Shown: positions 1 through 64,000 of the stretch, piece by piece
Layout: each line of letters starts with the position of its first letter
Position numbering within the stretch: position 1 is the stretch's first letter
IMG/VR virus record: IMGVR_UViG_3300022752_000022
Location: 1 to 64,000 of that record
Length of the DNA stretch: 64,000 nt
Source: a virus
Strand: one strand, 5' to 3'
Notes under the pieces: generated by a model
What the model was told of the DNA's origin: nothing
The model's database searches: none
Seen by the model: the letters and a program-made list of their open reading frames with translations, nothing else
Position numbers and translations under genes: made by a program

Positions 1-1309
1 AACTGTTGCAAATGCTAGAACAACAGCAGCATCAGCAAATGGAGCTTCAACCATTGTTGCTAGAGATGCTTCAGGATCTTTTAGTGCTAATCTTATAACA
101 GCAACAACATTTTCTGGTTCTGGAGCAGCTTTAACATCACTTGATGGATCTCAAGTCACAACTGGAACTGTTGCAAATGCTAGAACAACAGCAGCATCAG
201 CAAATGGAGCTTCAACCATTGTTGCTAGAGATGCTTCAGGATCTTTTAGTGCTAATCTTATAACAGCAACAACATTTTCTGGTTCTGGAGCATCTTTAAC
301 AAGTATTCCTAATTCAGCAACAACAGCAGCATCAGCAAATGGAGCTTCAACCATTGTCGCTAGAGATGCTTCAGGTGCATTTAGTGCTGAAGTAATCACA
401 GCAACATCATTTAGTGGTTCTGGAGCATCTTTAACATCATTACCAGCAGGACAACTTAGCGGAACAATACCTAGCGGTGTATTAGGTAATTCATCTTTAT
501 TTGTTGGTACAACTTCTATAGCATTAAACAGAACAACTGCAAATCAAGGCTTAACTGGCATTTCAAGTATTGCAATGCCTGGCAGTTCAAGTGGAACAGT
601 GACAATTCAACCAACTGCTACAGCAGGAACAACAACTATAACATTTCCTGCAACAACAGGTACAGTAGTTACAACAGGTGACAGTGGCACCGTAACAAGC
701 ACAATGATTGCTGATGGTACCATTGTCAATGGCGACATTAGTGCTAGTGCTGCTATTTCAACAAGTAAAATTTCAGGTTTAGCATCATCAGCGACAACAG
801 ATACTACAAATGCATCAAACATTTCATCAGGAACACTTGCAGTTGCTAGAGGTGGTACAGGACTTACATCAACTCCCGCAAATGGCGCTTTAGACATTGG
901 TAACGGAACGGGGTTTACTCGAACTACACTAACTGCGGGTTCAGGGGTTAGCATTACAAATGGCGCTGGGGCGATCACAATTGCCGCAACAGGTTCCGGC
1001 GGAACTGTGACATCTGTAGGCATGACTGTGCCATCATTTCTTTCAGTTACAGGGACGCCTATTACAGGCAGTGGTACGTTGGCGGTGTCCTTGTCAGGCA
1101 CGGCATTACCTGTTGCTAATGGTGGCACAGGTAGGACTAGTCTCACGGAAAACAACGTCATTTTGGGCAATGGCACATCTGCTGTGAATTTTGTCGCACC
1201 GAGTACTGCGGGGAATGTGTTGACCTCCAACGGGACGACTTGGGTAAGTCAGGCAGCATCCGGGGGAGCGCAGGCTTTCGTCGCGTTCGGAACTACAGGC
1301 GGATTTTAA
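1..1309 (+). CDS. Repeat-built tail fibre / adhesin, 3' part (5' end outside window)
   Basis: The reading frame is open from base 2 and gives 435 visible residues. The first ~150 residues are 55-residue tandem units containing ANGASTIVARDASGSFSAN, encoded by 165-bp direct repeats. Similar units occur in the fibres at 14.9-19.5 kb. The C-terminal ~150 residues change to a GGTG-type phage fibre domain (GNGTGFTRTTLTAGSGVSI, later VANGGTGRTS) with visibly higher GC. This is presumably a trimeric receptor-binding fibre assembled on the virion. No chaperone or catalytic motif is seen. The family assignment rests on repeat style, not on an alignment. The composition jump suggests an acquired receptor-binding tip. 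Confidence 0.85.
   Translation, partial: TVANARTTAASANGASTIVARDASGSFSANLITATTFSGSGAALTSLDGSQVTTGTVANARTTAASANGASTIVARDASGSFSANLITATTFSGSGASLTSIPNSATTAASANGASTIVARDASGAFSAEVITATSFSGSGASLTSLPAGQLSGTIPSGVLGNSSLFVGTTSIALNRTTANQGLTGISSIAMPGSSSGTVTIQPTATAGTTTITFPATTGTVVTTGDSGTVTSTMIADGTIVNGDISASAAISTSKISGLASSATTDTTNASNISSGTLAVARGGTGLTSTPANGALDIGNGTGFTRTTLTAGSGVSITNGAGAITIAATGSGGTVTSVGMTVPSFLSVTGTPITGSGTLAVSLSGTALPVANGGTGRTSLTENNVILGNGTSAVNFVAPSTAGNVLTSNGTTWVSQAASGGAQAFVAFGTTGGF
2..420 (+). repeat. 165-bp tandem repeats in fibre gene
   Basis: The sequence beginning at base 1 (aactgttgcaaatgctagaa) recurs at base 166, a period of exactly 165 bp (55 codons). A third, more divergent copy of the ANGAST unit follows from about base 320. 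Copies are nearly identical at the DNA level, so length change by recombination is likely. Confidence 0.9.
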
Positions 1310-1327
1310 TTAAGTAAAGGAAATATA

Positions 1328-1888
1328 ATGGCTCAAACTATTGCACTTCAACGAGGATATACTAGTACAGCCGCGAGTGGTGGTAATGTGACATTGTTCA
1401 CCCAAAGTGGCGGAATAGCAACAAGAGTAATTGTGAATAATTTATCCGTTTGTGTAAGCCCAAGTGCCTATTACACAAATTATGTTCCGGGAATTCTGGT
1501 CAATGTAGCTCAATCCGGAGGAGGTTCTTACGTAATTGGGCATGCAAAAGTCCAAACTTGGAGTGGTTATTCGGCCATGCAGTTCCTACCATATGGCCCA
1601 GACAATGTGTTCATTACACAACATACTGGATATTTCCCTATGATTCTTATCGGCTACTCAAGTACTAGTGGGGTCGGAAATGCAAGTCTTAGTGGTGGTT
1701 TTAGTAGTAATGTACAAATTTCCTCCGGTAATAGTTACATCTACTCTGGCATAGCATCGAATTTTTATATAGGTCCGAATGATAGTGTGCAAATCAGGGT
1801 CTATGCTCAATACGGTGACGCTTATAGTGGTATTTATCCCTGTACTGCGTATATATACTATTCATTCACAACGATCACTGAATCTTAG
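1328..1888 (+). CDS. Gly/Ser/Tyr-rich putative virion protein downstream of fibre
   Basis: This 186-residue protein has no family I recognise. It starts 18 bp after the fibre stop behind AAAGGAAATATA, so it is probably co-transcribed with it. It is rich in Gly, Ser, Tyr and Ile with few charged residues, has no signal peptide, and ends in a Tyr-rich stretch. That composition fits a beta-structured fibre tip or accessory adhesin. GC is higher than in the core phage genes, as in the fibre tip before it. The function is inferred only from position and composition. Confidence 0.6.
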   Translation: MAQTIALQRGYTSTAASGGNVTLFTQSGGIATRVIVNNLSVCVSPSAYYTNYVPGILVNVAQSGGGSYVIGHAKVQTWSGYSAMQFLPYGPDNVFITQHTGYFPMILIGYSSTSGVGNASLSGGFSSNVQISSGNSYIYSGIASNFYIGPNDSVQIRVYAQYGDAYSGIYPCTAYIYYSFTTITES

Positions 1889-1897
1889 GAGGCGCTC

Positions 1898-2206
1898 ATG
1901 TATACTTTGATTTTCGAGAAAGAGTCGAAATTAATCCTGCAAACACGACTTGATGTTTCGACGGGAATAAAAATGACACTACAGGAAATCTTAGATCATT
2001 TTTGTAAAGATAATGCAGTAAATAAGGAAACCATCGAAATCGTTGAAACAACAGCGAAAGATACGCAAGTAATAATCGGTAAGCACGCGTACAATAAATC
2101 CAATGATTCGATAGAAGTACACTCTGCATGGCGAGAACCACCAAGACTAGCCGAATCGGGCATCCCTACGACCGATTTGTCAAATAATCAAACAACGGAG
2201 GAATAA
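1898..2206 (+). CDS. Hypothetical protein, 102 aa
   Basis: A small soluble protein with a strong Shine-Dalgarno (TTAGGAGGCGC) before ATG 1898. The middle (residues ~25-65) is charged and predicted mixed alpha/beta, and the last ~25 residues are polar and probably disordered. No family is recognised. It lies in a run of small genes after the fibre and ends 2 bp before the cupin-like gene, suggesting one transcript. Confidence 0.6.
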   Translation: MYTLIFEKESKLILQTRLDVSTGIKMTLQEILDHFCKDNAVNKETIEIVETTAKDTQVIIGKHAYNKSNDSIEVHSAWREPPRLAESGIPTTDLSNNQTTEE

Positions 2207-2208
2207 AA

Positions 2209-2610
2209 ATGTCATATCCAGAAATATCTGTAAGTTGCGTCGCCGCTGTGTATGTGCGGCAAATGCATTTTAAGAAAGCCGGTGACGTGGAGACGGGTCA
2301 CGCCCATTGTTTTGATCATCAGACGCTCGTGTCAAAAGGTAGCGTACAAATCGAGGTCGAAGGAAAGAAAACTATTTTTAAAGCTCCTCACATCGTGTTT
2401 ATTAGGAAGGACATTGTTCACGAGTTGACCGCTCTAGAAGATGACACGGTAGTATATTGTATTCATGCTCTACGCGATGGTCCTGACGTGTGCGATATAA
2501 TCGACCCGGCTTCAATTCCCTTGGGAGCTAAAGGGGAAGAAGCATTCGTCGTAGCTAAAAGCCTTACTCATACAAATGAGTCGATCAAAACGCCACATCT
2601 TGGTGGATAA
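2209..2610 (+). CDS. Cupin-fold protein, 133 aa
   Basis: The protein shows the two-motif pattern of a small single-domain cupin: ETGHAHCFDHQTLVSKGSV (residues ~26-46) resembles the G(X)5HXH(X)nE(X)6G first motif, and a later APHIVFIRKDIVHELTA contains the second-motif His. Cupins bind a metal and act as isomerases, epimerases, dioxygenases or simple binders, and the substrate cannot be read here. Strong ribosome site (CGGAGGAATAAAA). It stands in an accessory region and may modify sugars of the host surface or of the phage, but that is speculation. Confidence 0.7.
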   Translation: MSYPEISVSCVAAVYVRQMHFKKAGDVETGHAHCFDHQTLVSKGSVQIEVEGKKTIFKAPHIVFIRKDIVHELTALEDDTVVYCIHALRDGPDVCDIIDPASIPLGAKGEEAFVVAKSLTHTNESIKTPHLGG

Positions 2611-2612
2611 AA

Positions 2613-2678
2613 GTGCCGGAAATAATCTTAAATAGAGGGTTTTTAACGAATGAAGAATGTAAAGCGCTTAACTATTAG
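2613..2678 (+). pseudogene. 21-codon remnant, possibly the N-terminus of a 2OG-Fe(II) oxygenase
   Basis: A GTG-started reading frame directly after the cupin gene encodes VPEIILNRGFLTNEECKALN and then stops. The pattern 'FLTxEECxAL' is the usual beginning of phage 2-oxoglutarate/Fe(II) oxygenases, but the remaining ~150 residues are missing. Too short to be certain. Its place beside two other apparent fragments supports decay of an accessory segment. Confidence 0.3.
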
Positions 2679-2700
2679 GAAATAAAAGAAAGGAACAAAA

Positions 2701-2853
2701 ATGAAATTGATATTACCAATTGAATTAAAGCGTATTGATGCTGGCGACTGGAGTGGCGCTGCCGATCAGTGTCTGTTGTGGAATAAAGCCGCTGGCAGGG
2801 TTTTGCCAGGTTTAACACGACGTCGTGCTGCCGAAGCTGCTTTAATGCAATAA
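2701..2853 (+). pseudogene. C-terminal fragment of a GH24 phage lysozyme (50 codons)
   Basis: The ORF has a good ribosome site (GAAAGGAACAAAA) and encodes MKLILP followed by a stretch (residues ~8-48) typical of the C-terminus of P21/T4-type lysozymes: IDAGDWSGAADQ, LLWNKAAGRVLPGLTRRR. The catalytic N-terminal half (E-D-T triad) is absent, so it cannot be a working muramidase. It is either a remnant or a re-used small peptide. Family lengths are normally 140-170 residues. The homology call rests on the conserved WNKAxGRVLPGLxRRR pattern. Confidence 0.7.
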
Positions 2854-2883
2854 CTATGTTTTATTTACAACTGGAGGTTTACA

Positions 2884-2961
2884 ATGGCAACATCCAAGCC
2901 TGTTTGGGAAAAACAGCGACCAAAGTCATTAGGTAAACCAAAGTCTTTGTCGCCGCAGTAA
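2884..2961 (+). CDS. 25-aa basic peptide, likely truncated member of a small phage family
   Basis: A short ORF behind a strong ribosome site (CTGGAGGTTTAC) encodes a Lys/Pro-rich peptide with KPVWEKQRPKSLGKPKSLSP. A similar pattern begins ~60-residue basic proteins in many phages, and here the frame stops right after it. Not testable without a search. It is followed by ~130 bp in which I see only a weak 29-codon frame (2990-3079) and no convincing gene. Confidence 0.4.
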   Translation: MATSKPVWEKQRPKSLGKPKSLSPQ

Positions 2962-3093
2962 AAGCGCCGGATAGTCTTGCATCAAACTTATGTTCTTTGA
3001 TGGTGGCGGTGTCATCCTTGTTATTCCCGACAGATCATTTTCTGGTTCGCCCATGATAGATACGCCATTTGGAGGTTGACTAAACTCCAAGAT

Positions 3094-3101
3094 TATAAAT
3101 A
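3094..3101 (+). promoter_or_regulatory. T4-type late promoter before gene 13
   Basis: Perfect TATAAATA octamer 27 bp upstream of gene 13, in the only non-coding gap before the neck/terminase operon. In T4 this sequence is recognised by RNA polymerase with gp55, coupled to the gp45 clamp. Genes for both are in this window. Confidence 0.8.
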
Positions 3102-3127
3102 GCCATGATACATTCTAAGGATTTTAC

Positions 3128-3871
3128 ATGGCTAAACCCACCACCAGAGAAGAATTCAAAGAGCATTGTCTACGCAGACTAGGCAAACCCGTTCTAGAAA
3201 TTAATGTTGATGATGACCAGATTGAAGATCGGATTGACGAAGCGTTAGCGTACTATCACGACTATCATTTTGATGGCACCGAAAAAGTTTTTCTTGCTCA
3301 TCAAATAACACAACAAGATATAGACAACAAATATCTTTCAATACCTGAAGCTGTTATCGGCATCATCAATATTTTTGACGTTGGTGATTCTTATTCAACA
3401 AATAATCTATTCAATATTCGGTATCAAATCGCATTGAATGATCTTTTCGCATTCAACTATGGCCCTTTTGCGCCATACTACATGGCACTTCAAAATGTAG
3501 CACTCGCTGAAGAATTGTTTGTAGGAAGACAAGCATTGAGATATAATAGACACATTAATAAACTTTATATTGATATGGCGTGGGGTGAAAAAGTACAAGT
3601 GAACGAATATATCATTATTGAAGCTTATCAGAAAGTAGATCCTGAAACATATTCCGACGTTTGGTCTGATCGTTGGCTTCAAAAATATGCTACATCACTT
3701 ATCAAAAAACAATGGGGTGAAAATCTGAAAAAATTTGAGGGTTTACAAATGCCTGGTGGTTTGACGTTCAACGGTCAAAAAATCTGGGATGAAGCGGTTG
3801 ATGAACTCACAGCACTTGAAGCTGAAATGATTAGTTCATATAGTCTTCCAGTTTCAGATATGATCGGCTAA
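3128..3871 (+). CDS. gp13: Neck protein gp13
   Basis: This is the T4-like gp13 head-completion protein that, with gp14, forms the neck joining the DNA-filled head to the tail. The N-terminus (REEFKEHCLRRLGKPVLEIN, then DDDQIEDRIDEALAYYHDYH) is the hallmark of the family in aquatic T4-like phages. Its 247 residues are somewhat shorter than T4 gp13 (309). It opens the operon 13-14-15-16-17 and is driven by the late promoter at 3094. Gene 14 follows after 3 bp. Confidence 0.93.
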   Translation: MAKPTTREEFKEHCLRRLGKPVLEINVDDDQIEDRIDEALAYYHDYHFDGTEKVFLAHQITQQDIDNKYLSIPEAVIGIINIFDVGDSYSTNNLFNIRYQIALNDLFAFNYGPFAPYYMALQNVALAEELFVGRQALRYNRHINKLYIDMAWGEKVQVNEYIIIEAYQKVDPETYSDVWSDRWLQKYATSLIKKQWGENLKKFEGLQMPGGLTFNGQKIWDEAVDELTALEAEMISSYSLPVSDMIG

Positions 3872-3874
3872 AAA

Positions 3875-4720
3875 ATGGCACGCAATCGGTATTTCAATCA
3901 ATATGGTACACCGAGTGAGCAAAACGTTTACGAAGATTTGATCATTGAAGCAATTAAAATTTACGGTGTTCCGGCATACTATCTTCCACGAACACATGTT
4001 AATTTAGATAAACTTTACGGTGAAGATGGTTCTATGTATTTTGATGATGCTATAGAAATTGAAATGTACATTAAAACTTTTGACGGTTTTCAAGGTCAGC
4101 TTGATTTTATATCAAAGTTCGGTCTTCAAGTCGATGAGCAGATTACATTTTCTTTGGTAAAGAAAAGATTTCAACAAGCAATGAAGCCATGCTTGATGAC
4201 AGAATATAATTACAATTTAATTTTAGAAGATAGTGGAGAAATTTTGTATCAGAATGAAATGCTTTCTGATACAGACGGAAGAAAAATTGATGATTATGAT
4301 TATTCTGGTATATATAGACCACGAGAAGGTGATCTCATATGGTTGCCTCTAGTTCAGTCTATGTACGAAATCAAATTTTGTGAGGATAACGAATACTTTT
4401 TTCAATTAGGAAAAACTTATACATACGAATTACGTTGCGATAGATTTGATTACTCTTCTGAAATTATTGATACAGATGTTTCTGAAATTGATGAAATAGA
4501 GGATTCTTACAGTCTTGCTACAAATATTCTTGATGAATTGCTTGATGAAGATGGTGACAAGATGCTTCTTGAAGATTCAAATACAATCATTCTTGAAGGT
4601 GATACATTTGAAAATAGGGCAAATACAGCAGATAACGATTTCATCACATCAGAGGTAAATGATGATGATATTCTAGATTTCAGTGAAGCGAATCCTTTTG
4701 CTTTGACAAAGGAGTGGTAA
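3875..4720 (+). CDS. gp14: Neck protein gp14
   Basis: T4-like gp14 neck protein, partner of gp13. The conserved N-terminus is visible (MARNRYFNQYGTPSEQNVYE, then IYGVPAYYLPRTHVNLD). The 281 residues match the family (T4 256). The C-terminal third is strongly acidic (many Asp/Glu) and probably flexible. The order 13-14-15 and the start directly before gene 15 (stop TAA then ATG) support the call. Confidence 0.93.
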   Translation: MARNRYFNQYGTPSEQNVYEDLIIEAIKIYGVPAYYLPRTHVNLDKLYGEDGSMYFDDAIEIEMYIKTFDGFQGQLDFISKFGLQVDEQITFSLVKKRFQQAMKPCLMTEYNYNLILEDSGEILYQNEMLSDTDGRKIDDYDYSGIYRPREGDLIWLPLVQSMYEIKFCEDNEYFFQLGKTYTYELRCDRFDYSSEIIDTDVSEIDEIEDSYSLATNILDELLDEDGDKMLLEDSNTIILEGDTFENRANTADNDFITSEVNDDDILDFSEANPFALTKEW

Positions 4721-5461
4721 ATGATATTCGGGCATGATTTTTATCACGGCACACTCAGACGCTACATTATAATGTTTGGAAACATTTTCAATGAACTCCA
4801 AGTTGAAAGATATGATTCAAGCGGTAACGTTATACAAAAAGTAAATGTTCCAATTGAATACGGACCTAAACAAAAATTTATCCGAAGAGTTACAACAGAT
4901 CCTCAAATTGGCAGAGAACAATTTAGCACACAGTTGCCTAGACTAGGATTTGAAATGACTTCAATTTCATATGCGCCGGCGAGAAAATTAAACACAGGAT
5001 TTAAACTTAAGAAAAATTTAGATCCTGATTCCGTAAATTTTTCAAGCACTTACGTACCAGTTCCATATGACATGAGTTTTTCTTTAAGCGTACTTGTAAG
5101 AAACGCTGAAGATGGTACACAAATTGTTGAAAAAATTTTACCATTTTTCACACCAGATTTCACTGTGACAATGAAAGCGTTGCCAAGCATGTCATTAAAT
5201 CTTGATGTGCCGATAGAATTAGTGACAATTTCATCTGAAGATACTTACGAAGGTGATTTTGATTCACGTAGAGTGATTTCATGGAATCTAGATTTTGTCG
5301 TAAAAGGATATTTATTTGGTCCAATTACCGCAAATAAGTATATTGCGAATACAACAATTAACTTTAAAAACGACTCAAATAGTGTAACAGAACCAGCCCT
5401 TGTTGCATCTTCTGTTATAACTTCTAACTCAGATTTTGGATTTACAATCGTAACATCATGA
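4721..5461 (+). CDS. gp15: Tail terminator / sheath stabiliser gp15
   Basis: T4-like gp15, the hexameric ring that caps the finished tail and connects it to the neck. The N-terminus GHDFYHGTLRRYIIMFGNIF and the IEYGPKQKFIRR segment are typical. The 246 residues are close to T4 gp15 (272). It begins immediately after the gene 14 stop and overlaps gene 16 by 4 bp (ATGA), a translational-coupling arrangement. Confidence 0.93.
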   Translation: MIFGHDFYHGTLRRYIIMFGNIFNELQVERYDSSGNVIQKVNVPIEYGPKQKFIRRVTTDPQIGREQFSTQLPRLGFEMTSISYAPARKLNTGFKLKKNLDPDSVNFSSTYVPVPYDMSFSLSVLVRNAEDGTQIVEKILPFFTPDFTVTMKALPSMSLNLDVPIELVTISSEDTYEGDFDSRRVISWNLDFVVKGYLFGPITANKYIANTTINFKNDSNSVTEPALVASSVITSNSDFGFTIVTS

Positions 5462-5865
5462 AAAAAACACCAAACGAAAAGATAAGCGATGCCTTGGATA
5501 TTCCTTACTACGAAAAGTCTTCTCAAGAATATTCTGTTACACCTGTTGTGGAAAAACAAGAGGACTCTATTGACGATGATTATCTCTACGCTAGGGAAAA
5601 TCTTAAGCACTTTATTGAAAAAGGTAAAGAGGCTATGGATGAAATCATTCACTTAGCAAAAGAAGTGGAATCACCAAGAGCATATGAAGTTGTCGGTCAA
5701 CTTATTAAAACTTTGTCTGAGACAAATAAAGATTTATTGGATCTTTCTAAAAAAGTCAAAGAATTAAAACAAAAAGATGAAGAAAAACAACCGACTCATG
5801 TGACGAATGCTTTATTTGTTGGCAGCACAGCAGAATTACAAAAGTTGCTCAAAGGCAATGGCTAA
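5458..5865 (+). CDS. gp16: Terminase small subunit gp16
   Basis: Small terminase that recognises concatemeric DNA and stimulates the gp17 motor. The 135 residues are mostly helical. A central coiled-coil region (residues ~45-110, including EKGKEAMDEIIHLAKEVESP and SETNKDLLDLSKKV) matches the oligomerisation core of T4-like gp16. It overlaps gene 15 by 4 bp and gene 17 by 8 bp. Confidence 0.9.
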   Translation: MKKTPNEKISDALDIPYYEKSSQEYSVTPVVEKQEDSIDDDYLYARENLKHFIEKGKEAMDEIIHLAKEVESPRAYEVVGQLIKTLSETNKDLLDLSKKVKELKQKDEEKQPTHVTNALFVGSTAELQKLLKGNG

Positions 5866-7501
5866 AAAAATATACTTAGGAAATCCGCTACTCAAAGCTG
5901 CTGGAGTTTCTGTACCATTTACAAAAGAGAACATTCAAGAGTACATAAAATGTTCTGAAGATTATATTTACTTTATTGAAAAATATTGTAAAATTGTCAC
6001 ACTTGATTATGGATTACAACCTTTTAAACTTTATGATTGTCAAAAAGAAAAACTAGATATCATTCATGAGAATCGTAAAGTTATACTCATGGAGCCACGG
6101 CAGCAAGGTAAAACTACAACTTCAGCGGCGTACATACTTTGGTATACTTTATTTCAAGGCAGTAAAACTGTAGCAATTCTAGCGAACAAAGCGACAGCAG
6201 CAAGAGAAGTTTTATCACGATATCAATTGATGTACGAAAATCTTCCACAATGGCTTCAGCAAGGCGTTAAGACATGGAACAAAGGTGACATTGCATTAGA
6301 GAATGGTTCAATTGTTTTCACAGCAGCAACAAGCAGACAAGGTATTCGTGGTAAGTCTGTCAATTTACTGTACGTTGACGAGACTGCGATCATACCAAAT
6401 AACATAGCAGAAGAATTCTTTACAGCGGTTTCGCCAACCATTTCAGCTGGTTCCACAACAAAAATTCTCCTTTCTTCAACTCCTCTCGGCTACAATCATT
6501 TCTGGAAATTCTGGAATGATGCTCAAAACAAACGAAATGATTTTATTCCACTTTTTATACCGTACTGGAAAATTCCTGGGCGTGATGAAAAATGGGCTGA
6601 AGAGCAAAAAAGACAGCTTGGTAATCTTAAATTTAATCAAGAAATTCTTTGTGCATTCTTAGGATCAAGTCTGACACTTATTGATGCTGATTCTATAGCA
6701 CAAATGTCACCATCTTTACCAATTTACAGCAAAGATGGATTAGATATTTACGAAAAAGTAGAAAGAAATGCATCTTACACGCTAGTTGCTGATATTGCAA
6801 AAGGCGTCGGTGGAGACTATTCAGCATTTACTGTGTTGAGAATCGATGAGATGCCTTACAAGCAAGTTGGTAAATTCAGAGATAACACCATCAGTCCACT
6901 TTTATATCCCTCTATGATTTATAAAATTGCTAAAGAATATAACAATGCTTGGGTTCTAATTGAAATCAATATATCTGAACAAGTTGCAGAAATTCTACAT
7001 AGCGAATATGAATATGAAAATATTATTTTTGTGAATCGGACAGCACAGGGCCAAATTGTTTCCGGTGGATTCGGTGGTGGTAAAACTCAGCTTGGTGTGA
7101 CAACTGACAAAAAAGTTAAGAGAGTTGGATGCATGAACTTTAAGTCATTAGTTGAAGGTAAAAAATTACTTATTCAAGATGCTGATACAATCGCTGAAAT
7201 TTCAACTTTTATAGAAAAAAGACAAAGTTATTCTGCCGATGAAGGATATCATGATGATTTAGTGATGCCTTTAATTCTTTTTTCATGGCTAACAACAAAT
7301 CCATACTTTAAAGAATTAACAAATATAAATATAAGAAAAGAGTTGTATGAGCAGCGTATGAAGACAATTGAAGATGAAATTACGCCATTTGGAATAATTA
7401 ACGATGGTCGTGAAGAAAATATAATTATTGATGGTTCCGGTCAAGTTTGGGAAATTGATAGAGAAATGGAAAGACAGGAAAAAAACTTTTTTAGGCTATA
7501 A
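5858..7501 (+). CDS. gp17: Terminase large subunit gp17 (packaging ATPase-nuclease)
   Basis: DNA-packaging motor with an N-terminal ATPase and C-terminal RNase H-like nuclease. The Walker A-like PRQQGKTT lies at residues 80-87 and Walker B LLYVDE at ~170-175, followed by the C-motif region LLSSTP. The nuclease domain starts near YTLVADIAKGVGGDYSA with its first catalytic Asp. The ATG at 5858 is chosen because residues MAKKIYLGNPLL begin the conserved part. An upstream in-frame ATG at 5807 would overlap gene 16 by 59 bp. It has 547 residues (T4 610). Confidence 0.95.
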   Translation: MAKKIYLGNPLLKAAGVSVPFTKENIQEYIKCSEDYIYFIEKYCKIVTLDYGLQPFKLYDCQKEKLDIIHENRKVILMEPRQQGKTTTSAAYILWYTLFQGSKTVAILANKATAAREVLSRYQLMYENLPQWLQQGVKTWNKGDIALENGSIVFTAATSRQGIRGKSVNLLYVDETAIIPNNIAEEFFTAVSPTISAGSTTKILLSSTPLGYNHFWKFWNDAQNKRNDFIPLFIPYWKIPGRDEKWAEEQKRQLGNLKFNQEILCAFLGSSLTLIDADSIAQMSPSLPIYSKDGLDIYEKVERNASYTLVADIAKGVGGDYSAFTVLRIDEMPYKQVGKFRDNTISPLLYPSMIYKIAKEYNNAWVLIEINISEQVAEILHSEYEYENIIFVNRTAQGQIVSGGFGGGKTQLGVTTDKKVKRVGCMNFKSLVEGKKLLIQDADTIAEISTFIEKRQSYSADEGYHDDLVMPLILFSWLTTNPYFKELTNINIRKELYEQRMKTIEDEITPFGIINDGREENIIIDGSGQVWEIDREMERQEKNFFRL

Positions 7502-7512
7502 AAGCGCATTTT

Positions 7513-7520
7513 TATAAATA
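7513..7520 (+). promoter_or_regulatory. Late promoter before tail sheath gene 18
   Basis: Perfect TATAAATA in the 69-bp gap between genes 17 and 18, 51 bp upstream of the gene 18 start. It separates the highly expressed sheath/tube genes from the packaging operon. Confidence 0.8.
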
Positions 7521-7570
7521 AAATAAATCAAATCGTAAGATTGAATATCATTATAACAAGGAGAATATAA

Positions 7571-9460
7571 ATGGCAATCAGTCTAATTTCACCTGGGGTA
7601 AAAGTTACAGAGAGAGACTTTACTTCCGTTACGCCATCAACCGGCACCGTTGCAGGTGCTTTTACGGGTCAATTTCGTTGGGGTCCAGTGAATGAAGTTA
7701 CTCAAGTAACAAGCGAAAATGAATTAGCGACAATATTTGGTAAACCAAATTCAAATAATATTGTAGATTTTCTATGCGCTGGAAATTTTCTAAATTATAC
7801 TGGAAATCTATATCTTGTTCGTGCAGCAAATACTACAACAGCATTAAATGCTGTAGCAACGGGAGCGGCAACACTTGTCGAAAATACAGACGATTATAAC
7901 AATACAACATCATTTTCTAATGGCTTGTGGATAGCAAAATATCCAGGCGTTTTAGGAAACTCACTTAAAGTTTCCATTTGCTCTTCAGCGAATGCATGGG
8001 AAAACACATTATCAGGCACTTACGCAACGACATCAGGATCCACCTTAGTTATCGGTACAGGTTCAGCGGCGAATACAGAAATGCGTATCGGTGATTTATT
8101 CGTGTGTGAGGGTCGTTCAATTAAAGTTGCGTCTATTACAAATGCAACTCATTTCTCACTCGAAGCAAATTATCCAGTAACATTATCAGGTGTATCAGCA
8201 AAGCGCCGCTGGGAATACTATGACGAATTTGCAGCAGCGCCAGGAACTTCGGCAACAGCAGTTTCAGCAAATGCCCTCTATGACGAAATGCATATTGTTG
8301 TTGTAGATCAAGACGGCGATATTTCAGGCACACTTGGTTTTGTTCTAGAAAAATATGAAGGTGTGTCAAAAGGATCAAACGGAAGATCGCCAGATGGTGG
8401 TACTAACTATTATAAAGATGTGATCAATTCTCGTTCACAATATATTTGGTGGGCTGGGCACGACAATTCAAATACAAATCCAGATTCAGCAACTAATTGG
8501 GGATCGTCTTTAATTAATGCTGGAGCATTTGGTAGAAATTCAAATACCATTAACTTTAGTCTGAGTGGTGGTGCAGATGGTGATAATATATCAAACGCAG
8601 AAAGAATTACTGGATATGATAAATTTGAAAGTAAAGAAGCCATTGATGTTAGTGTTATCATAGCAGGACAATCTTCAAATACGGTGATTAATTCATTGAT
8701 TTCTGATATTGCGGAAATCAGGAAAGATGTAATTATTTGTTTTTCACCACCAAGATCGTATGTAGTTGGCGTTGCATCTCCAATTACAAATCTTGAGACA
8801 TGGTTCGGTGGAATTACACGCTCAACATATGGTTTTGCTGACAGCGGTTGGAAATATCAGTATGATAGATATAACGACACATATGTTTATGTGCCTTTAA
8901 ACGCTGATGTTGCTGGTGTAATTGCAAGAAACGATGAAAGAAGGGATCCTTGGTTGTCACCGGCTGGCACAACAAATGGTGTAATTTCTAATGTTGTAAA
9001 GCTCGCATACAACCCAAGTCAAACTGATCGTGATACACTATATAAATTATCCGTTAATAGTGTATTGAATAAAGTTGGTCGAGGCACAGTTCTTTATGGT
9101 GATAAAACATTCATTACAAAAAATCAATCACTTAATCGCATTAATGTTCGTAAATTGTTTATCGAATTACAAAAAACAATCACAACAACAGCAGAGGCAA
9201 TTCTTTTTGATCAAAATGATGCGGCAACAAGAGCAACATTTGTAAATTTAGTAACACCATATTTAAGAAGTGTTCAAGCAAGAAGGGGTATTGTTGATTT
9301 TAGACTTATATGTAATGAATCAAATAACACTGAAGATATTGTAAACTCAAATGGATTTGTTGCTGATATTTTTGTCCAACCAATTGGATCGATTAACTTT
9401 ATTCAGTTGAATTTTGTTTCTGTTAGAGGTACAGCAGCATTCGCTGAAATCGGTGCCTAA
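7571..9460 (+). CDS. gp18: Contractile tail sheath protein gp18
   Basis: Sheath subunit of the contractile myovirus tail (629 residues, T4 659). The N-terminus ISLISPGVKVTERDFTSVTP and the C-terminal region (KLFIELQKTITTTAEAILFD, then IVQ-type RGTAAFAEIG ending) are the typical conserved sheath ends. A middle, Gly/Ser/Asn-rich region corresponds to the variable, surface-exposed insertion domains. Strong ribosome site AAGGAGAATATAA. It is followed by the tube genes. Confidence 0.95.
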   Translation: MAISLISPGVKVTERDFTSVTPSTGTVAGAFTGQFRWGPVNEVTQVTSENELATIFGKPNSNNIVDFLCAGNFLNYTGNLYLVRAANTTTALNAVATGAATLVENTDDYNNTTSFSNGLWIAKYPGVLGNSLKVSICSSANAWENTLSGTYATTSGSTLVIGTGSAANTEMRIGDLFVCEGRSIKVASITNATHFSLEANYPVTLSGVSAKRRWEYYDEFAAAPGTSATAVSANALYDEMHIVVVDQDGDISGTLGFVLEKYEGVSKGSNGRSPDGGTNYYKDVINSRSQYIWWAGHDNSNTNPDSATNWGSSLINAGAFGRNSNTINFSLSGGADGDNISNAERITGYDKFESKEAIDVSVIIAGQSSNTVINSLISDIAEIRKDVIICFSPPRSYVVGVASPITNLETWFGGITRSTYGFADSGWKYQYDRYNDTYVYVPLNADVAGVIARNDERRDPWLSPAGTTNGVISNVVKLAYNPSQTDRDTLYKLSVNSVLNKVGRGTVLYGDKTFITKNQSLNRINVRKLFIELQKTITTTAEAILFDQNDAATRATFVNLVTPYLRSVQARRGIVDFRLICNESNNTEDIVNSNGFVADIFVQPIGSINFIQLNFVSVRGTAAFAEIGA

Positions 9461-9486
9461 ATAGAAATAAAAAAAGGAGAAATATA

Positions 9487-10038
9487 ATGACATTTAAGAT
9501 ATCAGATTTTAGAACTGCACTAGGATCGGGTTCAAGACCAAATCTATTTCAAATTAAAGTTACGCTTCCAAATAGTTATGCCGTTACGGGCTTTGAATAT
9601 GTGTGTCGTGCAGCATCACTTCCATCAGCGACAGTTGGATTAATTGAAATCGCAACTGCTGGAGGAAGAAAACTTAAAATGGGCGGCGACAGACAATTTC
9701 CTGAATGGACGACTACCGTATTAAATGACGAAAATTTTATTATTCGTTCACGATTTGAAAAATGGCAAAATGACATCGTGAAAACAAATTATAATTTGAC
9801 AGCTATAGGACAAAGAACGGTTGGTGTGGGAACTTTACTTACAGGTGTGGTTGAAATTTATCAGCTTGATGTTGACGGAAAATCAGTCAAAAACGGTGAA
9901 TGTAAACTAATTAATTGTTGGCCAAGTGATATATCGTCAATCGATCTTTCATATGACACAACAGATGCGGTTGAAGAATTCACTATAACATGGGCATACG
10001 ATTATTATATTTTGAGTAGTAATGCTGTTTTGAGTTAA
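9487..10038 (+). CDS. gp19: Tail tube protein gp19, copy 1
   Basis: Inner tail tube subunit (183 residues, T4 163). It has the gp19/Hcp-like tube fold pattern: RPNLFQIKVTLP, then RAASLPSATVGLIEI, then GGRKLKMGGDRQFPEWTTTV, and near the end IDLSYDTTDAVEEFTITW. Ribosome site AAAAGGAGAAATATA. The upstream gap contains only a degenerate late-promoter-like CCTAAATA at 9456. Followed by a paralogous copy. Confidence 0.93.
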   Translation: MTFKISDFRTALGSGSRPNLFQIKVTLPNSYAVTGFEYVCRAASLPSATVGLIEIATAGGRKLKMGGDRQFPEWTTTVLNDENFIIRSRFEKWQNDIVKTNYNLTAIGQRTVGVGTLLTGVVEIYQLDVDGKSVKNGECKLINCWPSDISSIDLSYDTTDAVEEFTITWAYDYYILSSNAVLS

Positions 10039-10065
10039 AATACTAATTTTGAGTTAAAATACTAA
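10028..10065 (+). repeat. Perfect 19-bp tandem duplication at the gp19 stop codon
   Basis: The 19-mer ttttgagttaaaatactaa occurs twice head to tail (10028-10046 and 10047-10065). The first copy contains the gp19 stop codon. It looks like a replication-slippage or recombination scar between the two tail-tube paralogs. Confidence 0.9.
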
Positions 10066-10095
10066 GATAACTTAAATACTTAAAGGAATAGTGAA

Positions 10096-10689
10096 ATGGC
10101 ACTACCAACAATTAATAATTTAAAAAATCGGCTTGGCATCGGTGCTAGAGCAAATCTATTTAAAGTCTCTCTTGTATGGCCAGAGAACGCGGCCGCTAAC
10201 GTTAAAGTGCTATCAGATGCGGCGTCTATTTTATGCAAATCAGCAGCTATACCGGCATTTACTGTTGGTGTTATTGAGGTTCCTTTTCGAGGCGGTCGCA
10301 GAATTAAAGTGCCTGGAGATAGAACATTTGGAGATTGGACGACAACATTTCTCGCTAATGATTCGCAGTCTTTGAGGGCCGGCTTCAATGCCTGGTTGAG
10401 TTTTATTAGATTAGAAAATTATGATGAGAATGCTATTCGAAGTAACAATGGTAAGGGATTTGATTACTTATGTGATATAAGTGTAGAACATTTAAATCAA
10501 TCTGGCGAAACAATTAGAACATATAAATTATTTGACTGTTTTCCAACTGATGTTGGCGCAATTGATTTGTCTTATGATTCAACTGATACCATATCAGAAT
10601 TTACTGTAACTTTTCAATATCATTCAATGACAGCATTTCAAACCAGCGCAATTTCTAGTTCTGATGTCGAACTCAATACAATTGTCTAA
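10096..10689 (+). CDS. Tail tube protein paralog, copy 2
   Basis: A second gp19-fold protein (197 residues) aligns along its whole length with the preceding one: RANLFKVSLVWP, then SAAIPAFTVGVIEVPFRGGR, GDRTFGDWTTTFLAND, and IDLSYDSTDTISEFTVTF. Duplicated tube proteins occur in other aquatic T4-like phages. One copy may make the tube shaft and the other a tube end or initiator layer, but which does which cannot be read. CTTAAATA at 10071 is a weak late-promoter-like site. Confidence 0.88.
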   Translation: MALPTINNLKNRLGIGARANLFKVSLVWPENAAANVKVLSDAASILCKSAAIPAFTVGVIEVPFRGGRRIKVPGDRTFGDWTTTFLANDSQSLRAGFNAWLSFIRLENYDENAIRSNNGKGFDYLCDISVEHLNQSGETIRTYKLFDCFPTDVGAIDLSYDSTDTISEFTVTFQYHSMTAFQTSAISSSDVELNTIV

Positions 10690-10742
10690 AGTTAATTCTG
10701 CTACAGCAGTTTCAACGTAATGAGATAATATCTTTTCGCAAC

Positions 10743-10791
10743 AATAAATAGTTGCGTAATAGTTATCAACCAAGGGGCTATTACGCCCCTT
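10743..10791 (+). terminator. Stem-loop between tail-tube and portal genes (with nearby AATAAATA)
   Basis: AAGGGGC (10772-10778) pairs perfectly with GCCCCTT (10785-10791) around a six-base loop, giving a compact GC-rich hairpin, though only a short T-rich tail follows. AATAAATA at 10743-10750 is one base off the late-promoter octamer and could start gene 20 transcripts upstream of the hairpin. Confidence 0.6.
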
Positions 10792-10813
10792 ATTCATTTC
10801 ATAAGAGATAAAA

Positions 10814-12469
10814 ATGGCCATAAAGTTATTTGGTTTTAAAATTGGTAAAGATGAGCCAGAAAAAACACAACCCCAATCTTTTGTTCCTAAAGCAGAGGAT
10901 GATGGTGCAGTAGCGATATCCGCCGGTGGTGTTTACGGAACATATGTTGATCTAGAGGGTCAAATTAGATCAGACACGGAATTGATCAATAAGTATCGTG
11001 AAATGGCAATGCAGCCTGAGTGTGATATTGCAATTGAAGATGTTGTAAATGAAGCAATTGTATTTGAAGAACATCAATATCCAGTTGAAATTGTTTTAAA
11101 TAATCTTCAACAGCCGGAAAGTGTGAAGAAAAAAATTCGTGATGAATTTACACATATTATGAAACTTCTCGATTTTAATAATAACGGATATGACATTTTC
11201 AGAAGATGGTATGTTGACGGAAGATTGTACTATCACATGATCATTGACGAAAAAAATCCAAGACAAGGTCTAAGAGAAATCCGATACATAGATCCACGAA
11301 AAATAAGAAAAGTTCGTGAATCAGTTAAGAAAAAGGATCCTACAGGTGTCGCACAGATTTACACGCAACCAAATGAATATTATATTTTTTCTGATAAAGG
11401 TTTTGCAAAAGATGGCGCACAAGGTTTAAAGATTGCTGCTGATTCTGTTTGCTATGTGCATTCTGGAATTTTTGATAAAGATGGTAAAGTTGTCATTTCA
11501 CATCTTCATAAAGCAATTAAGCCACTGAATCAATTGCGTATGCTTGAAGATGCTACAGTCATTTATAGAATCTCAAGAGCGCCAGAGCGTAGAATATTTT
11601 ATATTGATGTCGGTAATTTACCTAAAATTAAAGCTGAACAATATCTTCGTGACATCATGCAAAAATATAAAAACAAACTTGTATACGATGCACAGACTGG
11701 CGAAATTCGTGATGATAGAAGATTTCAGACGATGCTTGAAGATTTCTGGCTTCCGCGCAGGGAGGGCGGCAAAGGTACGGAAATTACAACACTACCTGCT
11801 GGCCAAAATTTAGGTGAAATGGATGATGTTTTGTACTTTCAAAAGAAACTTTATAAATCTTTGAACGTACCAGTTTCACGATTAGAAGCAGATAACGGAT
11901 TTTCCCTAGGTCGTGCAAGTGAGATCAGCAGAGATGAATTAAAATTTTCAAAATTTATATCAAGACTTCGCCTGAGATTTACACATTTATTTGATAAAAT
12001 ATTAGAGACACAATTACTACTAAAAGGTGTATGTACACGCCAAGAGTGGCTTCAACTTAAAGAAGAAATTAATTATAACTTTATTTCAGATTCACACTTT
12101 GTTGAATTAAAAAATGCTGAGATTATGAAAGAGCGAATGGCACTTTTAGGCGAAATTGATCCTTATGTTGGTAAGTATTTTTCCGTTAACTATATTCGCA
12201 CAAGAATTCTTCATCAAACTGAAGATGACATAAAACAAATGGATGAAGAAATGGAAGAAGATAAAGCGAATATGGAAGATGGGCCTATAGAAGCACCTCC
12301 ACCACCGCCGGTAGCACCTCCGCCACAAGAAGTTGTCGTGAGTGTGAAGAAAGAAGAAATTGAACCACGAATTGTTGATGACACTGATCAAAAAGAGTTA
12401 GCTAAATCTATGACAAGATTTTTTGAAACACTCACTGAAGAGACAAAGCATGAGCGAGGAGAAAAGTAA
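10814..12469 (+). CDS. gp20: Portal protein gp20
   Basis: Dodecameric portal through which DNA is packaged (551 residues, T4 524). Family hallmarks include AEDDGAVAISAGGVYGTYVD, the segment with PECDIAIEDVVNEAIV, DGRLYYHMIIDEKNPRQGLR, and RISRAPERRIFYIDVGNLPK. The C-terminus is Pro-rich (APPPPPVAPPP) and acidic. The last 20 bases overlap the start of the collagen-like fibre gene. Gp20 is the common marker gene for this phage group. Confidence 0.95.
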   Translation: MAIKLFGFKIGKDEPEKTQPQSFVPKAEDDGAVAISAGGVYGTYVDLEGQIRSDTELINKYREMAMQPECDIAIEDVVNEAIVFEEHQYPVEIVLNNLQQPESVKKKIRDEFTHIMKLLDFNNNGYDIFRRWYVDGRLYYHMIIDEKNPRQGLREIRYIDPRKIRKVRESVKKKDPTGVAQIYTQPNEYYIFSDKGFAKDGAQGLKIAADSVCYVHSGIFDKDGKVVISHLHKAIKPLNQLRMLEDATVIYRISRAPERRIFYIDVGNLPKIKAEQYLRDIMQKYKNKLVYDAQTGEIRDDRRFQTMLEDFWLPRREGGKGTEITTLPAGQNLGEMDDVLYFQKKLYKSLNVPVSRLEADNGFSLGRASEISRDELKFSKFISRLRLRFTHLFDKILETQLLLKGVCTRQEWLQLKEEINYNFISDSHFVELKNAEIMKERMALLGEIDPYVGKYFSVNYIRTRILHQTEDDIKQMDEEMEEDKANMEDGPIEAPPPPPVAPPPQEVVVSVKKEEIEPRIVDDTDQKELAKSMTRFFETLTEETKHERGEK

Positions 12470-13781
12470 GCTCACTGAGAATGCTCTTGTTGTAGCAACA
12501 TCAATTGCTTATACAAAAAAAGAGATTGGAAAACTACAAGAAAGAATAGATTCTCTTTCGTCACAAAAAGAAATTGTAGAAATTGTAGGTCCACAGGGCG
12601 ACCAAGGTCCTCGTGGATTGCCCGGCATCGCAGGCGAAAAAGGTGATCGTGGAGAAAAAGGCGATAAAGGTGACAGAGGAGAAAGAGGCGAACAAGGCGT
12701 CCAAGGAATTCCTGGTGCACCCGGCGAACAGGGATTCAAAGGCGACAAAGGCGACAAAGGTGAAAAGGGTGATGTAGGGCCACAAGGTCCTAAAGGTGAA
12801 AAAGGTGATCGTGGTGAACAGGGCGTTCAAGGTGAAAAAGGTGACAAAGGTAATAAAGGTGATAACGGTCTTCGTGGAGAAAAAGGAGACAAAGGTGATC
12901 CTGGTTCACAAGGTGAAAGAGGTGAACAAGGATTTCCAGGCAAAGATGGTAAAGATGGCGCAGCAGGCAAAGATGGAAAGAAAGGTGAACGTGGAGAAAA
13001 AGGTGATGTAGGACCGCAAGGACCACAGGGCGACAAAGGTGAAAAGGGCGACAAAGGTGATCCAGGAAAAGATGCAGATTTCACAGCGATACAAAATCAA
13101 GTCAATGATTTCAAAGATGTTCTACAAAAAGATGTAACACAATACAAAAACAAAGTCAATGCTATCATATCAAAAGGATTTGGTGGTGGAGGTGGTGGTT
13201 CAGGTGAAGTCAATTTAAGATTTTTAAACGATGTTGATCGTGATAGTATTCAAAATGGTTATGTTCTATCATACAATTCAACGACTGGAAAATTTACATT
13301 TGTAGCACAGTCCGGTGGAAGTGGTGATGGCACAGACGCATATGCTAGAAGTACAGCAAATGCTGCATATGCACAAGCGAACACGGCCACAAATATTGGT
13401 CAAGCGGCATATGATTATGCAAACACTTTAGTGTTATCTTCAGGTAGTTTGGACCAGTATGCTAGAAATATTGCTAACAACGCTTATATACAAGCGAACA
13501 GTGCAGTAACAATAGCACAAGCTGCATATGATGCTGCAAATAATGCAAATGGTTCAATTGATGTAAGTCTTATAGATACATCTAATAATTTAAGCAATAC
13601 TATATCTAACATATCAACTATAAGATTTTCTGAAGAGTCAGGATTTAGTTTAACAAATTTAGGTTCAGGTGAAGTAAAAGTTGCTGTAAATTTAATGACG
13701 CCAATTCTACAATTAGATATAGATTTCGGTTCTTTTTCTTCTCCAACTCCAAATCTTAATTTAGATTTAGGTAATATTTAA
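12450..13781 (+). CDS. Collagen-like fibre protein
   Basis: 443 residues: a short helical heptad-like N-terminus (~17-44), then ~160 residues of uninterrupted Gly-X-Y triplets (~47-208, GEKGDKGDRGERGEQG type, rich in Lys-Gly-Asp). A Gly-rich hinge (GFGGGGGGSGEVNLRFL) and Ala/Asn-rich helical repeats (AYAQANTATNIGQAAYDYAN) follow. Collagen triplets form triple helices, so this is probably a trimeric fibre or head/tail decoration. Start ATG 12450 is chosen because GCGAGGAG-like spacing and the 20-bp overlap with gene 20 suit it better than the upstream 12423 codon. Its position directly after the portal gene is unusual. Confidence 0.88.
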   Translation: MSEEKSKLTENALVVATSIAYTKKEIGKLQERIDSLSSQKEIVEIVGPQGDQGPRGLPGIAGEKGDRGEKGDKGDRGERGEQGVQGIPGAPGEQGFKGDKGDKGEKGDVGPQGPKGEKGDRGEQGVQGEKGDKGNKGDNGLRGEKGDKGDPGSQGERGEQGFPGKDGKDGAAGKDGKKGERGEKGDVGPQGPQGDKGEKGDKGDPGKDADFTAIQNQVNDFKDVLQKDVTQYKNKVNAIISKGFGGGGGGSGEVNLRFLNDVDRDSIQNGYVLSYNSTTGKFTFVAQSGGSGDGTDAYARSTANAAYAQANTATNIGQAAYDYANTLVLSSGSLDQYARNIANNAYIQANSAVTIAQAAYDAANNANGSIDVSLIDTSNNLSNTISNISTIRFSEESGFSLTNLGSGEVKVAVNLMTPILQLDIDFGSFSSPTPNLNLDLGNI

Positions 13782-13796
13782 AAAAAGGAAATTATA

Positions 13797-14864
13797 ATGG
13801 CATTACGTTTACGCAGGGGAACAAATGCAGAAAGGTTAGGAATTACTCCTGCTGAAGGCGAATTAATTTATACTACTGATACGCAAATTCTCTTTGTTGG
13901 TAATGGCAATACTGCGGGTGGTATCGCTGTAGGAACACCCGAAATTTTTTATGGCGTCAATACAGCTGGTCATATTTTACCCACAGCAAATATGGCATAT
14001 GATATAGGTTCCAGTACATTACGATTTAGAGATTTATACTTAAGTGGAAATACAATTGATTTGGGTGGATCTTCACTAGAGGCTAATGCTAATGGTGGAT
14101 ATATTTCGTTTGTTCCTGCACCAATTGCGTCTAATCAAAACCCCAAAGCATTAATTGTTAGTAGTAGTGGTTATGTTTTTACAGTAAATACAACAAATGG
14201 AGTTTTATCAACAGGTGATGTTGCGTCTGCTATTAGTTCAAACTCCGGAATTAATCTTTTCAATCCTCCAGTATTAGTTAGAGTAGAAAATGCAAATACA
14301 AATGGAGGAAATGTATCAAATACAATCACATCAACCGCAAAAATTCAATTCAATGATGATGACGGCTTAAATCTGATCGCAACAGATAATACAGCACAGA
14401 TTAGATTAAATCAAGCACTAAAAACAACATCAAATGTAACATTCAATACCGTTCAGCATAGTGGCCTTGTTATGACACAAGGCACAAATATTGATCAGTA
14501 TTATGAATTAAATATAAATATGCAGATAACTGACGAGTGGCAAGACACGCCTATTAAATCTACTGCTTTGCCTACAGGAACTTATATTGTTCAAGTGTTT
14601 GCGAATGATAACAGTGTTGGTGGTCAACACTACAATGAAACGTATTCTGGTCTTATGTCATGGTACTCTTCGGACACAGATTCAACCATTTTTGATGAAA
14701 TTGTATTACATCGTGCTGGTCGTGGTCCAGGTTCCGGAGTATTATTTTTAAGAGTTCAAAGAACGGAAACATCAAATAGTGATGATTTAAAACTTCAAAT
14801 TTCTGGGACTATACAAACGGCTAGTTCTGTGCTTTATACGTTTAAATTTAGAAGAATGTTGTAA
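13797..14864 (+). CDS. Tail fibre with major-tropism-determinant-like N-terminus
   Basis: 355 residues. The N-terminal ALRLRRGTNAERLGITPAEG followed by ELIYTTDTQILFVGNGNTAGG is the small beta motif that begins many phage fibres (Mtd N-terminal-domain type). Then comes a fibre body with AYDIGSSTLRFRDLYLSGNT. The C-terminal ~130 residues (from the ITDEWQDTP region to FKFRRML) look like a globular beta-sandwich tip. Ribosome site AAAAAGGAAATTATA. Probably a short receptor-binding fibre of the 12.4-26.6 kb adhesin block. Confidence 0.78.
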   Translation: MALRLRRGTNAERLGITPAEGELIYTTDTQILFVGNGNTAGGIAVGTPEIFYGVNTAGHILPTANMAYDIGSSTLRFRDLYLSGNTIDLGGSSLEANANGGYISFVPAPIASNQNPKALIVSSSGYVFTVNTTNGVLSTGDVASAISSNSGINLFNPPVLVRVENANTNGGNVSNTITSTAKIQFNDDDGLNLIATDNTAQIRLNQALKTTSNVTFNTVQHSGLVMTQGTNIDQYYELNINMQITDEWQDTPIKSTALPTGTYIVQVFANDNSVGGQHYNETYSGLMSWYSSDTDSTIFDEIVLHRAGRGPGSGVLFLRVQRTETSNSDDLKLQISGTIQTASSVLYTFKFRRML

Positions 14865-14867
14865 AAT

Positions 14868-14875
14868 TATAAATA
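14868..14875 (+). promoter_or_regulatory. Late promoter before the 783-aa fibre
   Basis: Perfect TATAAATA immediately after the preceding stop codon and 38 bp before ATG 14913, with AAAAGGAGACTTTC as ribosome site in between. Confidence 0.8.
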
Positions 14876-14912
14876 ACAACATTATATTCAAAATAATCAA
14901 AAGGAGACTTTC

Positions 14913-17264
14913 ATGACATTTAAGGTTAAAACTGGGATTAAAGTCAATAGCACTGATGTAATTAACTCAGCTGGCTATTGGATCGGTTCGACAATTACAA
15001 ATGATAAAACTTCAGCAAATACCGCTAATGGCTCATTAACAATTGTTTCGAGGGATGCTTCGGGTGCATTTGCAGCTGGAGCGATTACCGCATCATCATT
15101 TTCTGGAGATGGTTCTGCTTTAACATCTTTAAACGCATCAAACATTTCTTCAGGTAGTTTAGATAATGCAAGAACTTCAGCGGCGTCAGCAAATGGCGCA
15201 TCTACCATTGTTTTAAGGGATGCTTCAGGTGCATTTAGTGCCGGTCTAATTACAGCAAGTTTTAGTGGTTCTGGTGCTCAACTTACCAGTATTCCTAATT
15301 CAGCAACTACAGCTTCAGCAGCAAACGGCGCTTCTACAATTGTTGCTAGAAATAATCAAGGTGGTTTTAATGCGGGTGATATTACCGTAACTTCCGTATC
15401 CGGCGACGGTTCAGGATTAACATCATTAAATGCAACCAATATATCATCTGGAACATTAGATAATGCTAGAACTTCAGCAGCATCCTCTAATGGCGCTTCT
15501 ACGATTGTCTCTAGGGATGCTGCCGGCAGTTTCGCGGGTAATCAGATTACAGCTACAGTATTTTCTGGATCTGGTGCATCTTTAACAAATATTCCTAACT
15601 CAGCAACTACAGCTTCAGCGGCAAATGGGGCTTCTACGATTGTCTCTAGGGATGCTTCAGGTGCATTTAGTGCTGGCGCAATTACATCAACTTCTATATC
15701 AGGTGATGGCTCGGCATTAACATCCCTCAATGCATCACAAATTACATCTGGCACATTAGATAATGGTAGAACAACCGCTACATCTACAAACACGCCGTCT
15801 TCAATCGTTTCTAGAGATTCCAATGGCAATTTTTCAGCTAATGTTGTAAGTGCTACAACGGTTACTGGAGATGGTTCAGCACTAACTTCATTAAATGCTT
15901 CAAATATATCATCTGGAACTTTAGCAAATGCTAGAACATCCGCATCATCTTCTAATGGTGCGTCTACAATTGTTTCAAGAGATGCTGCTGGCGCTTTTAG
16001 TGCTGGTGCAATTACTGGATCGTCTTTCTCAGGTGACGGTTCCGCACTAACATCTTTAAATGCGTCAAACATTTCGTCAGGCACTTTAGACAACGCAAGA
16101 ACTTCCGCATCGTCTTCTAACGGTGCTTCTACAATTGTCACAAGAGATTCAACCGGTAGTTTTACTGCAAATACAGTCAATGCTACAACAATTAATGCAA
16201 CGTTTGTCGGCAATGGTTCAGGCATAACTGACGTTGATGCAACTAATATAACATCAGGCACTTTAGCAAATGCTAGAACAACAGCAGCATCGGCAAATGG
16301 TGCTTCAACAATTGTTTCAAGAGATGCTTCAGGAAGTTTTACTGCAAATATTGTCACAGCAACAACATTTAGTGGTTCTGGCGCATCTTTAACAAACATT
16401 CCTAACTCAGCGACAACCGCAACATCATCAAATACCGCTTCAAGTATTGTATCTAGAGATGGCAGTGGAGGATTTTCTGCAAATAATATTTCAGTTGTAG
16501 ACCTCACAGCTAGCGGTAATACCATTATTCATGGAAATCTAACTGTTAATGGTACAACTACAACAGTTAATTCAAACGTTGTTGATATCGGCGATAGTGT
16601 TCTTTTATTGAATAGTGATGAGGCAGGCACACCTTCACAAGACTCAGGACTTGAAGTTGAAAGAGGCACAAGCACAAATGTTAAACTGTTATGGAATGAA
16701 ACAGATGACAGATGGACGTTTACAAACAATGGAACAAACTATCATAATATTCCTGTAACATCAGAATACACGAATACAATATATTCTATTTCAGCAGAAA
16801 CACCAGGGTCTGGAAATGGTGCTTTTATTCGTTTATCAGGAACAGATAATACAACAGATGATGTTAGATTAACTGGTTCTGGAACGGTAACTGTTACACG
16901 CACCGATGCAAATACCATTACAATTAGTGCTACCGGTGCACTAGAAAGTACTACTTCAGGAATTACAAGTGCATCAGCAACTATCGTAGACACTTTTTCA
17001 ATTGGCACATATCGCACAGCAGAATACACATACCATGTGAAAACTACAACAGGAACACCATATTTTGCAACAGGAAAAATTAATCTTGTACATGATGATA
17101 CAAATGTTTATTTGACAGAATACGCAATGGTATCTACAAATTCAGATGACGATCTCGTTACGTTTACATCAAATATTAGTTTGGGCAACTTGAGACTATT
17201 AGCACAAGCAACAAATGCTACAGTCACAGTAAAAATAGCTGAAGCAGTTTATAGTACAGTGTAA
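14913..17264 (+). CDS. Repeat-built tail fibre, 783 aa
   Basis: After a short cap (MTFKVKTGIKVNSTDVINSA), about nine ~45-55-residue units follow, with consensus SGDGSALTSLNASNISSGTL, DNARTSAASANGASTIVSRD and ASGAFSAGAIT (residues ~30-530). The next domain is VDIGDSVLLLNSDEAGTPSQ followed by GLEVERGTSTNVKLLWNE (~545-600), a fibre domain common in aquatic T4-like phages. The C-terminal ~170 residues are a beta-rich tip. Translation units match those in the fibres at 1-1309 and 17331. Presumably a trimeric receptor-binding fibre under the late promoter at 14868. Confidence 0.88.
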   Translation: MTFKVKTGIKVNSTDVINSAGYWIGSTITNDKTSANTANGSLTIVSRDASGAFAAGAITASSFSGDGSALTSLNASNISSGSLDNARTSAASANGASTIVLRDASGAFSAGLITASFSGSGAQLTSIPNSATTASAANGASTIVARNNQGGFNAGDITVTSVSGDGSGLTSLNATNISSGTLDNARTSAASSNGASTIVSRDAAGSFAGNQITATVFSGSGASLTNIPNSATTASAANGASTIVSRDASGAFSAGAITSTSISGDGSALTSLNASQITSGTLDNGRTTATSTNTPSSIVSRDSNGNFSANVVSATTVTGDGSALTSLNASNISSGTLANARTSASSSNGASTIVSRDAAGAFSAGAITGSSFSGDGSALTSLNASNISSGTLDNARTSASSSNGASTIVTRDSTGSFTANTVNATTINATFVGNGSGITDVDATNITSGTLANARTTAASANGASTIVSRDASGSFTANIVTATTFSGSGASLTNIPNSATTATSSNTASSIVSRDGSGGFSANNISVVDLTASGNTIIHGNLTVNGTTTTVNSNVVDIGDSVLLLNSDEAGTPSQDSGLEVERGTSTNVKLLWNETDDRWTFTNNGTNYHNIPVTSEYTNTIYSISAETPGSGNGAFIRLSGTDNTTDDVRLTGSGTVTVTRTDANTITISATGALESTTSGITSASATIVDTFSIGTYRTAEYTYHVKTTTGTPYFATGKINLVHDDTNVYLTEYAMVSTNSDDDLVTFTSNISLGNLRLLAQATNATVTVKIAEAVYSTV

Positions 17265-17279
17265 ATTATATAATTAATT

Positions 17280-17299
17280 GGTGTGTCATATGACACACC
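17280..17299 (+). terminator. Perfect 20-bp palindrome between two fibre genes
   Basis: ggtgtgtcatatgacacacc is self-complementary over all 20 bases, directly after the 783-aa fibre gene. It can form a 7-9 bp hairpin in RNA. There is only a short TT tail, so it may be a weak terminator or a processing/binding site. Confidence 0.55.
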
Positions 17300-17330
17300 T
17301 TAACCTCTGAGTTTAAACGGGACGAGGTAC

Positions 17331-19493
17331 ATGGCAAATTTTAAAGTAAAAAACGGCATCACGCTTGGTGCTAACGGTATTACATTTTCAGACGGCTCAA
17401 TTCAAACTGCTGCACCTGCCGGTAACACAACAGGATCTTCATCAAACACTTCAGGAACACTTGTACTTAGAAATTCTTCGGGTGGATTTTCGGCTGGAGC
17501 AATCACAGCAGAGTCTTTTAGTGGAAATGGCGCAAACATTTCAAATCTAAATGCTTCAAATTTAACATCAGGCACACTGTCAAACGACAGAACAACGGCT
17601 ACAGAAAACAATACAGCAAACACAATTGTTCTAAGAGATTCTTCAGGTTCTTTTAGTGCAAACAACATTACAATCACAGGCAATTTAATTGTCAGTGGAA
17701 CATATACAACAGTAAATACTGAAATTATTGATCTCGCTGATAATAAAATTGTACTCAATTCTAATCACACTGGCTCACCAACCGAAGATGCTGGATTAAT
17801 CGTAAATCGTGGATCTTCTTCAAACGTTGAATTAATATGGAATGAGACAGAAGATTATTGGTCCGTAGGAAATTTAAATTTTCAAGCAAATAATTTTATT
17901 GGAAATCTAAATGCTTCAAATTTAACATCAGGCACAATTAATGATGCAAGATTTCCCTCATCAGGAGTTACTGCTGGATCATATGGTAATTCATCATACA
18001 GCGCACAAATTGTAACAGACACATATGGCAGAATTACATCAGCATCAAACGTAGCAATACAAATATCATATTCAGCAGTAACCGGACTTGAAAATTCAGC
18101 AACAATTATTTCATCATCTTCAAATGGTGCTTCAACAATTGTTTCTAGAGATGCTTCAGGATCATTTGCAGCAAATACAATTACTGCAACAACAGTGTCC
18201 GGATCTTTTATCGGTGAAGGCGATTTATTACAAAACATTAATGCTTCAAATTTAACCTCAGGAACGATTAGCAGTGCAAGATTGCCCACATCGGGCGTAA
18301 GTGCAGGCACATATGGCAGTTCATCTCTTGTTCCGCAAATTGTTGTTGACACATACGGAAGAGTTACTTCTGTGGCAAATGTTGGATTTTCTCTTGCTGC
18401 TGCCAATGTTTCAGGTTTAGCAACATCAGCAACAACAGATACGACAAACGCTTCAAATATTACAACAGGCACTTTAGCAAATGCTAGAACAACAGCAGCA
18501 TCAGCAAATGGTGCTTCAACAATTGTTTCTAGAGATGCTTCAGGATCATTCACAGCAAATACAATTACTGCAACAACAGTGTCCGGATCTTTTATCGGTG
18601 AAGGCGGTTTATTACAAAACATTAATGCTTCAAGTATTATGTACGGCACTTTAAGTTCAGCTAGACTTCCAACAACTGGCGTAAGTGCAGGCACATATGG
18701 CAGTTCATCTCTTGTTCCGCAAATCGTTGTTGACACATACGGAAGAGTTACTTCCGTGGCAAATGTCGGATTTTCTCTTGCTGCTGCCAATGTTTCAGGT
18801 TTAGCAACATCAGCAACAACAGATACGACAAACGCTTCAAATATTACAACAGGCACTTTAGCAAATGCTAGAACAACAGCAGCATCAGCAAATGGTGCTT
18901 CAACAATTGTTTCTAGAGATGCTTCAGGATCATTCACAGCAAATACAATCACTGCAACAAAATTTGATGGTGAACACATAGGAGAAGGTTCTGGATTACT
19001 AAACATAAATGCTACAAGTATTATGTACGGCACTTTAAGTTCAGCTAGACTTCCAACAACTGGCGTTAGTGCAGGAACATATGGTAATTCTTCAAACACT
19101 GTTCAAATTGTTGTTGACACATACGGCAGAATTACATCAATTGCAAATTCTGCAATAAATTCATCTGGTGGAACCAGAGTCACTACAGTTTCAAGCGCAT
19201 CAAGTGTTACGATGAACGCTAATACGTCAGATATGGTGACGCAGAATAATACGGGTTCAGGAACACTTACAATTAATGCTCCAACGGGAACACCAAGTGA
19301 TGGCCAAAAAATAATGTTTCGTCTTAAATCGACAAATGTTCTAACATTTAGTTTTAATGCAATTTTTCAAGGATCAACTGATCTACCTTTACCAACATCT
19401 TCTTCAGGTAGTAATAAATACGACTATCTTGGCTTCATATATAACTCTGACGCAACTAAATGGCAATACATTGCTAAAATATTTGGATTCTAA
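17331..19493 (+). CDS. Repeat-built tail fibre, 720 aa
   Basis: Same architecture as the preceding fibre: cap MANFKVKNGITLGANGITFS, the domain IDLADNKIVLNSNHTGSPTE followed by GLIVNRGSSSNVELIWNE (~135-185), then 128-residue repeats that include SVPQIVVDTYGRVTSVANV-type segments. A C-terminal tip ends SNKYDYLGFIYNSDATKWQY. The order of LNSNHTGSP domain and repeats is inverted relative to the 783-aa fibre, showing module shuffling. The gene sits 67 bp after the first fibre, with the palindrome at 17280 between them. Confidence 0.88.
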   Translation: MANFKVKNGITLGANGITFSDGSIQTAAPAGNTTGSSSNTSGTLVLRNSSGGFSAGAITAESFSGNGANISNLNASNLTSGTLSNDRTTATENNTANTIVLRDSSGSFSANNITITGNLIVSGTYTTVNTEIIDLADNKIVLNSNHTGSPTEDAGLIVNRGSSSNVELIWNETEDYWSVGNLNFQANNFIGNLNASNLTSGTINDARFPSSGVTAGSYGNSSYSAQIVTDTYGRITSASNVAIQISYSAVTGLENSATIISSSSNGASTIVSRDASGSFAANTITATTVSGSFIGEGDLLQNINASNLTSGTISSARLPTSGVSAGTYGSSSLVPQIVVDTYGRVTSVANVGFSLAAANVSGLATSATTDTTNASNITTGTLANARTTAASANGASTIVSRDASGSFTANTITATTVSGSFIGEGGLLQNINASSIMYGTLSSARLPTTGVSAGTYGSSSLVPQIVVDTYGRVTSVANVGFSLAAANVSGLATSATTDTTNASNITTGTLANARTTAASANGASTIVSRDASGSFTANTITATKFDGEHIGEGSGLLNINATSIMYGTLSSARLPTTGVSAGTYGNSSNTVQIVVDTYGRITSIANSAINSSGGTRVTTVSSASSVTMNANTSDMVTQNNTGSGTLTINAPTGTPSDGQKIMFRLKSTNVLTFSFNAIFQGSTDLPLPTSSSGSNKYDYLGFIYNSDATKWQYIAKIFGF
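18126..19110 (+). repeat. Three near-identical 384-bp repeats in the 720-aa fibre gene
   Basis: The segment starting ggtgcttcaacaattgtttc occurs at 18126, 18510 and 18894, a period of exactly 384 bp (128 codons). Copies differ at few positions over long runs, including synonymous ones, which indicates recent duplication or gene conversion. Confidence 0.92.
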
Positions 19494-19495
19494 TT

Positions 19496-19705
19496 ATGAA
19501 AATTTATAAATTTACGATGACATACGATGGCAAACCTTACACAGATGCAGTAAATTTGCCAGACGATCACACCCATACTGATGAAGAAATCATGCAAATG
19601 ATGCTTACAAAGTTTTCTACATGGAAAAATATGCTGGCAAATCCTGGCGATTTGAGCATTACAGAAGAACAACCTCTTTTAATTGAAGAGCCACCCGCCG
19701 AGTAA
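19496..19705 (+). CDS. Small acidic protein between fibre and giant adhesin
   Basis: A 69-residue protein starting 2 bp after the fibre stop and ending 2 bp before the giant adhesin. Sequence MKIYKFTMTYDGKPYTDAVN then an acidic, His-containing helix region and a polar EEQPLLIEEPPAE tail. No family is recognised. Its size and position between two fibre genes would suit an adhesin assembly factor or chaperone, but there is no motif to support that. Confidence 0.65.
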   Translation: MKIYKFTMTYDGKPYTDAVNLPDDHTHTDEEIMQMMLTKFSTWKNMLANPGDLSITEEQPLLIEEPPAE

Positions 19706-19707
19706 TT

Positions 19708-22700
19708 ATGGCAACTAAAACTTGGATTGGTGCTGCTGGTGGTTTATATGCTACAACAACAAATTGGTCACCAACGGGGGTTCCAGCTGCTGCTGACGAT
19801 ATAGTTTTTACTGGCGACGCTACACCTAATGTCAGTACCACTGCCAGAACGGTAAGAAATCTCACTGTCAACAGCGGCACTGTAACATTTAGTGGTACTG
19901 GTGCATTTACCATACAAGGTGACATTAATAATAGTGGTACTCTGAACATGACTACCATGACAGTAAGTTTTACCGGTGGTAACAGTCAAACGCTAAATTT
20001 AGGCACAAACAGTTTTGCCAGTTGCACCATCAATAAAACTAATGGTACAAATCTTACTCTAGGTGCTGCATGGAATGTCACAGGAACTGCCACTGCCACA
20101 CTAACCGTCACAAATGGTAATTTATATACTCAAGGTTATACTGTAACTTGTAGAGTATTTACTGCCAGTGGAAATACAGATAGAACTATTGATCTAGCTA
20201 ATGGTGCCATTTATGTTACAGGATCTTCGGGAACCTTATGGAATACCAGTCACACCACTGCTGTGGGCACCGCTTGGACTAAATTTGCTAGAAGTGGTGC
20301 AGCTTATATTCAGCCTAGTAGTGGTACAGCAACCATAGTGGTAACGGGTGGCGGTATTGCTAGTAATTACACTGCTGGTGCAACATTCAATGGTGTACCT
20401 CCTACTTTTCAATTAGGCAATAATAGAAATTATACTGTAACTGGGCAATTTGAAGATTTAGAAGTCAACGGTAATTTTGCAGGAACTAGTACACCGCAGA
20501 TTTGGGGCAGTCTGACTGGCACACCTGTAAGTTATAATAATGTAACAACAACTAATCCTGTTATCATAGGTAGAACTGACGTAACACAAACCGTAAATTG
20601 GCTGGCACAGGTAACAAGTTATACAACTCAAAATCCACTAAGTGGTACGCCAACATTTTATTTTGTCTACGCTAGAGCGGTGACATTTACACTGAGCAGT
20701 AATACATCAACTTATTTTTTATGGATCGACGGCAACGACACCACTGGAGCACCATGGCAAACCGCAGCTTTCACAGTTGTATGTAGTGGAAATAATAGCA
20801 GTTATTATGAAAACATAATACGTTCTACTAGTACATTAACATATACTGCAAACGGTACAGGATCTACATATTTACATACAAATTTTTATGATAATAGTAC
20901 TACATCAGCATATACATTTGGTGGAGATTCCAGTACCGTACACAATATTGCCAGTAGTTTTAACACTATAGGAACAGTAAACTTCAACTTAGGTACCTTA
21001 AATCTTGCAGCATCAATGTACTGTAGAATATTTGCCAGTGCTACAGGTACTGGTGCTAGCGGTAATCAGAGAGTTTTTAATTTTCTTGGATATTGGATCT
21101 ACATCAATGGTAATCATAGATCCAGTACTAACGGCACGGGTACTCTTACGATTGCCACATTAAATAACACAGTATGTACATCAGACAGTGAAACACAAAA
21201 TGGTGGTTTTTGGCTACAGACTACAGGTACATGTACTACTGGTAGTTGGCAAGGTGCTTATGCTTTGAGGTTTAGAGTTGAGGCACTTGCAGGTACCACG
21301 CTCAATGCTTCTATCACTGGATGCAATCTACGCAGTCTTGAGTTTTATGGGTCAGTTAATTTTGCCGCAGCCCAAACCGTAAACTTAATCAATCCAGTTG
21401 CATCGATTACTTGGGATGAACAAGGCGCAGCATTTAATTTAACTAATCTTACAGCAACCATTGCTTCCTCTACTGGCGGCACTTTCACAATTTTACAAAA
21501 TGCTAGTTCGCTGGCAAATGCAAATTATAGACTAGGAACATTGAGTACTTTAAATACATCAATGGGTGACGATCAAACTTATGATATTATTGGATATGTA
21601 AGAACACTAAGTTTAACCAAAAATACTGGTACATTTAATTTAAATATCGACTATGCACAAGTTCTTACATGCAGTGGCGGTGCCGGAACAACTTACAATT
21701 ATCAGAGCGTTACTACTGCTAATCCTTTTACTGCAACCTGGACTCCAATAACAGGGACCAGTGTAGCTGCTGCTATAACAAAATTCCAAGTGCCTGTTAA
21801 ATCTACTAGTGGTAGTGGTACTGGTGCAACTTTCAATATAGCTAAAACTGGTACTGGCACAACATATAGTGGAATTACCGTTGCTAATCTAGGCAGCGAT
21901 TATGCCGTAGGCGACACTATTACTCTAAGTGGTGCCAATTTAGATGGTGTAGATGGGACTAATGATTTAACATTTACTGTAACTGCTGCTACAAAGAATA
22001 GCTTAGGAGGACAAGCAGCAGGTAGCACACCTGCAAGTATAAGTGGTACCGCAGTGAACACCGCTCAAACGAGAACCAATGTGCCAGTTAAATCAAGTAC
22101 AGGTGGTGGTGAAGACGCACTTTTTTCTGTAACAAAAACTGGTACTGGTGTTGTGTATTTTGGCGTTACTACTGCAACTCTTACGTCAGGTACTTATCCC
22201 GCAGACGGCAGCACTATAGTACTCAGCGGAGCTGATTTAGGTGGCGTAGATGGTACCAATGATCTAACTTTTACGTTTAGAACACCAGACACACAACATA
22301 TTCTCAACGCAATACAATGTCGAAATACTCTCGATTTTGTAGCCGGTGATCTTAATTTCGCTAATACAGTTAATACCTTAGTTAGTTTTACCAGCACTTA
22401 TACTAATCGAAGAACTATTGATTTTAATAGTTATACAATTCCGCTAAGTGGAACAGTTACGATTGGTAGTACTAGTCAAAATTTAACTATTCAAAATCCT
22501 GGCGGATTTGATATACTGAGCACAGGCACCACCATTAACACCAGTGGATTAAGTGCCACTGGTGACAATAATTTTGACGTACACTGGAGAAACAGTAATA
22601 CATTTACTACTGGCAGTGCGATAAGAAATCTCTATATTTATAGCGGTGCTATTTTAAGTACAACTAGCGCAATAACCGTTAATATTAGAGGCGTAGTTAC

Positions 22701-25700
22701 TAGTGGCGATGGCGGAGGAGGTACAGGACCTTTTACAGGCTTAACCATTAGTTTTCCTGCTGTTGCTAATCCAGGAGAGTTGTTCCAGCAATTTAACATA
22801 GAAACACCCACAGTAATACCCAGTGTTACTGTGTTAGGCACTTGTACCATAAATTCCATTAGAACAACCACGTTGACCCTAAATCCAGGACCCAACTACA
22901 CTGCCACTTTAGACAGTGGTGGACATGTTACCACACTAGTAACAACAGGCACTGGTGGAACAATTACACTGACTAATTTAAATGCTTTACAAACTCGACC
23001 AGCATCATTAACTTTTTCAGGTAATGCCATCTATAATTGTGTCGGTTTTTTTAGTACAACAGGTGGTATAAGTTGCGCTGGTACTAGTGATAATTGTGTT
23101 TATAATCTTCAGGGCGCATACTTAATAGGTACAGGCACAGCTAATAGATTGTTATTTGATGGTCGTGGAACACTTAATCTGAATAGTAATTTGCAAGTAG
23201 ACAGATTTGATATAACTAACGCTACTGTGCCTAGAACTTTAAACTTTAATAATAACCCGATTTATTTTGGTTATCCTGCAAGTATAAATTGCAATTTAAC
23301 TACAACTACAGTTATTGGACAAACTAATGATAGTGGCGGTATAATTATAGCCGGAACTGGTACCTTTACCAGCGCAGATAATGTAACTGTTACTATAAAT
23401 GGACAAACAGAAAGTAATGCTTTAAATTTAATCGTGTATTATGTTCCCGTTACATTGGCTGGAACTCTTGTTTATCGAACTCTACAGCCCAATTTAGGAA
23501 TAAAAAATACTACAGGTACTCTTACTGTTTATGGTAACTATCAATTAGGTTCGTATTATGGTACATCATTTTCTGGTGTTACTATTAATTTTGCAGGCAG
23601 TAATCCTAATCAAACTCAAGCTATACTCACATCTAATATGGGACCAAATACAGCTACTATGAGCGGTGCAAGCCCTAAATCATTAAAGGGTGAGAATTGG
23701 ATAAAAACTTTGACTACTCAAAATACTACTGTTATAGTACAAGCACTCACTAATCTATATTGTGACCAAATTATAGTTCAAGGAACAACTTTTAAGGTCG
23801 ATGGAACGATTTATACTAACTATTGGAATAATACCGATCCTAGTACTTATTATTGGCAAGGATCTGGATATTTACGTTTATTAAATCCACAAACAGTAAG
23901 TCCTGCAAATTATGGTTTTGCGGGCAATACCACCTGGACAAGTAACGAACTATTTAACAGTAGAAGTAGTCGTGGAGCTGGCACAGGACCTAATTTACTA
24001 TTGGAAAGTACTGTGCAACTTGCTGCTTCAACTACACAGGATCCACATCGTGTAAGATTTCTGCGTAGAACAAGTAATCCTGGTGCTGGGCAAAGTAATC
24101 CTATTAAAATAAGTCATTTTTATGAAGAGGCTAGCGGTAATGCTGGATTTGAACAATTAAATCTTATTTTTGATCCTAGTGCAAGTAGTCAAAATAATTT
24201 TATAATCAGTAGTACATATAATATGTCCACAAGCAGCAATGGTGGTAACCCAATTACTTTACAAAATATTTCTTCAAGCAATAGTACTATAACTATTCAT
24301 CCAACATCTCGTTATCTTTTTTTAAATAAGATTCAATTTAATGATACAGCAAATACTAGATTAATTACAAATTCAAAAAATCTAACTGTAGGAAAAATTA
24401 TTTGTGGTAATGCAGAATTTGGTAATAGTGTGGTTACACTCACTGGCGGTAATGATACTATTTTTGACACTGGGGTTGTAGCAGCAAATAGTGCTGTTAG
24501 TAGTGTAAAAAATTATAGCACATATTTTGAAAATGGCACTTACTTGTCTGCAACCCCGGCGGCAGGACAAAATAATCTGAGTAACGCTTCTTTTACAATA
24601 GAATGCTGGGTTTGGCTAGAGGATACGTATTCTGACCAAACTCGAATAATCGGTAAAGACGAGTTTTTATACAGATGGCAAATATTTTTACAAGAAAATA
24701 CAAACTATATTGGGTTTTTTTGGCAGGGACAATTATCGGACAGTTCAACAAGCGAACTTGTACCATATATGTGGAATCATATTGCAGTAACTTTTAATAA
24801 CTCTACTGGAATATTAACTATATATTTAAATGGTGTTAATATTTTTCAAACTAATATTGGTGGTTTATCAGATACTAACGACAGCATAGCAATTGGTGGA
24901 GGTGATAATTTTAAAGGTTTCATAAAAGACGTAAGAATTGTAAAAAATGCTGTAGTTTATGCAAACAATTTTGCTAATAATTTACCTACACAACCACTAG
25001 AAATTCACAGCTCAGGAAATACACTACTATTAACTTGTCAAAATAGTACTTTTATAGATAATAGCACTAATCCAGCAACTTTAACTCCATCTACGAACCC
25101 CTCACCTCCTATCACCTATCTATTTTCGCCCACACCATTTGCTAGTCAATCTGAGATTGTAACAACAGGCCCAGGCAATAAAAATTTTGTTGTTCGAGAC
25201 AATAATCTAAATATAGTTACAAATGATAGCGCATTTTCACATACTGGCAGTGGTGATGGTATAGGTTGGTTAAATTTAGTACATACTGAGCCTAGAACAA
25301 TTGGCACTGTACGAACAAGTAGTGGCAACTTTTCTAAAGCCATAGCCAGTTCCGCCGTTTCAAAAAGCACAATATCTGCTAATACAGTTTATCCTAGTAG
25401 AACTACAGTTAGTGAAGGAGATACTATTACTTGGTATGTAATAACTAATAATATGGCAGATAATACTAGGCTTTATTGGACTGATAGTGGTACTACTAAT
25501 AGCAGTGATTGGGGTGATGATGCTACATCAGGCGATTTTATTGTTGTTAATAATGTGGCAACAATTACTAGAACTGTGGCTTTAGATTTAGACTCAGAAA
25601 GCACTGAAACTACTATTTTAAATATTAGAACAGGCAGTACTAGTGGTCCTATAATTGCTACAAGCGCCACAGTAGATATTTTAAATAAAACAATAACAGT

Positions 25701-26328
25701 GTCAGTTACACCTTCTTCTACAACAGTCAATGAAGGAGATACAATTACATGGACTGTTACAACTACTAATGTTACAGATGGCACAACACTTTACTGGACT
25801 GATAGTGCCCTTGGTACTACTAATAGTAGTGATTGGGTCGATGGAAACACATCAGGTAGTTTTGTTGTTAATAATAATGCGGCGACAATTAGTAGAACTT
25901 TACTTTTAGATTTTAACTCAGAAAGTACTGATACAAGTGTATTACGTATTAGACTAAAAAGTACCAGTTTGACTTCCGCCGCTATAAGTAATGCGGTAAA
26001 TATTTTAAATGCAACATTAACAGTAACACCTTCTTCTACAACAGTCAATGAAGGCAATACAATTACATGGACTGTTACGACTACTAATGTTACGGATGGT
26101 ACCACACTTTACTGGACTGATAGTGGTAGTACTAGTAGTAGTGATTGGGTTGGTGGAAACACATCAGGTAGTTTTGTTGTTAGTAATAATACAGCGACAA
26201 TAACTAGAACTGTGGCTTTAGATGCCTTATCAGAAGGTACTGAAACTAGTATTTTAAATATTAGAACAGGCAGTACTAGTGGTCCTATATTTGCTACAAG
26301 TAATACAGTAAATATTTTAAATGCTTAA
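19708..26328 (+). CDS. Giant adhesin / fibre, 2206 aa, with LamG-like and Calx-beta-like domains
   Basis: The largest gene of the window. Residues ~1-1600 are Thr/Ser/Gly/Asn-rich beta-strand repeats of beta-helix character (IQGDINNSGTLNMTTMTVSF type). They include two copies of a domain ending in GxDGTNDLTFT (~690-760 and ~790-860). Residues ~1600-1780 form a LamG/concanavalin-like lectin domain (SNASFTIECWVWLEDTYSDQ, then MWNHIAVTFNNSTGILTIYL). The end holds three ~105-residue Calx-beta-like units (TPSSTTVNEGDTITWTVTTT). No signal peptide, as expected for a virion protein. Likely binds host surface glycans. Serine is mostly AGT/AGC here, unlike the TCA/TCT-using fibres next door, which hints at separate origin. 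Confidence 0.85.
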   Translation: MATKTWIGAAGGLYATTTNWSPTGVPAAADDIVFTGDATPNVSTTARTVRNLTVNSGTVTFSGTGAFTIQGDINNSGTLNMTTMTVSFTGGNSQTLNLGTNSFASCTINKTNGTNLTLGAAWNVTGTATATLTVTNGNLYTQGYTVTCRVFTASGNTDRTIDLANGAIYVTGSSGTLWNTSHTTAVGTAWTKFARSGAAYIQPSSGTATIVVTGGGIASNYTAGATFNGVPPTFQLGNNRNYTVTGQFEDLEVNGNFAGTSTPQIWGSLTGTPVSYNNVTTTNPVIIGRTDVTQTVNWLAQVTSYTTQNPLSGTPTFYFVYARAVTFTLSSNTSTYFLWIDGNDTTGAPWQTAAFTVVCSGNNSSYYENIIRSTSTLTYTANGTGSTYLHTNFYDNSTTSAYTFGGDSSTVHNIASSFNTIGTVNFNLGTLNLAASMYCRIFASATGTGASGNQRVFNFLGYWIYINGNHRSSTNGTGTLTIATLNNTVCTSDSETQNGGFWLQTTGTCTTGSWQGAYALRFRVEALAGTTLNASITGCNLRSLEFYGSVNFAAAQTVNLINPVASITWDEQGAAFNLTNLTATIASSTGGTFTILQNASSLANANYRLGTLSTLNTSMGDDQTYDIIGYVRTLSLTKNTGTFNLNIDYAQVLTCSGGAGTTYNYQSVTTANPFTATWTPITGTSVAAAITKFQVPVKSTSGSGTGATFNIAKTGTGTTYSGITVANLGSDYAVGDTITLSGANLDGVDGTNDLTFTVTAATKNSLGGQAAGSTPASISGTAVNTAQTRTNVPVKSSTGGGEDALFSVTKTGTGVVYFGVTTATLTSGTYPADGSTIVLSGADLGGVDGTNDLTFTFRTPDTQHILNAIQCRNTLDFVAGDLNFANTVNTLVSFTSTYTNRRTIDFNSYTIPLSGTVTIGSTSQNLTIQNPGGFDILSTGTTINTSGLSATGDNNFDVHWRNSNTFTTGSAIRNLYIYSGAILSTTSAITVNIRGVVTSGDGGGGTGPFTGLTISFPAVANPGELFQQFNIETPTVIPSVTVLGTCTINSIRTTTLTLNPGPNYTATLDSGGHVTTLVTTGTGGTITLTNLNALQTRPASLTFSGNAIYNCVGFFSTTGGISCAGTSDNCVYNLQGAYLIGTGTANRLLFDGRGTLNLNSNLQVDRFDITNATVPRTLNFNNNPIYFGYPASINCNLTTTTVIGQTNDSGGIIIAGTGTFTSADNVTVTINGQTESNALNLIVYYVPVTLAGTLVYRTLQPNLGIKNTTGTLTVYGNYQLGSYYGTSFSGVTINFAGSNPNQTQAILTSNMGPNTATMSGASPKSLKGENWIKTLTTQNTTVIVQALTNLYCDQIIVQGTTFKVDGTIYTNYWNNTDPSTYYWQGSGYLRLLNPQTVSPANYGFAGNTTWTSNELFNSRSSRGAGTGPNLLLESTVQLAASTTQDPHRVRFLRRTSNPGAGQSNPIKISHFYEEASGNAGFEQLNLIFDPSASSQNNFIISSTYNMSTSSNGGNPITLQNISSSNSTITIHPTSRYLFLNKIQFNDTANTRLITNSKNLTVGKIICGNAEFGNSVVTLTGGNDTIFDTGVVAANSAVSSVKNYSTYFENGTYLSATPAAGQNNLSNASFTIECWVWLEDTYSDQTRIIGKDEFLYRWQIFLQENTNYIGFFWQGQLSDSSTSELVPYMWNHIAVTFNNSTGILTIYLNGVNIFQTNIGGLSDTNDSIAIGGGDNFKGFIKDVRIVKNAVVYANNFANNLPTQPLEIHSSGNTLLLTCQNSTFIDNSTNPATLTPSTNPSPPITYLFSPTPFASQSEIVTTGPGNKNFVVRDNNLNIVTNDSAFSHTGSGDGIGWLNLVHTEPRTIGTVRTSSGNFSKAIASSAVSKSTISANTVYPSRTTVSEGDTITWYVITNNMADNTRLYWTDSGTTNSSDWGDDATSGDFIVVNNVATITRTVALDLDSESTETTILNIRTGSTSGPIIATSATVDILNKTITVSVTPSSTTVNEGDTITWTVTTTNVTDGTTLYWTDSALGTTNSSDWVDGNTSGSFVVNNNAATISRTLLLDFNSESTDTSVLRIRLKSTSLTSAAISNAVNILNATLTVTPSSTTVNEGNTITWTVTTTNVTDGTTLYWTDSGSTSSSDWVGGNTSGSFVVSNNTATITRTVALDALSEGTETSILNIRTGSTSGPIFATSNTVNILNA
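25378..26328 (+). repeat. Three ~317-bp Calx-beta-like repeats at the adhesin C-terminus
   Basis: Units sharing TVNEGDTITWTV, TLYWTDSG and SSDWxxGNTSG start near 25378, 25690 and 26005. The tggactgatagtg motif recurs at 25479, 25795 and 26113. The second and third copies are close at DNA level. Confidence 0.85.
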
Positions 26329-26336
26329 AAAATATT

Positions 26337-26603
26337 ATGGCAATTACAATAAACAATTTACAAATTTCAGGCACTAGTAATAATCAAAACTACATTGAAG
26401 GTAATTGGACTCAAAATGATTCGGTTACCGCAATGAATTTTAGTTACTTAAGTGTTGCAAATAGTGCAGTTTCAGGAGGTGCACCTCCAGGATGGTATGC
26501 ACTGACAACGAATGGTGGAGTTAATTATGGAAATACTTCTGGATGGATTTTTAGTACTCAAGTCACAAGTTTTTCTTCAGGCAACTTTATATTATTTTTC
26601 TAA
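26337..26603 (+). CDS. Small beta-rich protein after the giant adhesin, 88 aa
   Basis: Starts 8 bp after the adhesin stop. Sequence is uncharged and rich in Asn, Ser, Gly and aromatic residues (MAITINNLQISGTSNNQNYI, later GWYALTTNGGVNYGNTSGWI), ending NFILFF. No family is recognised. Composition and position suggest a small virion or fibre-tip protein. It is the last gene of the inserted adhesin block. Confidence 0.6.
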   Translation: MAITINNLQISGTSNNQNYIEGNWTQNDSVTAMNFSYLSVANSAVSGGAPPGWYALTTNGGVNYGNTSGWIFSTQVTSFSSGNFILFF

Positions 26604-26621
26604 GTTGCAAAGTGATAAATT

Positions 26622-26629
26622 TATAAATA
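26622..26629 (+). promoter_or_regulatory. Late promoter before prohead core gene 67
   Basis: Perfect TATAAATA in the 48-bp gap between the adhesin block and gene 67. It restores independent late expression of the head genes downstream of the insertion. Confidence 0.8.
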
Positions 26630-26651
26630 TATTGAAATGGGAGAATCATCA

Positions 26652-26876
26652 ATGGATCATATAAAGAATGCTATAGAATTCGCAGCACAATCAAAAGCAA
26701 TTGATTTTAAAGATTCTATTTACAGTGCGCTTGCTGATAAAATACAAGATGCGATGCTATTGAAAAAAATGGAAATAGGGTCAAAAATACTTTCAGAACC
26801 AGAAGAGTCTGAAATTGAAGATTCAGAATCATCAAATCAAATAGACACCGAGGAAAATGTCGATGAAAACCTTTAA
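26652..26876 (+). CDS. gp67: Prohead core protein gp67-like
   Basis: A 74-residue acidic protein with DFKDSIYSALADKIQDAMLL followed by KKMEIGSKIL and a Glu/Asp-rich tail, the pattern of short gp67 prohead-core proteins in aquatic T4-like phages. Gp67 is packaged in the scaffold core and cleaved by gp21. ATG 26652 is chosen because GGGAGAATC ends 8 bp upstream. The in-frame ATG at 26637 precedes that site. Overlaps the next gene by 14 bp. Confidence 0.75.
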   Translation: MDHIKNAIEFAAQSKAIDFKDSIYSALADKIQDAMLLKKMEIGSKILSEPEESEIEDSESSNQIDTEENVDENL

Positions 26877-27420
26877 ATCTTATATTTCAGAGATTGAACA
26901 AGTTGATGAAGAACCTGGCTCACAAAGTCATCAAGCAAAAACAACTCTGAAACATATTAAATCAGGCACAGTTAGACAGAATCGTGGCGACAAAGCTGAC
27001 GCTGCAAAAATCAAATCAGGCACTAGCGACTATGCATCAAGACATGCTATGTTAACTAGAGCGAAGAAAGAAGGCCGTTTAAAAGAAGATCAGCAAGTTG
27101 ATGAAGCAGATTTCACTAAACAACAAACAAAAATGGCTCACACCATTGGCAAAGAATTTGAGAAAAAAGGTGTTGGTTACAAATATAAAGGTGGTCCATA
27201 TGCAGTTGCATCAGCGATGGTGCGTGATAAACCTGAAGCAGCAGCAAAGGCATACAAGACAATTAAAGGCAAAATGAAAGAACAATCTGAAGTTGATGCG
27301 CTTTTCAATCTTTATACCGAATTAAATGAAGAAAATCAAGAAATCTTCATGTTGCAATTGGAAGAGAATCCAGAAGCACTGATTGATTTCATTAATTCAT
27401 TGGAAGACACAAATGGCTGA
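26863..27420 (+). CDS. Putative internal head / prohead core protein
   Basis: 185 residues from ATG 26863. The N-terminus MKTFKSYISEIEQVDEEP is of the MKTFK-type leader shared by T4-like internal and core proteins that gp21 trims. The middle is Lys/Ala-rich and basic (TLKHIKSGTVRQNRGDKADA), and the C-terminal helix is acidic (EENQEIFMLQLEENPEALID). Position between 67 and 68 supports a core or DNA-associated role, but the exact function is unknown. Confidence 0.6.
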   Translation: MKTFKSYISEIEQVDEEPGSQSHQAKTTLKHIKSGTVRQNRGDKADAAKIKSGTSDYASRHAMLTRAKKEGRLKEDQQVDEADFTKQQTKMAHTIGKEFEKKGVGYKYKGGPYAVASAMVRDKPEAAAKAYKTIKGKMKEQSEVDALFNLYTELNEENQEIFMLQLEENPEALIDFINSLEDTNG

Positions 27421-27874
27421 TACAGTAACATCACAAAAATTAAAAGATCATGCAACAGCATGGGCATATAAATTTACGAACATTTCCGATGGCACAGGCG
27501 AAACAAATGTTGTAAAAGTGAGTGCAAATACATTAGTCGCTTCAGACGGAGATGGTTCATCACAACGATTGACAATTAATAAAATATTCTGGAATGTAAG
27601 TTCTGGTACAACTCCGACATATACTCCAAGAGTTAATTTGCTTTGGAGAGGATCAACAAATACGTTGATTACAACATTGTCTGGATCTGGTTACTGGGAC
27701 TTGTCAACAAGTGGTCAAGCGCCGCTAATTAATAATGCTCCAGCTGCAAATGGTGATATACTTATTACAACAAATGGTTTCACTGCAAGTGCTGGATACA
27801 CAATCATTCTTGAAGGTAAGAAGACTGCTGGATATTCAAGCCGCGAAACAACTGACGATGGTATATCGCCATAA
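27413..27874 (+). CDS. Putative virion structural protein, 153 aa
   Basis: Begins at ATG 27413, overlapping the previous gene by 8 bp, and ends 2 bp before gene 68. It is beta-rich with NISDGTGETNVVKVSANTLV and LTINKIFWNVSSGTTPTYTP, and has no charged clusters. Similar small beta proteins are virion decorations in related phages, but I do not recognise a named family. Inserted inside the prohead-core cluster. Confidence 0.55.
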   Translation: MADTVTSQKLKDHATAWAYKFTNISDGTGETNVVKVSANTLVASDGDGSSQRLTINKIFWNVSSGTTPTYTPRVNLLWRGSTNTLITTLSGSGYWDLSTSGQAPLINNAPAANGDILITTNGFTASAGYTIILEGKKTAGYSSRETTDDGISP

Positions 27875-27876
27875 AA

Positions 27877-28146
27877 ATGATTCGCTTTAAACAATTCTTA
27901 GAAGAAGGATCAACGATTAAAACAAATCGTGTGCGAAATCAAAAACTTCAAAGAAGACGAATCGTTTCATTGCGCCCTGGATATCGTGTACAGAATGGTA
28001 AGCTAGTTCGTATGTCACAGAAAGAAAGAATGGCTAGACATAGGGCTCAAGTAGTAGGCGCAAGAAAAAGAAAACCAATGCTAAGACAAATACTCAGAAA
28101 AAGAAATCTTTCAATGAGAGTTAGAACAAGATCGGGGTTAAAATGA
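27877..28146 (+). CDS. gp68: Prohead core protein gp68-like
   Basis: A very basic 89-residue protein: MIRFKQFLEEGSTIKTNRVR then RRRIVSLRPGYRVQNGKLVR and many Arg/Lys to the end. This is the pattern of gp68 prohead-core proteins. The acidic gp67 and basic gp68 are natural electrostatic partners in the core. Overlaps gene 21 by 4 bp (ATGA), the standard gene order 68-21. Confidence 0.78.
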   Translation: MIRFKQFLEEGSTIKTNRVRNQKLQRRRIVSLRPGYRVQNGKLVRMSQKERMARHRAQVVGARKRKPMLRQILRKRNLSMRVRTRSGLK

Positions 28147-28790
28147 AACTTATCACAGAAATAAACGAACAAGTTAATATCATCAATGAAGCAACAGAAA
28201 GTGGTAAAAAGGATTTCTTCATTGAAGGTGTTTTTCTTCAAGCAGAATTGAAAAATCGTAACGGTAGAATTTATCCATTACAAGTCATGGAACGTGAAGT
28301 AAATCGGTACATGAATGAGTATGTAAATAAAAATAGAGCATACGGAGAACTTGGTCATCCTTCAGGGCCAACAATCAATCTTGAGCGTGTATCACACATG
28401 ACAAAGAGCATTCGAAAAGAAGGTTCTGATTATATCGGTAGAGCGAAAATCATGGATACACCATATGGCAACATCGTTAAAAATCTTATGTCAGAAGGCG
28501 CTACACTCGGTGTTTCATCGAGAGGCATGGGATCACTTAAAGAAAAGAACGGTGTAATGGAAGTACAAGATGATTTTTGGTTAGCGACAGCAGCAGATAT
28601 TGTGGCAGATCCATCCGCGCCTGATGCATTTGTTCGTGGTATCATGGAAGGTAAAGAATGGGTTTGGGATAATGGCATCATCAAAGAAATGGAAGTTGAT
28701 TCGTACAAAAAGACTATTCAAAAAACAACTGCAAAAGACTTAGAAAAAGTTCAAATGCGTGTATTTGAAGACTTTATTTCAAAACTATGA
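28143..28790 (+). CDS. gp21: Prohead protease gp21
   Basis: Serine protease of the herpes-type assemblin fold that degrades the scaffold and trims capsid proteins. 215 residues (T4 212). The catalytic His is in GELGHPSGPTINLERVSH (His72) and the nucleophile in TLGVSSRGMGS (Ser125/126), with the WLATAADIVADPSAPDAFV segment that closes the family core. Autoprocessing and scaffold cleavage convert the prohead to the mature head. Confidence 0.94.
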   Translation: MKLITEINEQVNIINEATESGKKDFFIEGVFLQAELKNRNGRIYPLQVMEREVNRYMNEYVNKNRAYGELGHPSGPTINLERVSHMTKSIRKEGSDYIGRAKIMDTPYGNIVKNLMSEGATLGVSSRGMGSLKEKNGVMEVQDDFWLATAADIVADPSAPDAFVRGIMEGKEWVWDNGIIKEMEVDSYKKTIQKTTAKDLEKVQMRVFEDFISKL

Positions 28791-28794
28791 TTTT

Positions 28795-28802
28795 TATAAA
28801 TA
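28795..28802 (+). promoter_or_regulatory. Late promoter before scaffold gene 22
   Basis: Perfect TATAAATA 4 bp after the gene 21 stop and 42 bp upstream of ATG 28845. Confidence 0.8.
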
Positions 28803-28844
28803 TATTACAAATTGATTTATTCAATATACGCAAAGGAGAAACCC

Positions 28845-29600
28845 ATGGGTGTTGAGAAAAAAGAGATTTCTGAAAATGAAGACATGGAAAAAGAAATGGA
28901 CGATGTATCCATGATTTTTTCAGGCGAAGAACTTTCAGAAGAATTTAAAGAAAAAGCAAAAGCTATTTTTGAAGCAGCCGTTTTATCTAAAGTAGAAGAA
29001 AAACATGCAGAACTTCAAGAAGAATTTGAACAAAAACTTCAAGAAGCACAAAAAGAATTTACAGATGGTATGGTGTCTAAAATCGATGAATATTTAGACT
29101 ACGTTGTTTCTGAGTGGATGGAAGACAACAAACTTGCAATTGAAAAAGGTCTTAAAGCTGAACTCGTTGAAGATTTCATGGTCGGCTTGAAAAATTTATT
29201 CGCAGAGCATTATGTTGACATTCCTGAAGATAAAGTTGATGTGGTTGAAGAATTCGCAGAAAGAATTGATGCGATGGAACAAGAATTAAACACAGCAGTT
29301 TCAGAGAATGTTTCGCTTCGTTCTGAAATTAATAATTTCAAAAAAGATAAAATTGTTCATGAAGTTGCTGAAGGTCTAACAGATGTCCAAATTGCTAAAT
29401 TAAATTCTCTTTCAGAAAATGTAGAATTCATTTCAGAAGAAGATTACAAAGAAAAAATCGTTATGATTAAAAAGAAATACTTTGAATCTGATTCGATCAC
29501 AGAAAAGAAAGAAGAAGATGATACACAGCAATTAGATGAAGCATATAGTCCGTTGATGCAGCATTACGTCAATAGCATCTCACGTACACTCAGAAAATAA
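28845..29600 (+). CDS. gp22: Prohead scaffold protein gp22
   Basis: Major scaffold of the prohead core, 251 residues (T4 269), acidic and almost all helical with long coiled-coil stretches (KVEEKHAELQEEFEQKLQEA, later EFAERIDAMEQELNTAVSEN). The start at 28845 follows AAAGGAGAAACCC. An upstream in-frame ATG at 28812 lies before that site. The C-terminal LMQHYVNSISRTLRK is the conserved gp22 end. Confidence 0.92.
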   Translation: MGVEKKEISENEDMEKEMDDVSMIFSGEELSEEFKEKAKAIFEAAVLSKVEEKHAELQEEFEQKLQEAQKEFTDGMVSKIDEYLDYVVSEWMEDNKLAIEKGLKAELVEDFMVGLKNLFAEHYVDIPEDKVDVVEEFAERIDAMEQELNTAVSENVSLRSEINNFKKDKIVHEVAEGLTDVQIAKLNSLSENVEFISEEDYKEKIVMIKKKYFESDSITEKKEEDDTQQLDEAYSPLMQHYVNSISRTLRK

Positions 29601-29606
29601 GTTTTT

Positions 29607-29614
29607 TATAAATA
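29607..29614 (+). promoter_or_regulatory. Late promoter before major capsid gene 23
   Basis: Perfect TATAAATA within a T-rich then A-rich context, 45 bp upstream of gene 23. This is likely the strongest late promoter of the window given the product. Confidence 0.82.
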
Positions 29615-29659
29615 AAAAAAGAGTTTAAAAAATACTCATTCGATTAAGGAGAAAGAGAA

Positions 29660-30994
29660 ATGAACATTGATTCCCTAGTTAAAAAATGGGCACCAGTTTT
29701 AGATCATCCGGATCTTGGAATTATTAAAGATCCACATCGTCGTGCTGTCACAGCACAACTTCTTGAAAATCAAGAAATCGATTCACGCACAAATGGTTCT
29801 GGTGGATATCGCAATCCACAATCATTGCTAGAAACAGCACCAACAAATGCAATGGGCGCATCATCTTCTACAGCAGGCGATGGCGCTATTGACATTTATG
29901 ATCCTGTTCTTATCAGTTTGATCCGTCGTGCAGCACCAAATCTTATCGCTTATGATATCTGCGGCGTTCAGCCAATGACGGGCCCAACAGGCTTGATTTT
30001 TGCAATGCGTTCACGTTATCGCACACAAGGCGGCACTGAAGCATTGTTTAACGAAGCAAATACAACATTCTCTGCTACAAACAGTAACGGCGAATTTGGT
30101 ACAGCACAGACAGGCGCAACACCAGCACTTGCTTCATCAGTAAACTATACTGTTGGCACAGGTATGACAACAGCACAAGCTGAAGCACTTGGTGACGCAT
30201 CTAACAATGCATTCCAAGAAATGGCATTCAGTATTGAAAAGATTTCCGTTGTTGCTAAGAGCCGCGCACTTAAAGCAGAATACACAATGGAACTTGCACA
30301 GGATCTTAAAGCAGTTCACGGTCTTGATGCAGAGCAAGAACTTGCTAACATTCTTTCAACAGAAATTCTTGCTGAAATCAATCGTGAAGTCGTTCGTCAA
30401 GTTAATCTTTCTGCTACAGTCGGCGCACAAGAAAACGTTGCAGTTGCAGGCACATTTGACTTAGACGTTGACGCTAACGGTCGCTGGTCAGTTGAGAAGT
30501 TCAAAGGCTTGATGTTCCAGATTGAGCGTGAAGCAAACGCAATTGCTAAAGCAACACGCCGTGGTAAAGGTAACATCATGATTTGCTCTTCTGACGTTGC
30601 TTCAGCACTTCAGATGGCAGGTGTTCTAGATTATACACCAGCACTTGCAAACAACCTACAAGTTGATGACACAGGCAACACATTCGCAGGTGTTCTTAAT
30701 GGTCGTATTCGTGTTTATATCGATCCATATTTTGCAGCATCTAGTGGTGTTCACTACGCTACAATGGGCTACAAAGGTTCTTCGGCATTTGACGCAGGTC
30801 TTTTCTACTGCCCATATGTTCCTCTTCAGATGGTTCGTGCGGTTGGTCAAGATACATTCCAGCCAAAGATTGGTTTCAAAACACGCTACGGCATGGTAGC
30901 AAATCCATTTGCTACATCCGCTTCTGATGGTGTAATTTCTTTCTCGAATAAGAATATTTACTACCGTCGCTTTGCAATCACAAACTTGATGTAA
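29660..30994 (+). CDS. gp23: Major capsid protein gp23
   Basis: HK97-fold capsid subunit, 444 residues (T4 521). Family hallmarks: VLDHPDLGIIKDPHRRAVTA, PNLIAYDICGVQPMTGPTGL, MAFSIEKISVVAKSRALKAE, and the C-terminal KNIYYRRFAITNLM. The Leu-Leu-Glu near residues 34-36 (AQLLENQEI) fits the (L/I)-x-E cleavage rule of gp21. Codon choice is notably more GC-ending than in neighbours, as expected for a very highly expressed gene. A strong terminator follows. Confidence 0.96.
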   Translation: MNIDSLVKKWAPVLDHPDLGIIKDPHRRAVTAQLLENQEIDSRTNGSGGYRNPQSLLETAPTNAMGASSSTAGDGAIDIYDPVLISLIRRAAPNLIAYDICGVQPMTGPTGLIFAMRSRYRTQGGTEALFNEANTTFSATNSNGEFGTAQTGATPALASSVNYTVGTGMTTAQAEALGDASNNAFQEMAFSIEKISVVAKSRALKAEYTMELAQDLKAVHGLDAEQELANILSTEILAEINREVVRQVNLSATVGAQENVAVAGTFDLDVDANGRWSVEKFKGLMFQIEREANAIAKATRRGKGNIMICSSDVASALQMAGVLDYTPALANNLQVDDTGNTFAGVLNGRIRVYIDPYFAASSGVHYATMGYKGSSAFDAGLFYCPYVPLQMVRAVGQDTFQPKIGFKTRYGMVANPFATSASDGVISFSNKNIYYRRFAITNLM

Positions 30995-31014
30995 TCCGAA
31001 GCATATCGGATCTT

Positions 31015-31040
31015 AAGGGGATCGAGAGATCCCCTTTTTT
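31015..31040 (+). terminator. Rho-independent terminator after gene 23
   Basis: AAGGGGATC (31015-31023) pairs perfectly with GATCCCCTT (31028-31036) around a GAGA loop, followed by TTTTTT through 31040 including stem bases. A smaller hairpin (TCCGA/TCGGA, 30995-31010) precedes it. Confidence 0.9.
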
Positions 31041-31045
31041 GTTTT

Positions 31046-31053
31046 CATAAATA
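31046..31053 (+). promoter_or_regulatory. Late-promoter-like CATAAATA before gp3 gene
   Basis: One mismatch to TATAAATA, placed between the gene 23 terminator and ATG 31075 with AAGAGGAGATAC as ribosome site. It would allow separate late expression of the gp3-like gene. Confidence 0.55.
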
Positions 31054-31074
31054 GAGAACAAAAGAGGAGATACA

Positions 31075-31593
31075 ATGGCAGAATTTTCATTTGAACCGCA
31101 GAATAAAAGTTTTCTTTCAAATAACAAGTATGAATTTGTTATTAAAAGATTGCCCAATCTAACTTTTTTTGTTCAATCAATTAATCTGCCAGGAATTACG
31201 TTGCTAAATCCTTCAGTGAATAATCCTTTTGTGCTGACTCCTTTGCCCGGCACTCAACTTGTTTTTGGTCAATTGAGTGCAAATTTTATAGTGGATGAAA
31301 ATTTAGAATCATGGTTAGAAATTTATAATTGGATAACACAACTTGGAAACCCAGTCGGTCGCGATAAAATTGGTACACTCACAAAAACTCCTGGTAAAAA
31401 TAACAGTATTACATCTGACGCATCACTTTTTATTAAAACAAATTCAAATAATCCAAATAAAAAAATTAATTTTTATGATTTATTTCCTGTAGAACTCGGA
31501 GAAATCAATTTTTCGTCAACAGATTCTGGCCAAGAATTTTCTACAACAGCAGTTACATTTGGATACACTTATTATGACATGGATAGTGCTTGA
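31075..31593 (+). CDS. gp3: Tail completion / sheath stabiliser gp3-like (tail-tube-fold protein)
   Basis: 172 residues with tail-tube-like pattern: FVIKRLPNLTFFVQSINLPG, then ENLESWLEIYNWITQLGNPV and FPVELGEINFSSTDSGQEFS. Size matches T4 gp3 (176), and the position between gene 23 and uvsY is where related aquatic T4-like phages keep gp3. It could alternatively be another gp19-fold tail component such as gp54. The fold is better supported than the exact gene. Confidence 0.68.
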   Translation: MAEFSFEPQNKSFLSNNKYEFVIKRLPNLTFFVQSINLPGITLLNPSVNNPFVLTPLPGTQLVFGQLSANFIVDENLESWLEIYNWITQLGNPVGRDKIGTLTKTPGKNNSITSDASLFIKTNSNNPNKKINFYDLFPVELGEINFSSTDSGQEFSTTAVTFGYTYYDMDSA

Positions 31594-31632
31594 CCATTAT
31601 TAATTAATATGTTATAATTTGTTACAAGTAAC
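31590..31632 (+). promoter_or_regulatory. Sigma70-type early promoter plus small inverted repeat before uvsY
   Basis: TTGACC (31590-31595), 17-bp spacer, TATAAT (31613-31618): near-consensus host sigma70 promoter at the switch from late structural to early recombination genes. GTTAC-AA-GTAAC (31621-31632) directly at the expected start site could be an operator. Confidence 0.8.
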
Positions 31633-31650
31633 ATATTTTATAGGATGAAC

Positions 31651-32088
31651 ATGACACTTGATCAGATCATGAAAGAATGGACAAAAGATTCTGTTATAGA
31701 TCCGACAGAACTTGGTGAAGAGTCTATAAAAATTCCACAACTTCACAGCAAATATCTTAAAATTTATTACGAAGAGAGAAGAAAACTTAAAGCAATTGAA
31801 TTTAGCGGAAAAGAATTGTCTCTGAATAAGTATGAATATTACAACGGTAGAATGTCACAAGATGAACTTGATAAATTGGAATGGGCACCATTTCAAAAGA
31901 AACTTATGAAGCATGAAATTGAAATGCACATCGAATCAGATCAAGATATCATTAAAAATAACATGAAAATTGTAAACCAAAAAGAAAAAATGGAATTTCT
32001 TGAAGAAGTGATCAAAAATTTAAATCAAAGAAATTTTCAAATCCGTAACGCTATAGAATGGAAGAAATTTATTCAAGGTGTACAATAA
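31651..32088 (+). CDS. uvsY: Recombination mediator UvsY
   Basis: Mediator that loads UvsX onto gp32-covered single-stranded DNA. The family signature is MTLDQIMKEWTKDSVIDPTE, then EESIKIPQLHSKYLKIYYEE and a helical, charged C-terminus. 145 residues (T4 137). ATG 31651 fits the spacing to AGG at 31642 better than ATG 31645. First gene of the recombination operon uvsY-uvsW-...-47-46. Confidence 0.93.
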   Translation: MTLDQIMKEWTKDSVIDPTELGEESIKIPQLHSKYLKIYYEERRKLKAIEFSGKELSLNKYEYYNGRMSQDELDKLEWAPFQKKLMKHEIEMHIESDQDIIKNNMKIVNQKEKMEFLEEVIKNLNQRNFQIRNAIEWKKFIQGVQ

Positions 32089-33532
32089 AATAATCATTAA
32101 AAGACTAGACGAAGTTTACGTAAAGATCAACTGTGAACGATCTATGGCCGCGGAGTTGTCTGAATACTTTACCTTCTACGTTCCAGGATATAAATTTATG
32201 CCTGCCTTCAGAAACAAGCTATGGGACGGCAAGATTCGCTTATTCAATACGCAGAATCATACACTATATGCTGGGCTGATTGATTATGTTAAAAAATTTG
32301 CATCTGAAAGAGAGTATAAATGTGAAGTATCTGATAATTTAGAACTTGAAACTGAATTTTCTATAAAAGAAGCAACGGATTTTATTAATAAATTAAACAT
32401 ACCATTTCAAGTTCGTGATTATCAATTGAATTCTTTTATAAGATGTGTTAGAAAAAATAGAGCATTACTTGTTTCACCTACTGCCTCTGGTAAATCATTA
32501 ATCATTTATTTACTTACACGATACTATAACGCTAAAACACTCATTATTGTTCCGACAATATCTTTAGTTACACAATTATCAAAAGATATGGAAGACTATG
32601 GTTATGATAGTGATAAATATATATATCAGATTATGGCTGGTGTAGATAAAAATCCAGATAAACAAATTGTAATTTCAACTTGGCAATCTATTTACAAACT
32701 AAAAGATGACTGGTTTGATCAGTTTGATGTTGTTATTGGTGATGAAGCACATCAATTCAAAGCAAAATCTCTTACAACATTGTTATCTAAAATGAAAGAT
32801 TGTAAATATCGATTTGGTCTAACCGGCACACTAGATGGAACACAAACACATAAATTGGTGTTAGAAGGTTTATTCGGTAAACAATTTTCTGTGACAACAA
32901 CAAAAGAATTGATGGACACAGGAAGACTCGCATCATTTAAAATTAAAGCATTGTTACTCAAACATAGTGAAGAAAATTGTAAGACGGCCAAAAATTATAA
33001 GTATCAAGATGAAATAGAATATTTAGTCTCCAATTACGAAAGAAATAGATTCATCAGAAATCTTGTTATAAGTTTAAAAGGCAACACACTTGTTCTTTTT
33101 CAGCTTGTTGAAAAACATGGTAAAGTTTTATATGATTTGATTTCTCAGTCTGTGCGTGATAGGGAAGTTTTTTTTGTTCACGGTGGTATTGATGTTAACC
33201 AAAGAGAATATATTCGACAGTTAACTGAAAAGCAAAATAACGCAATAATTATTGCATCATATGGCACATTTTCAACAGGAATCAATATACGAAATTTGCA
33301 TAACATAGTATTTGCATCACCGAGTAAAAGTAAAATTAGAACACTTCAGTCTATTGGCCGTGGTTTAAGGCTTGGTGAAAATAAAGAATCCGCTGTCTTA
33401 TATGATATTGCGGATGACATATCATATAAAGCAAAAAAGAATTTCACATTGATGCATTTTACAGAACGAATGAAAATATATGGCGAAGAAAAGTTTGAAT
33501 ATAAAATCTATACCATAGAATTAAAGGAATAA
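32078..33532 (+). CDS. uvsW: Helicase UvsW
   Basis: Superfamily 2 branch-migrating DNA/RNA helicase that unwinds R-loops and recombination intermediates. The N-terminal DNA-binding domain (PGYKFMPAFRNKLWDGKIRL) is typical of UvsW. Walker A SPTASGKSL lies near residue 133, the DEAH box (VIGDEAHQF) near 221, and motif VI QSIGRGLRLG near 430. 484 residues (T4 502). The start is GTG at 32078, overlapping uvsY by 11 bp. No later ATG keeps the N-terminal domain. Confidence 0.93.
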   Translation: MYNKIIIKRLDEVYVKINCERSMAAELSEYFTFYVPGYKFMPAFRNKLWDGKIRLFNTQNHTLYAGLIDYVKKFASEREYKCEVSDNLELETEFSIKEATDFINKLNIPFQVRDYQLNSFIRCVRKNRALLVSPTASGKSLIIYLLTRYYNAKTLIIVPTISLVTQLSKDMEDYGYDSDKYIYQIMAGVDKNPDKQIVISTWQSIYKLKDDWFDQFDVVIGDEAHQFKAKSLTTLLSKMKDCKYRFGLTGTLDGTQTHKLVLEGLFGKQFSVTTTKELMDTGRLASFKIKALLLKHSEENCKTAKNYKYQDEIEYLVSNYERNRFIRNLVISLKGNTLVLFQLVEKHGKVLYDLISQSVRDREVFFVHGGIDVNQREYIRQLTEKQNNAIIIASYGTFSTGINIRNLHNIVFASPSKSKIRTLQSIGRGLRLGENKESAVLYDIADDISYKAKKNFTLMHFTERMKIYGEEKFEYKIYTIELKE

Positions 33533-33536
33533 AAAA

Positions 33537-33914
33537 ATGATACCAGATAACATAAGACTATTGAAACTATCATCATCGGATGACATCTTAGGAGAAGTCA
33601 TAGAAGAAACAACTTCAACAGTTGTCATAAACTTTCCTTTGAAAATAGTGCCAATGCCTGCTAAAAACGATATTGGTATGAGCATGGGAATGATGAGATG
33701 GGATTTCTTCATGGACTATGATTCACCTATTCATTTCAACAAATTTACTATTATGGCAATGTCTCCTGTAACAGATGACGTAAAAGCATCTTACTGTCAA
33801 GCATTTCAAAAATATATGATGATGAAAAATATGAAAGAAAATGATCTTGGAGATAACTTAGATGAAGATATTCAAGCAAATGATTTAAATCTATCAAATA
33901 GAACTCTTCATTGA
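33537..33914 (+). CDS. Sm-like (LSm-type) small phage protein, copy 1
   Basis: 125 residues. The N-terminus (IRLLKLSSSDDILGEVIEET then VVINFPLKIVPM) follows the Sm-fold strand pattern seen in LSm-like proteins of aquatic T4-like phages, and it resembles the protein at 50255. The C-terminal tail is Met-rich then acidic. Sm-like rings usually bind RNA, and here no ligand is known. Good ribosome site (TTAAAGGAATAAAAAA). Lies between uvsW and sigma factor 55. Confidence 0.55.
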   Translation: MIPDNIRLLKLSSSDDILGEVIEETTSTVVINFPLKIVPMPAKNDIGMSMGMMRWDFFMDYDSPIHFNKFTIMAMSPVTDDVKASYCQAFQKYMMMKNMKENDLGDNLDEDIQANDLNLSNRTLH

Positions 33915-33973
33915 ACTCAACACAGCCATTATACAAATAAAAATATTTTTTGTCAATACACAAAGGAGTGAAA

Positions 33974-34549
33974 ATGGGAAAAACACATTATGTGAACAAT
34001 GAAAAATTTTTAGAGCAGATGAAAGAATTTCGTGCTAATGTTATAGATGCTAAATCAAATAACTTGGAAAGACCGAGGGTGCCGGAGTATATTGGTGAGT
34101 GCATATTCAAAATTGCGTCACACTTAGCACGAAAACCAAATTTTGCTAATTATACTTTTAAAGATGACATGATTTCTGATGGTGTTGAAAATTGCTTACT
34201 CTACATAGATAATTTTGATCCAGAAAAATCAAGTAATCCATTTGCGTACTTTACTCAAATTATTTACTTTGCTTTTTTGCGCCGAATACAAAAAGAAAAA
34301 AAGCAATTGTATGTGAAGTATAAATCAATGGAAAACGAAGTGATTAATTCTTTGATACAAAATAATGGTGAAGATTTAATTGCTGGGCATCTAAATGGAA
34401 TTCTTCATGATAGTTATAGCGAAGAATTCATTCGTGATTTTATAAACACATTTGAGGATAACAAACGCAGAAAGATTAGAAAACGCAAGAGCAAACTTGA
34501 AGAATTTATGGAGGACGATGATGCAGACGCCATTGCCAGTACAAGTTGA
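33974..34549 (+). CDS. gp55: Late transcription sigma factor gp55
   Basis: Phage sigma factor directing host RNA polymerase to TATAAATA promoters, with the gp45 clamp as activator. 191 residues (T4 185). Conserved region-2-like segment: KDDMISDGVENCLLYIDNFD followed by SSNPFAYFTQIIYFAFLRRI. C-terminal acidic tail. ATG 33974 follows AAAGGAGTGAAA. An upstream TTG at 33950 is disregarded because it precedes this site. Confidence 0.93.
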   Translation: MGKTHYVNNEKFLEQMKEFRANVIDAKSNNLERPRVPEYIGECIFKIASHLARKPNFANYTFKDDMISDGVENCLLYIDNFDPEKSSNPFAYFTQIIYFAFLRRIQKEKKQLYVKYKSMENEVINSLIQNNGEDLIAGHLNGILHDSYSEEFIRDFINTFEDNKRRKIRKRKSKLEEFMEDDDADAIASTS

Positions 34550-34700
34550 ACATTGGTTAAAAATTATAGATAACAAAAGATCGCCGAACGATTTAAAGGA
34601 ACAAGCGATGTTGCATTTAACACACATTCGTGATACAATAGACAAACATTTAACCAGTGCAAAGTTGAAAAAACGTTATGAAAATATGTCTACTCGGTGA
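34518..34700 (+). CDS. Small helical protein overlapping genes 55 and 47
   Basis: 60 residues from ATG 34518 (or 34521) behind TATGGAGGACG. It overlaps the gene 55 end by 32 bp and the gene 47 start by 23 bp in other frames. Sequence is helical and basic (VQVEHWLKIIDNKRSPNDLK, EQAMLHLTHIRDTIDKHLTS). The same kind of small ORF lies here in related phages. Function unknown. Confidence 0.65.
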   Translation: MMQTPLPVQVEHWLKIIDNKRSPNDLKEQAMLHLTHIRDTIDKHLTSAKLKKRYENMSTR

Positions 34701-35769
34701 TACACATTTTGGTGTTAGAAATGATAGCAAAGTATTTCATTCTTATTATGAAAAATATTATACCGATTTCTTTTTTCCTAAGCTGAAAGAACTCGGTGTA
34801 AACACCATTGTTCAATTAGGAGATTTATTTGATCGTAGAAAATATATCAATTTTCAAACGTTAGCGGAGTCACGTAGGTATTTCTTTGAACCACTTAAAG
34901 AATATGGTATGACGATGTATACGCTCTTAGGTAACCACGATATATTTTGGAAAGAAAGTGTGTCAGTAAATTCACCGGAATTGTTGCTTGCCGACTACTC
35001 TAATGTTCATGTGATTAAAGATCCAACTTCACTAAAGCATTTGAATGTGGATCTTATACCATGGATATGTAAAGAAAACGAACAGCAAATTATGGACTAC
35101 ATACAGAAAAGTAATTTACCAATTTGCTGTGGCCATTTTGAATTAGCTAACTATGCGATGATCAAAAATGTTCAGCCACATCACGAAGGGCTTGACGACG
35201 GCTTTCTTTCCAAGTATCATAGTGTCTTTAGTGGTCACTTTCATACATTCTCACAGAAAAACAATGTGACGTATCTCGGTACACCATATGAACTTTACTG
35301 GAATGATTATCGTGATCAAAAGTATATTGGTATTTTAGATACGAATACACTGCAAATAGAATACATTGAGAATCCTTATCGTATGTTCTACAAGATCAAC
35401 TACGACGATGCAAAAGAATATGGTGAACATGGATTTTTAGGTAATCTTCAGTACACAATGAGAGCAAACAATCTTTATAAAAATACATACGTTAAAGTCA
35501 TTGTAGTGAATAAAACAAACCAAATGTTATTTGACGATGTGATTTCAGCAGTTATGAAAACAGAACCAGCAGATGTTCAAATCGTAGAAGATTTCACTTC
35601 ACAAGTAGAATCAAACGATGATATAATTAATCAAGCGGAAGATACGATGACAATTCTTTCCAAATACATTGACGGCCAAGAATTGAGTGTATCATCAACC
35701 AAATTAAAAAATGTAATGCACAATCTTTATGTTGAAGCATTGTCCCTTGAAACTGAATCTAATGCATGA
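34678..35769 (+). CDS. gp47: Recombination endonuclease subunit gp47 (Mre11-like)
   Basis: Metallophosphoesterase that, with gp46, resects DNA ends for recombination-dependent replication. All motifs are visible: GDTHFG (Asp8, His10), GDLFD (48-52), GNHD (85-88), then GHFE and SGHFHTFS. 363 residues (T4 339). Overlaps gene 46 by 4 bp. Confidence 0.95.
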   Translation: MKICLLGDTHFGVRNDSKVFHSYYEKYYTDFFFPKLKELGVNTIVQLGDLFDRRKYINFQTLAESRRYFFEPLKEYGMTMYTLLGNHDIFWKESVSVNSPELLLADYSNVHVIKDPTSLKHLNVDLIPWICKENEQQIMDYIQKSNLPICCGHFELANYAMIKNVQPHHEGLDDGFLSKYHSVFSGHFHTFSQKNNVTYLGTPYELYWNDYRDQKYIGILDTNTLQIEYIENPYRMFYKINYDDAKEYGEHGFLGNLQYTMRANNLYKNTYVKVIVVNKTNQMLFDDVISAVMKTEPADVQIVEDFTSQVESNDDIINQAEDTMTILSKYIDGQELSVSSTKLKNVMHNLYVEALSLETESNA

Positions 35770-37478
35770 TAAATTTCAAAAAACTTAGATGGAAAAACTT
35801 CATATCAACTGGTAATTATTTCACTGAGTTGAATCTATGCGGTAATTCTACGACACTCATCATAGGCGCAAATGGATCAGGCAAATCTACTATGCTTGAT
35901 GCTTTGTGCTTTGGTTTATTTGGTAAGCCGTTTCGTAACATCAACAAACCTCAATTGCTAAACAGCATCAATCAAAAAGATTGTGTTGTAGAAATTGAGT
36001 TCACGCTAGGATCTAAAGATTATAAAGTCATTCGCGGGTTGAAGCCGGGGATCTTTGAAGTCTATTGCAATGACGAACTAGTTACACAAAATGCGTCTGC
36101 AAAAGATTATCAAGACCATCTAGAGAAAAATATTCTCAAACTTAATCATAAGTCTTTCACGCAGATTGTTGTTTTGGGTAGTGCATCATTTACACCATTC
36201 ATGCAGCTATCAGCAGCAGATAGAAGACAAATCATTGAAGACTTACTGGACATTCAAATCTTTTCAAAGATGAACGTTGTTCTAAAAAACAAACAACAAA
36301 CTTTGAAAGATGAATTGATTCAACTCAAGAGCGACATTGCAATCCATACAGAGCGTATGCAAAGCATTGTTGCATTGATACAAACATTAGAACGTAATAA
36401 TGCTGATAAGATTAAAACGATTGAAAGTCACATAGCAAACACTACAAATGAAATCTTTGAGTGTAAAATTAATCATCAAAATCTTTCTGATGAAAATGTA
36501 ATGTTGGCCGAACAGATTGTTGACTTATCATCGTCACAAAAGAAATTGTCAAAGCAAGAAACAATCAAAGTCAATCTATCAAAGACAAGTGATAAAATTT
36601 GTAACGATATTGCATTCTATCATGACACTGAAACATGCCCAACATGTAAACAGACAATCACGGAGTCTTTCAAACAAAAAGTTATATCAGATAAAAAATC
36701 TAAGCATGAAGAAGTGAACACTGCAATTAAAACACTTGAAGAAGAATCAGTAGCATTGAAACACAAAATTCATTTGTATGAAGGCATAGCAAATGCAATT
36801 GCAAATAATAATGTTGCCATCTCTAAATGGCAAATAAAAGCATTTGCAGCGAAGAGCGTACTAGATTCTTTGAATCGTGATTTAGACTCTGCAAAAAATT
36901 CTAAAGCAGATTTGAATGAACAGAAAGAAAAATTGAATATAGTCAAAAATGAATTGATTGATTTTGACGAAAAACAAAAACAATTCAACGAACAAAAAGC
37001 GTACTACGATGCTGCAACTTCATTGCTCAAAGATGGTGGTATCAAAACACGCATCGTTAAACAGTATATACCAATCATTAATAAATTAGTTAACAAGAAT
37101 CTTCAAGCAATGGACTTTTTTGTTAACTTCACACTTGATGAATCTTTTAAAGAAACCATCAAGTCTCGCCATCGTGATGATTTTAGTTATGCATCATTTA
37201 GTGAAGGCGAAAAACAACGTATAGATATGGCATTGATGTTGACATGGAGAGCAGTTGCGAAGTTGAAGAATTCTGCAAATACCAATCTGCTGATTCTTGA
37301 TGAAATATTTGATTCATCATTAGATGCAAACGGCACTGAAGACTTGATGAAAATTCTCGCAATGCTTGATGACAGTAATTTATTTGTGATCAGTCATAAA
37401 GGTGATGCTCTTCAAGATAGATTTGATAACGTAATTAAATTTGAAAAGGTAAATAATTTTTCAAGGATTGCAAAATGA
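35766..37478 (+). CDS. gp46: Recombination exonuclease subunit gp46 (Rad50-like)
   Basis: SMC/Rad50-type ATPase partner of gp47. Walker A GANGSGKST at residues 34-42, Q-loop region, central coiled coil with a zinc-hook CPTC at 291-294, ABC signature FSEGEKQRIDMAL near 475, and Walker B LLILDEIFD near 507. 570 residues (T4 560). Overlaps the deformylase gene by 4 bp. Confidence 0.95.
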   Translation: MINFKKLRWKNFISTGNYFTELNLCGNSTTLIIGANGSGKSTMLDALCFGLFGKPFRNINKPQLLNSINQKDCVVEIEFTLGSKDYKVIRGLKPGIFEVYCNDELVTQNASAKDYQDHLEKNILKLNHKSFTQIVVLGSASFTPFMQLSAADRRQIIEDLLDIQIFSKMNVVLKNKQQTLKDELIQLKSDIAIHTERMQSIVALIQTLERNNADKIKTIESHIANTTNEIFECKINHQNLSDENVMLAEQIVDLSSSQKKLSKQETIKVNLSKTSDKICNDIAFYHDTETCPTCKQTITESFKQKVISDKKSKHEEVNTAIKTLEEESVALKHKIHLYEGIANAIANNNVAISKWQIKAFAAKSVLDSLNRDLDSAKNSKADLNEQKEKLNIVKNELIDFDEKQKQFNEQKAYYDAATSLLKDGGIKTRIVKQYIPIINKLVNKNLQAMDFFVNFTLDESFKETIKSRHRDDFSYASFSEGEKQRIDMALMLTWRAVAKLKNSANTNLLILDEIFDSSLDANGTEDLMKILAMLDDSNLFVISHKGDALQDRFDNVIKFEKVNNFSRIAK

Positions 37479-37993
37479 AATACACTTTGATAAAAGAAAC
37501 TGCACCGATATTGAGAGTGCCGTGTGTTGAATTTGATTTTTCTGATCCGCCATGTGATCCGATTGAACTTGCAAATGATCTAAATGAAACAATGATTGCT
37601 AACGATGGTTTAGGTCTTTCTGCTAATCAAGTGGGATTAGAATATCGTGTTTTTGTTGTTCGAACGGAAGAAAACAAACCCCTCGCTTTGTTCAATCCAG
37701 AAATAGTTTCTGTATCTGATAAATTAATTTCTTTAAAAGAGGGCTGTCTTAGTTTTCCGTTATTATATTTAAATGTCAAACGCCCTGAGTGGGTTAGAGT
37801 TCGATATAAAGATCAGTATAGTGAAATTCATACTAAAAGATATATGGGTGTAACATGCCGAGTTGTTCTTCATGAATATGATCATATGGAAGGAAAAGTA
37901 TTTACTCACGCAGCATCAAAATTTGAGTCACAAAGGGCCCTAAGAAAAAGAATGATCTTGAGAAGACGAGTCAACGGACAAAAAGATGATTAA
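37475..37993 (+). CDS. def: Peptide deformylase
   Basis: Removes the N-formyl group from nascent proteins. The three PDF motifs are intact: GLGLSANQ (45-52), EGCLSFP (89-95) with the Cys ligand, and HEYDH (133-137) with both His ligands and catalytic Glu134. 172 residues, with an Arg/Lys-rich C-terminus. Phage deformylases are known from aquatic myoviruses and are thought to support processing of short-lived or photosystem proteins. Here no photosynthesis gene is visible, so the benefit is unclear. Confidence 0.92.
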   Translation: MKYTLIKETAPILRVPCVEFDFSDPPCDPIELANDLNETMIANDGLGLSANQVGLEYRVFVVRTEENKPLALFNPEIVSVSDKLISLKEGCLSFPLLYLNVKRPEWVRVRYKDQYSEIHTKRYMGVTCRVVLHEYDHMEGKVFTHAASKFESQRALRKRMILRRRVNGQKDD

Positions 37994-38426
37994 AGAAAAA
38001 TACTTAGGCACTTACATGAAAACTGCTAGACTCTTTGCAGAGCATAGCAGTGCAGTCAGAAAAAAAGTTGGCGCAGTTGTTGTAAAAGATAATCGGATCA
38101 TTTCAATTGGCTATAATGGTATGCCAAGTGGATGGACAAATGAGTGCGAGCATTGGACCGAAACAGCAGAACTTCAAAGTGAATATGTAACAAAACCAGA
38201 AGTTCTCCATGCTGAAACCAATGCAATTGCTAAGTTAGCGAGATCCACCGAATCTGGTGATGGTGCAAGTATGTTTGTGACTTGCAGTCCATGCTTAGAG
38301 TGTGCTAAACTTATATTTCAAAGTGGAATTACAGAAGTGTTCTATAGTGAAGACTATAGGACAAATGATGGTATTAAATTTTTGAAACAATGTGGTATCT
38401 TAGTAAGAAAGTTGGAGAATGAGTAG
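37986..38426 (+). CDS. dCMP deaminase
   Basis: Zinc deaminase converting dCMP to dUMP for dTMP synthesis or modified pyrimidine pools. Motif HAE (His75, Glu77) and PCLEC (Cys103, Cys106) are intact, with GYNGMPSG upstream as in dCMP rather than free cytidine deaminases. 146 residues (T4 Cd 193). Overlaps the deformylase by 8 bp and the next gene by 8 bp. Confidence 0.9.
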   Translation: MIKEKYLGTYMKTARLFAEHSSAVRKKVGAVVVKDNRIISIGYNGMPSGWTNECEHWTETAELQSEYVTKPEVLHAETNAIAKLARSTESGDGASMFVTCSPCLECAKLIFQSGITEVFYSEDYRTNDGIKFLKQCGILVRKLENE

Positions 38427-38646
38427 AAGACGATCTATAAATGAGGGTGCGTCATATAACGATGCTTCTAGAGAAATTAACAGATTTGTATATAAGAAAA
38501 AAGTTGAAACATATAAAGTATGTGATGCATGGAGAAAAGCACTTGCAGAAGATCCAAATTTGCAATATAGAATGACATTCTTAGAATTCAAAAGAAAATT
38601 TTTTAGAAAAAATCGTGGAGTAAAAAATGGTAAAGAAAAAAGCTGA
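38419..38646 (+). CDS. Small basic protein, 75 aa
   Basis: Lys/Arg-rich protein (MSRRRSINEGASYNDASREI ... FLEFKRKFFRKNRGVKNG) overlapping both neighbours, in the dCMP deaminase to glycosyltransferase run. No recognised domain. The overall charge suggests nucleic-acid contact. Tight overlaps (8 and 20 bp) imply translational coupling with the deaminase and the WQGMPEF-type protein. Confidence 0.65.
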   Translation: MSRRRSINEGASYNDASREINRFVYKKKVETYKVCDAWRKALAEDPNLQYRMTFLEFKRKFFRKNRGVKNGKEKS

Positions 38647-38998
38647 AGTGAAATCAGTAGAAGAATCTACTCAGTATGAGAGTTTACTCGGTGTGAAAGA
38701 GAGTGCGACAACAAGTCTTGATCTAACTGAAATGATGGACTTGACTGAAGAAGAAAAGAAACTGGTTGAAATTGACGAAGAAGCAGAGTGGAAGAAACAT
38801 TGGCAAGGTATGCCAGAATTCAAACAAGAAGACAATCCTACATACAAAACAATCTACGTTCATTTTAGAAACAAAGAAGACTACGAAGATTTTGCGAAAC
38901 TGATTGACCAAAATCTCAGTGACAAAACTAAATCAATCTGGCATCCTAAACTTGATAGAACAGAGAATGCATTATTGCGATGGATCGTTGAAGAATGA
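38627..38998 (+). CDS. WQGMPEF-domain protein associated with phage DNA modification
   Basis: 123 residues. The C-terminal half HWQGMPEFKQEDNPTYKTIY then VHFRNKEDYEDFAKLIDQNL and TKSIWHPK is a domain I know as the C-terminus of phage ParB-like/DNA-modification proteins. The N-terminal half is a charged linker. On its own it has no catalytic motif. It precedes a methyltransferase-like gene and a TET-associated-type glycosyltransferase, so a role in base hypermodification is plausible but inferred. Confidence 0.65.
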   Translation: MVKKKAEVKSVEESTQYESLLGVKESATTSLDLTEMMDLTEEEKKLVEIDEEAEWKKHWQGMPEFKQEDNPTYKTIYVHFRNKEDYEDFAKLIDQNLSDKTKSIWHPKLDRTENALLRWIVEE

Positions 38999-39756
38999 AT
39001 TTCATAACAGCAAAGAAACAAGACCTCTTTAATCATTTCATTACAGATTATAAAACATTATTTGATGTTGATGAAAATCTTGCGAAGACATTTCTAAAAA
39101 ATGGTGAACTATTCAAGCGATTGACTGAAGAATGGTATCATCAATTAGAAAATGGTACACTTCAAGATGCATATCGTGTCTATGATGATGAATATTATTT
39201 TGTTGACATCTTCAATTGTTATGCAACTTATAGCAGAGATTATATCAAACGGATTATAAAATCTCCGACAGCACTTGCTTTACTCAAGGATTCCAAATCG
39301 TTCGTTGACATTGGATGCGGAATCAGTTATAGTACATGTGCATTGAAGCAAGTATTTCCAAACGCAAAAGCATATGCTATCAATTTGAGAAATACAAAGC
39401 AATGGAAATTCTGTGATATGATGAGCAAGACTCATCATTTCCATTTGATTGAATCAGTTGATGAAGTTGCAGGTGAAGTTGATTTTGTTTTTGCTTCCGA
39501 ATACTTTGAACACATTGAGAATCCAACTAGACATTTTCAAGAGATTGTAGATAAGATTCAGCCTAAATATTTTATCATTGCAAATGCATTCAACACATGG
39601 TCGATTGGCCATTATAAAACTTATGTGTATGATCATACGACGGTTGATCAAAGTAAGATTAGTAAATTATTCAATAGATACATAAGATTGAATGGTTATG
39701 AAAAAGTGAATTGTAACTTATGGAATAATAAGCCTACGATATGGAAGAAAGTATGA
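38995..39756 (+). CDS. Class I SAM-methyltransferase-like protein
   Basis: 253 residues. A Rossmann motif I is visible (SFVDIGCGISYSTCALKQVF, residues ~102-121), followed by acidic strand ends and VDFVFASEYFEHIENPTRHF (motif IV-like). A helical N-terminal domain of ~95 residues precedes it. There is no DPPY or PCQ motif, so it is not a standard DNA amino- or C5-methyltransferase. It may methylate a modified base, a sugar or a small molecule. Overlaps the glycosyltransferase by ATGA. Confidence 0.72.
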   Translation: MNFITAKKQDLFNHFITDYKTLFDVDENLAKTFLKNGELFKRLTEEWYHQLENGTLQDAYRVYDDEYYFVDIFNCYATYSRDYIKRIIKSPTALALLKDSKSFVDIGCGISYSTCALKQVFPNAKAYAINLRNTKQWKFCDMMSKTHHFHLIESVDEVAGEVDFVFASEYFEHIENPTRHFQEIVDKIQPKYFIIANAFNTWSIGHYKTYVYDHTTVDQSKISKLFNRYIRLNGYEKVNCNLWNNKPTIWKKV

Positions 39757-40670
39757 CGATTAATCCTGATCATCCTGTATACATCGTATCTAAAGGTAGA
39801 TCGGATACGATGATTACATCAAAGTCACTTTCACGCATGAAAGTGCCGCATTACATTGTGATTGAACCACAAGATCATAAGAGTTATGATACAGCATTAG
39901 ATACATTTAACATCCGTGATTATGTAACACTCTTAGTTGCACCATTTTCAAATCATGGTGATGGTCCCGGTCGTGCAAGAAACTATGCATGGGATCATGC
40001 GATTTCAATTGGTGCTGAAAAGCACTGGGTGCTTGATGATAATATTGCAGACTTTTATCGTCTGAATGAGAACAAAAGAATCCGAGTTGAATCTGGTGTT
40101 ATATTTTATGCAGCGGAACAGTTCATTGATCGCTTTGAGAATGTTCCGATTTCTGGATTTCAATATCGCTTTTTCATTGCACCCAATCAAAAGTATCCAC
40201 CGTATGTGAAGAATACCCGAATCTATTCTACATTGCTTATTTCAAATGATTGTAAACATCGGTGGCGTGGTCGGTACAATGAAGATACAGATATTTGTTT
40301 GCGTGTCCTGAAAGATGGTGATTGCACTATTCAATTCAACGCTTTTCTTCAAGGTAAAGCAGCAACACAAACAGTCAAGGGCGGTAACACCGCAGAATTT
40401 TATCATGCTGAAGGTGATCTAGATAAAAGCAAATGGCGAGATGGTAGACTGAATGCTCAGGGCACCATCAAGAAATCCCAAATGCTTGCTGACTTGCATC
40501 CTGATGTTGCGAGAGTTGTCTGGAGATATGGCCGCTGGCATCATTATGTTGACTATGGTCCATTCAAGAAAAACCAGCTGATTCTCAAGAACGGTGTGCA
40601 GATTGAAAAGGGTGTAAACAATTTCGGAATGAGACTGATTACGAATTATAAATCGCCTGATGTTGTGTAA
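39753..40670 (+). CDS. TET-associated-type (GREB1-like) glycosyltransferase
   Basis: 305 residues from ATG 39753, which overlaps the previous stop as ATGA (an in-frame ATG at 39741 is possible). The GT-A core shows YIVSKGRSDTMITSKSLSRM, FSNHGDGPGRARNYAWDHA and KHWVLDDNIADFYRLNEN (acidic DDN at ~95-97), then RGRYNEDTDICLRVLKDGD. This is the pattern of the phage glycosyltransferases that occur with TET/JBP dioxygenases and sugar-decorate oxidised pyrimidines in DNA. No TET/JBP gene is in the window. The substrate is therefore inferred. Confidence 0.75.
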   Translation: MTINPDHPVYIVSKGRSDTMITSKSLSRMKVPHYIVIEPQDHKSYDTALDTFNIRDYVTLLVAPFSNHGDGPGRARNYAWDHAISIGAEKHWVLDDNIADFYRLNENKRIRVESGVIFYAAEQFIDRFENVPISGFQYRFFIAPNQKYPPYVKNTRIYSTLLISNDCKHRWRGRYNEDTDICLRVLKDGDCTIQFNAFLQGKAATQTVKGGNTAEFYHAEGDLDKSKWRDGRLNAQGTIKKSQMLADLHPDVARVVWRYGRWHHYVDYGPFKKNQLILKNGVQIEKGVNNFGMRLITNYKSPDVV

Positions 40671-40681
40671 AAACAACAGTC

Positions 40682-40710
40682 TTGACTTTCTTGTCCAACC
40701 CATGTAAACT
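40682..40710 (+). promoter_or_regulatory. Sigma70-like promoter before the VWA gene
   Basis: TTGACT (40682-40687), 17-bp spacer, TAAACT (40705-40710), 23 bp upstream of ATG 40734, with GAGAGGGAACA as ribosome site. It begins the compositionally distinct 40.7-44.3 kb cassette. Confidence 0.65.
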
Positions 40711-40733
40711 ACATAGGTAACTGAGAGGGAACA

Positions 40734-42917
40734 ATGACTAACCTAGAAACAACAAAATCCACGCTAGCCAGACTGCTAGCAACAGAGAATCTCAATATTG
40801 AGATCCGAAAAGCGGAAACAGCAGCATTCAATCCCAATACTCGGACGTTGATTCTTCCACTCTGGAAAGATATCTCTCCAGAACTCTATGATCTTCTGGT
40901 CGGCCACGAAGTCGGCCATGCATTAGATACACCCGCTGAAGGTTGGCATGATGCTATTGTAGAGAACATGAAGCCTGGATTCAAGTCTTTCCTGAATGTG
41001 GTAGAGGATGCTCGGATTGAACGGAAAATCAAAACACGTTACCCAGGGCTCCGCAAGTCCTTTGTGATTGGTTACCGTGAACTATGCGATAAAAATTTCT
41101 TTGGCTTAGACGGCAAGGATGTGAATGATTCTCTGCTAATTGACCGTATCAATGTACACTTCAAATTAGGCGTATCAGCCAACGTACAATTCAAACCAGA
41201 AGAGCAATACTTTCTGGATAAAATTGAAGCAACAGAAACCTTTGAAGATGTATACCAAGTGGCTAAAGAGTTGTACGAATATTGCAAAGAGGAAATGCAA
41301 GACCTTCAGCAACAGCCACAACCTGAGGCTGGATCGCCTGATGAAACTGGTGAAGATTCTGGCGATTCTTCTGGCGAAGGTGAGTCTTCAGGAACATCTG
41401 AACAGTCTGGTGAAAAACAAGAAATGCAAGGCGATGCTACCGACAGTAGTGACGGTGATGGAGAAGAGGAGGGCGAAGAGTCATCCGATACTGATTCTAG
41501 TTACGGTAAAGATTCTAGCAAGTCAGGCGATGCCGACAATTTTGATCCAGTGTCCGAGACTGATACAGCATTTCAAGAAGCTATGAAAAGCCTCAGTCAA
41601 ACCACTGGCGAATTGGTAACGGGTCATCTCCATCATCCAAACAATTTTGATTACGATAACATTGTTGTTCACTGGAAGAATTGCGTCGGCAAATTGGTAG
41701 AGGCTGAATACCAATTCAGCCCTAGTCTTCTAAAGGAATTTGAAGCCAAAAACAAGAATGCTCTTATGTATCTTGTTAAAGAGTTTGAAATGCGAAAGAG
41801 AGCATCCGAACTTCGCCGTGTGTCGGTTGCACAAACTGGTCAACTTGATACCAATAAGTTGCATACTTATAAATTTAATGACGATATCTTCCGTCGTGTT
41901 GCAAGTGTTTCACAAGGCAAGAATCACGGGCTATACATTGTGATTGACTGGTCTGGTTCAATGGGCGACAATCTTAAAGGTACGATTGAGCAATTGATTA
42001 CCCTTACTCAATTCTGTAAGAAAATCAACGTGCCCTTTGAAGTGATGGCCTTTGCTACTGAGTATCACATAAAAAATGAATTCGGTGGAAGAATTTCAGG
42101 AGTTCCACTTAAGCAAGGCGTTGATGTAAAAAATCACTTGCAAATTGGCTCATTCAATCTTTTGAACCTGCTTTCATCAACTATGCCTGATAAAGTTTAT
42201 CGGCAAATGTGTAATGATTTATTGAACGCAGGTGCAATGCGTGGTAGGTACTTGAAGAGTAATTTTCGTTTGGGTGGCACTCCGCTCAATGAAACAGTCA
42301 TGGTTCTTCCTAAACTTGTAAATGATTTTAAAATGAAGAATCGGTTGCAAATTGTGAATGTAGCCATTCTAACGGACGGCGAAGATTCCGATCACATTCC
42401 GGTGAATGGTACATTCGGTTTTTCTAGTGGAATTCAATCCAGCACAAACAATAGAACTTGTATCATTATTGATAACGAAACCAAGAAGAGTTACAAAACC
42501 GAGAGTCGCCGTGGTGCTGTTACCATTGCACTGCTAAAAATTCTCAAGGATAAAACTGGCTGTAATCTCCTTGGCTTTTACATTACGCAACCATGGCGCA
42601 GTGCTTACGCTGATGTTATGCAAAAATTTACTAATGATACTAAGTATAGCAGATACAAATCTCCTGAAACTGCAAGAGAATCCTATGCTAAGTGGAAAGA
42701 AACGAAGGTTGATGTTATTACCGATTGGGGCTTTGATGAATACTACATCATTCCTGGTGGTAATGAGTTGAATGTGGATGATGATGATTTGGACGATATC
42801 ATTGGTCAAGGTGTGAATGTTACGGCTCGCAAATTGCGTGGCGCATTCCTGAAGATGAATCAGAACCGACTGACGAACCGTGTGTTGCTCCGAAAATTCA
42901 TTGAGAAGGTGTCGTAA
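40734..42917 (+). CDS. CobT-like VWA protein with HExxH metalloprotease-like N-terminus
   Basis: 727 residues. The N-terminal domain carries HEVGH (His58, Glu59, His62) in VGHEVGHALDT, as in gluzincin-like metallopeptidases. A Ser/Glu/Asp-rich acidic linker lies at ~190-270. The C-terminal VWA domain has an intact MIDAS DWSGS (Asp405, Ser407, Ser409) and LTDGEDSD further on. VWA proteins of this type act with MoxR/CobS AAA+ ATPases, and that gene follows directly. The pair resembles cobaltochelatase CobT/CobS but with a protease-like head, so a chaperone or protein-remodelling role is more likely than cobalamin synthesis. Confidence 0.82.
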   Translation: MTNLETTKSTLARLLATENLNIEIRKAETAAFNPNTRTLILPLWKDISPELYDLLVGHEVGHALDTPAEGWHDAIVENMKPGFKSFLNVVEDARIERKIKTRYPGLRKSFVIGYRELCDKNFFGLDGKDVNDSLLIDRINVHFKLGVSANVQFKPEEQYFLDKIEATETFEDVYQVAKELYEYCKEEMQDLQQQPQPEAGSPDETGEDSGDSSGEGESSGTSEQSGEKQEMQGDATDSSDGDGEEEGEESSDTDSSYGKDSSKSGDADNFDPVSETDTAFQEAMKSLSQTTGELVTGHLHHPNNFDYDNIVVHWKNCVGKLVEAEYQFSPSLLKEFEAKNKNALMYLVKEFEMRKRASELRRVSVAQTGQLDTNKLHTYKFNDDIFRRVASVSQGKNHGLYIVIDWSGSMGDNLKGTIEQLITLTQFCKKINVPFEVMAFATEYHIKNEFGGRISGVPLKQGVDVKNHLQIGSFNLLNLLSSTMPDKVYRQMCNDLLNAGAMRGRYLKSNFRLGGTPLNETVMVLPKLVNDFKMKNRLQIVNVAILTDGEDSDHIPVNGTFGFSSGIQSSTNNRTCIIIDNETKKSYKTESRRGAVTIALLKILKDKTGCNLLGFYITQPWRSAYADVMQKFTNDTKYSRYKSPETARESYAKWKETKVDVITDWGFDEYYIIPGGNELNVDDDDLDDIIGQGVNVTARKLRGAFLKMNQNRLTNRVLLRKFIEKVS

Positions 42918-42925
42918 AAATGCAA

Positions 42926-42959
42926 CAACACCATGTTGCAAAAAAACAACATGGTGTTG
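42926..42959 (+). terminator. Perfect 13-bp inverted repeat overlapping the next promoter
   Basis: CAACACCATGTTG (42926-42938) and CAACATGGTGTTG (42947-42959) are perfectly complementary around an A-rich 8-base loop. The right arm ends inside the -35 box of the following promoter. Either a terminator without T-run or a protein-binding site. Confidence 0.7.
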
Positions 42960-42985
42960 ACATTTCAGCAAAACCTCTGTATGAT
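42957..42985 (+). promoter_or_regulatory. Near-consensus sigma70 promoter before the MoxR/CobS gene
   Basis: TTGACA (42957-42962), 17-bp spacer, TATGAT (42980-42985): one base off the full sigma70 consensus. The -35 box shares bases with the 13-bp inverted repeat, so a protein bound there would block the polymerase. Confidence 0.85.
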
Positions 42986-43016
42986 TACATTATGAACTTT
43001 GATAAGGAACTTTGAA

Positions 43017-44210
43017 ATGACTAGCCGTGCAGATAAAATTGAATATCTCACCACAATTCTTAACCGCTTTGGCACTACGGTAACAATGGAGCAATTGAAG
43101 CAGTTGGACTCCGAGGGTATCAAGCGCCAGGTGTGGGTCTCTGGCGAAAAGTATCGTATTGGCCGTGGTCTGTACCAGCTCCCTCTGGCCGAGTACGGCA
43201 TCAATATGGCGGGTACTGTTATGCCCATGCGAAAGCCTGAGCCGGTAGCAGCGGCTCCAGTGGTTCCAGTTGCACCTGCAATTCCACAAGAGAAAGCAGC
43301 AACCAAAATCTCCAAGGTTCTCCGAATCGATGATGGTCCGACGGTGCCTAAGACTGATCCATTGTACGTACCATTCGGTTTCTACGATAAAATGCTTAAG
43401 ATTGTGACTTCAAAGCAATTTTATCCGGTGTTCGTTTCTGGACTGTCTGGCAATGGTAAGACAATGATGGTTGAGCAAGCCTGTGCTAAACTTGGTCGAG
43501 AATTCATGCGAGTCAATATCACGCCGGAAACGGATGAGGATGACTTGATTGGTGGGTTCCGCTTGATTGACGGTGAAACCCGCTGGTTCGACGGGCCTGT
43601 GCTCCAGGCCATGAAGTCCGGTGCAATTCTCTGCCTCGATGAAATTGACCGTGGCTCAAACAAACTTATGTGCTTGCAAGGCATTCTTGAGGGCAAGCCA
43701 ATCTTCGTAAAGAAGACTGGTGAAACCGTGTCACCTGGACCTGGATTCAACGTGATAGCAACCGCTAACACAAAAGGTAAAGGCGATGAAACTGGTCGAT
43801 TCATGGCTGCGACAATCCTTGATGATGCATTCCTGGAGCGGTTTCCAATCACGGTTGAGCAAGAGTATCCAGACACCAAAGTTGAGACTAAAATTTTAGC
43901 TCGTGTGTTTGATAGTCTTGGTCTCCAAGATAAAGAGTTCTCGGAGATCCTGGTAAAGTGGGCTGATATCATCCGCAAGACATTTGAAGAGGGTGCGATT
44001 GATGAATTGATTTCCACTCGCCGTCTGGTGTCTATTGCGAAAGCATACCAGATTTTCGAGAACCGTGAGGATGCGATTCAGTATTGTATCAACCGCTTTG
44101 ATGCTGAAACCAAAACAGCATTCATGGATCTCTACAGCAAGTTGGTTCCTTCTGAGCCTGTTGCGTCTTCAGCACCAGAAGCATCAGCCGATGAAGACAT
44201 ACCTTTCTAA
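43017..44210 (+). CDS. MoxR/CobS-type AAA+ ATPase
   Basis: 397 residues from ATG 43017 behind AAGGAACTTTGA (the frame also has a TTG at 42999). Walker A GLSGNGKT at 142-149, Walker B AILCLDEID near 203, sensor region GFNVIATANTKGKGDETGRF and Arg finger in FLERFPITVEQ. A winged-helix-like N-terminal domain (~1-60) and a Pro/Ala linker precede the ATPase. CobS homologs are frequent in aquatic T4-like phages, and here it is paired with a CobT-like VWA protein. GC is clearly higher than in surrounding genes. Confidence 0.88.
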   Translation: MTSRADKIEYLTTILNRFGTTVTMEQLKQLDSEGIKRQVWVSGEKYRIGRGLYQLPLAEYGINMAGTVMPMRKPEPVAAAPVVPVAPAIPQEKAATKISKVLRIDDGPTVPKTDPLYVPFGFYDKMLKIVTSKQFYPVFVSGLSGNGKTMMVEQACAKLGREFMRVNITPETDEDDLIGGFRLIDGETRWFDGPVLQAMKSGAILCLDEIDRGSNKLMCLQGILEGKPIFVKKTGETVSPGPGFNVIATANTKGKGDETGRFMAATILDDAFLERFPITVEQEYPDTKVETKILARVFDSLGLQDKEFSEILVKWADIIRKTFEEGAIDELISTRRLVSIAKAYQIFENREDAIQYCINRFDAETKTAFMDLYSKLVPSEPVASSAPEASADEDIPF

Positions 44211-44228
44211 GAAGAAAATATTCTACGA

Positions 44229-44255
44229 AGTGGTCGAGAAATCGGCCACTTTTTT
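44229..44255 (+). terminator. Rho-independent terminator with GAAA tetraloop
   Basis: AGTGGTCGA (44229-44237) and TCGGCCACT (44242-44250) pair with one G-T wobble around a GAAA loop and are followed by TTTTT. It ends the VWA/MoxR cassette. Confidence 0.9.
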
Positions 44256-44296
44256 CATATATAATAATAATATGACAACTTTAAAATGGAGTTACT

Positions 44297-45133
44297 ATGG
44301 AAATAAGAATTGACATTGAAAAAATCAGGGAGAAAAAGGTGTTCATTGCGACACCAATGTACGGCGGCCAGTGTTATGGTGGTTATACAAAATCTATTGC
44401 AGACTTTATGGTCCTCTGTACTCGATATAAGATTGAATGCAAATTATTTTTTATGTTCAATGAATCACTCATTACAAGAGCACGAAATTACTTGGCCGAC
44501 GAATTCATGCGCTCGGACTATACTCATTTGCTTTTCATTGATAGTGATATAACTTTTAACGCACAAGACATTCTTGTGATGTTACATTACTCCGAAGATG
44601 AAGATAAAGATGTTATCTGTGGGCCTTATCCTAAGAAAGCAATCTCATGGGAAAAAGTAAAGGCTGCGGTTGATAAAGGCTTTGCTGATAAAGATCCACT
44701 TGCACTTGAAAATTTCACCGGCGACTACGTGTTTAATCCTGTAGACGGTACAGAAAGAATTGCACTAGGTGAACCCGCTGAAGTGAAAGAAGGCGGTACT
44801 GGATTTATGTTAGTGAGAAGAAATGTTTTTGAGAGAATGAGCGAATTATATCCTGAAAGATCGTACAAACCTGATCATGTACGAACAAAAGCATTTGATG
44901 GTAGCCGTGAAATTATGGCTTACTTTGATTGTGTAATTGATCCTGATTCAAAGCGATATCTATCTGAAGACTACATGTTTTGTCAGTATGCAAGAAAAGC
45001 TGGTCTTAAAGTTTGGATGTTGCCGTGGCTAGAATTAAAACACACAGGTTCTTACACTTGGGGTGGCTCTCTATCTGCACTTGCGGCAGTTGGTGCATCT
45101 CCAACAGCATCAAGGACCGCACCGAAACGATGA
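44297..45133 (+). CDS. GT-A-type glycosyltransferase
   Basis: 278 residues. The N-terminal KKVFIATPMYGGQCYGGYTK, LITRARNYLADEFMRSDYTH and LLFIDSDITF with the metal-binding DSD (82-84) show a GT-A fold. The later GFMLVRRNVFERM and EDYMFCQYARKAGLKVWMLP are the acceptor side. Similar genes are widespread in T4-like aquatic phages. It may glycosylate DNA, a virion protein or a host surface glycan. It starts a new transcription unit after the terminator and overlaps the next gene by 4 bp. Confidence 0.82.
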   Translation: MEIRIDIEKIREKKVFIATPMYGGQCYGGYTKSIADFMVLCTRYKIECKLFFMFNESLITRARNYLADEFMRSDYTHLLFIDSDITFNAQDILVMLHYSEDEDKDVICGPYPKKAISWEKVKAAVDKGFADKDPLALENFTGDYVFNPVDGTERIALGEPAEVKEGGTGFMLVRRNVFERMSELYPERSYKPDHVRTKAFDGSREIMAYFDCVIDPDSKRYLSEDYMFCQYARKAGLKVWMLPWLELKHTGSYTWGGSLSALAAVGASPTASRTAPKR

Positions 45134-45537
45134 AGCCAATTGGTTATAAGTATAATGAAGATACACTTCTAAAGGAAATAGAAGCCTATATTGATGGTAC
45201 ATACGGTGAACACTATTCACAAAATAAATTTCAAGCTACAGAATTTATCATTGACTCTGGTCATGGTGAAGGTTTCACTATAGGTAATGTGATTAAGTAT
45301 GCACAACGTTATGGAAAAAAAGGAGGTCGTAATCGAAAAGACTTGCTAAAAGTAATTCACTATGCTATTATGATGCTTTATATCCACGACACTTATTATT
45401 ATGGAGAAGTGAAAGATGAAGTTAAACGAGAAGACACTGGAAGTCTTGAAAAACTTTTCAACAATCAACACAGGAATGATGTTTCGCAAAGGCAATTTGT
45501 TGAGGGTTATTTCAGCACAAAAAGCGATAGTCGGTAA
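45130..45537 (+). CDS. DUF3310-like protein with 122-bp overlap into clamp gene 45
   Basis: 135 residues from ATG 45130 (ATGA overlap with the glycosyltransferase). The core FIIDSGHGEGFTIGNVIKYA followed by QRYGKKGGRNRKDLLKVIHY matches the DUF3310 pattern (GNVIKYxxRYxxK, helix). The domain ends near residue 90 (45400), yet the frame continues 122 bp into gene 45 in a different frame. The gene 45 start is fixed by homology, so the overlap is real. DUF3310 proteins are small phage proteins of unclear, perhaps nucleotide-related, function. Confidence 0.75.
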   Translation: MKPIGYKYNEDTLLKEIEAYIDGTYGEHYSQNKFQATEFIIDSGHGEGFTIGNVIKYAQRYGKKGGRNRKDLLKVIHYAIMMLYIHDTYYYGEVKDEVKREDTGSLEKLFNNQHRNDVSQRQFVEGYFSTKSDSR

Positions 45538-46093
45538 AGCGATTATCAACGACATCATTCCTGATGAGTTTTGTATCTATGATTTGAATCGATTTCTTTC
45601 TGTTGTAGGTTCTCTAGAAGCACCTGAAATTACGATTCAAAAAACTAAAGACGGTGGTGCAGGCAGTGCAGTCATCAATTCAGGCAATGCTAAACTTGTC
45701 TATCGATTGACAGATGAATCTATGATTGTTGCAGCGCCTGATAAAGATATCAAAGTGTCTAACGCTGAAGTTCAATTCACGTTGAAAAAGGATCACCTGG
45801 TGCAAGTCCTAAAACTTTCAGGCATTCTCGGTTTGCCGCATATTGCTGTCACAGGCAATCGTGAAAAGATTACCATTGCAGCAGTAGATGGTAAGAACGA
45901 AGGTTCTGATACATTCTCACTAGAAGTTGGTGAGACTACAGCAGACTTTAGGTTCGTGTTCGGCGTCGGCAACTTCAAATTGATTCCTACAGATTATGAA
46001 GTCAATGCATCATCAAAGGGTATTGCACACTTTGAATCTAAGACGTTAGAATACTGGATCGCAATGGAACCTGGATCGAGGTACGAAGCATGA
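45416..46093 (+). CDS. gp45: Sliding clamp gp45
   Basis: Trimeric processivity clamp for gp43 polymerase and the activator of late transcription with gp55. MKLNEKTLEVLKNFSTINTG aligns with the T4 start, then DEFCIYDLNRFLSVVGSLEA and the C-terminal YWIAMEPGSRYEA. 225 residues (T4 228). Ribosome site TATGGAGAAGTGAAAG within the preceding gene. Overlaps dsbA by 4 bp. Confidence 0.95.
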   Translation: MKLNEKTLEVLKNFSTINTGMMFRKGNLLRVISAQKAIVGKAIINDIIPDEFCIYDLNRFLSVVGSLEAPEITIQKTKDGGAGSAVINSGNAKLVYRLTDESMIVAAPDKDIKVSNAEVQFTLKKDHLVQVLKLSGILGLPHIAVTGNREKITIAAVDGKNEGSDTFSLEVGETTADFRFVFGVGNFKLIPTDYEVNASSKGIAHFESKTLEYWIAMEPGSRYEA

Positions 46094-46347
46094 GTGTAAC
46101 TATTCCGTCGTCGCCAGAAGACAAGAAAAAAATTCGGCAAGCATTGCAAGAAATCTCCGATTCTCTGACTCGCATGGAAGCAGAAAGAGACTTGATCAAA
46201 GATATTCTTCAGACTGTTGAAGACAACTATCAGATTAAGAAAAAGTACACTCGGAGACTTGCTAAAGTCTATCATAAGCAAAACTTCACGCAAGTGCAAC
46301 AAGACCAACAGGACTTAGAAACACTTTACGAATCCGTTGCAAAGTGA
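46090..46347 (+). CDS. dsbA: Double-stranded DNA-binding protein DsbA (T4 type)
   Basis: 85-residue helical protein. The C-terminus KKKYTRRLAKVYHKQNFTQV then DLETLYESVA matches the end of T4 DsbA (a late-promoter-region dsDNA binder, unrelated to disulfide isomerase). It lies between genes 45 and 44 here. Tight coupling to gene 45 (ATGA) fits a function in late transcription or replication. Confidence 0.8.
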   Translation: MSVTIPSSPEDKKKIRQALQEISDSLTRMEAERDLIKDILQTVEDNYQIKKKYTRRLAKVYHKQNFTQVQQDQQDLETLYESVAK

Positions 46348-46353
46348 TATAAT
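46325..46353 (+). promoter_or_regulatory. Sigma70-like promoter before gene 44
   Basis: TTTACG (46325-46330), 17-bp spacer, TATAAT (46348-46353) at the end of dsbA. GTGGAGATGGT before ATG 46381 is the ribosome site. The -35 box is weak. Confidence 0.55.
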
Positions 46354-46380
46354 GTTATTTTTTTATTATGTGGAGATGGT

Positions 46381-47322
46381 ATGCGTGAAGATTTTCTTTG
46401 GACTGAAAAACATAGACCAAAAAAGATTGCTGATACGATTCTACCTGACGATTTGAAAGCTACGTTTCAAGAATTTGTCAACAATCAAAACATACCTAAT
46501 TTGATTCTTGCTGGTGGACCTGGTGTTGGTAAAACTACCGTTGCAAGAGCGATGCTTGAAGAACTCGGTGCAGATTATATTGTTATCAATGGAAGTATGA
46601 ATGGTAACATTGATACTCTGAGAAATGAAATTAAAAACTATGCGTCTACAATGTCATTTGTTGGTGGTCGTAAGTATGTTATACTTGACGAAGCTGACTA
46701 TCTTAATCCTCAGAGCACTCAGCCAGCCCTTCGTAATTTCATGGAAGAGTTTTCTTCTAATTGTGGCTTTATTCTTACTTGTAATTATCTGAATCGTATC
46801 ATAGCACCTTTACATAGTCGGTGTTCTGTGATACAATTTAAGATTGTAAATGGAACAAGAAAGAAACTTGCAGCGCAGTTTATCAAACGTGTTGAAGACA
46901 TTCTCAAAAAAGAGAACGTTGAATATGATAAAGCAGTAATTGCTGAAGTCATTATGAAACACTTGCCCGATTGGCGCCGAGTGTTGAATGAACTCCAACG
47001 ATATGCACCAACTGGTAAGATTGATAGTGGCATTCTGTCTAATATGTCGGATGCAAATATCAAAGACCTTATCAAGCGATTGAAAGAGAAAGATTTTTCT
47101 GGTATGAGAAAGTGGGTTGTTGAAAATTTAGACAATGAACCGCAAGCAATCTTTCGTATGATTTTTGATCATGCAAATGATGCACTTGAATCTAGATCAA
47201 TTCCACAACTTGTTTTATATCTTGCTGAGTATCAATATAAAGCAGCATTCGTGGTTGATCAAGAAATCAATCTAGTAGCATTTCTTACACAAGTTATGGC
47301 AGATTGTGAGTTTAAATCATGA
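46381..47322 (+). CDS. gp44: Clamp loader large subunit gp44
   Basis: AAA+ ATPase that, with gp62, loads gp45. N-terminal WTEKHRPKKIADTILPDDL, Walker A GGPGVGKTT (45-53), Walker B YVILDEADYL near 100, SRC-like arginine finger LHSRCSVIQF near 146. 313 residues (T4 319). Overlaps the next gene by 4 bp. Confidence 0.95.
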   Translation: MREDFLWTEKHRPKKIADTILPDDLKATFQEFVNNQNIPNLILAGGPGVGKTTVARAMLEELGADYIVINGSMNGNIDTLRNEIKNYASTMSFVGGRKYVILDEADYLNPQSTQPALRNFMEEFSSNCGFILTCNYLNRIIAPLHSRCSVIQFKIVNGTRKKLAAQFIKRVEDILKKENVEYDKAVIAEVIMKHLPDWRRVLNELQRYAPTGKIDSGILSNMSDANIKDLIKRLKEKDFSGMRKWVVENLDNEPQAIFRMIFDHANDALESRSIPQLVLYLAEYQYKAAFVVDQEINLVAFLTQVMADCEFKS

Positions 47323-47789
47323 GAACGCAATTAACAAGGGAGCAAAAGATTGAGATTCTCGGAAAGATGGGTGAGAAGTATGTAGGAAACTATCTTGCCG
47401 AGACTCGCAAGGTCCAACATTCGTTGGACAATTTTGATTCCGAAAAAGATATGACAGCAGATGGCAAAACTGTTGAAGTGAAAGTTGGCACACCATTTAT
47501 CGTTGAAAAATCTATTTCATTCAAACGAAGCCAACTACCAAAATGTAGAGGAGTGGATGAATTCTATTACGTTACAATTCCTGCACCGAAGTATAAGTAT
47601 CGCTGGAGTGGTTGGTTGTTTCGCATAGAAAACACATTCAAATGTCGCATAAGAAAAGTGACAAGATCAAATGGATGGATTGATGAAATGGCATTGATAC
47701 CGATTGAACAAGAAGCGGTCATTCCGATACATAAAGTGCCAGATTCTGTCATTGCTGAAATGATGAAATACACAACCTCAAATTATTGA
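47319..47789 (+). CDS. PD-(D/E)XK-like nuclease-fold protein between clamp loader genes
   Basis: 156 residues. LGKMGEKYVGNYLAETRKVQ is a helix with Glu19, followed by SEKDMTADGKTVEVKVGTPF, where Asp48 and Glu53-x-Lys55 have the spacing of a PD-(D/E)XK active site. This fold includes resolvases and restriction-like nucleases. It separates genes 44 and 62, which are adjacent in T4, with overlaps of 4 bp before and 4 bp gap after. Perhaps a recombination or repair nuclease. The family is not named with certainty. Confidence 0.62.
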   Translation: MRTQLTREQKIEILGKMGEKYVGNYLAETRKVQHSLDNFDSEKDMTADGKTVEVKVGTPFIVEKSISFKRSQLPKCRGVDEFYYVTIPAPKYKYRWSGWLFRIENTFKCRIRKVTRSNGWIDEMALIPIEQEAVIPIHKVPDSVIAEMMKYTTSNY

Positions 47790-47793
47790 CAAC

Positions 47794-48201
47794 ATGACAC
47801 CCTTTGACTTTTTAAAAGCGATCAATCAGACAAAAGAGAATCTGATTGTAGATGAAGTTTCAGAGAAAGCATATACACCATTCATTGTCAATCGTGGCCT
47901 GTCATTCTTTCCAGATACGATTATGTTCGCAAATGAGGTGAATCTAAATTCAATCTTAGATAATAAAGCGCAATTTCTCTTTTTACTAAATAGCATCAGA
48001 CCAAAAAAGCGTTTCAGCAAATGGTTAAAGAGTGAAAAACTTGATGCTGTTGAAGTGATTTCAGAATACTTTGGCTACAGTTATAGAAAAGCTAAAGACA
48101 TTTCAAATCTCTTCACTAAGGATCAAATTCACCAGATGAAACTAAAATTAGAAAAAGGTGGTTTGAACAGTAAGGAGAAACAAAATGGCAGTGAGCATTG
48201 A
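47794..48201 (+). CDS. gp62: Clamp loader small subunit gp62
   Basis: 135 residues, short relative to T4 gp62 (187). MTPFDFLKAINQTKENLIVD then YTPFIVNRGLSFFPDTIMFA and KKRFSKWLKSEKLDAVEVIS are the conserved parts of gp62 in aquatic T4-like phages. Forms one subunit of the gp44/62 loader. Overlaps regA by 17 bp. Confidence 0.9.
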   Translation: MTPFDFLKAINQTKENLIVDEVSEKAYTPFIVNRGLSFFPDTIMFANEVNLNSILDNKAQFLFLLNSIRPKKRFSKWLKSEKLDAVEVISEYFGYSYRKAKDISNLFTKDQIHQMKLKLEKGGLNSKEKQNGSEH

Positions 48202-48586
48202 TGAATTATTGGAGGTGCGTCTAAAACAAGAAGATGATTTTTTAAAAGTGCGTGAAACTCTAACTAGAATTGGTGTAGCATCTAGAAAAGATAAAACTTT
48301 ATATCAATCTTGTCACATCTTACATAAGAAAGGTAAATATTACATAGTACACTTCAAAGAATTATTTGCTTTAGATGGTAAACCAACTGACTTTACGGAT
48401 AATGATCTAGGACGTAGAAATACAATTGCCAATTTATTAGCAGAATGGGGTTTAATTGAAATTGTAAAAAGTGATGTTGCCAAAGATATTGTTGCGCCAC
48501 TATCTCAAATCAAAATCATATCATACAAAGAACGTGACGAATGGCAGTTGACTACAAAATATAACATAGGTAAGAAAAAAATTTAA
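48185..48586 (+). CDS. regA: Translational repressor RegA
   Basis: RNA-binding repressor of early phage mRNAs. The strongest match of the region: DDFLKVRETLTRIGVASRKD, LYQSCHILHKKGKYYIVHFK and LLAEWGLIEIV correspond to T4 RegA. 133 residues (T4 122). Ribosome site AAGGAGAAACAA within gene 62. Targets are not identifiable by eye. Confidence 0.95.
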   Translation: MAVSIDELLEVRLKQEDDFLKVRETLTRIGVASRKDKTLYQSCHILHKKGKYYIVHFKELFALDGKPTDFTDNDLGRRNTIANLLAEWGLIEIVKSDVAKDIVAPLSQIKIISYKERDEWQLTTKYNIGKKKI

Positions 48587-48606
48587 TTTATTGTCAACAA
48601 AATCTC

Positions 48607-48643
48607 TTGACATGCGTTAAATATAATGTGATAATGTATCACA
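48607..48643 (+). promoter_or_regulatory. Sigma70-like promoter with overlapping operator-like inverted repeat
   Basis: TTGACA (48607-48612), 17-bp spacer, GATAAT (48630-48635). A 7-bp inverted repeat TGTGATA-ATG-TATCACA (48627-48643) covers the -10 box, an arrangement typical of a repressor operator. It drives the small secreted-protein gene and the HTH gene. Confidence 0.75.
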
Positions 48644-48665
48644 TATTTTATTAAAGGAGTTTGAC

Positions 48666-48896
48666 ATGACAAAATTATTTGCAGCATTGATTCTATCATT
48701 ACCCATGATTGCAGTTGCGGCAGATCAGCCAAAAGCAGATGCTAAAGCAGCACCAAAAGCTGAAGCACCAAAAGCTGATGCTAAAGCGGAAGAAAAAGCA
48801 AAGCCAAAAGTGAAACGTCCGGAAGAGCGTAAAGCTGAAGCTGAAGCTAAAAAAGCAGCGGAAGCAAAACCCGCTGAATCAGCAGCTAAGAAATAA
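48666..48896 (+). CDS. Secreted Ala/Lys-rich protein, 76 aa
   Basis: A clear Sec signal peptide (MTKLFAALILSLPMIAVAA) with probable signal peptidase I cleavage after AVA, leaving a ~57-residue mature part. That part is made almost only of Ala, Lys, Glu and Pro (DQPKADAKAAPKAEAPKADA type). Such a highly soluble, extended polymer would reside in the periplasm. It resembles host acid-shock/histone-like Ala-Lys repeats in composition only. It has its own early promoter, so it may modify the periplasm early in infection. Function unknown. Confidence 0.75.
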   Translation: MTKLFAALILSLPMIAVAADQPKADAKAAPKAEAPKADAKAEEKAKPKVKRPEERKAEAEAKKAAEAKPAESAAKK

Positions 48897-48934
48897 TTCT
48901 TAGTTTCGTTATTAACTTTGATGAGGAAATTGAC

Positions 48935-49156
48935 ATGACACAAAAAGAGAATTTGATTTCATACTTGAAAAATACCGGTCGCTGTATTTCTGGACCACAA
49001 GCAAAAGCAAGATTTGGAATTCAAAATCTAAGCGCACGTATGAGTGAACTTAGAAAAGAAGGTTTTACTGTTGTGACTGGAAAAAACAAAAGCGGTAATA
49101 CCACTTACGAAGTCACACAAAAATCGCAAACACGTTTCGAAAAAAGTGCTCGATAA
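48935..49156 (+). CDS. Winged helix-turn-helix protein, 73 aa
   Basis: TQKENLISYLKNTGRCISGP then QAKARFGIQNLSARMSELRK and EGFTVVTGKNKSGNTTYEV reads as helix, helix-turn-helix, beta wing: the small winged-HTH fold found in many phage genomes. Probably binds DNA. The adjacent operator-like inverted repeat at 48627 is a possible target. Starts 38 bp after the secreted-protein gene with TGAGGAAATTGAC as ribosome site. Confidence 0.75.
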   Translation: MTQKENLISYLKNTGRCISGPQAKARFGIQNLSARMSELRKEGFTVVTGKNKSGNTTYEVTQKSQTRFEKSAR

Positions 49157-49158
49157 CG

Positions 49159-49166
49159 TATAAATA
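49159..49166 (+). promoter_or_regulatory. Late promoter before hsp20
   Basis: Perfect TATAAATA starting 3 bp after the winged-HTH gene and 108 bp before hsp20, leaving an unusually long leader. Confidence 0.78.
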
Positions 49167-49172
49167 AGTTTA

Positions 49173-49239
49173 TCCCAGGGATGGGAACTAGGCTGGCATC
49201 CTAGTCAAATCTGCCAAATCGCTACGCCTTCGGGGTAGT
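49173..49239 (+). ncRNA. Structured leader of hsp20: three consecutive hairpins
   Basis: Between late promoter and hsp20: TCCCA-GGGA-TGGGA (49173-49186), ACTAGG/CCTAGT (49187-49205, 7-base loop), and CTAC-G-CC-TTCG-GG-type hairpin with UUCG tetraloop (49222-49238). Three stable GC-rich stems in an otherwise AT-rich gap suggest a folded mRNA leader or a small RNA. I do not recognise a known riboswitch or tRNA. Confidence 0.55.
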
Positions 49240-49274
49240 ATTTCAATTTTACTCGCTTAATAAAGGAGAACGTT

Positions 49275-49769
49275 ATGACTTTTGTACCACAATTGCCAGC
49301 AGCATTCAAAGACTTTGACAAATTCTTTGTCGGCTTTGATGACACCTACAATAGGTTGTCAAAACTACACGATGACGTAACAAAAAATATTCCAAACTAC
49401 CCACCATACAACATTCGCAAAGTAGAAGATAACAAATACGTTATTGAACTTGCGGTTGCTGGTTTTTCTAGTTCGGATGTTGAAATCACTTTTGAAGATA
49501 ACAAACTTATCATTTCAGGTAAGACACACGACGATTCAGAAAATTTCTTGTTTAAAGGAATTGCAAATCGTGCATTTACTAGAACATTTGCTCTTGACGA
49601 TCAAATCGTTATTGACAATGCTGAAATGATGAATGGTATGCTCAAGATTGCTCTAGAGCGTATCATTCCAGATCATAAGAAGCCTCGGAAGATTGAAGTT
49701 AAAAACGGCGAAAGTAAGTCTTCATCAAAGAAACAGTTGCTAGTAGAAGAAGATGATTGCAATCTTTAA
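49275..49769 (+). CDS. hsp20: Small heat-shock protein Hsp20
   Basis: 164-residue alpha-crystallin-domain chaperone that holds unfolded proteins. Domain ~40-145: YNIRKVEDNKYVIELAVAGF, SSSDVEITFEDNKLIISGKT, RAFTRTFALDDQIVIDNAEM and GMLKIALERIIPDHKKPRKI. Viral hsp20 is a hallmark of aquatic T4-like phages. Late promoter and structured leader upstream. Overlaps the next gene by 17 bp. Confidence 0.94.
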   Translation: MTFVPQLPAAFKDFDKFFVGFDDTYNRLSKLHDDVTKNIPNYPPYNIRKVEDNKYVIELAVAGFSSSDVEITFEDNKLIISGKTHDDSENFLFKGIANRAFTRTFALDDQIVIDNAEMMNGMLKIALERIIPDHKKPRKIEVKNGESKSSSKKQLLVEEDDCNL

Positions 49770-49893
49770 GATCATCACCGATTACTTCATGAAAGCATCT
49801 AAAAACTATATTGAAGCATACTTAGCCAAATCTGTAGACAGAGCAGACTTTGCTTACAGAGAAAATCAACTCAAATATAAAGGCATTCTATGA
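49753..49893 (+). CDS. DUF3563-like small protein, 46 aa
   Basis: MIAIFKIITDYFMKASKNYI then EAYLAKSVDRADFAYRENQL resembles DUF3563, a small family of proteobacterial genomes with the pattern EAYLAxSxDxxDxExR. Overlaps hsp20 by 17 bp and the next ORF by 4 bp (ATGA). Function of the family is unknown. The presence suggests uptake from, or mimicry of, a proteobacterial host. Confidence 0.6.
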   Translation: MIAIFKIITDYFMKASKNYIEAYLAKSVDRADFAYRENQLKYKGIL

Positions 49894-50009
49894 AACAATA
49901 CTGGAATAAATTTATATCATGGCTTGAAGCGATCGGAGAAGCAAGGGCTGCAACCATAGCAGCACGTTATGGAAAAATTCAAGAGGCGAAAAATATAATG
50001 ATGAAGTGA
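49890..50009 (+). CDS. Small basic helical protein, 39 aa
   Basis: MKQYWNKFISWLEAIGEARA then ATIAARYGKIQEAKNIMMK: one amphipathic helix with an aromatic N-terminus, similar in style to the small Ala/Arg-helical proteins encoded beside DUF3563 genes in bacteria. Coupled to the preceding ORF by ATGA. Function unknown. Confidence 0.55.
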   Translation: MKQYWNKFISWLEAIGEARAATIAARYGKIQEAKNIMMK

Positions 50010-50017
50010 TTTTCAAG

Positions 50018-50037
50018 AGGGGGCTTGCAAGCCCCCT
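50018..50037 (+). terminator. GC-rich palindromic terminator after the hsp20 operon
   Basis: gggggcttgcaagccccc (50019-50036) is a perfect palindrome, extended by an A-T pair, and followed by TTAT. It ends the hsp20 transcription unit. Confidence 0.8.
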
Positions 50038-50076
50038 TATACATAGTGTTGTCATCAACTACAACAGGAGACAGCC

Positions 50077-50289
50077 ATGACAAAGCATGAATATGACGAA
50101 TATCTTGAACATCTCCGTGGCGAACATCGCCAACTAGACAAAGCAATTTCCGTTCTTGAAATGGATCCTCAAAAATACTATGAAGCAATCAGTGAACTCA
50201 AAAAGAAAAAACTCAGACTTAAAGATGAAATTTATTTGAAAGAAAGGAATTATCATGACACTACGAATCCTCAGACTCTTAACGGGTGA
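50077..50289 (+). CDS. DUF465 (YdcH)-like coiled protein, 70 aa
   Basis: YLEHLRGEHRQLDKAISVLE then ELKKKKLRLKDEIYLKERN follows the DUF465/YdcH pattern (LxxEHxxLDxxIxxLE...LKKxKLxLKDxI), a helical hairpin common in proteobacteria. Function of the family is unknown. Overlaps the LSm-like gene by 35 bp. Confidence 0.65.
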   Translation: MTKHEYDEYLEHLRGEHRQLDKAISVLEMDPQKYYEAISELKKKKLRLKDEIYLKERNYHDTTNPQTLNG

Positions 50290-50551
50290 AGAAGTAGTTG
50301 GCGATATAACAAACGAAGATGCAAATCATTATACAATAGAAAATCCATGTAGTCTAGGCCTTGCTATGACACAATCTGGTAAGCCTGCGTTGAACATGCA
50401 ACCTATGCTGATATTTTCTGAGCAGAAGGTGGTTAAAATTAACCGGCAGCATGTCATGTTTGATGTGAGTGTTGCAATTGAGATTCAAAACAAGTATAAT
50501 GAGATATACGGTTCTGGAATTGTTGTTGCTAAAGGCAAACTTATTACATGA
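50255..50551 (+). CDS. Sm-like (LSm-type) small phage protein, copy 2
   Basis: 98 residues with MTLRILRLLTGEEVVGDITN then DANHYTIENPCSLGLAMTQS: an LSm-type beta barrel start (strand, GEEVVG turn, strand) as in the protein at 33537. The C-terminal half is a second beta/helix stretch ending in VAIEIQNKYNEIYGSGIVV. Located directly before DNA polymerase and coupled to it by ATGA. RNA binding is the fold's usual role but is not shown. Confidence 0.6.
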   Translation: MTLRILRLLTGEEVVGDITNEDANHYTIENPCSLGLAMTQSGKPALNMQPMLIFSEQKVVKINRQHVMFDVSVAIEIQNKYNEIYGSGIVVAKGKLIT

Positions 50552-53037
50552 CAAAATTTTATACCAATTTTGCAAGATGCGGTAATCAGATTCTTGTCCG
50601 TGGTTATGAAGATAAAGTTAGATTCAAAGATAAAATTGAATACAGCCCAACGCTTTATATACCATCACGAACAAGGACTGATTATCGGACCATTGAAGGA
50701 TACTTTGTTTCTCCTGTAGAACAAGGTACAATGCGTGACGCCTCTGAATTTATTAAGAAGTATGAAGAAGTAAAGAACTTCAAAGTTTACGGCACAACTA
50801 ATTACCATTATGCTTATATCAACGAAGCATATCCTGGTGAAATTGATTATGATCCATCATTAATTAAAATTGCAAACATTGACATTGAAGTCGGATCAGA
50901 AAACGGATTCCCTGAGCCAGCTGATGCTGTTGAACCAATCACGGCCATCACATTCAAATGCGATGGTAAGATTCAAGTGTTCGGCTTAGGCGATTTCAAC
51001 AATGATCGTGACGATGTATGGTATCAAAAATGTAAAGATGAAGCATCATTGATTCTTCGGTTTCTTGAAGAATGGGAGTCAACAGCACCAGATATCATTA
51101 CTGGTTGGAATATTCAATTTTTTGATATACCATACTTGTACAATAGAATCTTTAGATTGTTTGGTGAAACAACTGCTAAACGCCTTTCTCCATGGAGACT
51201 CATCGGCGAAAGAACTACAACAATCAATGGTAAAACACAAACAGTCTTTGAATTGACTGGTATCGCTACACTTGATTACTTAGAGATGTATCGAAAGTTT
51301 ACATATTCGCAACAAGAATCATATCGGTTAGATCACATCGCAAACGTTGAACTCGGTGAAAAGAAACTTGACTACTCCGAATATGAAAGTCTTCATCAGT
51401 TATATAAATTAAATCATCAAAAATTTATTGAGTATAACATCAAAGACGTTGAACTTGTTGATCGGCTTGAAGATAAGATGAAGTTGATTGACATGGTTCT
51501 TGCGCTCGCATATGACGCAAAAGTCAATATCACCGATGTGTTCACGCAGGTGCGAATGTGGGATACGTTAATTCATAATCACTTGATGGACAAAAAGATT
51601 GTTGTACCTCAAAAAGTCAATACCAATAAAGATGCTCAGTATGCAGGTGCTTATGTAAAAGAGCCGAAGATTGGTATGTATGATTGGGTTGTATCGTTTG
51701 ATCTGAACAGTCTATATCCACATTTGATCATGCAATACAATATTTCACCTGACACAATTATAGACGGTGAACACTACTCAGTCACGATTGATAATTTATT
51801 AGATCATAATAAGTCTTATCATGGTGAACATTGTATGGCGGCAAACGGACATTTGTTCAGGCGAGATAAACAAGGCTTTCTGCCTGAGATGATGCAAATG
51901 ATGTATGATGATCGGTCTAAGTATAAGCGATTGATGATTGAATGGCAAAAGAAGAAAGAGATTGCTAAGAATGCTGATGAAAAATTTGAATGCGAAAAAC
52001 AAATTTCAAAATATAAGAATCTTCAATTGGCCAAAAAAGTGCAATTGAACTCCGCTTACGGCGCACTTGGCAATAAATATTTTAGGTTCTTTGATATTCG
52101 GCAAGCAGAAGGTATCACGCTCTCTGGTCAGTTATCTATTCGTTGGATTGAAAACAAACTCAATGAGTTTATGAACAAACTGATGAAGACTGATAACCAA
52201 GATTATGTAATAGCATCTGATACAGATTCCATTTATCTAAACTTAGGTCCCCTTGTATTCAAAGTTTGGTCAGATAAGTCATCGTCAGAAATCGTGGAGC
52301 TTATCAATAAAGCATGTGAAACAAAATTTGAACCATTCATTGATAAATCATACCAAGAACTTGCAAACTACATGAATGCATTTGACCAGAAAATGCAAAT
52401 GAAGCGTGAAGTCATTGCAGACAAAGGTATCTGGACTGGTAAGAAGCATTACATTCTAAACGTCTATGATTCTGAAGGTGTTCGCTTTGTTGAACCAAAG
52501 ATGAAGATCATGGGTATTGAAGCAGTCAAATCTTCAACGCCTGCTGTATGCCGTGATAAAATTAAAGACGCTTTAAAGATTGTAATGAAAGGTGATGAAT
52601 CTGAATTGCAAGACTACATTGCAAATTTTAGAACAGAGTTTCATTCACTATCATTTGAAGATGTTGCATTTCCTAGAGGCGTTTCTGGTCTAACTAAATA
52701 TCGTGACGCAAAGGATCTTTATGCAAAAGGCACACCGATTCATGTTCGTGGCGCACTTGTCTATAATCATTTGTTAGAAAAGCACAAACTGACAAAGAAG
52801 TATCAGACAATCAAAGAAGGTGAAAAGATTAAATTCTGCTACATGAAGACGCCGAACTCATTCCAAGAAAATGTGATATCTATTGCAACAGTTTTGCCTA
52901 AAGAATTTGGCATTGAACAGTACATTGATTACGATACACAATTTGAAAAGACATTTGTTGAGCCGTTGCGTAACATCATTTCAACTATCAACTGGACTAC
53001 AGAATCAGTTGCATCTCTGGAGAGTTTTTTCGCATGA
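50548..53037 (+). CDS. gp43: Family B DNA polymerase gp43
   Basis: Replicative polymerase with 3'-5' exonuclease, 829 residues (T4 898). Exo I NIDIEVGSE (Asp112, Glu114), Exo II GWNIQFFDIPYL, Pol A SFDLNSLYPHLIMQY (Asp385), Pol B region KVQLNSAYGALGNKYFRFFD, Pol C SDTDSIYL (Asp558, Asp560), and a C-terminal clamp-binding-like SLESFFA. Uninterrupted, no intein or intron. Followed with 4-bp overlap by a conserved small gene. Confidence 0.96.
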   Translation: MTKFYTNFARCGNQILVRGYEDKVRFKDKIEYSPTLYIPSRTRTDYRTIEGYFVSPVEQGTMRDASEFIKKYEEVKNFKVYGTTNYHYAYINEAYPGEIDYDPSLIKIANIDIEVGSENGFPEPADAVEPITAITFKCDGKIQVFGLGDFNNDRDDVWYQKCKDEASLILRFLEEWESTAPDIITGWNIQFFDIPYLYNRIFRLFGETTAKRLSPWRLIGERTTTINGKTQTVFELTGIATLDYLEMYRKFTYSQQESYRLDHIANVELGEKKLDYSEYESLHQLYKLNHQKFIEYNIKDVELVDRLEDKMKLIDMVLALAYDAKVNITDVFTQVRMWDTLIHNHLMDKKIVVPQKVNTNKDAQYAGAYVKEPKIGMYDWVVSFDLNSLYPHLIMQYNISPDTIIDGEHYSVTIDNLLDHNKSYHGEHCMAANGHLFRRDKQGFLPEMMQMMYDDRSKYKRLMIEWQKKKEIAKNADEKFECEKQISKYKNLQLAKKVQLNSAYGALGNKYFRFFDIRQAEGITLSGQLSIRWIENKLNEFMNKLMKTDNQDYVIASDTDSIYLNLGPLVFKVWSDKSSSEIVELINKACETKFEPFIDKSYQELANYMNAFDQKMQMKREVIADKGIWTGKKHYILNVYDSEGVRFVEPKMKIMGIEAVKSSTPAVCRDKIKDALKIVMKGDESELQDYIANFRTEFHSLSFEDVAFPRGVSGLTKYRDAKDLYAKGTPIHVRGALVYNHLLEKHKLTKKYQTIKEGEKIKFCYMKTPNSFQENVISIATVLPKEFGIEQYIDYDTQFEKTFVEPLRNIISTINWTTESVASLESFFA

Positions 53038-53432
53038 CTACGATACCGCAAGAATATTTAGGACTGAGAACATCAGAAGATTTTGGTTTCAGTGCAATAG
53101 ATGAAACTGAAGTCAAACAAACTGTCAATGAAAATACATTGGAGACAACCGTCATTCGTGAAGTTGTTTCTACTTCAAACGAAGCAGTTACAAGAATTGA
53201 AGCGAAAATGGACCAAATTCTATCATTATACAATGATGGTAAATTGGGGCTTGATGCAGAGCGAAAGCAAATGCAAGAAGATGTCAGAGGTAAATTGACT
53301 GAACTTGAAAAATTGATTATGCCTTTGTTAGTGAATCTCATGAAAAATCCTGATAAAGAATATATCTATTGGCCAAACAGAAAAGAAAAGATTCAAGAAC
53401 AAATTGATAAAGTGTTATCACTGACGAGATAA
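53034..53432 (+). CDS. Conserved phage protein downstream of polymerase, 132 aa
   Basis: SEDFGFSAIDETEVKQTVNE then a helical coiled segment and PDKEYIYWPNRKEKIQEQID at the C-terminus. Genes with this ending are common next to the four-helix membrane protein in aquatic T4-like phages. No catalytic motif. Its stop shares a base with the start of the membrane protein gene, so co-translation and joint function are likely. Confidence 0.7.
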   Translation: MTTIPQEYLGLRTSEDFGFSAIDETEVKQTVNENTLETTVIREVVSTSNEAVTRIEAKMDQILSLYNDGKLGLDAERKQMQEDVRGKLTELEKLIMPLLVNLMKNPDKEYIYWPNRKEKIQEQIDKVLSLTR

Positions 53433-54172
53433 TGTTCACACTTCTTCTATTCTTCACCGCTATAGGTATATCAGCGGTTGCAGCGTATTTTTCTATTGTA
53501 GGTTTGATATCAATCTTTACAGCAAGCCCTATAGCAATCGCAATCATGGGAGGTTCACTTGAACTTGGTAAACTTGTCACAGCATCTTTTCTCTATCGGT
53601 ATTGGTATAGTATTCACATTACTTTGCGGATTTACTTCACTACTACTGTTATCATTCTTAGTATCATTACTAGTCTTGGCATTTTTGGTTATTTGTCTCA
53701 GTCTCATTCTGGTTCAGGTGTGGATTATGTTACCAATTCTACAAGAATCGACAACCTTAACGAGAGACTTTCTATTGAAAAAAATAGACTGGAGATTCTA
53801 CTTAAGCAATCTGCTGGATATGCTCAACCCAATCAAAAATTGGAGCGACAAATTTCAGATACGCAGAACAAAATCGAGATTTTAACCAAAGAGATTCTAC
53901 CGCTTAAAGTAGAGAAGAACAAAGGCAATGCTGAAATTGGTGCGATCAGATATGTCGCTGAGTTGATTTATGGTAAGAATGATTTTGATACGATAGAAAA
54001 AGCTGTACAATGGATCATTATTGTGTTAATATGTGTCTTTGATCCACTTGCTATTCTATTATTGATCGCAGCAAATCATACACTTAAAATACGAAATTCT
54101 GGTGTAACAACCATTGAGCCGATTGCAATGGATGAAGAGAAACTGAAAAACGTTACGAAATTTGGAGATTAA
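53432..54172 (+). CDS. Membrane protein with coiled-coil domain, 246 aa
   Basis: Three hydrophobic segments in the N-terminal 95 residues (around 2-30, 34-50 and 64-90: TLLLFFTAIGISAVAAYFSI, IYFTTTVIILSIITSLGIFG). A ~70-residue soluble coiled coil (TRIDNLNERLSIEKNRLEIL onward) and a final membrane helix (QWIIIVLICVFDPLAILLLI) follow. Probably an inner-membrane protein with a cytoplasmic or periplasmic rod. It is coupled to the preceding 132-aa gene and precedes uvsX. Function unknown. Position is conserved among related phages, and a link to membrane-attached replication or superinfection exclusion is only a guess. Confidence 0.75.
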   Translation: MFTLLLFFTAIGISAVAAYFSIVGLISIFTASPIAIAIMGGSLELGKLVTASFLYRYWYSIHITLRIYFTTTVIILSIITSLGIFGYLSQSHSGSGVDYVTNSTRIDNLNERLSIEKNRLEILLKQSAGYAQPNQKLERQISDTQNKIEILTKEILPLKVEKNKGNAEIGAIRYVAELIYGKNDFDTIEKAVQWIIIVLICVFDPLAILLLIAANHTLKIRNSGVTTIEPIAMDEEKLKNVTKFGD

Positions 54173-54175
54173 TAT

Positions 54176-55072
54176 ATGAGCAATTTTTTCACATCTTTGG
54201 TGGAACAGTTGAAAGATGAAGATACGAAAATTCTTGCGGATGGTGGTGCGTCTGCTGAGTACACTGGTTGTATTGACACTGGATCTTATGCTCTTAATGC
54301 TCTACTTAGCGGTAGTATTTATGGCGGTGTTCCTAATAATAAAGTAACAGCATTTGCAGGCGAATCTGCTACTGGTAAAACTTTTTTTGTCTTGGGTGTT
54401 GTCAAACGATTTTTAGATGATCATCCTGAAGGTGGTGTGATTTACTTTGATACTGAAGCAGCAGTCACCAAGAACATGATGGAATCAAGAGGTATTGATA
54501 CAAAACGTGTAGTCATCTCTGAGCCTGATACAATTCAAAAGTTTAGACATACAGCGTTACAAATTATAGAAAAGTATTCTGCACAGTCTAAAGATAAACG
54601 AAAGCCTATGATGATGGTGCTTGATTCTCAAGGCCAATTATCTTCAACGAAAGAAATGGAAGATAGTTCAGATGGTAAAGAAACACGAGACATGACAAAA
54701 TCTCAGTTGATCAAAGCAACGTTTCGTGTTCTTAATTTGAAACTTGCAAAGATCAATGTGCCACTCATTGTAACGAATCATGTGTATGATGTTGTTGGAT
54801 GTGCATTGGCAGGAACTAAAATTCAAACTATAGACAAATTAAAAAATATTGAAGATATTTTGGTTGGCGATTATGTAAGAACCATGGTTGGAAATAAAAA
54901 AGTAACTCAAACTTTTAAGTATGAGTGTGACCATTATTATGAAATCGAAATGGAAAATAATTACAAATATTATTTGACTGAAGAACACAAATTAATGATT
55001 CAAGATGGAACATGGAAAAAAGTAAAAGATTTAACAGTAGAAGATGTTGTCATTAATGTCGGAACTATTTAA
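54176..55072 (+). CDS. uvsX: UvsX recombinase N-terminal part fused to N-half of a split intein
   Basis: Residues 1-208 are the RecA/Rad51-like core of T4 UvsX: Walker A AGESATGKT (61-69), FDTEAAVTKNMMESRGID, MMMVLDSQGQLSS (Walker B), NVPLIVTNHVYDVVG. At Cys209 (base 54800) an intein N-domain starts: block A CALAGTKIQ, block B LTEEHKLMI, 90 residues to the stop at 55072. The remaining recombinase is encoded separately from 55741 after a C-intein. The break lies in the DNA-binding L2 loop. A functional UvsX (208+144 residues) requires trans-splicing. The 3' end overlaps the antisense endonuclease by 42 bp. Confidence 0.95.
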   Translation: MSNFFTSLVEQLKDEDTKILADGGASAEYTGCIDTGSYALNALLSGSIYGGVPNNKVTAFAGESATGKTFFVLGVVKRFLDDHPEGGVIYFDTEAAVTKNMMESRGIDTKRVVISEPDTIQKFRHTALQIIEKYSAQSKDKRKPMMMVLDSQGQLSSTKEMEDSSDGKETRDMTKSQLIKATFRVLNLKLAKINVPLIVTNHVYDVVGCALAGTKIQTIDKLKNIEDILVGDYVRTMVGNKKVTQTFKYECDHYYEIEMENNYKYYLTEEHKLMIQDGTWKKVKDLTVEDVVINVGTI

Positions 55073-55681
55073 TATTTTTCTGAGATGAAAATAGGAGTAT
55101 GGTGATTTGTTTGAAGCCTCTCTAATAGAATCATATATGATACCATCAACAGATATTTTCTTAGATTTTGGACTATTTTTTCTTTTAGCAATTTTAGAAG
55201 ATTCTGTTGACATGGCGTTTTTCCATTTATCTGATTTTTTTCTCGCATCAGATAATTTTTGAGACATATTATTTTTTATATAATTTTCTCTCATTAATTC
55301 TCTTAAATTTTCATCAATATGTCTATTTTGAAATTTTTCATTTTTCCAAGCAAGTTTTAATGACTCGGATATTTTTTGCTTATGACTATCAGTAATAATT
55401 TGTTTTTTTCTGGATTCTCGTATCTTATTAATCCATTTTTCTTTTCTGCTTGAATTTAAGAGAAATTTATTAAATCCATTATTAGCTAATAATATGCGTT
55501 CTTCTTCAGTCATTTTTCTACCAGAAAGACATTCCCAAGCAATTTTGTCTTCGATTTTTCTATACTTTTCCCAAAGAATTCTATGCGCTTCTGCGTGTTC
55601 TTCTATAGTTAATTCTACTAAATTCTCTGAATCATCTGATCCACCCATATGTTTTGGGATAATGTGATGAATATGTTTCAT
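55031..55681 (-). CDS. HNH homing endonuclease between uvsX intein halves
   Basis: Minus-strand ORF, 216 residues, the only clear minus-strand gene of the window. HNH motif at the N-terminus (KHIHHIIPKHMGGSDDSENL then VELTIEEHAEAHRILW: His5/His6, Asn20, His29/His33). Then NUMOD3-like helices (SHKQKISESLKLAWKNEKFQ) and a C-terminal NUMOD1/IENR1-like DNA-binding segment (ISVDGIIYDSIREASNKS). It would cut an intein-less uvsX and copy the whole insertion by recombination. No clear ribosome site is seen upstream of its ATG. Convergent with the N-half and divergent from the C-half. Confidence 0.9.
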   Translation of the reverse strand: MKHIHHIIPKHMGGSDDSENLVELTIEEHAEAHRILWEKYRKIEDKIAWECLSGRKMTEEERILLANNGFNKFLLNSSRKEKWINKIRESRKKQIITDSHKQKISESLKLAWKNEKFQNRHIDENLRELMRENYIKNNMSQKLSDARKKSDKWKNAMSTESSKIAKRKNSPKSKKISVDGIIYDSIREASNKSPYSYFHLRKILNSSDINDNIFYC

Positions 55682-55740
55682 AGATGTGTTCGTTTTACTA
55701 TATTGTAGACATGATTATTTATAAAAAAGGAGTTTTTAAA

Positions 55741-56298
55741 ATGACTAGTGGTTTAAAAATTAAAAACATTAAAAAAATTGAGTGTGAAAATACTTCAGTT
55801 TTTGATTTTGAAGTTGAAGATGCACATCATTATATTCTAGAGGATGGCACAGTATCTCACAATTCTTATGTGCCAACGAAAGAAATGAGTGGTGGTTCAG
55901 GTTTGAAGTATACAGCATCCACAATTATATATCTTTCAAAGAAGAAAGAAAAAGACGGCACTGAAGTGATTGGTAACATTGTAAAAGCAAGATTGTATAA
56001 GAGCCGATTGACTAAGGAAAATAAAGATGTGGAAGTCAAAATCACCTATGACAAAGGGTTGGATCGACACTATGGTCTCCTCGACATCGCAGAAAAATAT
56101 AACATACTCAAAAAAGTATCAACACGATACGAATTACCAGACGGATCAAAAGTATTCGGTAAAGCAATCAACGACAATCCAGAAAAGTATTGGACCAAAG
56201 AACTCCTGGATATGATTGATGAAGTATGCAAGAAAGAATTCATGTACGGTCAACTTAATGAAATACCAGCTGAGGAGTTAGATAATGAAACTGAATGA
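55741..56298 (+). CDS. uvsX: C-half of split intein fused to UvsX C-terminal part
   Basis: ATG 55741 is preceded by AAGGAG at optimal 8-bp spacing, so the C-half is translated independently (upstream in-frame ATGs at 55684 and 55711 lack such a site). Residues 1-41 are the intein C-domain: block [15 protein letters not shown] and block G DGTVSHN, ending in His-Asn. Ser42 (base 55864) is the +1 extein residue, then [20 protein letters not shown] continues UvsX exactly from the N-half break. 144 extein residues follow, with an acidic C-terminus as in UvsX. Confidence 0.95.
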
Positions 56299-56593
56299 AG
56301 ATTTTAAAATAACCGACTACGATCACACCGTAGCGAATACCGCAGTTTTAGAATTAATCGGTGGTGTTCATGATGGTGTTAAATTCTATTTCGGTACAAT
56401 GAGCGTTGAAGAAGCTAATGATGAGGGCATTCTTCATTTTGAATATAGCACAGTCGGCGACTATGAAAAGACTTTGACAGAGCAAGACAAAGCTGAGTTT
56501 GACAAAATGATGGGCGATGTAGTATTATCTATTCTTATGGATAACCTTGAAAAAAGAGAACACGAGAATGCGAATCGAAAACAAGATTCTTAA
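56285..56593 (+). CDS. Conserved phage protein between uvsX and helicase, 102 aa
   Basis: [20 protein letters not shown] then [20 protein letters not shown] and an acidic helical C-terminus. Such a small protein commonly lies between uvsX and 41 in aquatic T4-like phages. It overlaps uvsX by 14 bp and the helicase by 26 bp. No motif. Function unknown, though its position in the recombination/replication operon suggests an accessory role. Confidence 0.7.
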
Positions 56594-57956
56594 ACACTTA
56601 CTACTAGACGAAGACTTTACACGCAAAACATTACCATTTCTGAAGAGTGAATATTTTCATGACGGTGCAGACAAAACACTCTTCACACAAATCAACGACT
56701 ATATCATTAAGTATAACACACTGCCTACATACGAAGCATTGGTTATAGAGATTGACAAAAAGAACTTAACCGAATCCTTATACAAAGAAACGATAGGAAG
56801 ACTTGATGAGATTGTTCAGAATAAAGAAACATCTGATACCAAATGGCTCATTGACACAGCAGAGTCCTTCTGTAAAGACAAAGCTGTCTACAATGCTATC
56901 ATGCAAAGTATCCAGATTCTTGACGCAAGTAGTAAAGGCACACTGGACAAAGGGAGCATTCCTACTCTTCTTGCTGACGCTCTATCAGTTGCTTTCGATA
57001 ATCATATCGGTCATGATTTCCTCGATGATGCCGATCCACGGTACGAGTTTTATCATAAAATAGAACAGCGAATTCCTTTTGATCTTGATTATCTGAATCG
57101 CATCACGAAGGGTGGTCTACCAGAAAAAACGCTGAATATTATTTTAGCTGGCACTGGTGTCGGAAAATCCTTGTTTATGTGTCATTGTGCAGCATCTAAT
57201 TTAACTCTAGGCAAGAATGTCCTGTATATTACACTTGAAATGGCCGAAGAACGAATTGCAGAGCGAATTGATGCTAATTTATTGAACATTGATTTAGATA
57301 AGTTGATCGCATTACCGAAAGAATCTTATTTGAAAAAGATAGAACGATTAAGATCCAACACTACAGGTAAACTAATTATCAAAGAGTATCCTACTGCAAG
57401 TGCGAATGTTTCTCATTTCAAACATTTACTCAATGAGTTGAAACTGAAAAAGCAGTTTATACCAGATATCATTTACATCGACTACCTGAATATTTGTTCA
57501 TCTTCACGCATCAAACAAGGATCCAATGTCAATTCTTATACTTATGTCAAAGCGATTGCTGAAGAACTTCGTGGATTAGCAGTTGAAACAAAGGTGCCGG
57601 TGATCTCGGCCACGCAAACCACGAGAGGTGGCTACGATAATTCTGATGTCAGTCTAACAGACACTTCGGAGTCATTTGGATTGCCGGCCACGGCGGATTT
57701 GATGTTTGCTTTGATTTCGACTGAGGAGTTGGCTGATTTGAATCAGATCATGGTCAAACAGTTGAAAAATCGCTACAGTGATCCGACGACAAACAAAAGA
57801 TTTGTCATAGGGGTTGACAGGGCGAAGATGAAGCTGTATGATGTAGAACAAGTGGCTCAGAACGGTTTGATGGACAACGGGCAAGTAGATAAACCAGCAT
57901 TTGACAGCACACCGACGGGCAAGAAGACTTCTAAATTTGATGGTTTTAAGATGTAA
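56568..57956 (+). CDS. gp41: Replicative helicase gp41 (DnaB-like)
   Basis: Hexameric helicase of the primosome, 462 residues from ATG 56568 (T4 475). Walker [21 protein letters not shown] near residue 196, Walker [16 protein letters not shown] near 300, DnaB motif [20 protein letters not shown] near 405. An ATG at 56547 adds 7 residues without a better ribosome site. Notably uninterrupted, although gp41 is a known intein host in related environmental phages. Confidence 0.94.
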
Positions 57957-57964
57957 CTTTGATC

Positions 57965-58189
57965 ATGACATTCAATCCATTACATAAAGTCGGTTACAGT
58001 GCGTGTACCGGTGCAGAAATGTTCCTTGTAAAAGATACATACTATGTTGTTTTTGAACAACAAGTCGTAGCATTTTCCAAATTTAAAGAAGACTGTTTTA
58101 TGAAAATGCTTGATAAAGACTTGATTGGAGAAGTGTTGCGTAAAAACAACGTGATGTTGACAAAGAACGTTTATTCAAGTATCATGTAA
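57965..58189 (+). CDS. Small hypothetical protein, 74 aa
   Basis: Follows the helicase closely and starts at ATG 57965. Mixed alpha/beta with [20 protein letters not shown] then [20 protein letters not shown]. No recognised family. Possibly a helicase-operon accessory protein as in related phages. Confidence 0.6.
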
Positions 58190-58215
58190 GTATGATTAAA
58201 AGTGGAGAAATTGAC

Positions 58216-58359
58216 ATGGCTGAGAAAGAACTTTTGATTGAGTTTTATCGTGATTTTATTGCATCAATCATTGACACAGGTGATTTAGAATTATTCCTAA
58301 AGACGATGAATGAAGAAGTTGAAATGCTGATGCCTCCAAATGGTGAAACGATTCACTAA
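58216..58359 (+). CDS. Small acidic helical protein, 47 aa
   Basis: MAEKELLIEFYRDFIASIID then TGDLELFLKTMNEEVEMLMP: a hydrophobic/acidic amphipathic helix pair. ATG 58216 follows GTGGAGAAATTGAC. An in-frame ATG at 58192 precedes that site. Unknown function. Confidence 0.55.
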   Translation: MAEKELLIEFYRDFIASIIDTGDLELFLKTMNEEVEMLMPPNGETIH

Positions 58360-58360
58360 T

Positions 58361-58489
58361 ATGATAGAATACATACTGAAATATGATATTGCTATGAGGC
58401 TCTGGAATGCTTACTCTAGCATCAATATGACATTGACTGAAATGTTTTTACCACCAACCGTATTATTAATCGTACTATATTTTATATGA
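58361..58489 (+). CDS. Small membrane peptide, 42 aa
   Basis: MIEYILKYDIAMRLWNAYSS then MTLTEMFLPPTVLLIVLYFI: the last ~18 residues form one hydrophobic membrane helix. Starts 1 bp after the preceding stop and overlaps the following gene by 4 bp (ATGA), which supports its being real. Confidence 0.5.
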   Translation: MIEYILKYDIAMRLWNAYSSINMTLTEMFLPPTVLLIVLYFI

Positions 58490-58836
58490 TTATACACTCA
58501 CCGACCAAATTCAGGGGCAAGAAGAAGTGGTCCTCCGCTGACGCAAAGCGAAAGGATGCTGAACTTCAAGCGGAGTGGCAAGAATTCTTAAGCAAAAATC
58601 AGCCCACCATGAAGACTGTAAAAAAGTCTACATACACGCCTCCAAAGACTTATGTCCGTGATTTACCAGTCTATCCAAGTCACTCCACCACGCTACCAGC
58701 CACTTGCACAAAGCCGGTTGAGGGTAAAGTGTACACTGGCACTAAAATGATCGGCATAGGGACTCTCCACAAGTCCAATGCAGTGCCTATCTTCAGCGAA
58801 GAGGAAGCTAAGGATCAAGCGACGATGCGCCGATGA
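58486..58836 (+). CDS. Conserved phage protein, 116 aa
   Basis: IIHSPTKFRGKKKWSSADAK at the N-terminus, a Thr/Pro-rich middle (KKSTYTPPKTYVRDLPVYPS) and a conserved C-terminus (CTKPVEGKVYTGTKMIGIGT then LHKSNAVPIFSEEEAKDQA). Proteins with this C-terminus are widespread in aquatic T4-like phages, function unknown. GC is somewhat higher than in neighbours. A late promoter follows directly. Confidence 0.72.
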   Translation: MIIHSPTKFRGKKKWSSADAKRKDAELQAEWQEFLSKNQPTMKTVKKSTYTPPKTYVRDLPVYPSHSTTLPATCTKPVEGKVYTGTKMIGIGTLHKSNAVPIFSEEEAKDQATMRR

Positions 58837-58838
58837 AT

Positions 58839-58871
58839 TATAAATAGTCCATTCAATCACTGGATGGACTA
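58839..58871 (+). promoter_or_regulatory. Late promoter and start-proximal hairpin before the KxDG gene
   Basis: Perfect TATAAATA (58839-58846) overlaps an 8-bp perfect inverted repeat TAGTCCAT (58845-58852) / ATGGACTA (58864-58871). The right arm ends at the base before ATG 58872 and includes the only SD-like bases (GGATGG). A transcript starting ~6 bp after the octamer would lack part of the left arm, while read-through mRNA from upstream would form the whole hairpin. Confidence 0.7.
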
Positions 58872-59369
58872 ATGAAATTTTTAGAATACATAGCCGAAGC
58901 AACATCAGGCAAAAATCTACATATGGAGCACATTGAGGATAATATTCTCAATGGCGGCGTCTACGGCGCTAGGGAAGCAATCAACTTCCTACGCAAAGTC
59001 CGTGACATGCTTGCGGGCAATTCCGAATCCAAAGTCAATATCACAGTCAAATGGGATGGATGTATCCACGAAGATACAATCGTTCTCACAAATCTTGGTG
59101 ATATGACAATCAAAGAAATAGTAGAGCGATGTCAATGGGACGATAGTCTTATGGTCATGGGCAAGGAATTGGATCTACCATCAAAACCTAATCGCATGGT
59201 TCCTATTTTGGGCGGAATGTTTCAGAATGGAAATAAAAAATGGGTTGAAATTCAACTAGAAGATGGAACAAAATATAAAATGACTGAAGATCATGAGGTG
59301 CATACAGCTAATCGTGGATGGGTAAAAGCATGTGAATTGACTAAAGATGACGATATTACCGAATTATAA
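58872..59369 (+). CDS. KxDG nucleotidyltransferase-like protein, N-part fused to N-half of a split intein
   Basis: Residues 1-63 are the host protein N-terminus (KFLEYIAEATSGKNLHMEHI ... NITVKWDG). K60-W61-D62-G63 matches motif I (KxDG) of ATP-dependent ligases and capping enzymes, where Lys is nucleotidylated. Immediately after Gly63 the intein begins at Cys64 (base 59061): block A CIHEDTIVLTNLGDMTIKEI, block B KMTEDHEVHTANRGWVKACE, 102 residues to the stop. The C-part is encoded from 60044. The identity as a ligase is inferred from motif I only. The protein family itself (415 residues after splicing) is common in aquatic T4-like phages. Confidence 0.9.
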   Translation: MKFLEYIAEATSGKNLHMEHIEDNILNGGVYGAREAINFLRKVRDMLAGNSESKVNITVKWDGCIHEDTIVLTNLGDMTIKEIVERCQWDDSLMVMGKELDLPSKPNRMVPILGGMFQNGNKKWVEIQLEDGTKYKMTEDHEVHTANRGWVKACELTKDDDITEL

Positions 59370-59403
59370 AGTGTGATGGTAATCATCTCAAAATGTCTTC
59401 TTT

Positions 59404-59411
59404 TATAAATA
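59404..59411 (+). promoter_or_regulatory. Late promoter directly before the second homing endonuclease
   Basis: Perfect TATAAATA, 20 bp before ATG 59431, with AAAAAGGAGAATGCG as ribosome site. It lies inside the 61-bp gap after the N-intein stop, so the endonuclease and C-half have their own late transcript. Confidence 0.75.
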
Positions 59412-59430
59412 AAATAAAAAGGAGAATGCG

Positions 59431-60066
59431 ATGACTGACGAAATGAAAGAAAAGTATATTCAAAAATATAAAGAAACATATTCGGTTTCTGAAATTTTAA
59501 GAACATTCAATGATGGAATTGGAAGAAAAAAAATCATAAATCTTTTAAAGGAAGAAGGTATATACGAGGGATTAAATGGACCAAATTATCTGAAAAAGAA
59601 AGTTGAAAATAATGAAAAAATAATGATGAAAAAATATGGTGTTATTAATTGGGGACAAACAAAGGATGGCGGTTACAAAAGCCAAAATAAAATACCATAT
59701 AAAAAAATATCTTATTTAAATGAAGAATATAAAGAATACAAAAATCAAGTTGAAAAAGAAACAAAACTTAATATAAAAAATATTGATTTACCTGAATATT
59801 GTTTTTACACAGGAATACAATTTGCAGATGTTGAGGGTCCCGTTAATCCGAATGATCCAAGAAAGAGAAGTGTTGATCATAAAATTCCAGTAATTATTTG
59901 TTATTTAAATGGCTTTTCTACAAATCAAGCTAGTGATTTAACTAACTTGATTTTCGTTTTGAAATATGTCAATTCAATTAAATCAAACACTGATCACGAG
60001 TCATTTTTGAAAATAACACATAAGATTAGGGAGGTATTTGTAAATGAGGGTTATAAGAGTAAATAA
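59431..60066 (+). CDS. HNH-like endonuclease between split intein halves of the KxDG gene
   Basis: 211 residues, Lys-rich and more AT-rich than neighbours. The N-terminus reads as a helix-turn-helix (KYKETYSVSEILRTFNDGIG then RKKIINLLKEEGIYEG). A MMKKYGVINWGQ segment typical of phage homing-type nucleases follows. The C-terminal catalytic part LPEYCFYTGIQFADVEG, then PRKRSVDHKIPVIICYLNGF and LTNLIFVLKYVNSIKSN, has the D-H and N residues of an HNH/EndoVII-like site (Asp149, His150, Asn172). Same strand as the host gene. Overlaps the C-half by 23 bp. Unrelated in sequence to the uvsX-located endonuclease. Confidence 0.8.
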   Translation: MTDEMKEKYIQKYKETYSVSEILRTFNDGIGRKKIINLLKEEGIYEGLNGPNYLKKKVENNEKIMMKKYGVINWGQTKDGGYKSQNKIPYKKISYLNEEYKEYKNQVEKETKLNIKNIDLPEYCFYTGIQFADVEGPVNPNDPRKRSVDHKIPVIICYLNGFSTNQASDLTNLIFVLKYVNSIKSNTDHESFLKITHKIREVFVNEGYKSK

Positions 60067-61219
60067 ATTAGAAGAAAAATATACTCAGTATGATATTAGT
60101 ACGTCATCTAATAATTTTTATGTGCAAACAAATTCCGGTAGATATGTATTGATTCATAATTCTCCAGCCATTTTTGCTGGTCAAGATCCGTCAGACGGTC
60201 AATTCTTTGTTGCAAAGAAAGGCATCTTCAACAAAAATCCAAAACTCTACAAGACGAATGCTGAGATTGATGCAGACACTTCAGGTGATTTAGCAGACAA
60301 ACTCAAAGCATGTCTTCAATACTTGCCTGAAATTGGCATCAAAGGTGTCATCCAAGGCGACTTAATGTATACTCAAAGTGATCTAAAAAATGTAACAATT
60401 GATGGTGTAAAGTATACAACATTTCATCCAAATACCATTGTTTATGCGGTGCCTTATGATAGTGACATTGGAAGAACAATCCGCAATTCAAAAATGGGCA
60501 TTGTATGGCATACTAGATATGAAGGCGATACATTAGAAAATATGAAAGCAGTCTTCGGAACTGATATACTTGCTGGTATGAAAAAGTCTAGAAATGTCTG
60601 GTTTGACAATGCAGATTATAAAGATGTTTCAGGCAAAGCGTCCATGACAAAAGAGGAGACTGCTGAAGTGACAAAGGTGCTATCACAAGCAGGAAAAGTT
60701 TTCAATGCAATTGATGGCCGATTTTTAGATTCGCTTTCAGATTATCCAGGCTTCGGTGAAGAGTTGAATACAAGAATTAAAGCATTCAATAATTCTAAAA
60801 TTAAACAGCGCCAAAAAATTACAAATGTTCATAGTCATGTAACAGAAATGCTTGACGCACTCTTAGCACATTATCAGAGTGAGTTTGATAGCAAGAAAAA
60901 GCCTGATGCAAAGAAACGTGCTGAAGTCAAAGTCAATGCTATCAAAAGTATGATAAAATCAAAATACAAAGTTCAATTTGAACATATCTTTACGCTAATG
61001 AATTTGTTAGTTGACGCTAAAGATATGCTCAGTAAGAAATTAGATGAAGTAAAGAGTGTAAACACATTTTTATTAACCAAATCTGGATATCAAGTCACTG
61101 GTGTTGAGGGTTATGTCGCAATTGACAAATTGACTGGTGGTGCCGTGAAGATTGTAGATAGACTACAGTTTAGTTATGCTAATTTTTCTCCAGATGTAAT
61201 CAAAGGATGGGAGAGATAG
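60044..61219 (+). CDS. C-half of split intein fused to KxDG nucleotidyltransferase-like C-part
   Basis: ATG 60044 follows GGGAGGTATTTGTAA. Residues 1-39 are the intein C-domain: YDISTSSNNFYVQTNSGRYV (block F) and VLIHN (block G). Ser40 (base 60161) is +1, and SPAIFAGQDPSDGQFFVAKK continues the KWDG motif of the N-part, restoring KWDGSPAIFAG. Later IKGVIQGDLMYTQSDLKNVT could be motif III-like and SKMGIVWHTRYEG motif IV-like. 352 extein residues with helical Lys-rich C-terminal half. The enzyme activity is inferred, the split-intein architecture is seen directly. Confidence 0.9.
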   Translation: MRVIRVNKLEEKYTQYDISTSSNNFYVQTNSGRYVLIHNSPAIFAGQDPSDGQFFVAKKGIFNKNPKLYKTNAEIDADTSGDLADKLKACLQYLPEIGIKGVIQGDLMYTQSDLKNVTIDGVKYTTFHPNTIVYAVPYDSDIGRTIRNSKMGIVWHTRYEGDTLENMKAVFGTDILAGMKKSRNVWFDNADYKDVSGKASMTKEETAEVTKVLSQAGKVFNAIDGRFLDSLSDYPGFGEELNTRIKAFNNSKIKQRQKITNVHSHVTEMLDALLAHYQSEFDSKKKPDAKKRAEVKVNAIKSMIKSKYKVQFEHIFTLMNLLVDAKDMLSKKLDEVKSVNTFLLTKSGYQVTGVEGYVAIDKLTGGAVKIVDRLQFSYANFSPDVIKGWER

Positions 61220-61220
61220 C

Positions 61221-62522
61221 ATGGCACTATTCAATAAGAACACACAGCAATATTTAAATCAATCAAAAACACTTTTTGATGTTGTCATGCTTGCCGATCA
61301 ATACGGCAATCGGATTAGCGCAGCAAATCCGACAGGCGTTGCAACTGATGCGTTTGGTAGAATGAGAGTATCGACACCATTAACGCTTTTTGATTCGTCA
61401 CATCGCTATAAAGACAATGGCCTTTGGGCGACTGCAAATACTGCAAATACAACTTATGCGTTTTCATCAAATGAAGGTTTAATTAATTTAACTTTGACGA
61501 ATGGTGCAGCAAATAATGAAATTATTCGTGAAACGACAAAAGTTATGTCCTATCAACCAGGAAAATCGTTACTGATTTTGAACACTATGGTGATGAATGA
61601 AGCGAAGGAAAATTTAAGGCAGCGTGTTGGATACTTTGGCGCAAACAACGGAATCTTTTTAGAACAATCTGGAAATACAATCAGTTTTGTTGAAAGGTCT
61701 ATTGTAACTGGTTCAGTTGTAGACACATTAGCAATTCAAACAGATTGGAATTATGATAAACTAGATGGCACTGGTCCATCTGGAGTAATTTTAGATTTAG
61801 CAAAAGCGCAAATTTTCTGGACAGATATTGAATGGTTGGGTGTTGGCGATGTTCGTTGTGGTTTTGTTATCAATGGTCAATTTATTCATTGTCATTCATT
61901 TCGCCATGCAAATCAAATAACTTCAACATATATTACGACAGCATCACTACCTTTGCGATATGAAATTAAAAATGTTGGTACAGTTTCTGGCGGTAGCACA
62001 ATGAAACAAATTTGTTCTTCGGTTGTGACTGAGGGTGGGTATGAACTCCGTGGAGCACAGCAAGCAATAGGTACAGCAATTAATGCAGCAAGAACGTTGA
62101 CTACAGCAGGAACTTTTTATCCAATTGTTTCATTAAGATTAAAATCTACAGCATTAGATGCAGTTGTGATTCTTACAGCACTCTCTACGATAGCAGATAC
62201 TTCCAGTAATTTTAATTGGCAAGTTCGTGCAAACTGTACAACAGGTGGAGGAGCATGGGTGAGTGCTGGAACAGATAGTGCTGTTGAATATAACATTACA
62301 GGAACTAGCACATCAGGCGGAAAAACATTAGCATCTGGCTATTTTACTGCAACTCAGAGCACCAGTGTGTCTGTTGATATTCTTAAAGAAGCATTATTCA
62401 AATTTCAACTAGAAAGAAATGGTTTGACTGAAACACCATATGAAATTTCTTTAGTGTTAGCATCAAAAACAGGTAATGAAGGTGTGTATGCTTCCATGGA
62501 CTGGGAAGAAATTTCTAGGTAA
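61221..62522 (+). CDS. Virion structural protein, 433 aa
   Basis: Starts with MALFNKNTQQYLNQSKTLFD and is beta-rich with DAFGRMRVSTPLTLFDSSHR, then YDKLDGTGPSGVILDLAKAQ and FWTDIEWLGVGDVRCGFVIN. This pattern belongs to a large-phage structural protein family (carbohydrate-binding-like beta sandwich) found in aquatic T4-like phages. No enzyme motif. The start overlaps nothing and lies 1 bp after the KxDG gene stop, so both share the late transcript. Confidence 0.75.
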   Translation: MALFNKNTQQYLNQSKTLFDVVMLADQYGNRISAANPTGVATDAFGRMRVSTPLTLFDSSHRYKDNGLWATANTANTTYAFSSNEGLINLTLTNGAANNEIIRETTKVMSYQPGKSLLILNTMVMNEAKENLRQRVGYFGANNGIFLEQSGNTISFVERSIVTGSVVDTLAIQTDWNYDKLDGTGPSGVILDLAKAQIFWTDIEWLGVGDVRCGFVINGQFIHCHSFRHANQITSTYITTASLPLRYEIKNVGTVSGGSTMKQICSSVVTEGGYELRGAQQAIGTAINAARTLTTAGTFYPIVSLRLKSTALDAVVILTALSTIADTSSNFNWQVRANCTTGGGAWVSAGTDSAVEYNITGTSTSGGKTLASGYFTATQSTSVSVDILKEALFKFQLERNGLTETPYEISLVLASKTGNEGVYASMDWEEISR

Positions 62523-62536
62523 TAAGGAGAGATAGT

Positions 62537-63355
62537 ATGGCAGCATCAGAAGGCGTAGATTTAGAATGGGCAATTGTAGAATATTCTAGAATTAGATTAA
62601 ACAAACAAACGAAAACGACTAGAAATTATTCTTCAAAAATTGATACGCAGGCTAAAGAATGCGTAGATCATATATTTAAGAAAATGGGAAAGACGTTTGA
62701 TATATATCACTCAGACGAACAAGTGCCAGGTATAGGTTCAATCTACGCCAAACCTGAGCCTAAGACTGATATTGTAATATTTACTAAATCAAATAAATAT
62801 TTTGTATCAGTTAAAATGGAAGGTGGCATACAACTTGCATCCGGTCAGGGTGCATCAACAGCGGAACTTTTTGAGTCTGCTGCTGAATCATTAAAAAATG
62901 CAAATCAGAGAAAAGTTCTCACTTCTATAGTGAAAGAATTAAAAACTATGCCGACAAGATTACTCTCTACGAGCAATTTTGATAGAATTGTGTCTGAAGG
63001 TAATGAAAAAATCATAAAAGAATTTATAAAGAATGGTAAGATTATCCAAGATAAAAGTTACGAGTATTGGTTAGAAAATAATAAACCGCATCTTCTAGGC
63101 GCACTACTTAAATTTGTTAAAGAAAATGACGAATACTACAGCGCAATCATATACGAAGCGTTGACAGGTGAAAAAACTCTTAAAAGTTTTAAAGGCGCCG
63201 TTGCAAATTCTATTATTTCACCATCTGGATTTTATGAAATTGATGATGCATACGTTAAAAAATTGAAACCTAAGATTAAAATGGATTTACGAGCCAAATC
63301 TAGAGGTGGTATTTCAAGTATCGCATTTAGAATTGAAACCAGAGGAAGCGTTTAG
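62537..63355 (+). CDS. Conserved phage protein with possible PD-(D/E)XK-like core, 272 aa
   Basis: PEPKTDIVIFTKSNKYFVSV then KMEGGIQLASGQGASTAELF: Asp78 and Ser-Val-Lys93 have nuclease-fold spacing, although the usual Glu/Asp before x-Lys is replaced by Ser91, so activity is doubtful. The rest is helical with KEFIKNGKIIQDKSYEYWLE. Ribosome site AATAAGGAGAGATAGT. Conserved in related phages next to the nucleotidyltransferase. Function unknown. Confidence 0.6.
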   Translation: MAASEGVDLEWAIVEYSRIRLNKQTKTTRNYSSKIDTQAKECVDHIFKKMGKTFDIYHSDEQVPGIGSIYAKPEPKTDIVIFTKSNKYFVSVKMEGGIQLASGQGASTAELFESAAESLKNANQRKVLTSIVKELKTMPTRLLSTSNFDRIVSEGNEKIIKEFIKNGKIIQDKSYEYWLENNKPHLLGALLKFVKENDEYYSAIIYEALTGEKTLKSFKGAVANSIISPSGFYEIDDAYVKKLKPKIKMDLRAKSRGGISSIAFRIETRGSV

Positions 63356-63363
63356 TATAAATA
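63356..63363 (+). promoter_or_regulatory. Late promoter before the nucleotidyltransferase gene
   Basis: Perfect TATAAATA beginning directly after the stop of the preceding gene and 58 bp before ATG 63422. Confidence 0.78.
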
Positions 63364-63421
63364 AAACATCAGTTAGGCTAAGGCAAACCTGAACGGATAA
63401 GTCTAAGGAAAACTCCAGAGA

Positions 63422-64000
63422 ATGAAAGATAACGTTATTATATCATTTGGTCGTATGAATCCCATGACAAATGGTCATGAGAAACTTGCAACCAAACTTC
63501 AATCAGTAGCAAAGCAGAAACACGGTGATGCTATGCTCTATCTATCACATTCCACAAATCCAAAGAAAGATCCGCTAGATTTTGACACAAAAGTCAAATT
63601 CGCTAAGAAGGCCTTTGGTCCAATGGTAAAAAACTCACCAGCGAGAACAATTTTAGAAGTTGCAAAAGAATTGACAGGTAAGTATAAGAATCTCATTGTC
63701 GTTGTAGGCAGCGACAGAGTTTCAGAATTTCAATCTTTACTCACAAAATATAACGGTAAAGATTATAAGTTTGAGAACATAGAAGTCGTATCAGCAGGAG
63801 AGCGTGATCCAGATGCAGAAGGTGTTACAGGAATGTCTGGTTCAAAAATGAGAGCGTTCGCTTCCGCTAACGATTTTGAAAAGTTTAAACAAGGTGTACC
63901 GTCCAAACTATCCGACGCTGACGCAAAAGCGTTATTTACAGCAGTGAGAAAAGGTATGAAACTAGACGAACAAGTAGACGAATCAATTGTAAGTTTCGCA
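63422..64000 (+). CDS. Nucleotidyltransferase (cytidylyltransferase fold), partial at window end
   Basis: 193 residues are visible and the frame is open at base 64000. VIISFGRMNPMTNGHEKLAT contains the T-x-G-H nucleotide-binding motif of the NMNAT/CTP-transferase superfamily. LIVVVGSDRVSEFQ and VTGMSGSKMRAF (I/MSxxxxR-type motif) follow at the expected spacing. Such phage enzymes may act in NAD metabolism or nucleotide transfer. The substrate cannot be read. It is the distal gene of the late operon in related phages. Confidence 0.85.
   Translation, partial: MKDNVIISFGRMNPMTNGHEKLATKLQSVAKQKHGDAMLYLSHSTNPKKDPLDFDTKVKFAKKAFGPMVKNSPARTILEVAKELTGKYKNLIVVVGSDRVSEFQSLLTKYNGKDYKFENIEVVSAGERDPDAEGVTGMSGSKMRAFASANDFEKFKQGVPSKLSDADAKALFTAVRKGMKLDEQVDESIVSFA

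Follow-up and report, generated by a model that had tools for sequence, protein, structure and literature searches.

A phage "cobS" gene and its metallopeptidase-VWA neighbour as a possible early machine acting on DNA-bound proteins

Introduction

What does a virus do with a gene named after cobalamin synthesis? In the aquatic, T4-like virus studied here, two adjacent genes that adjoin the DNA-copying genes encode a metallopeptidase-VWA protein (V) and an AAA+ ATPase (C). The sequence-only reading of this locus had taken the pair for a transferred, early-expressed cassette serving remodelling, host takeover or anti-defence. Here, we analysed the pair in the window, which is the whole stretch of 64,000 nucleotides (positions 1 to 64,000 of IMG/VR record IMGVR_UViG_3300022752_000022), and in its relatives. 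Although the pair is filed as a vitamin B12 gene, it more probably pulls on or cuts DNA-bound proteins early in infection.

Results

Layout of the locus

Two genes, a zinc motif, a MIDAS, two promoters (40682 and 42957) and a terminator had been proposed for this locus, and all of them were found at those positions (Table 1). V and C overlap neither each other nor their neighbours, the gaps being 63, 99 and 86 bp. The contrast that had been drawn with tightly overlapped surrounding genes is true in part, but many neighbours are separated by hundreds of bases.

Table 1. Features of the V/C locus (window coordinates)
Feature	Position	Strand	Details
V promoter, sigma-70-type	40682..40710	+	TTGACT-17-TAAACT, 9/12 consensus match
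V	40734..42917	+	727 aa; N-terminal zincin-like metallopeptidase domain, acidic linker, VWA domain; CobT-like; phrog_459, E 3.7e-190
HEVGH zinc-binding/catalytic motif of V	40905..40919	+	residues 58-62; H58, E59, H62 invariant (32 sequences)
NVVEDAR of V	40995..41015	+	residues 88-94; N88, E91, D92, R94 invariant; E91 probable third zinc ligand
Acidic low-complexity linker of V	41316..41543	+	about residues 195-270; from sequence; pLDDT <50
MIDAS DWSGS of V	41946..41960	+	residues 405-409, plus T516, D548; invariant
Inverted repeat in V-C gap	42926..42959	.	14-bp stem; terminator score on minus strand only
C promoter, sigma-70-type	42957..42985	+	TTGACA-17-TATGAT, 11/12 consensus match
C	43017..44210	+	397 aa; MoxR/CobS-like AAA+ ATPase; start ATG 43017; phrog_249, 4.7e-111
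Walker A GLSGNGKT of C	43440..43463	+	residues 142-149
SSB-tail-like tip DEDIPF of C	44190..44207	+	C-terminal; tip conserved behind variable linker
Intrinsic terminator 3' of C	44227..44252	+	11-bp stem, tail rich in T

Domains of V and C

The domain architecture of the pair is well supported. As had been proposed, the first protein joins an HEVGH motif to a VWA domain with a MIDAS. No significant Pfam match was obtained with the whole of V or with its N-terminal domain, and the sole match in a sequence search of the V profile against solved structures was to a chance acidic stretch. In structure models, the closest solved folds to the VWA domain are those of NorD, in NorQD complexes, and of Midasin/Rea1. 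The top structure matches of the N-terminal domain model are nearly all zinc proteases with HExxH, but at modest Z scores of 4.6-6.8, and they include ArdC (Z 6.1), BlaR1 (Z 6.0), IrrE/PprI and SPRTN (Z 4.6). Judging from its zinc site, V could act as a protease.

In Pfam, C matches AAA_5 (6.2e-22) and CbbQ_C (1e-5), both above the cut-off, which makes it a MoxR-type AAA+ protein with a CbbQ/NorQ-type C-terminal domain. Its N-terminal 80 residues look like a small separate domain, for which a structure search returned no meaningful match. Together with the invariant MIDAS, the NorD/Midasin-like VWA model and the adjacency of the genes, these matches agree with the earlier suggestion of a MoxR/VWA remodelling pair.

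Conservation and composition

Among T4-like phages from marine and fresh water, V and C belong to the core genes and keep their synteny; their core status is well supported. The gene order is uvsW-47-46-V-C-45-44-43, so that the pair sits between gp46 and gp45. V and C were found together in all 11 long records searched, and C follows V in 118 of 133 loci. T4-like cyanophages and pelagiphages carry the same families (phrog_459, 'peptidase', and phrog_249, 'cobS/porphyrin biosynthesis') in the same order and gp46-gp45 position; the window clade differs from them in lacking psbA and in the C-terminal tip of C described below. Among examples chosen from match lists, the pair adjoins replication genes in three unrelated phages, and relatives of V and C on conjugative plasmids adjoin ssb-bet-exo (ssb/recT-bet/exo).

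The locus had been described as a GC-richer block. The GC contents of V (0.417) and C (0.478) do lie above the mean of the window genes (0.366, sd 0.042), as does the GC3 of C (0.48 against 0.27, sd 0.064), but the major capsid gene (0.434) and the gene at 575-1309 (0.486) are likewise rich. Moreover, raised GC is no general trait of the pair: in pelagiphage HTVC008M and in Syn33, its GC3 agrees with that of the replication genes on either side. The sequence-only reading had named presence as core genes in relatives, beforehand, as refuting its transferred autonomous cassette. In the relatives examined, V and C alike proved to be core genes at a syntenic position, neither of them patchy, so that part of the reading fails; with GC3 level with the neighbours in HTVC008M and Syn33, recent transfer of V and C was rejected.

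Promoters and timing

Sigma-70-like sites were scored out of 12 consensus positions. Sites scoring at least 9 numbered 82 in the region where 68 were expected, so a single 9/12 site is not significant alone. The 9/12 promoter of V is nevertheless credible because a site of at least 9/12 is conserved upstream of V in 29 of 31 divergent loci, with a spacer of 17 bp in nearly all of them; the mean score across the 31 loci is 10.1, compared with 7.2 in shuffles. A site of at least 10/12 lies within 32 of 57 distinct V-C gaps. The late motif TATAAATA, which is enriched in the window and positioned upstream of head genes, was found in none of the 31 regions upstream of V. With host-type promoters conserved and the late motif absent there, the pair looks early, in line with the timing proposed before.

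The C-terminal tip of C

In the window clade, C ends in DEDIPF behind a linker, with acidic residues, a hydrophobic residue and Pro-Phe at the extreme C-terminus, and so resembles the bacterial SSB-Ct (defined in PMC7913777). A PF ending is present in 20 of 40 relatives (95% clustering) and in none of 424 other ORF tails, and a pattern search of the viral record found no further protein bearing the tip. The plasmid AAA+ relatives are without it. So are the C proteins of cyanophages and pelagiphages, and the tip therefore cannot be essential family-wide. Two alternatives were rejected: gp32 does not carry the tip, as in this phage and in relatives with readable gp32 it ends in FEKLAED-like acidic tails instead of PF, and the tip is unlike a sliding-clamp-binding tail, since the phage's own gp43 ends ASLESFFA. 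In the literature searched, whose coverage was incomplete, we found no earlier paper linking MoxR/VWA proteins to an SSB-like tail. By its resemblance, the tip may serve to recruit, or compete for, SSB-interacting proteins.

Discussion

We tentatively favour a model, which may well be right but stops short of being probable, in which the pair is an early remodeller or protease of DNA-bound proteins. It draws on the invariant zinc site and MIDAS, the NorD/Midasin-like VWA and zinc-protease-like N-domain models, AAA_5 and CbbQ_C in C, the co-occurrence in 11 of 11 records, the gp46-gp45 position, the early-type promoters, the ssb/recT-bet/exo and replication-gene neighbours of relatives, and the SSB-like tip. 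Of these, gene neighbourhood counts as indirect evidence only. V and C would form one complex, by analogy with related pairs, with C as a MoxR-class AAA+ ring and V as its VWA partner. As in NorQD and Midasin, the VWA domain may sit on the ring while its MIDAS grips a target; ATP hydrolysis would twist or pull that target and hand it to the zincin, which would lie at the distal end of the acidic linker. The pair would be synthesised early from within the replication/recombination block, and its likeliest targets would be DNA-bound proteins, of host or phage, at replication and recombination sites. In the window clade, the tip of C could bring in SSB-interacting proteins or contend for them.

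Several known systems resemble such a machine in part. On conjugative plasmids and R391/SXT-type elements, the MoxR-DUF3150-VWA module has a homologous VWA protein with HExxH..NxxED.R, a MoxR partner and a recombination context, but carries extra DUF3150 and hypothetical proteins. NorQD and Midasin/Rea1 share AAA+ plus VWA/MIDAS, but have other targets, and the NorD sequence compared is without a zincin domain. In the DNA-protein-crosslink proteases SPRTN and Wss1, a zincin works alongside an AAA+ protein on DNA-bound proteins. The likeness is a functional analogy only, given the weak fold resemblance to the V N-domain (Z 4.6 and 3.6), another AAA+ class and no VWA, and we claim no homology.

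The same machine could instead be turned on host regulators or defence proteins. Early-type promoters would suit such a takeover or anti-defence protease, as would the resemblance of the N-domain model to the antirestriction protein ArdC and to BlaR1, among other zincins, and the carriage of relatives by conjugative elements. Counter-defence genes, however, are as a rule patchy in distribution, whereas nearly every relative carries V and C as core genes in syntenic position; PADLOC models gave best E values of 0.007 and 0.096 for the pair, neither credible. We regard this role as unlikely.

For the pair of MoxR and metallopeptidase-vWA proteins in jumbo phages of group 2.2, which by its published description has the same architecture (PMC7824862), Iyer et al. 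2021 put forward a role as virion assembly chaperone-protease. The early-type promoters of the window pair, without the late motif that lies upstream of head genes, argue against this proposal, as do its place in the replication block and its homologues on plasmids, which make no virions. It is improbable here, and slightly more improbable still is a chaperone inserting a metal or cofactor into a phage or host metalloenzyme. NorQD, the closest solved VWA match, inserts iron by twisting a linker (PMC13036017), and 2OG-Fe oxygenase genes lie near the pair in several related phages; but the zincin site is invariant in V while the NorD sequence compared has no HExxH, and no conserved metalloenzyme partner was seen to adjoin the pair across relatives.

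That V and C are cobaltochelatase subunits raising B12 during infection is very improbable, despite the cobS annotation, the cobalamin boost suggested for phage cobS (PMC2984593), its core status in marine T4-like cyanophages (PMC3037559) and a distant homology of both subunits to CobS and CobT of the aerobic enzyme (in part via plasmid relatives): C scores 76.8 bits against a CobS cut-off of 558.55 (TIGR01650), CobN (PF02514) is absent from 11 of 11 phage records, which may be partial and whose hosts could supply it, V keeps its zincin site and has no Pfam CobT match, CobT_C matches nowhere in the viral record, and relatives are located in recombination modules. Membership of the cobaltochelatase was rejected on the profile and CobN results, which uphold the earlier caution that the pair is not necessarily cobalamin-related. 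A PF06213 survey of Chloroflexota, made to find a reference CobT, gave one match, which itself bears HESAH and adjoins an AAA+ gene.

Returning to DNA-bound targets, a bolder version of the model would hold that the widespread marine phage 'cobS' and 'peptidase' make up an AAA+/metalloprotease, early and replication-associated, which removes or cuts proteins on DNA of phage or host, and that in one large clade the ATPase bears a copy of the bacterial SSB tail and uses it to commandeer SSB-interacting enzymes of host repair and replication. Taken whole, this is doubtful.

For more than 15 years, "cobS" has figured among the auxiliary metabolic genes for vitamin B12. Were it shown to make up one half of an early MoxR/zincin-VWA machine, this annotation would be corrected, including metagenomic inferences on viral B12 metabolism, and the same kind of machine would be linked across phages and antibiotic-resistance plasmids.

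Layout, family and fold of V and C

The source record, a T4-like virus of 149,598 bp with the window as its first 64 kb, is itself a fragment. On re-checking, the coordinates, motifs, promoters and terminator that the sequence-only reading had assigned to V, a zincin-like VWA protein, and C, a MoxR/CobS-like AAA+ protein, were all correct, and for C the ATG start is preferred over a TTG at 42999. In PHROGs, V matches phrog_459 "peptidase" (E 3.7e-190) and C matches phrog_249 "porphyrin biosynthesis" (E 4.7e-111).

Features around V and C (window positions)
Feature	Positions	Description
Sigma-70 consensus	33956-33928 (minus strand)	Perfect 12/12 TTGACA-17-TATAAT, opposite to main gene direction
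Peptide deformylase	37475-37993	phrog_2890 (E 4.2e-40), immediately downstream of gp46
Methyltransferase-like ORF	38995-39756	No PHROG match; flanks V-C
phrog_842-matching protein	39741-40670	phrog_842 is beta-glucosyl-HMC alpha-glucosyltransferase; flanks V-C
V	40734-42917	N-terminal domain, long acidic linker, VWA domain
V motifs		HEVGH (residues 58-62) and NVVEDAR (88-94), in the N-terminal domain
Inverted repeat	42926-42959	14-bp stem between V and C, abutting the -35 box of C
C	43017-44210	AAA+ with Walker A GLSGNGKT and CbbQ/NorQ-type C-terminal domain
C, residues 1-80	43017-43260	Small N-terminal domain of variable sequence, then low-complexity linker
phrog_1574 protein	44297-45133	Weak glycosyltransferase similarity; flanks V-C

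The MIDAS of V is intact, and zinc-site and MIDAS residues are invariant across 32 sequences that are 36-62% identical to the window's V. In the full-length AlphaFold model (mean pLDDT 74), the VWA domain is nearest to NorD of NorQD complexes (Z 15.3 and 15.0) and the MIDAS domain of Midasin/Rea1 (Z 14.3-14.6), the remaining VWAs scoring about 12 and below. The first 19 structural matches of the N-terminal domain, modelled separately (pLDDT 84), have modest scores (Z 4.6-6.8), and nearly all are HExxH zinc proteases; named matches are ZMPSTE24, ArdC, BlaR1, minigluzincins, IrrE/PprI and SPRTN, with Wss1 further down. The model makes a good but not conclusive case that this domain is a zincin.

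The N-terminal domain of C ends in a recurring G-R-G-x-Y-x-L-P, and a structure search with residues 1-80 gave no meaningful match. In one locus (L148, 1808-2968) the C-terminal half of C is near-identical to that of another (L129) while the AAA+ core is far more diverged, a mosaic that suggests recombination within cobS.

A core pair among replication genes

V has 463 relatives in phage records, mostly of Synechococcus and Prochlorococcus phages, and C relatives match V in number in three cyanophage groups (365 Synechococcus, 61 "Cyanophage" and 24 Prochlorococcus). C lies downstream of V, across a gap of 59-114 bp, for 118 of the 133 IMG/VR V ORFs with a complete 3' end, overlapping loci being scored separately and C sought in the fetched stretch only. 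The two genes co-occur in 11/11 long records having either, about 10-17 kb apart in two of them. The window's order, uvsW-47-46-V-C-45-44-43-uvsX, recurs around the pair in Syn33, S-CREM1, HTVC008M and Mosig, barring local insertions. The proposal of a transferred cassette is thus not borne out; judged by gene content and order, V-C is a core pair. The elevated GC3 of C in the window (0.48) is genuine but not general: in HTVC008M, GC3 of V (0.19) and C (0.22) is like that of gp45 (0.22) and gp44 (0.25).

V and C of Syn33 are separated by the gene of a small protein with a DNA-binding annotation. The three genes flanking the pair in the window are possible DNA modification genes. Both V and C are also present on a 161-kb contig assigned to a Chloroflexi MAG (PAAV01000055.1); this is probably T4-like phage sequence placed in a bacterial bin. 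Since psbA was absent from all nine records tested, the window's clade probably infects heterotrophs.

Promoters and timing

Because lone sigma-70 matches are weak evidence, we used conservation across loci instead. A promoter of at least 9/12, mostly with a 17-bp spacer, lies upstream of V in 29/31 non-redundant loci, the best score averaging 10.1 vs 7.2 in shuffles. None of these 31 upstream regions contains the T4 late-promoter core TATAAATA; in the window it is enriched (14 found vs 6.1 expected, 14 being reached in 0/100 shuffles) and located upstream of head genes. The pair therefore looks early or middle, as replication genes would be, in keeping with the early expression first proposed from the sequence. 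A site of at least 10/12 is found in 32 of 57 distinct V-C gaps, and at several loci lacking such a site V is preceded by a strong promoter. The inverted repeat between V and C might act as a regulatory hairpin, and in S-CRM01 a terminator is annotated at the equivalent position.

The C-terminal tip of C

C ends in DEDIPF, resembling the acidic tip of E. coli SSB, MDFDDDIPF, to which many genome-maintenance proteins bind (PMC7913777), and the ends of plasmid SSBs from the modules described below (DMDIPF, DDPIPF). Among C proteins clustered at 95%, 20/40 end in PF and 25/40 in F, the linker before the tip being variable; at 85% the counts are 8/22 and 13/22. Other ORF tails in the same loci end in PF in 0/424 cases and in F in 6/424. 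The tip is the sole match in the record to [DE]-[ILVM]-P-F-stop and is not present in the window's gp32. As C of cyanophages and pelagiphages ends otherwise, in mostly acidic-hydrophobic tails (EEDETI, EEETPSV, DDDSAI, DEKTTF), the tip reads as a short motif conserved within part of the family. By resemblance to the SSB tip, its function may be similar.

Relatives on plasmids and in other phages

The V profile matches VWA proteins of conjugative plasmids and the R391-type element pR997 with E down to 7.8e-14, local shuffles giving no better than 0.12; a low-complexity linker supplies part of this score, and the HExxH..NxxED.R..YPG segment by itself gives about 3e-6. Those of these proteins that were scanned match Pfam CobT/CobT_C/VWA. 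Genes for VWA, MoxR AAA+ and DUF3150 proteins adjoin ssb, bet/recT and a lambda-type exonuclease in Vibrio, Proteus, Azospirillum and Citrobacter, ssb and exonuclease in Alcaligenes, and exonuclease in Methylobacter. Such MoxR/VWA genes were described from plasmid pCAR1 as conserved in SXT and R391, with no function given (PMC2642839). Three unrelated phage groups also have a CobT/CobS-like pair near genes for DNA polymerase, ligase, helicase or SSB; the CobT-like protein has HEVAH in a Rhizobium phage and HECYH in a Vibrio phage, and the zinc motif is absent from that of a Pseudomonas phage. The plasmid and unrelated-phage examples were chosen from hit lists and are illustrations rather than frequency estimates.

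The DUF3150 protein of the plasmid modules ends in aromatics and a terminal Phe (loci L169, L170, L171, L195, L197 and L198), as often does the small protein encoded downstream of the AAA+ gene, with tails such as GAYF, NSFYF, DFWF, KAAFF and ADYWF; DUF3150 of Alcaligenes and Shewanella are exceptions. These endings are possibly a shared C-terminal docking peptide.

Role of the pair

Among the explanations weighed, we favour DNA-bound proteins as the targets of V-C, though at slightly less than even odds; host takeover or anti-defence seems unlikely to us, and the others less likely still. The others include virion assembly with proteolysis, proposed by Iyer et al. for a MoxR and metallopeptidase-vWA pair in jumbo phages that, by its published description, is like V-C (PMC7824862). 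The early-type promoters, the position within the replication block and the existence of relatives on plasmids point instead to a role tied to DNA. The cobalamin label fails because C falls about 480 bits under the CobS cut-off and CobN was not found in 11 phage records, in line with the earlier view that the pair is not necessarily cobalamin-related. One review presents phage cobS as an enzyme acting at the last step in making cobalamin (PMC2984593). Possibly two different genes go by the name cobS, which would account for this.

Structures of NorQD (PMC13036017) point to a possible mechanism: a finger of the VWA protein inserts into the pore of the AAA+ ring, and the linker is twisted and stretched as ATP is hydrolysed. 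By analogy, the linker between the VWA and zincin domains of V would be put under strain, and a target held by the MIDAS could then be pulled apart or cut.

What the first reader, a model, noticed from the sequence alone, without database searches (positions are those of the whole stretch)
54176..56298. UvsX recombinase broken into two genes carrying a split intein, with an antisense HNH endonuclease in the gap
Seen: UvsX stops being UvsX exactly at Gly208. The frame then continues with an intein N-domain (Cys1, CALAGTKI block A, TEEH block B) and a stop. 669 bp later a second ORF with its own ribosome site starts with an intein C-domain (block F, then ...VSHN) followed by Ser and the rest of UvsX. 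Between them a 216-aa HNH endonuclease is encoded on the opposite strand. Known: this is the 'fractured gene' layout reported for a few split inteins in environmental phage-like sequences. Inference: active UvsX forms only by protein trans-splicing inside the L2 DNA-binding loop, so splicing could gate recombination. A recombinase carrying its own homing system is notable because homing itself uses recombination.
Basis: partly seen in the sequence, partly recalled or inferred. Interest (0 to 1): 0.96.

Follow-up and report, generated by a model that had tools for sequence, protein, structure and literature searches.

The report
Phage recombinase split by trans-splicing intein
A T4-like phage encodes its DNA-recombination enzyme UvsX as two genes whose protein products should be stitched together by a split intein, with a DNA-cutting homing gene reading backwards in the gap; the cassette recurs in many uncultured phages and bears clear marks of having jumped between them, so it looks like a selfish element living inside the enzyme that its own spread would need.

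Summary
Confirmed and extended. uvsX is broken at Gly208|Ser209: N-extein+IntN (54176-55072, +), antisense HNH endonuclease (55031-55681, -), IntC+C-extein (55741-56298, +). The halves together form one complete mini-intein (matches the gp41-1 intein end to end, E 1e-14) with all class-1 splicing residues; the joined 352-aa product aligns gaplessly to a solved UvsX (E 1e-138). Intein-free relatives read straight through.

It is not a one-off: about 19 other uncultured-phage loci share site and split; the HNH is antisense wherever present (two have lost it). The cassette moves horizontally: L203/L216 exteins are 93-98% identical, their inteins 67% (AU p 3e-10); L185/L189 HNH dS is 0.08 against 1.56 in flanking uvsX. 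The HNH is under purifying selection and in the window sits behind a T4-type late promoter box. Close relatives also stand free, head-to-head with intact uvsX, nested in the same clade.

The kind (fractured gene with split intein and homing endonuclease) is known. This site, the antisense late-promoter HNH and the uvsX-specific HNH clade look new. Splicing, cleavage and any gating of recombination are untested.

The parts
54176..54799 (+). UvsX N-extein (residues 1-208; Walker A GESATGKT; ends ...TNHVYDVVG)
54800..55069 (+). IntN, 90 aa (Cys1, block A CALAGTKI, block B YYLTEEH); stop codon 55070-55072
55031..55681 (-). HNH homing-endonuclease-like gene, 216 aa: N-terminal HHxxP..N..H..H, helical linker, C-terminal NUMOD1/I-TevI-type HTH; overlaps the N-gene tail to tail by 42 bp
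   Evidence: purifying selection in the family
55716..55723 (-). TATAAATA, T4-type late promoter box, 35 nt upstream of the HNH start codon
   Evidence: 14 of 21 boxes in the record lie within 80 nt upstream of a same-strand gene; permuted controls 1-3 of 14-37; consensus from PMC2984593
55728..55732 (+). AGGAG ribosome-binding site of the C-half gene
   Evidence: read directly
55741..55863 (+). IntC, 41 aa (block F VFDFEVED, block [14 protein letters not shown])
   Evidence: (TIGR01443 over cut-off)
55864..56298 (+). UvsX C-extein (Ser209 = +1 nucleophile, [13 protein letters not shown]..., 144 aa) and stop

Best explanation
This is a mobile homing cassette in a 'fractured' uvsX. The two uvsX genes are translated separately. 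IntN and IntC associate into one class-1 mini-intein, excise themselves and ligate Gly208 to Ser209, giving the 352-aa UvsX (inferred from sequence, not shown). The antisense HNH gene is expressed late from its own T4-type late promoter. Its product cuts intein-free uvsX alleles of a co-infecting phage near codons 208-209, and recombinational repair (itself using UvsX/RecA) copies the IntN-HNH-IntC block into them. Shown here: anatomy, intact catalytic residues, precise empty sites, recurrent horizontal transfer, purifying selection on the HNH, promoter box. Inferred: trans-splicing, the cleavage site, homing by double-strand-break repair, late timing. No gating of recombination by splicing is claimed.
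For: Complete intein when halves are joined: the profile covers gp41-1 intein 6qaz positions 7-128, E 9.6e-15; invariant C1, T60/H63, H128, N129, S130 across 9 diverse copies. Gapless spliced product vs UvsX 9gbg. Empty sites: 79 of the 80 closest IMG/VR uvsX loci are uninterrupted; exact G|S junction, e.g. L191 (split) vs near-identical L035 (empty). Same layout in about 19 other loci, HNH antisense wherever present. Sporadic distribution: at least 6 changes on the uvsX tree; the window groups with one split and two empty relatives, support 99. Horizontal transfer: the intein tree rejects L203+L216 as a clade (p 3e-10) although their exteins are 93-98% identical; the extein tree rejects L203+L204 (p 1e-4); IntN dS 0.018 vs uvsX dS 2.3 (L192/L194), HNH dS 0.08 vs 1.56 (L185/L189); identity falls sharply at the insert ends. 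HNH omega 0.07-0.32. HNH remnant in L102 = decay after homing. T4 intron homing uses UvsX (PMC2988022).
Against: No splicing, cleavage or expression data. The HNH target is unknown; free-standing T4 enzymes can cut hundreds of bases away from their gene (PMC2988022). The late box is exact on the HNH strand in only about half of the loci. Pfam's intein model scores each half alone below its curated cut-off.
Confidence: 0.85

Rival explanations
1. The gene was split by endonuclease insertion and the two polypeptides assemble non-covalently, without splicing, as in Aeh1 NrdA (mobE insertion) or T4 topoisomerase gp39/gp60; the intein-like ends are relics.
For: Such genes-in-pieces exist in T4-like phages with HNH insertions (PMC2988022).
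Against: All class-1 splicing residues are invariant in 9 diverse copies; IntN shows low dN/dS (0.03-0.20 in most pairs); L188 and L102 keep both intein halves after losing the HNH.
Confidence: 0.07
2. The window copy is a dying element: splicing works but the HNH is inactive or mis-targeted, so it no longer homes.
For: HNH loss has happened at least twice (L188; L102 with a C-terminal remnant).
Against: The window HNH is full length with intact HHxxP...N..H..H and both DNA-binding motifs and keeps its late promoter box; the family is under purifying selection.
Confidence: 0.12
3. Regulatory view: the antisense HNH transcript and/or slow trans-splicing serve the phage by limiting UvsX at late times (gating recombination).
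For: Conserved antisense orientation and tail-to-tail overlap of 33-105 bp with IntN (one exception); late promoter box.
Against: Orientation and overlap are also explained by descent of one cassette; close relatives without the insert are common; no evidence of conditional splicing.
Confidence: 0.06
4. Assembly artefact or mis-joined contig.
For: Single metagenomic record.
Against: Same break, order and strand pattern in about 19 independent contigs from other samples.
Confidence: 0.01

Closest known systems
Fractured genes (Dassa et al. 2009, NAR 37:2560, not held in the library; cited in PMC7090010, PMC3653736, PMC10448857) and AceL NrdHF (PMC7891396)
   Same: Conserved phage DNA-metabolism gene broken into two by a split intein at the canonical break, with a free-standing homing endonuclease gene between (the AceL NrdHF layout is described in PMC7891396).
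   Different: Host gene uvsX at the VVG|SYVP site; HNH enzyme (not the Vsr-like family that I recall for half of Dassa's loci, nor the GIY-YIG of AceL NrdHF); endonuclease antisense, with a late promoter box. Whether any of Dassa's 26 loci is uvsX could not be checked.
Split UvsX inteins of cultured T4-like phages (Proteus PM2, Shewanella Thanatos-1, E. coli BYEP01/HY03, Pseudomonas PspYZU05, Yersinia TG1, Vibrio EniLVp02 and others)
   Same: uvsX split by an intein inside L2 with an endonuclease ORF between in all nine loci opened; IntN 34-42% identical to the window's.
   Different: Insertion 11 residues further on (MTGG|TG); endonuclease ORF on the sense strand, GIY-YIG/NUMOD type where typed; annotated merely as two RecA-like proteins; no held paper found that discusses them.
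Aeh1 nrdA/mobE genes-in-pieces (PMC2988022)
   Same: HNH endonuclease gene splits an essential T4-like phage gene into two ORFs.
   Different: No intein; NrdA halves assemble non-covalently. MobE-like HNHs are only 27-33% identical and fall far from this clade.
Collaborative homing: F-CphI and psbA (Zeng et al. 2009, summarised in PMC6083498)
   Same: A free-standing endonuclease beside a gene targets the insertion site of an intervening sequence in that gene.
   Different: Here the same HNH clade occurs both inside the split intein and free-standing beside intact uvsX; intein instead of group I intron; target not shown.

Membership tests
Split intein (class 1) | Two gene products that together make one HINT/intein domain | tested here: met
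   Fused-half profile matches gp41-1 intein 6qaz over its whole length, E 9.6e-15
Split intein (class 1) | Catalytic residues: Cys1, block-B T..H, penultimate His, terminal Asn, +1 Ser/Thr/Cys | tested here: met
   Invariant in 9 copies including the window
Split intein (class 1) | Protein trans-splicing activity | not testable with these tools
   Needs co-expression and mass spectrometry
Fractured gene (Dassa type) | Conserved enzyme gene broken by a split intein with a free-standing endonuclease ORF between | tested here: met
Fractured gene (Dassa type) | Intein-free homologs continuous at exactly the insertion point | tested here: met
   79/80 closest loci continuous; junctions
HNH homing endonuclease | HNH catalytic motif plus site-recognition modules (NUMOD/I-TevI type) | tested here: met
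   PF01844 over cut-off, PF20987 E 1e-4 but below cut-off; NUMOD1/NUMOD3 weak in L104; fold hits I-TevI DNA-binding domain prob 0.99 and I-HmuI prob 0.60 with weak E-values
HNH homing endonuclease | Sequence-specific cleavage of the empty allele and biased inheritance | not testable with these tools
   Indirect only: horizontal transfer
EDxHD/Vsr-like endonuclease family of Dassa et al. | Vsr-like nuclease domain in the gap gene | tested here: not met
   HNH and no Vsr-type hit in Pfam, PHROGs, NCBIfam
T4 MobE | Groups with MobE-like HNHs | tested here: not met
   Quick tree places two MobE-like proteins on a 1.7-change branch outside the uvsX clade
Group I intron | Intron RNA in the interruption | tested here: not met
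   No Rfam match at E<=1 in 53900-61400; coding continues into intein on both sides

The most novel reading that the evidence does not exclude
A uvsX-specific HNH endonuclease has moved repeatedly between a free-standing site, head-to-head with intact uvsX, and the gap of a split intein in uvsX. Endonuclease and splicing element then form separable partners (collaborative homing for inteins), which would show how mobile split inteins form or come apart, inside the very recombinase that carries out homing.
Probability: 0.4. Interest if true: 0.75.

Novelty: new variant of a known kind. Interest (0 to 1): 0.62.

Why it matters
UvsX is the strand-exchange protein that T4-like phages use for recombination, and intron homing in T4 depends on it. 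A selfish element that breaks this gene and must both restore the protein and use it to spread is a sharp test of how far homing elements can intrude on their own machinery. The series assembled here is unusually complete: empty sites, full cassettes, cassettes that lost the endonuclease, free-standing endonucleases beside intact uvsX, and uvsX in three pieces. It makes the open question of how endonucleases and (split) inteins meet and part directly testable. Cultured E. coli phages with a split UvsX 11 residues away offer a laboratory system, and the new split inteins could be useful protein-ligation tools.

Tried and rejected
Single-sequence IntN search of IMG/VR: nothing confirmed; the alignment-based search then worked. 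Frameshift or assembly error: rejected (opposite-strand gene in the gap, recurrence in independent contigs). Group I intron: no Rfam match. Second uvsX copy in the record: none. MobE membership suggested by BLAST names: rejected by the tree. Cultured phage with this very cassette: none in 50,697 phage records. Co-conversion tract: no clear gradient; identity drops close to the insert ends, and the L191/L035 high-identity block does not prove one. Idea that the C-half leader was copied from the uvsX leader: both contexts share an ATGATT block near the RBS, but this is better read as part of the HNH's own upstream region. Dassa et al. 2009 could not be read, so overlap with their loci is unknown. 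AlphaFold models: HNH pLDDT 79 but pTM 0.31; N-precursor pLDDT 63; used only as weak support.

Full report
Observation. The window is bases 1-64000 of a 149,598-bp virus record. ORF 54176-55072 (+) reads UvsX to Gly208, then continues as an intein N-half starting CALAGTKI and ends after block B; ORF 55741-56298 (+), with AGGAG 8 nt upstream, starts with an intein C-half (..[13 protein letters not shown]) followed by SYVPTKE.. and the rest of UvsX; ORF 55031-55681 (-) is an HNH protein. The joined 352-aa protein aligns without a gap across the junction to the solved phage UvsX 9gbg (E 1e-138), and the junction falls on RecA MKIG|VMFGNPETTTGG, the N-terminal edge of loop L2 (the loop name is from general knowledge of RecA). 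No other RecA-family gene is in the record.

Is it one intein? A profile of nine fused halves matches the gp41-1 intein structure 6qaz over its full length (E 9.6e-15), with DnaE and RadA inteins next. Cys1, block-B Thr/His, penultimate His, terminal Asn and +1 Ser are invariant. The element is therefore a class-1 split intein by anatomy; splicing itself is inferred.

Empty sites. The 80 closest IMG/VR uvsX loci were fetched with the C-extein; 79 are uninterrupted at this point, including the 82%-identical L006 and L008, and one (L051) has the same cassette. Split L191 and empty L035 differ by little else near the site and show a clean insertion between Gly and Ser.

A conserved family. A degenerate junction pattern and alignment searches with IntN and HNH gave about 19 further distinct loci with the same site and order. 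The HNH is antisense wherever present and overlaps the IntN gene tail to tail by 33-105 bp in the loci measured, except in L195. L188 and L102/L207 lack the HNH but keep both intein halves; L102 retains an HNH C-terminal remnant. On the uvsX tree split and empty alleles are interleaved, with at least 6 changes forced by well-supported branches; the window sits in a clade of support 99 with one split (L196) and two empty alleles.

Mobility. L203 and L216 have 93-98% identical exteins but 67% identical IntN and 62% identical HNH, while L203 shares 89% IntN and 82% HNH with L204, whose exteins are 68% identical. AU tests reject L203+L216 in the intein tree (p 3e-10) and L203+L204 in the extein tree (p 1e-4); window+L196 is rejected more weakly in the intein tree (p 0.034). 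Synonymous divergence is 0.018 in IntN but 2.3 in the adjacent uvsX (L192/L194), and 0.08 in HNH versus 1.56 in uvsX (L185/L189); DNA identity steps from about 75% to 95-100% at the insert ends. HNH dN/dS is 0.07-0.32 in eight pairs. Together these show recurrent, sometimes recent, horizontal transfer of a functional cassette.

The endonuclease. It has HHxxP..N..H..H, a helical middle and a C-terminal NUMOD1/I-TevI-like helix-turn-helix; structure search points weakly to the I-TevI DNA-binding domain and I-HmuI. T4 MobE-like proteins are the best named relatives by BLAST but lie far off in the tree; the uvsX-associated HNHs form one clade (SH-aLRT 91). Within it, two separate branches hold free-standing HNHs that stand head-to-head with an intact, intein-free uvsX: L120/L122 (nested with the L203-L217 group, 95) and L117 (with window/L195/L196, 98). 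Their uvsX reads MFPTTE or MFPKDV instead of SYVPTKE just after the site, which would fit immunity to an enzyme that cuts there; this is inference. The direction of the shifts is not resolved because the tree is unrooted.

Control. TATAAATA, the T4/KVP40 late promoter (NATAAATA in cyanophage S-PM2; PMC2984593), occurs 21 times in the record, 14 of them within 80 nt upstream of a same-strand gene against 1-3 of 14-37 for permuted controls. One lies on the HNH strand at 55716-55723, 35 nt before its start codon. An exact HNH-strand box is present in about half of the loci; in L185, L191, L192 and L194 it is part of a two-way TATAAATATTTATA; the L203-L217 group lacks it.

What is known. Fractured genes with split inteins and homing endonucleases were described in 2009 by Dassa et al. 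(not held; cited in PMC7090010, PMC3653736, PMC10448857); AceL NrdHF is a described case with a GIY-YIG enzyme (PMC7891396). In GenBank, about 25 records of cultured T4-like phages carry an unremarked split UvsX intein 11 residues downstream (MTGG|TG); the nine loci opened all have an endonuclease ORF on the sense strand in the gap. I found no held paper on UvsX inteins. None of 50,697 phage records has the window's cassette. So the kind is known; the site, the antisense late-promoter HNH and the HNH clade with free-standing members appear new, with the reservation that the 2009 tables could not be read.

Verdict. The gating idea is unsupported. The added value is the mobility evidence and the free-standing/in-intein series, which makes a route of formation or dissolution of mobile split inteins testable.

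Noticed in passing
window 58872-61219 (+): Second fractured gene in the same phage: a DUF6267 protein broken at KWDG|S (looks like nucleotidyltransferase motif I, KxDG) by a split intein (IntN 59061-59366; C-gene 60044-61219), with a sense-strand HNH-like ORF 59431-60066 that has its own TATAAATA at 59404-59411. All 80 closest relatives are uninterrupted.
   Followed up: partly
L223 (IMGVR_UViG_3300025502_000435) 1400-5365: uvsX in three genes: two successive split inteins, the middle gene (3351-3782) being IntC + only 11 UvsX residues (SMFPTAVISGG) + IntN, with a homing-endonuclease-like ORF in each gap; double trans-splicing would be needed.
   Followed up: partly
L223 5423-6818: gp41 helicase ORF breaks off at ...YLAE|CVHPDTKIRIRKKRRN with an HNH gene on the opposite strand, a possible atypical split intein with a very short N-half.
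   Followed up: no
L104 (IMGVR_UViG_3300032320_002701) 4780-7131 (-): uvsX in three genes: an atypical split intein with a 27-aa N-half inside the P-loop (GESSTGK|C...), small ORFs in that gap, plus the L2 split intein with antisense HNH.
   Followed up: partly
L189 4405-5328: Split intein at VVG|SYVP (here VIG|SYVP) plus a second, contiguous mini-intein at GG|SG only 11 residues later in the same uvsX.
   Followed up: partly
L089, Salicola phage SCTP-2, 1403-3373: RecA-like recombinase with two contiguous mini-inteins, in the P-loop and at GG|SG: the same two hot spots as the split ones.
   Followed up: no
L093 and other cultured T4-like phages (BYEP01, HY03, SYGD1, ELT1, SEA1, TG1, PM2, Thanatos-1): GenBank annotates the two halves of a split-intein UvsX as two RecA-like proteins; the intein is not mentioned in the records opened.
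   Followed up: yes

What the first reader, a model, noticed from the sequence alone, without database searches (positions are those of the whole stretch)
54176..61219. Two independent fractured genes within 7 kb: a tandem trans-splicing system in one phage
Seen: two split inteins (N-halves 90 and 102 aa, C-halves 41 and 39 aa), both with Cys1, TxxH, His-Asn and Ser+1. Their sequences, insertion sites, endonuclease families and endonuclease orientations differ. Inference: they arrived separately, and their halves must stay orthogonal to avoid mis-spliced chimeras (UvsX joined to the KxDG protein). The +1 residue is Ser in both, so chemistry alone does not prevent cross-reaction. New naturally split inteins are also valuable, as known fast ones come from this environment.
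Basis: partly seen in the sequence, partly recalled or inferred. Interest (0 to 1): 0.9.

Follow-up and report, generated by a model that had tools for sequence, protein, structure and literature searches.

The report
Two split-intein fractured genes, one phage
A marine-type T4-like phage carries two conserved genes, each cut in two by its own mobile element (split intein plus homing endonuclease) and presumably rejoined at protein level; both elements are real and look functional, but the arrangement is of a known kind and several other phages also carry two or more of them.

Summary
Observation confirmed. uvsX is split at 54799/55864 and a DUF6267 gene (predicted ligase-like) at 59060/60161. 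Each half carries half of a canonical split intein (90+41 aa and 102+39 aa), with a free-standing HNH-type homing endonuclease gene between the halves. Intact relatives join seamlessly at both points. In relatives the +1 residue is always Ser when the intein is present and usually Ala or Gly when it is absent. Inteins and nucleases are under purifying selection. The two elements belong to different intein lineages (NrdJ-1-like for DUF6267; nearest solved relative of the uvsX intein is gp41-1) and unrelated nucleases, so they arrived separately. This is the published 'fractured gene' arrangement (Dassa 2009), here in a new target gene (DUF6267) and at a further uvsX site. Two fractured genes in one phage is not unique: Proteus phage PM2 and Salmonella phage SEA1 (uvsX+uvsW) and at least two uncultured relatives share it; another has uvsX in three pieces. 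Extra find: relatives of each nuclease also occur free-standing beside the same, intact gene, which suggests that nucleases and inteins met at a shared target (collaborative homing). Cross-reactivity of the halves remains untested.

The parts
54176..54799 (+). UvsX N-extein (208 aa, ...NHVYDVVG)
   Evidence: phrog_97 UvsX 4e-60; contiguous with the C-extein in empty relatives, e.g. L006 99%
54800..55072 (+). Intein 1 N-half, 90 aa, C1, TEEH, plus stop
   Evidence: best PDB hit gp41-1 (6qaz) E 2.3e-4
55031..55681 (-). HNH homing endonuclease 1 (antisense; 3' end overlaps the IntN1 ORF end by 42 nt)
   Evidence: Pfam HNH 22.4 bits over cut-off; phrog_655 homing endonuclease 1.5e-19; His/Asn/His invariant in 7 relatives
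55716..55723 (-). TATAAATA, T4-type late-promoter-like octamer ahead of endonuclease 1
   Evidence: similar place in 6 of 8 fractured uvsX relatives
55727..55732 (+). Shine-Dalgarno AAGGAG of the UvsX C-half
   Evidence: sequence
55741..55863 (+). Intein 1 C-half, 41 aa, ...VSHN
55864..56298 (+). UvsX C-extein starting Ser+1 ([11 protein letters not shown]...)
   Evidence: phrog_97 1e-17; +1 Ser in all fractured loci
58839..58846 (+). TATAAATA ahead of the DUF6267 N-half
58872..59060 (+). DUF6267 N-extein (63 aa, ends KWDG = putative nucleotidyltransferase motif I)
   Evidence: PF19782 3e-13
59061..59369 (+). Intein 2 N-half, 102 aa, C1, TEDH, plus stop
   Evidence: best PDB hit NrdJ-1 (8ubs) E 2.3e-9
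59404..59411 (+). TATAAATA late-promoter-like octamer ahead of endonuclease 2
   Evidence: exact in 9 of 14 fractured DUF6267 relatives
59431..60066 (+). Endonuclease 2, HNH-like; relatives found only beside or inside DUF6267 genes
   Evidence: no Pfam or PHROG match
60044..60160 (+). Intein 2 C-half, 39 aa, ...LIHN
60161..61219 (+). DUF6267 C-extein starting Ser+1 (SPAIFAG...)
   Evidence: PF19782 5e-85

Best explanation
Two independent 'fractured genes' in one T4-like phage. In each, a mobile element made of a split intein and a free-standing homing endonuclease gene sits at one exact point of a conserved gene: uvsX (RecA-like recombinase, just upstream of the SGGSGLKY segment) and a DUF6267 gene (predicted ATP-dependent ligase-like nucleotidyltransferase, directly after motif KWDG). 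Each gene is expressed as two proteins; the intein halves associate, excise themselves (Cys1, TxxH, HN, Ser+1) and join the exteins, so the phage regains full UvsX and DUF6267 protein by protein trans-splicing. The endonuclease, apparently expressed late from its own TATAAATA promoter and decoupled from the host gene, is expected to cut intein-free alleles of the same gene in co-infecting phages, so that repair copies the element in. Shown by sequence: anatomy, exact insertion, +1 Ser covariation, purifying selection, distinct lineages, history differing from that of the host genes. Inferred: splicing activity, cleavage, homing, late timing, orthogonality.
For: Anatomy. Seamless empty sites: 129 of 143 uvsX and 157 of 163 DUF6267 loci, including L006 (99/97% UvsX) and L068 (DUF6267, 85-86%). 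Distinct fractured lineages beyond the window: 8 for uvsX site A, 14 for DUF6267, with the same gene order and strand. +1 residue: DUF6267 fractured 14/14 Ser, empty 3/111 Ser (Fisher 6e-16); uvsX 7/7 against 11/84 (4e-6), distinct flanks, relatedness not corrected. dN/dS 0.02-0.38 in intein halves and 0.10-0.39 in fractured-locus nucleases. Intein and host gene differ in history: L004 extein 88/82% but intein 45/56%; L212 extein 53/58% but IntC 73%; window against L153 IntN2 76% nt, extein 59% nt. Different lineages. Late-type promoter ahead of the nuclease in 15 of 22 fractured relatives and 0 of 6 free-standing ones.
Against: No expression, splicing or cleavage data. IntN1 and IntC1 are both net negative (-3, -4), so no simple charge attraction between these halves is seen, unlike known DnaE halves (from memory). 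Late promoter assigned by consensus only. Placement of intein 1 near gp41-1 in the tree is weak (53/82). Foldseek alone gave no significant match for DUF6267; the ligase assignment rests on the second-look alignment (Z 8.6) and the KxDG motif.
Confidence: 0.9

Rival explanations
1. The halves work as two-subunit proteins without splicing, as the split NrdA of Aeromonas phage Aeh1 does, and the intein pieces are remnants.
For: Functional split proteins without splicing are known in phages (PMC2988022).
Against: All splicing residues intact, purifying selection on both intein halves, Ser+1 in every intein-bearing allele. UvsX must assemble as a filament and DUF6267 is cut next to its predicted catalytic lysine.
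Confidence: 0.05
2. The two elements are copies of one ancestral insertion that spread inside this genome.
For: Same architecture, both canonical splits with Ser+1, under 5 kb apart; the IntN halves share 35% over 37 aa around block B.
Against: IntC halves show no alignment, nucleases unrelated, joint clade rejected p=0.009, each element has its own relatives at its own site in other phages.
Confidence: 0.02
3. Collaborative homing origin: the endonucleases were first free-standing genes beside uvsX and DUF6267 and later combined with inteins at the same target.
For: HEN1 relatives sit divergently about 36 bp from an intact uvsX (L221, L223; also beside uvsX in L331); HEN2 relatives directly upstream of an intact DUF6267 gene (L280/L305, L313, L314); strand and junction to the downstream coding part match the fractured form. 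T4 SegA lies beside uvsX and cuts it (PMC2988022).
Against: Direction not established: a nuclease could also have left a fractured gene. Cleavage sites unknown. This extends the best explanation and does not exclude it.
Confidence: 0.4
4. Assembly or frameshift artefact splitting ordinary contiguous inteins.
For: The window is a metagenomic virus record.
Against: The same split layout recurs in many independent contigs and in isolate genomes for related cases; nuclease 1 is on the opposite strand.
Confidence: 0.01

Closest known systems
Fractured genes with split inteins (Dassa et al. 2009, NAR 37:2560; gp41-1, NrdJ-1, IMPDH-1; paper not held, known from memory and citations)
   Same: Gene in two ORFs, each with half an intein, free-standing homing endonuclease gene between; marine phage setting
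   Different: Targets are DUF6267 (not found as a fractured gene in the literature searched) and uvsX site A; nucleases are HNH or HNH-like; two in one genome
gp41-1 split intein (PDB 6qaz)
   Same: Nearest solved relative of IntN1 (E 2.3e-4); similar split point and half sizes (88+37 against 90+41)
   Different: Low identity; tree grouping unsupported; different host gene
NrdJ-1 split intein (PDB 8ubs)
   Same: Nearest solved relative of IntN2 (E 2.3e-9); clade support 96/95 with NrdJ-1 and a KP13-7 nrdA intein
   Different: Host gene is DUF6267, not ribonucleotide reductase
Proteus phage PM2 and Salmonella phage SEA1, uvsX + uvsW
   Same: Two fractured genes in one cultured T4-like phage, each with a split intein and an ORF between
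   Different: uvsX site lies 11 aa downstream (site B); second gene is uvsW; loci far apart; annotated as separate genes
MIJ3 split polB intein (PMC6892783)
   Same: Split intein with an HNH endonuclease between gene halves in a phage isolate
   Different: One locus, polB, a different intein type (starts with Ser)
Free-standing nuclease SegA of T4 (PMC2988022)
   Same: Nuclease gene next to its target uvsX, intronless homing
   Different: GIY-YIG family, no intein

Membership tests
Fractured gene (Dassa type) | One host gene split into two separate ORFs at a site uninterrupted in relatives | tested here: met
   both loci
Fractured gene (Dassa type) | N-ORF ends with IntN, C-ORF begins with IntC, splicing residues complete | tested here: met
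Fractured gene (Dassa type) | Free-standing endonuclease gene between the halves | tested here: met
Fractured gene (Dassa type) | Protein trans-splicing activity | not testable with these tools
   needs expression; Ser+1 covariation is indirect support
NrdJ-1-like split intein lineage (intein 2) | Groups with NrdJ-1 in a supported clade | tested here: met
   96/95; phmmer 2.3e-9
gp41-1-like split intein lineage (intein 1) | Groups with gp41-1 in a supported clade | tested here: inconclusive
   phmmer 2.3e-4, tree support 53/82
HNH homing endonuclease (nuclease 1) | HNH motif with invariant His/Asn/His | tested here: met
HNH homing endonuclease (nuclease 2) | HNH domain by profile | tested here: inconclusive
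   no Pfam or PHROG hit; invariant D149-H150, N172, N181; model confidence too low
EDxHD (Vsr-like) endonucleases of fractured genes | EDxHD motif family | not tested
   no model of that family was available
ATP-dependent RNA/DNA ligase fold (DUF6267) | Nucleotidyltransferase fold with KxDG motif I | tested here: inconclusive
   all 50 VIA-align rows shown are ligases, best Z 8.6, rmsd 3.8 over 190 residues; Foldseek not significant; K, D and G of KWDG invariant in 13 intact relatives

The most novel reading that the evidence does not exclude
Phages of this group accumulate several mutually orthogonal split inteins in their replication and late genes, and these elements arise repeatedly when target-specific free-standing nucleases (HEN1 with uvsX, HEN2 with DUF6267) combine with inteins at the same site, so that cis, trans and free-standing forms interconvert.
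Probability: 0.35. Interest if true: 0.65.

Novelty: new member of a known kind. Interest (0 to 1): 0.5.

Why it matters
It adds two naturally split intein families with many natural variants, one in a gene not reported as fractured in the literature searched, and a natural setting in which orthogonality of split inteins must hold inside one cell. The intact-gene-plus-free-nuclease relatives give paired material to test how split-intein elements form, a question open since fractured genes were described.

Tried and rejected
Group I intron or other RNA element: no Rfam match in the window. Read-through or frameshift joining the halves: different strands or frames. More inteins in the same phage: none. 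Recent duplication of one element into the other: rejected. Co-conversion tract: the window differs from L006 mainly in the first ~27 nt right of the uvsX site, but other empty relatives share some of these bases, so it is only suggestive. Structure model of nuclease 2 too poor to use. Melnitz phages first looked like a second double case but both genes are intact. The IMPDH-1 sequence in the tree is from memory and unchecked; gp41-1, NrdJ-1 and Npu DnaE were checked against PDB. No paper found on several split inteins in one phage, in an open-access library only; Dassa 2009 itself is not held.

Full report
Observation. The window holds two pairs of gene halves exactly as described. UvsX: N-half ORF 54176-55072, nuclease 55031-55681 on the other strand, C-half from ATG 55741 to 56298. 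DUF6267: N-half 58872-59369, nuclease 59431-60066, C-half 60044-61219. Splicing residues are complete in both: C1, TEEH or TEDH, HN, Ser+1. Profile scans of the whole 149.6-kb record find these two inteins and no other.

Empty sites. Across IMG/VR relatives, 129 of 143 uvsX and 157 of 163 DUF6267 loci are uninterrupted, the two exteins meeting with no gap at the predicted junctions. L006 has 99% and 97% identical UvsX parts and no intein, so the uvsX element differs between very close kin. The junctions lie at conserved spots: uvsX between TNHVYDVVG and [19 protein letters not shown]6267 right after KWDG. A model of the intact DUF6267 of L068 (pLDDT 80) best resembles ATP-dependent RNA and DNA ligases (Z 8.6; all 50 listed rows are ligases), although Foldseek alone gave nothing significant. 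KxDG would be motif I with the catalytic lysine.

Signs of function. The +1 residue is Ser in every fractured allele (14 of 14 DUF6267, 7 of 7 uvsX distinct flanks) but mostly Ala or Gly in empty ones (Ser in 3 of 111 and 11 of 84). As Ser is the nucleophile of the splicing reaction, this is what active splicing predicts; sequences are related, so the p-values are only indicative. Intein halves and fractured-locus nucleases are under purifying selection. Nuclease 1 has the invariant His/Asn/His; nuclease 2 has conserved D149-H150, N172 and N181 but no family hit.

Expression. TATAAATA, the T4 late-promoter core, occurs 14 times in the window against 6.1 expected, and sits directly ahead of both nuclease genes and of the DUF6267 N-half. 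It is exact in front of the nuclease in 6 of 8 fractured uvsX and 9 of 14 fractured DUF6267 relatives, and in none of 6 free-standing ones. The C-half of UvsX has its own strong ribosome site. Late nuclease expression is thus likely but inferred.

Separate arrivals. The IntC halves do not align, the IntN halves share 35% over 37 residues, and the nucleases are unrelated. The nearest solved relative of IntN1 is gp41-1 (E 2.3e-4), of IntN2 NrdJ-1 (E 2.3e-9). The tree supports intein 2 with NrdJ-1 (96/95) and rejects one joint clade of the two families (p=0.009), while the gp41-1 grouping is weak. Identities of inteins and host proteins disagree strongly (L004 against L212), as expected for mobile elements. 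gp41-1 and NrdJ-1 have been used together as an orthogonal pair (PMC7090010), which makes orthogonality here plausible but does not show it.

Other phages with several. Proteus phage PM2 and Salmonella phage SEA1 each have fractured uvsX (site B, 11 aa downstream) and fractured uvsW. Among uncultured relatives, L216 has fractured uvsX and gp41 helicase; L299 has a helicase split near the start of its intein plus fractured DUF6267; L326 has uvsX in three pieces by two splits; L219 has a split intein at site A and a contiguous one at site B; L297 has inteins in polymerase, helicase and DUF6267. Klebsiella phage KP13-7 nrdA shows two IntN halves. None of the other fractured-uvsX or fractured-DUF6267 contigs that reach the second gene show the window's own pair. 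So the window is one of several multi-fracture phages.

Origin. Relatives of nuclease 1 lie free-standing beside intact uvsX (L221, L223, L331) and relatives of nuclease 2 directly upstream of intact DUF6267 (L280/L305, L313, L314). In a scan for nuclease 2 relatives every hit examined lay at a DUF6267 gene. This fits a model in which target-specific nucleases and inteins met at one site, as proposed for introns with free-standing nucleases (established idea; T4 SegA beside uvsX, PMC2988022). Direction is not proven.

Verdict. Real, well supported, and a new member of a known kind.

Noticed in passing
L326 / L423 (IMGVR_UViG_3300032320_002701): uvsX in three pieces: an atypically split intein at the P-loop (short IntN after GESSTGK, long IntC part) plus the canonical site A split; two trans-splicing events would be needed for one protein.
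   Followed up: partly
L299 / L421 10455-13080: gp41-type helicase split at the P-loop with an IntN of only about 16 residues; the intein at the same site is contiguous in L297/L422.
   Followed up: partly
L219, L220 (L425): UvsX with a split intein at site A and a complete contiguous mini-intein 11 residues downstream at site B.
   Followed up: yes
L221, L223, L331; L280/L305, L313, L314: Free-standing relatives of the two nucleases immediately beside intact uvsX or intact DUF6267.
   Followed up: partly
L007 2387-4599: uvsX fractured at site B with a different, forward-oriented nuclease and its own TATAAATA.
   Followed up: partly
L216 / L424 4384-7426: Second fractured gene (gp41 helicase) about 0.5 kb downstream of fractured uvsX.
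   Followed up: partly
OP617745 (Klebsiella phage KP13-7) 30877-36407: nrdA broken by two apparent split inteins; annotated as separate genes.
   Followed up: partly
L422 7609-10671: DNA polymerase intein N and C parts in adjacent ORFs with only about 15 nt between and no nuclease.
   Followed up: no
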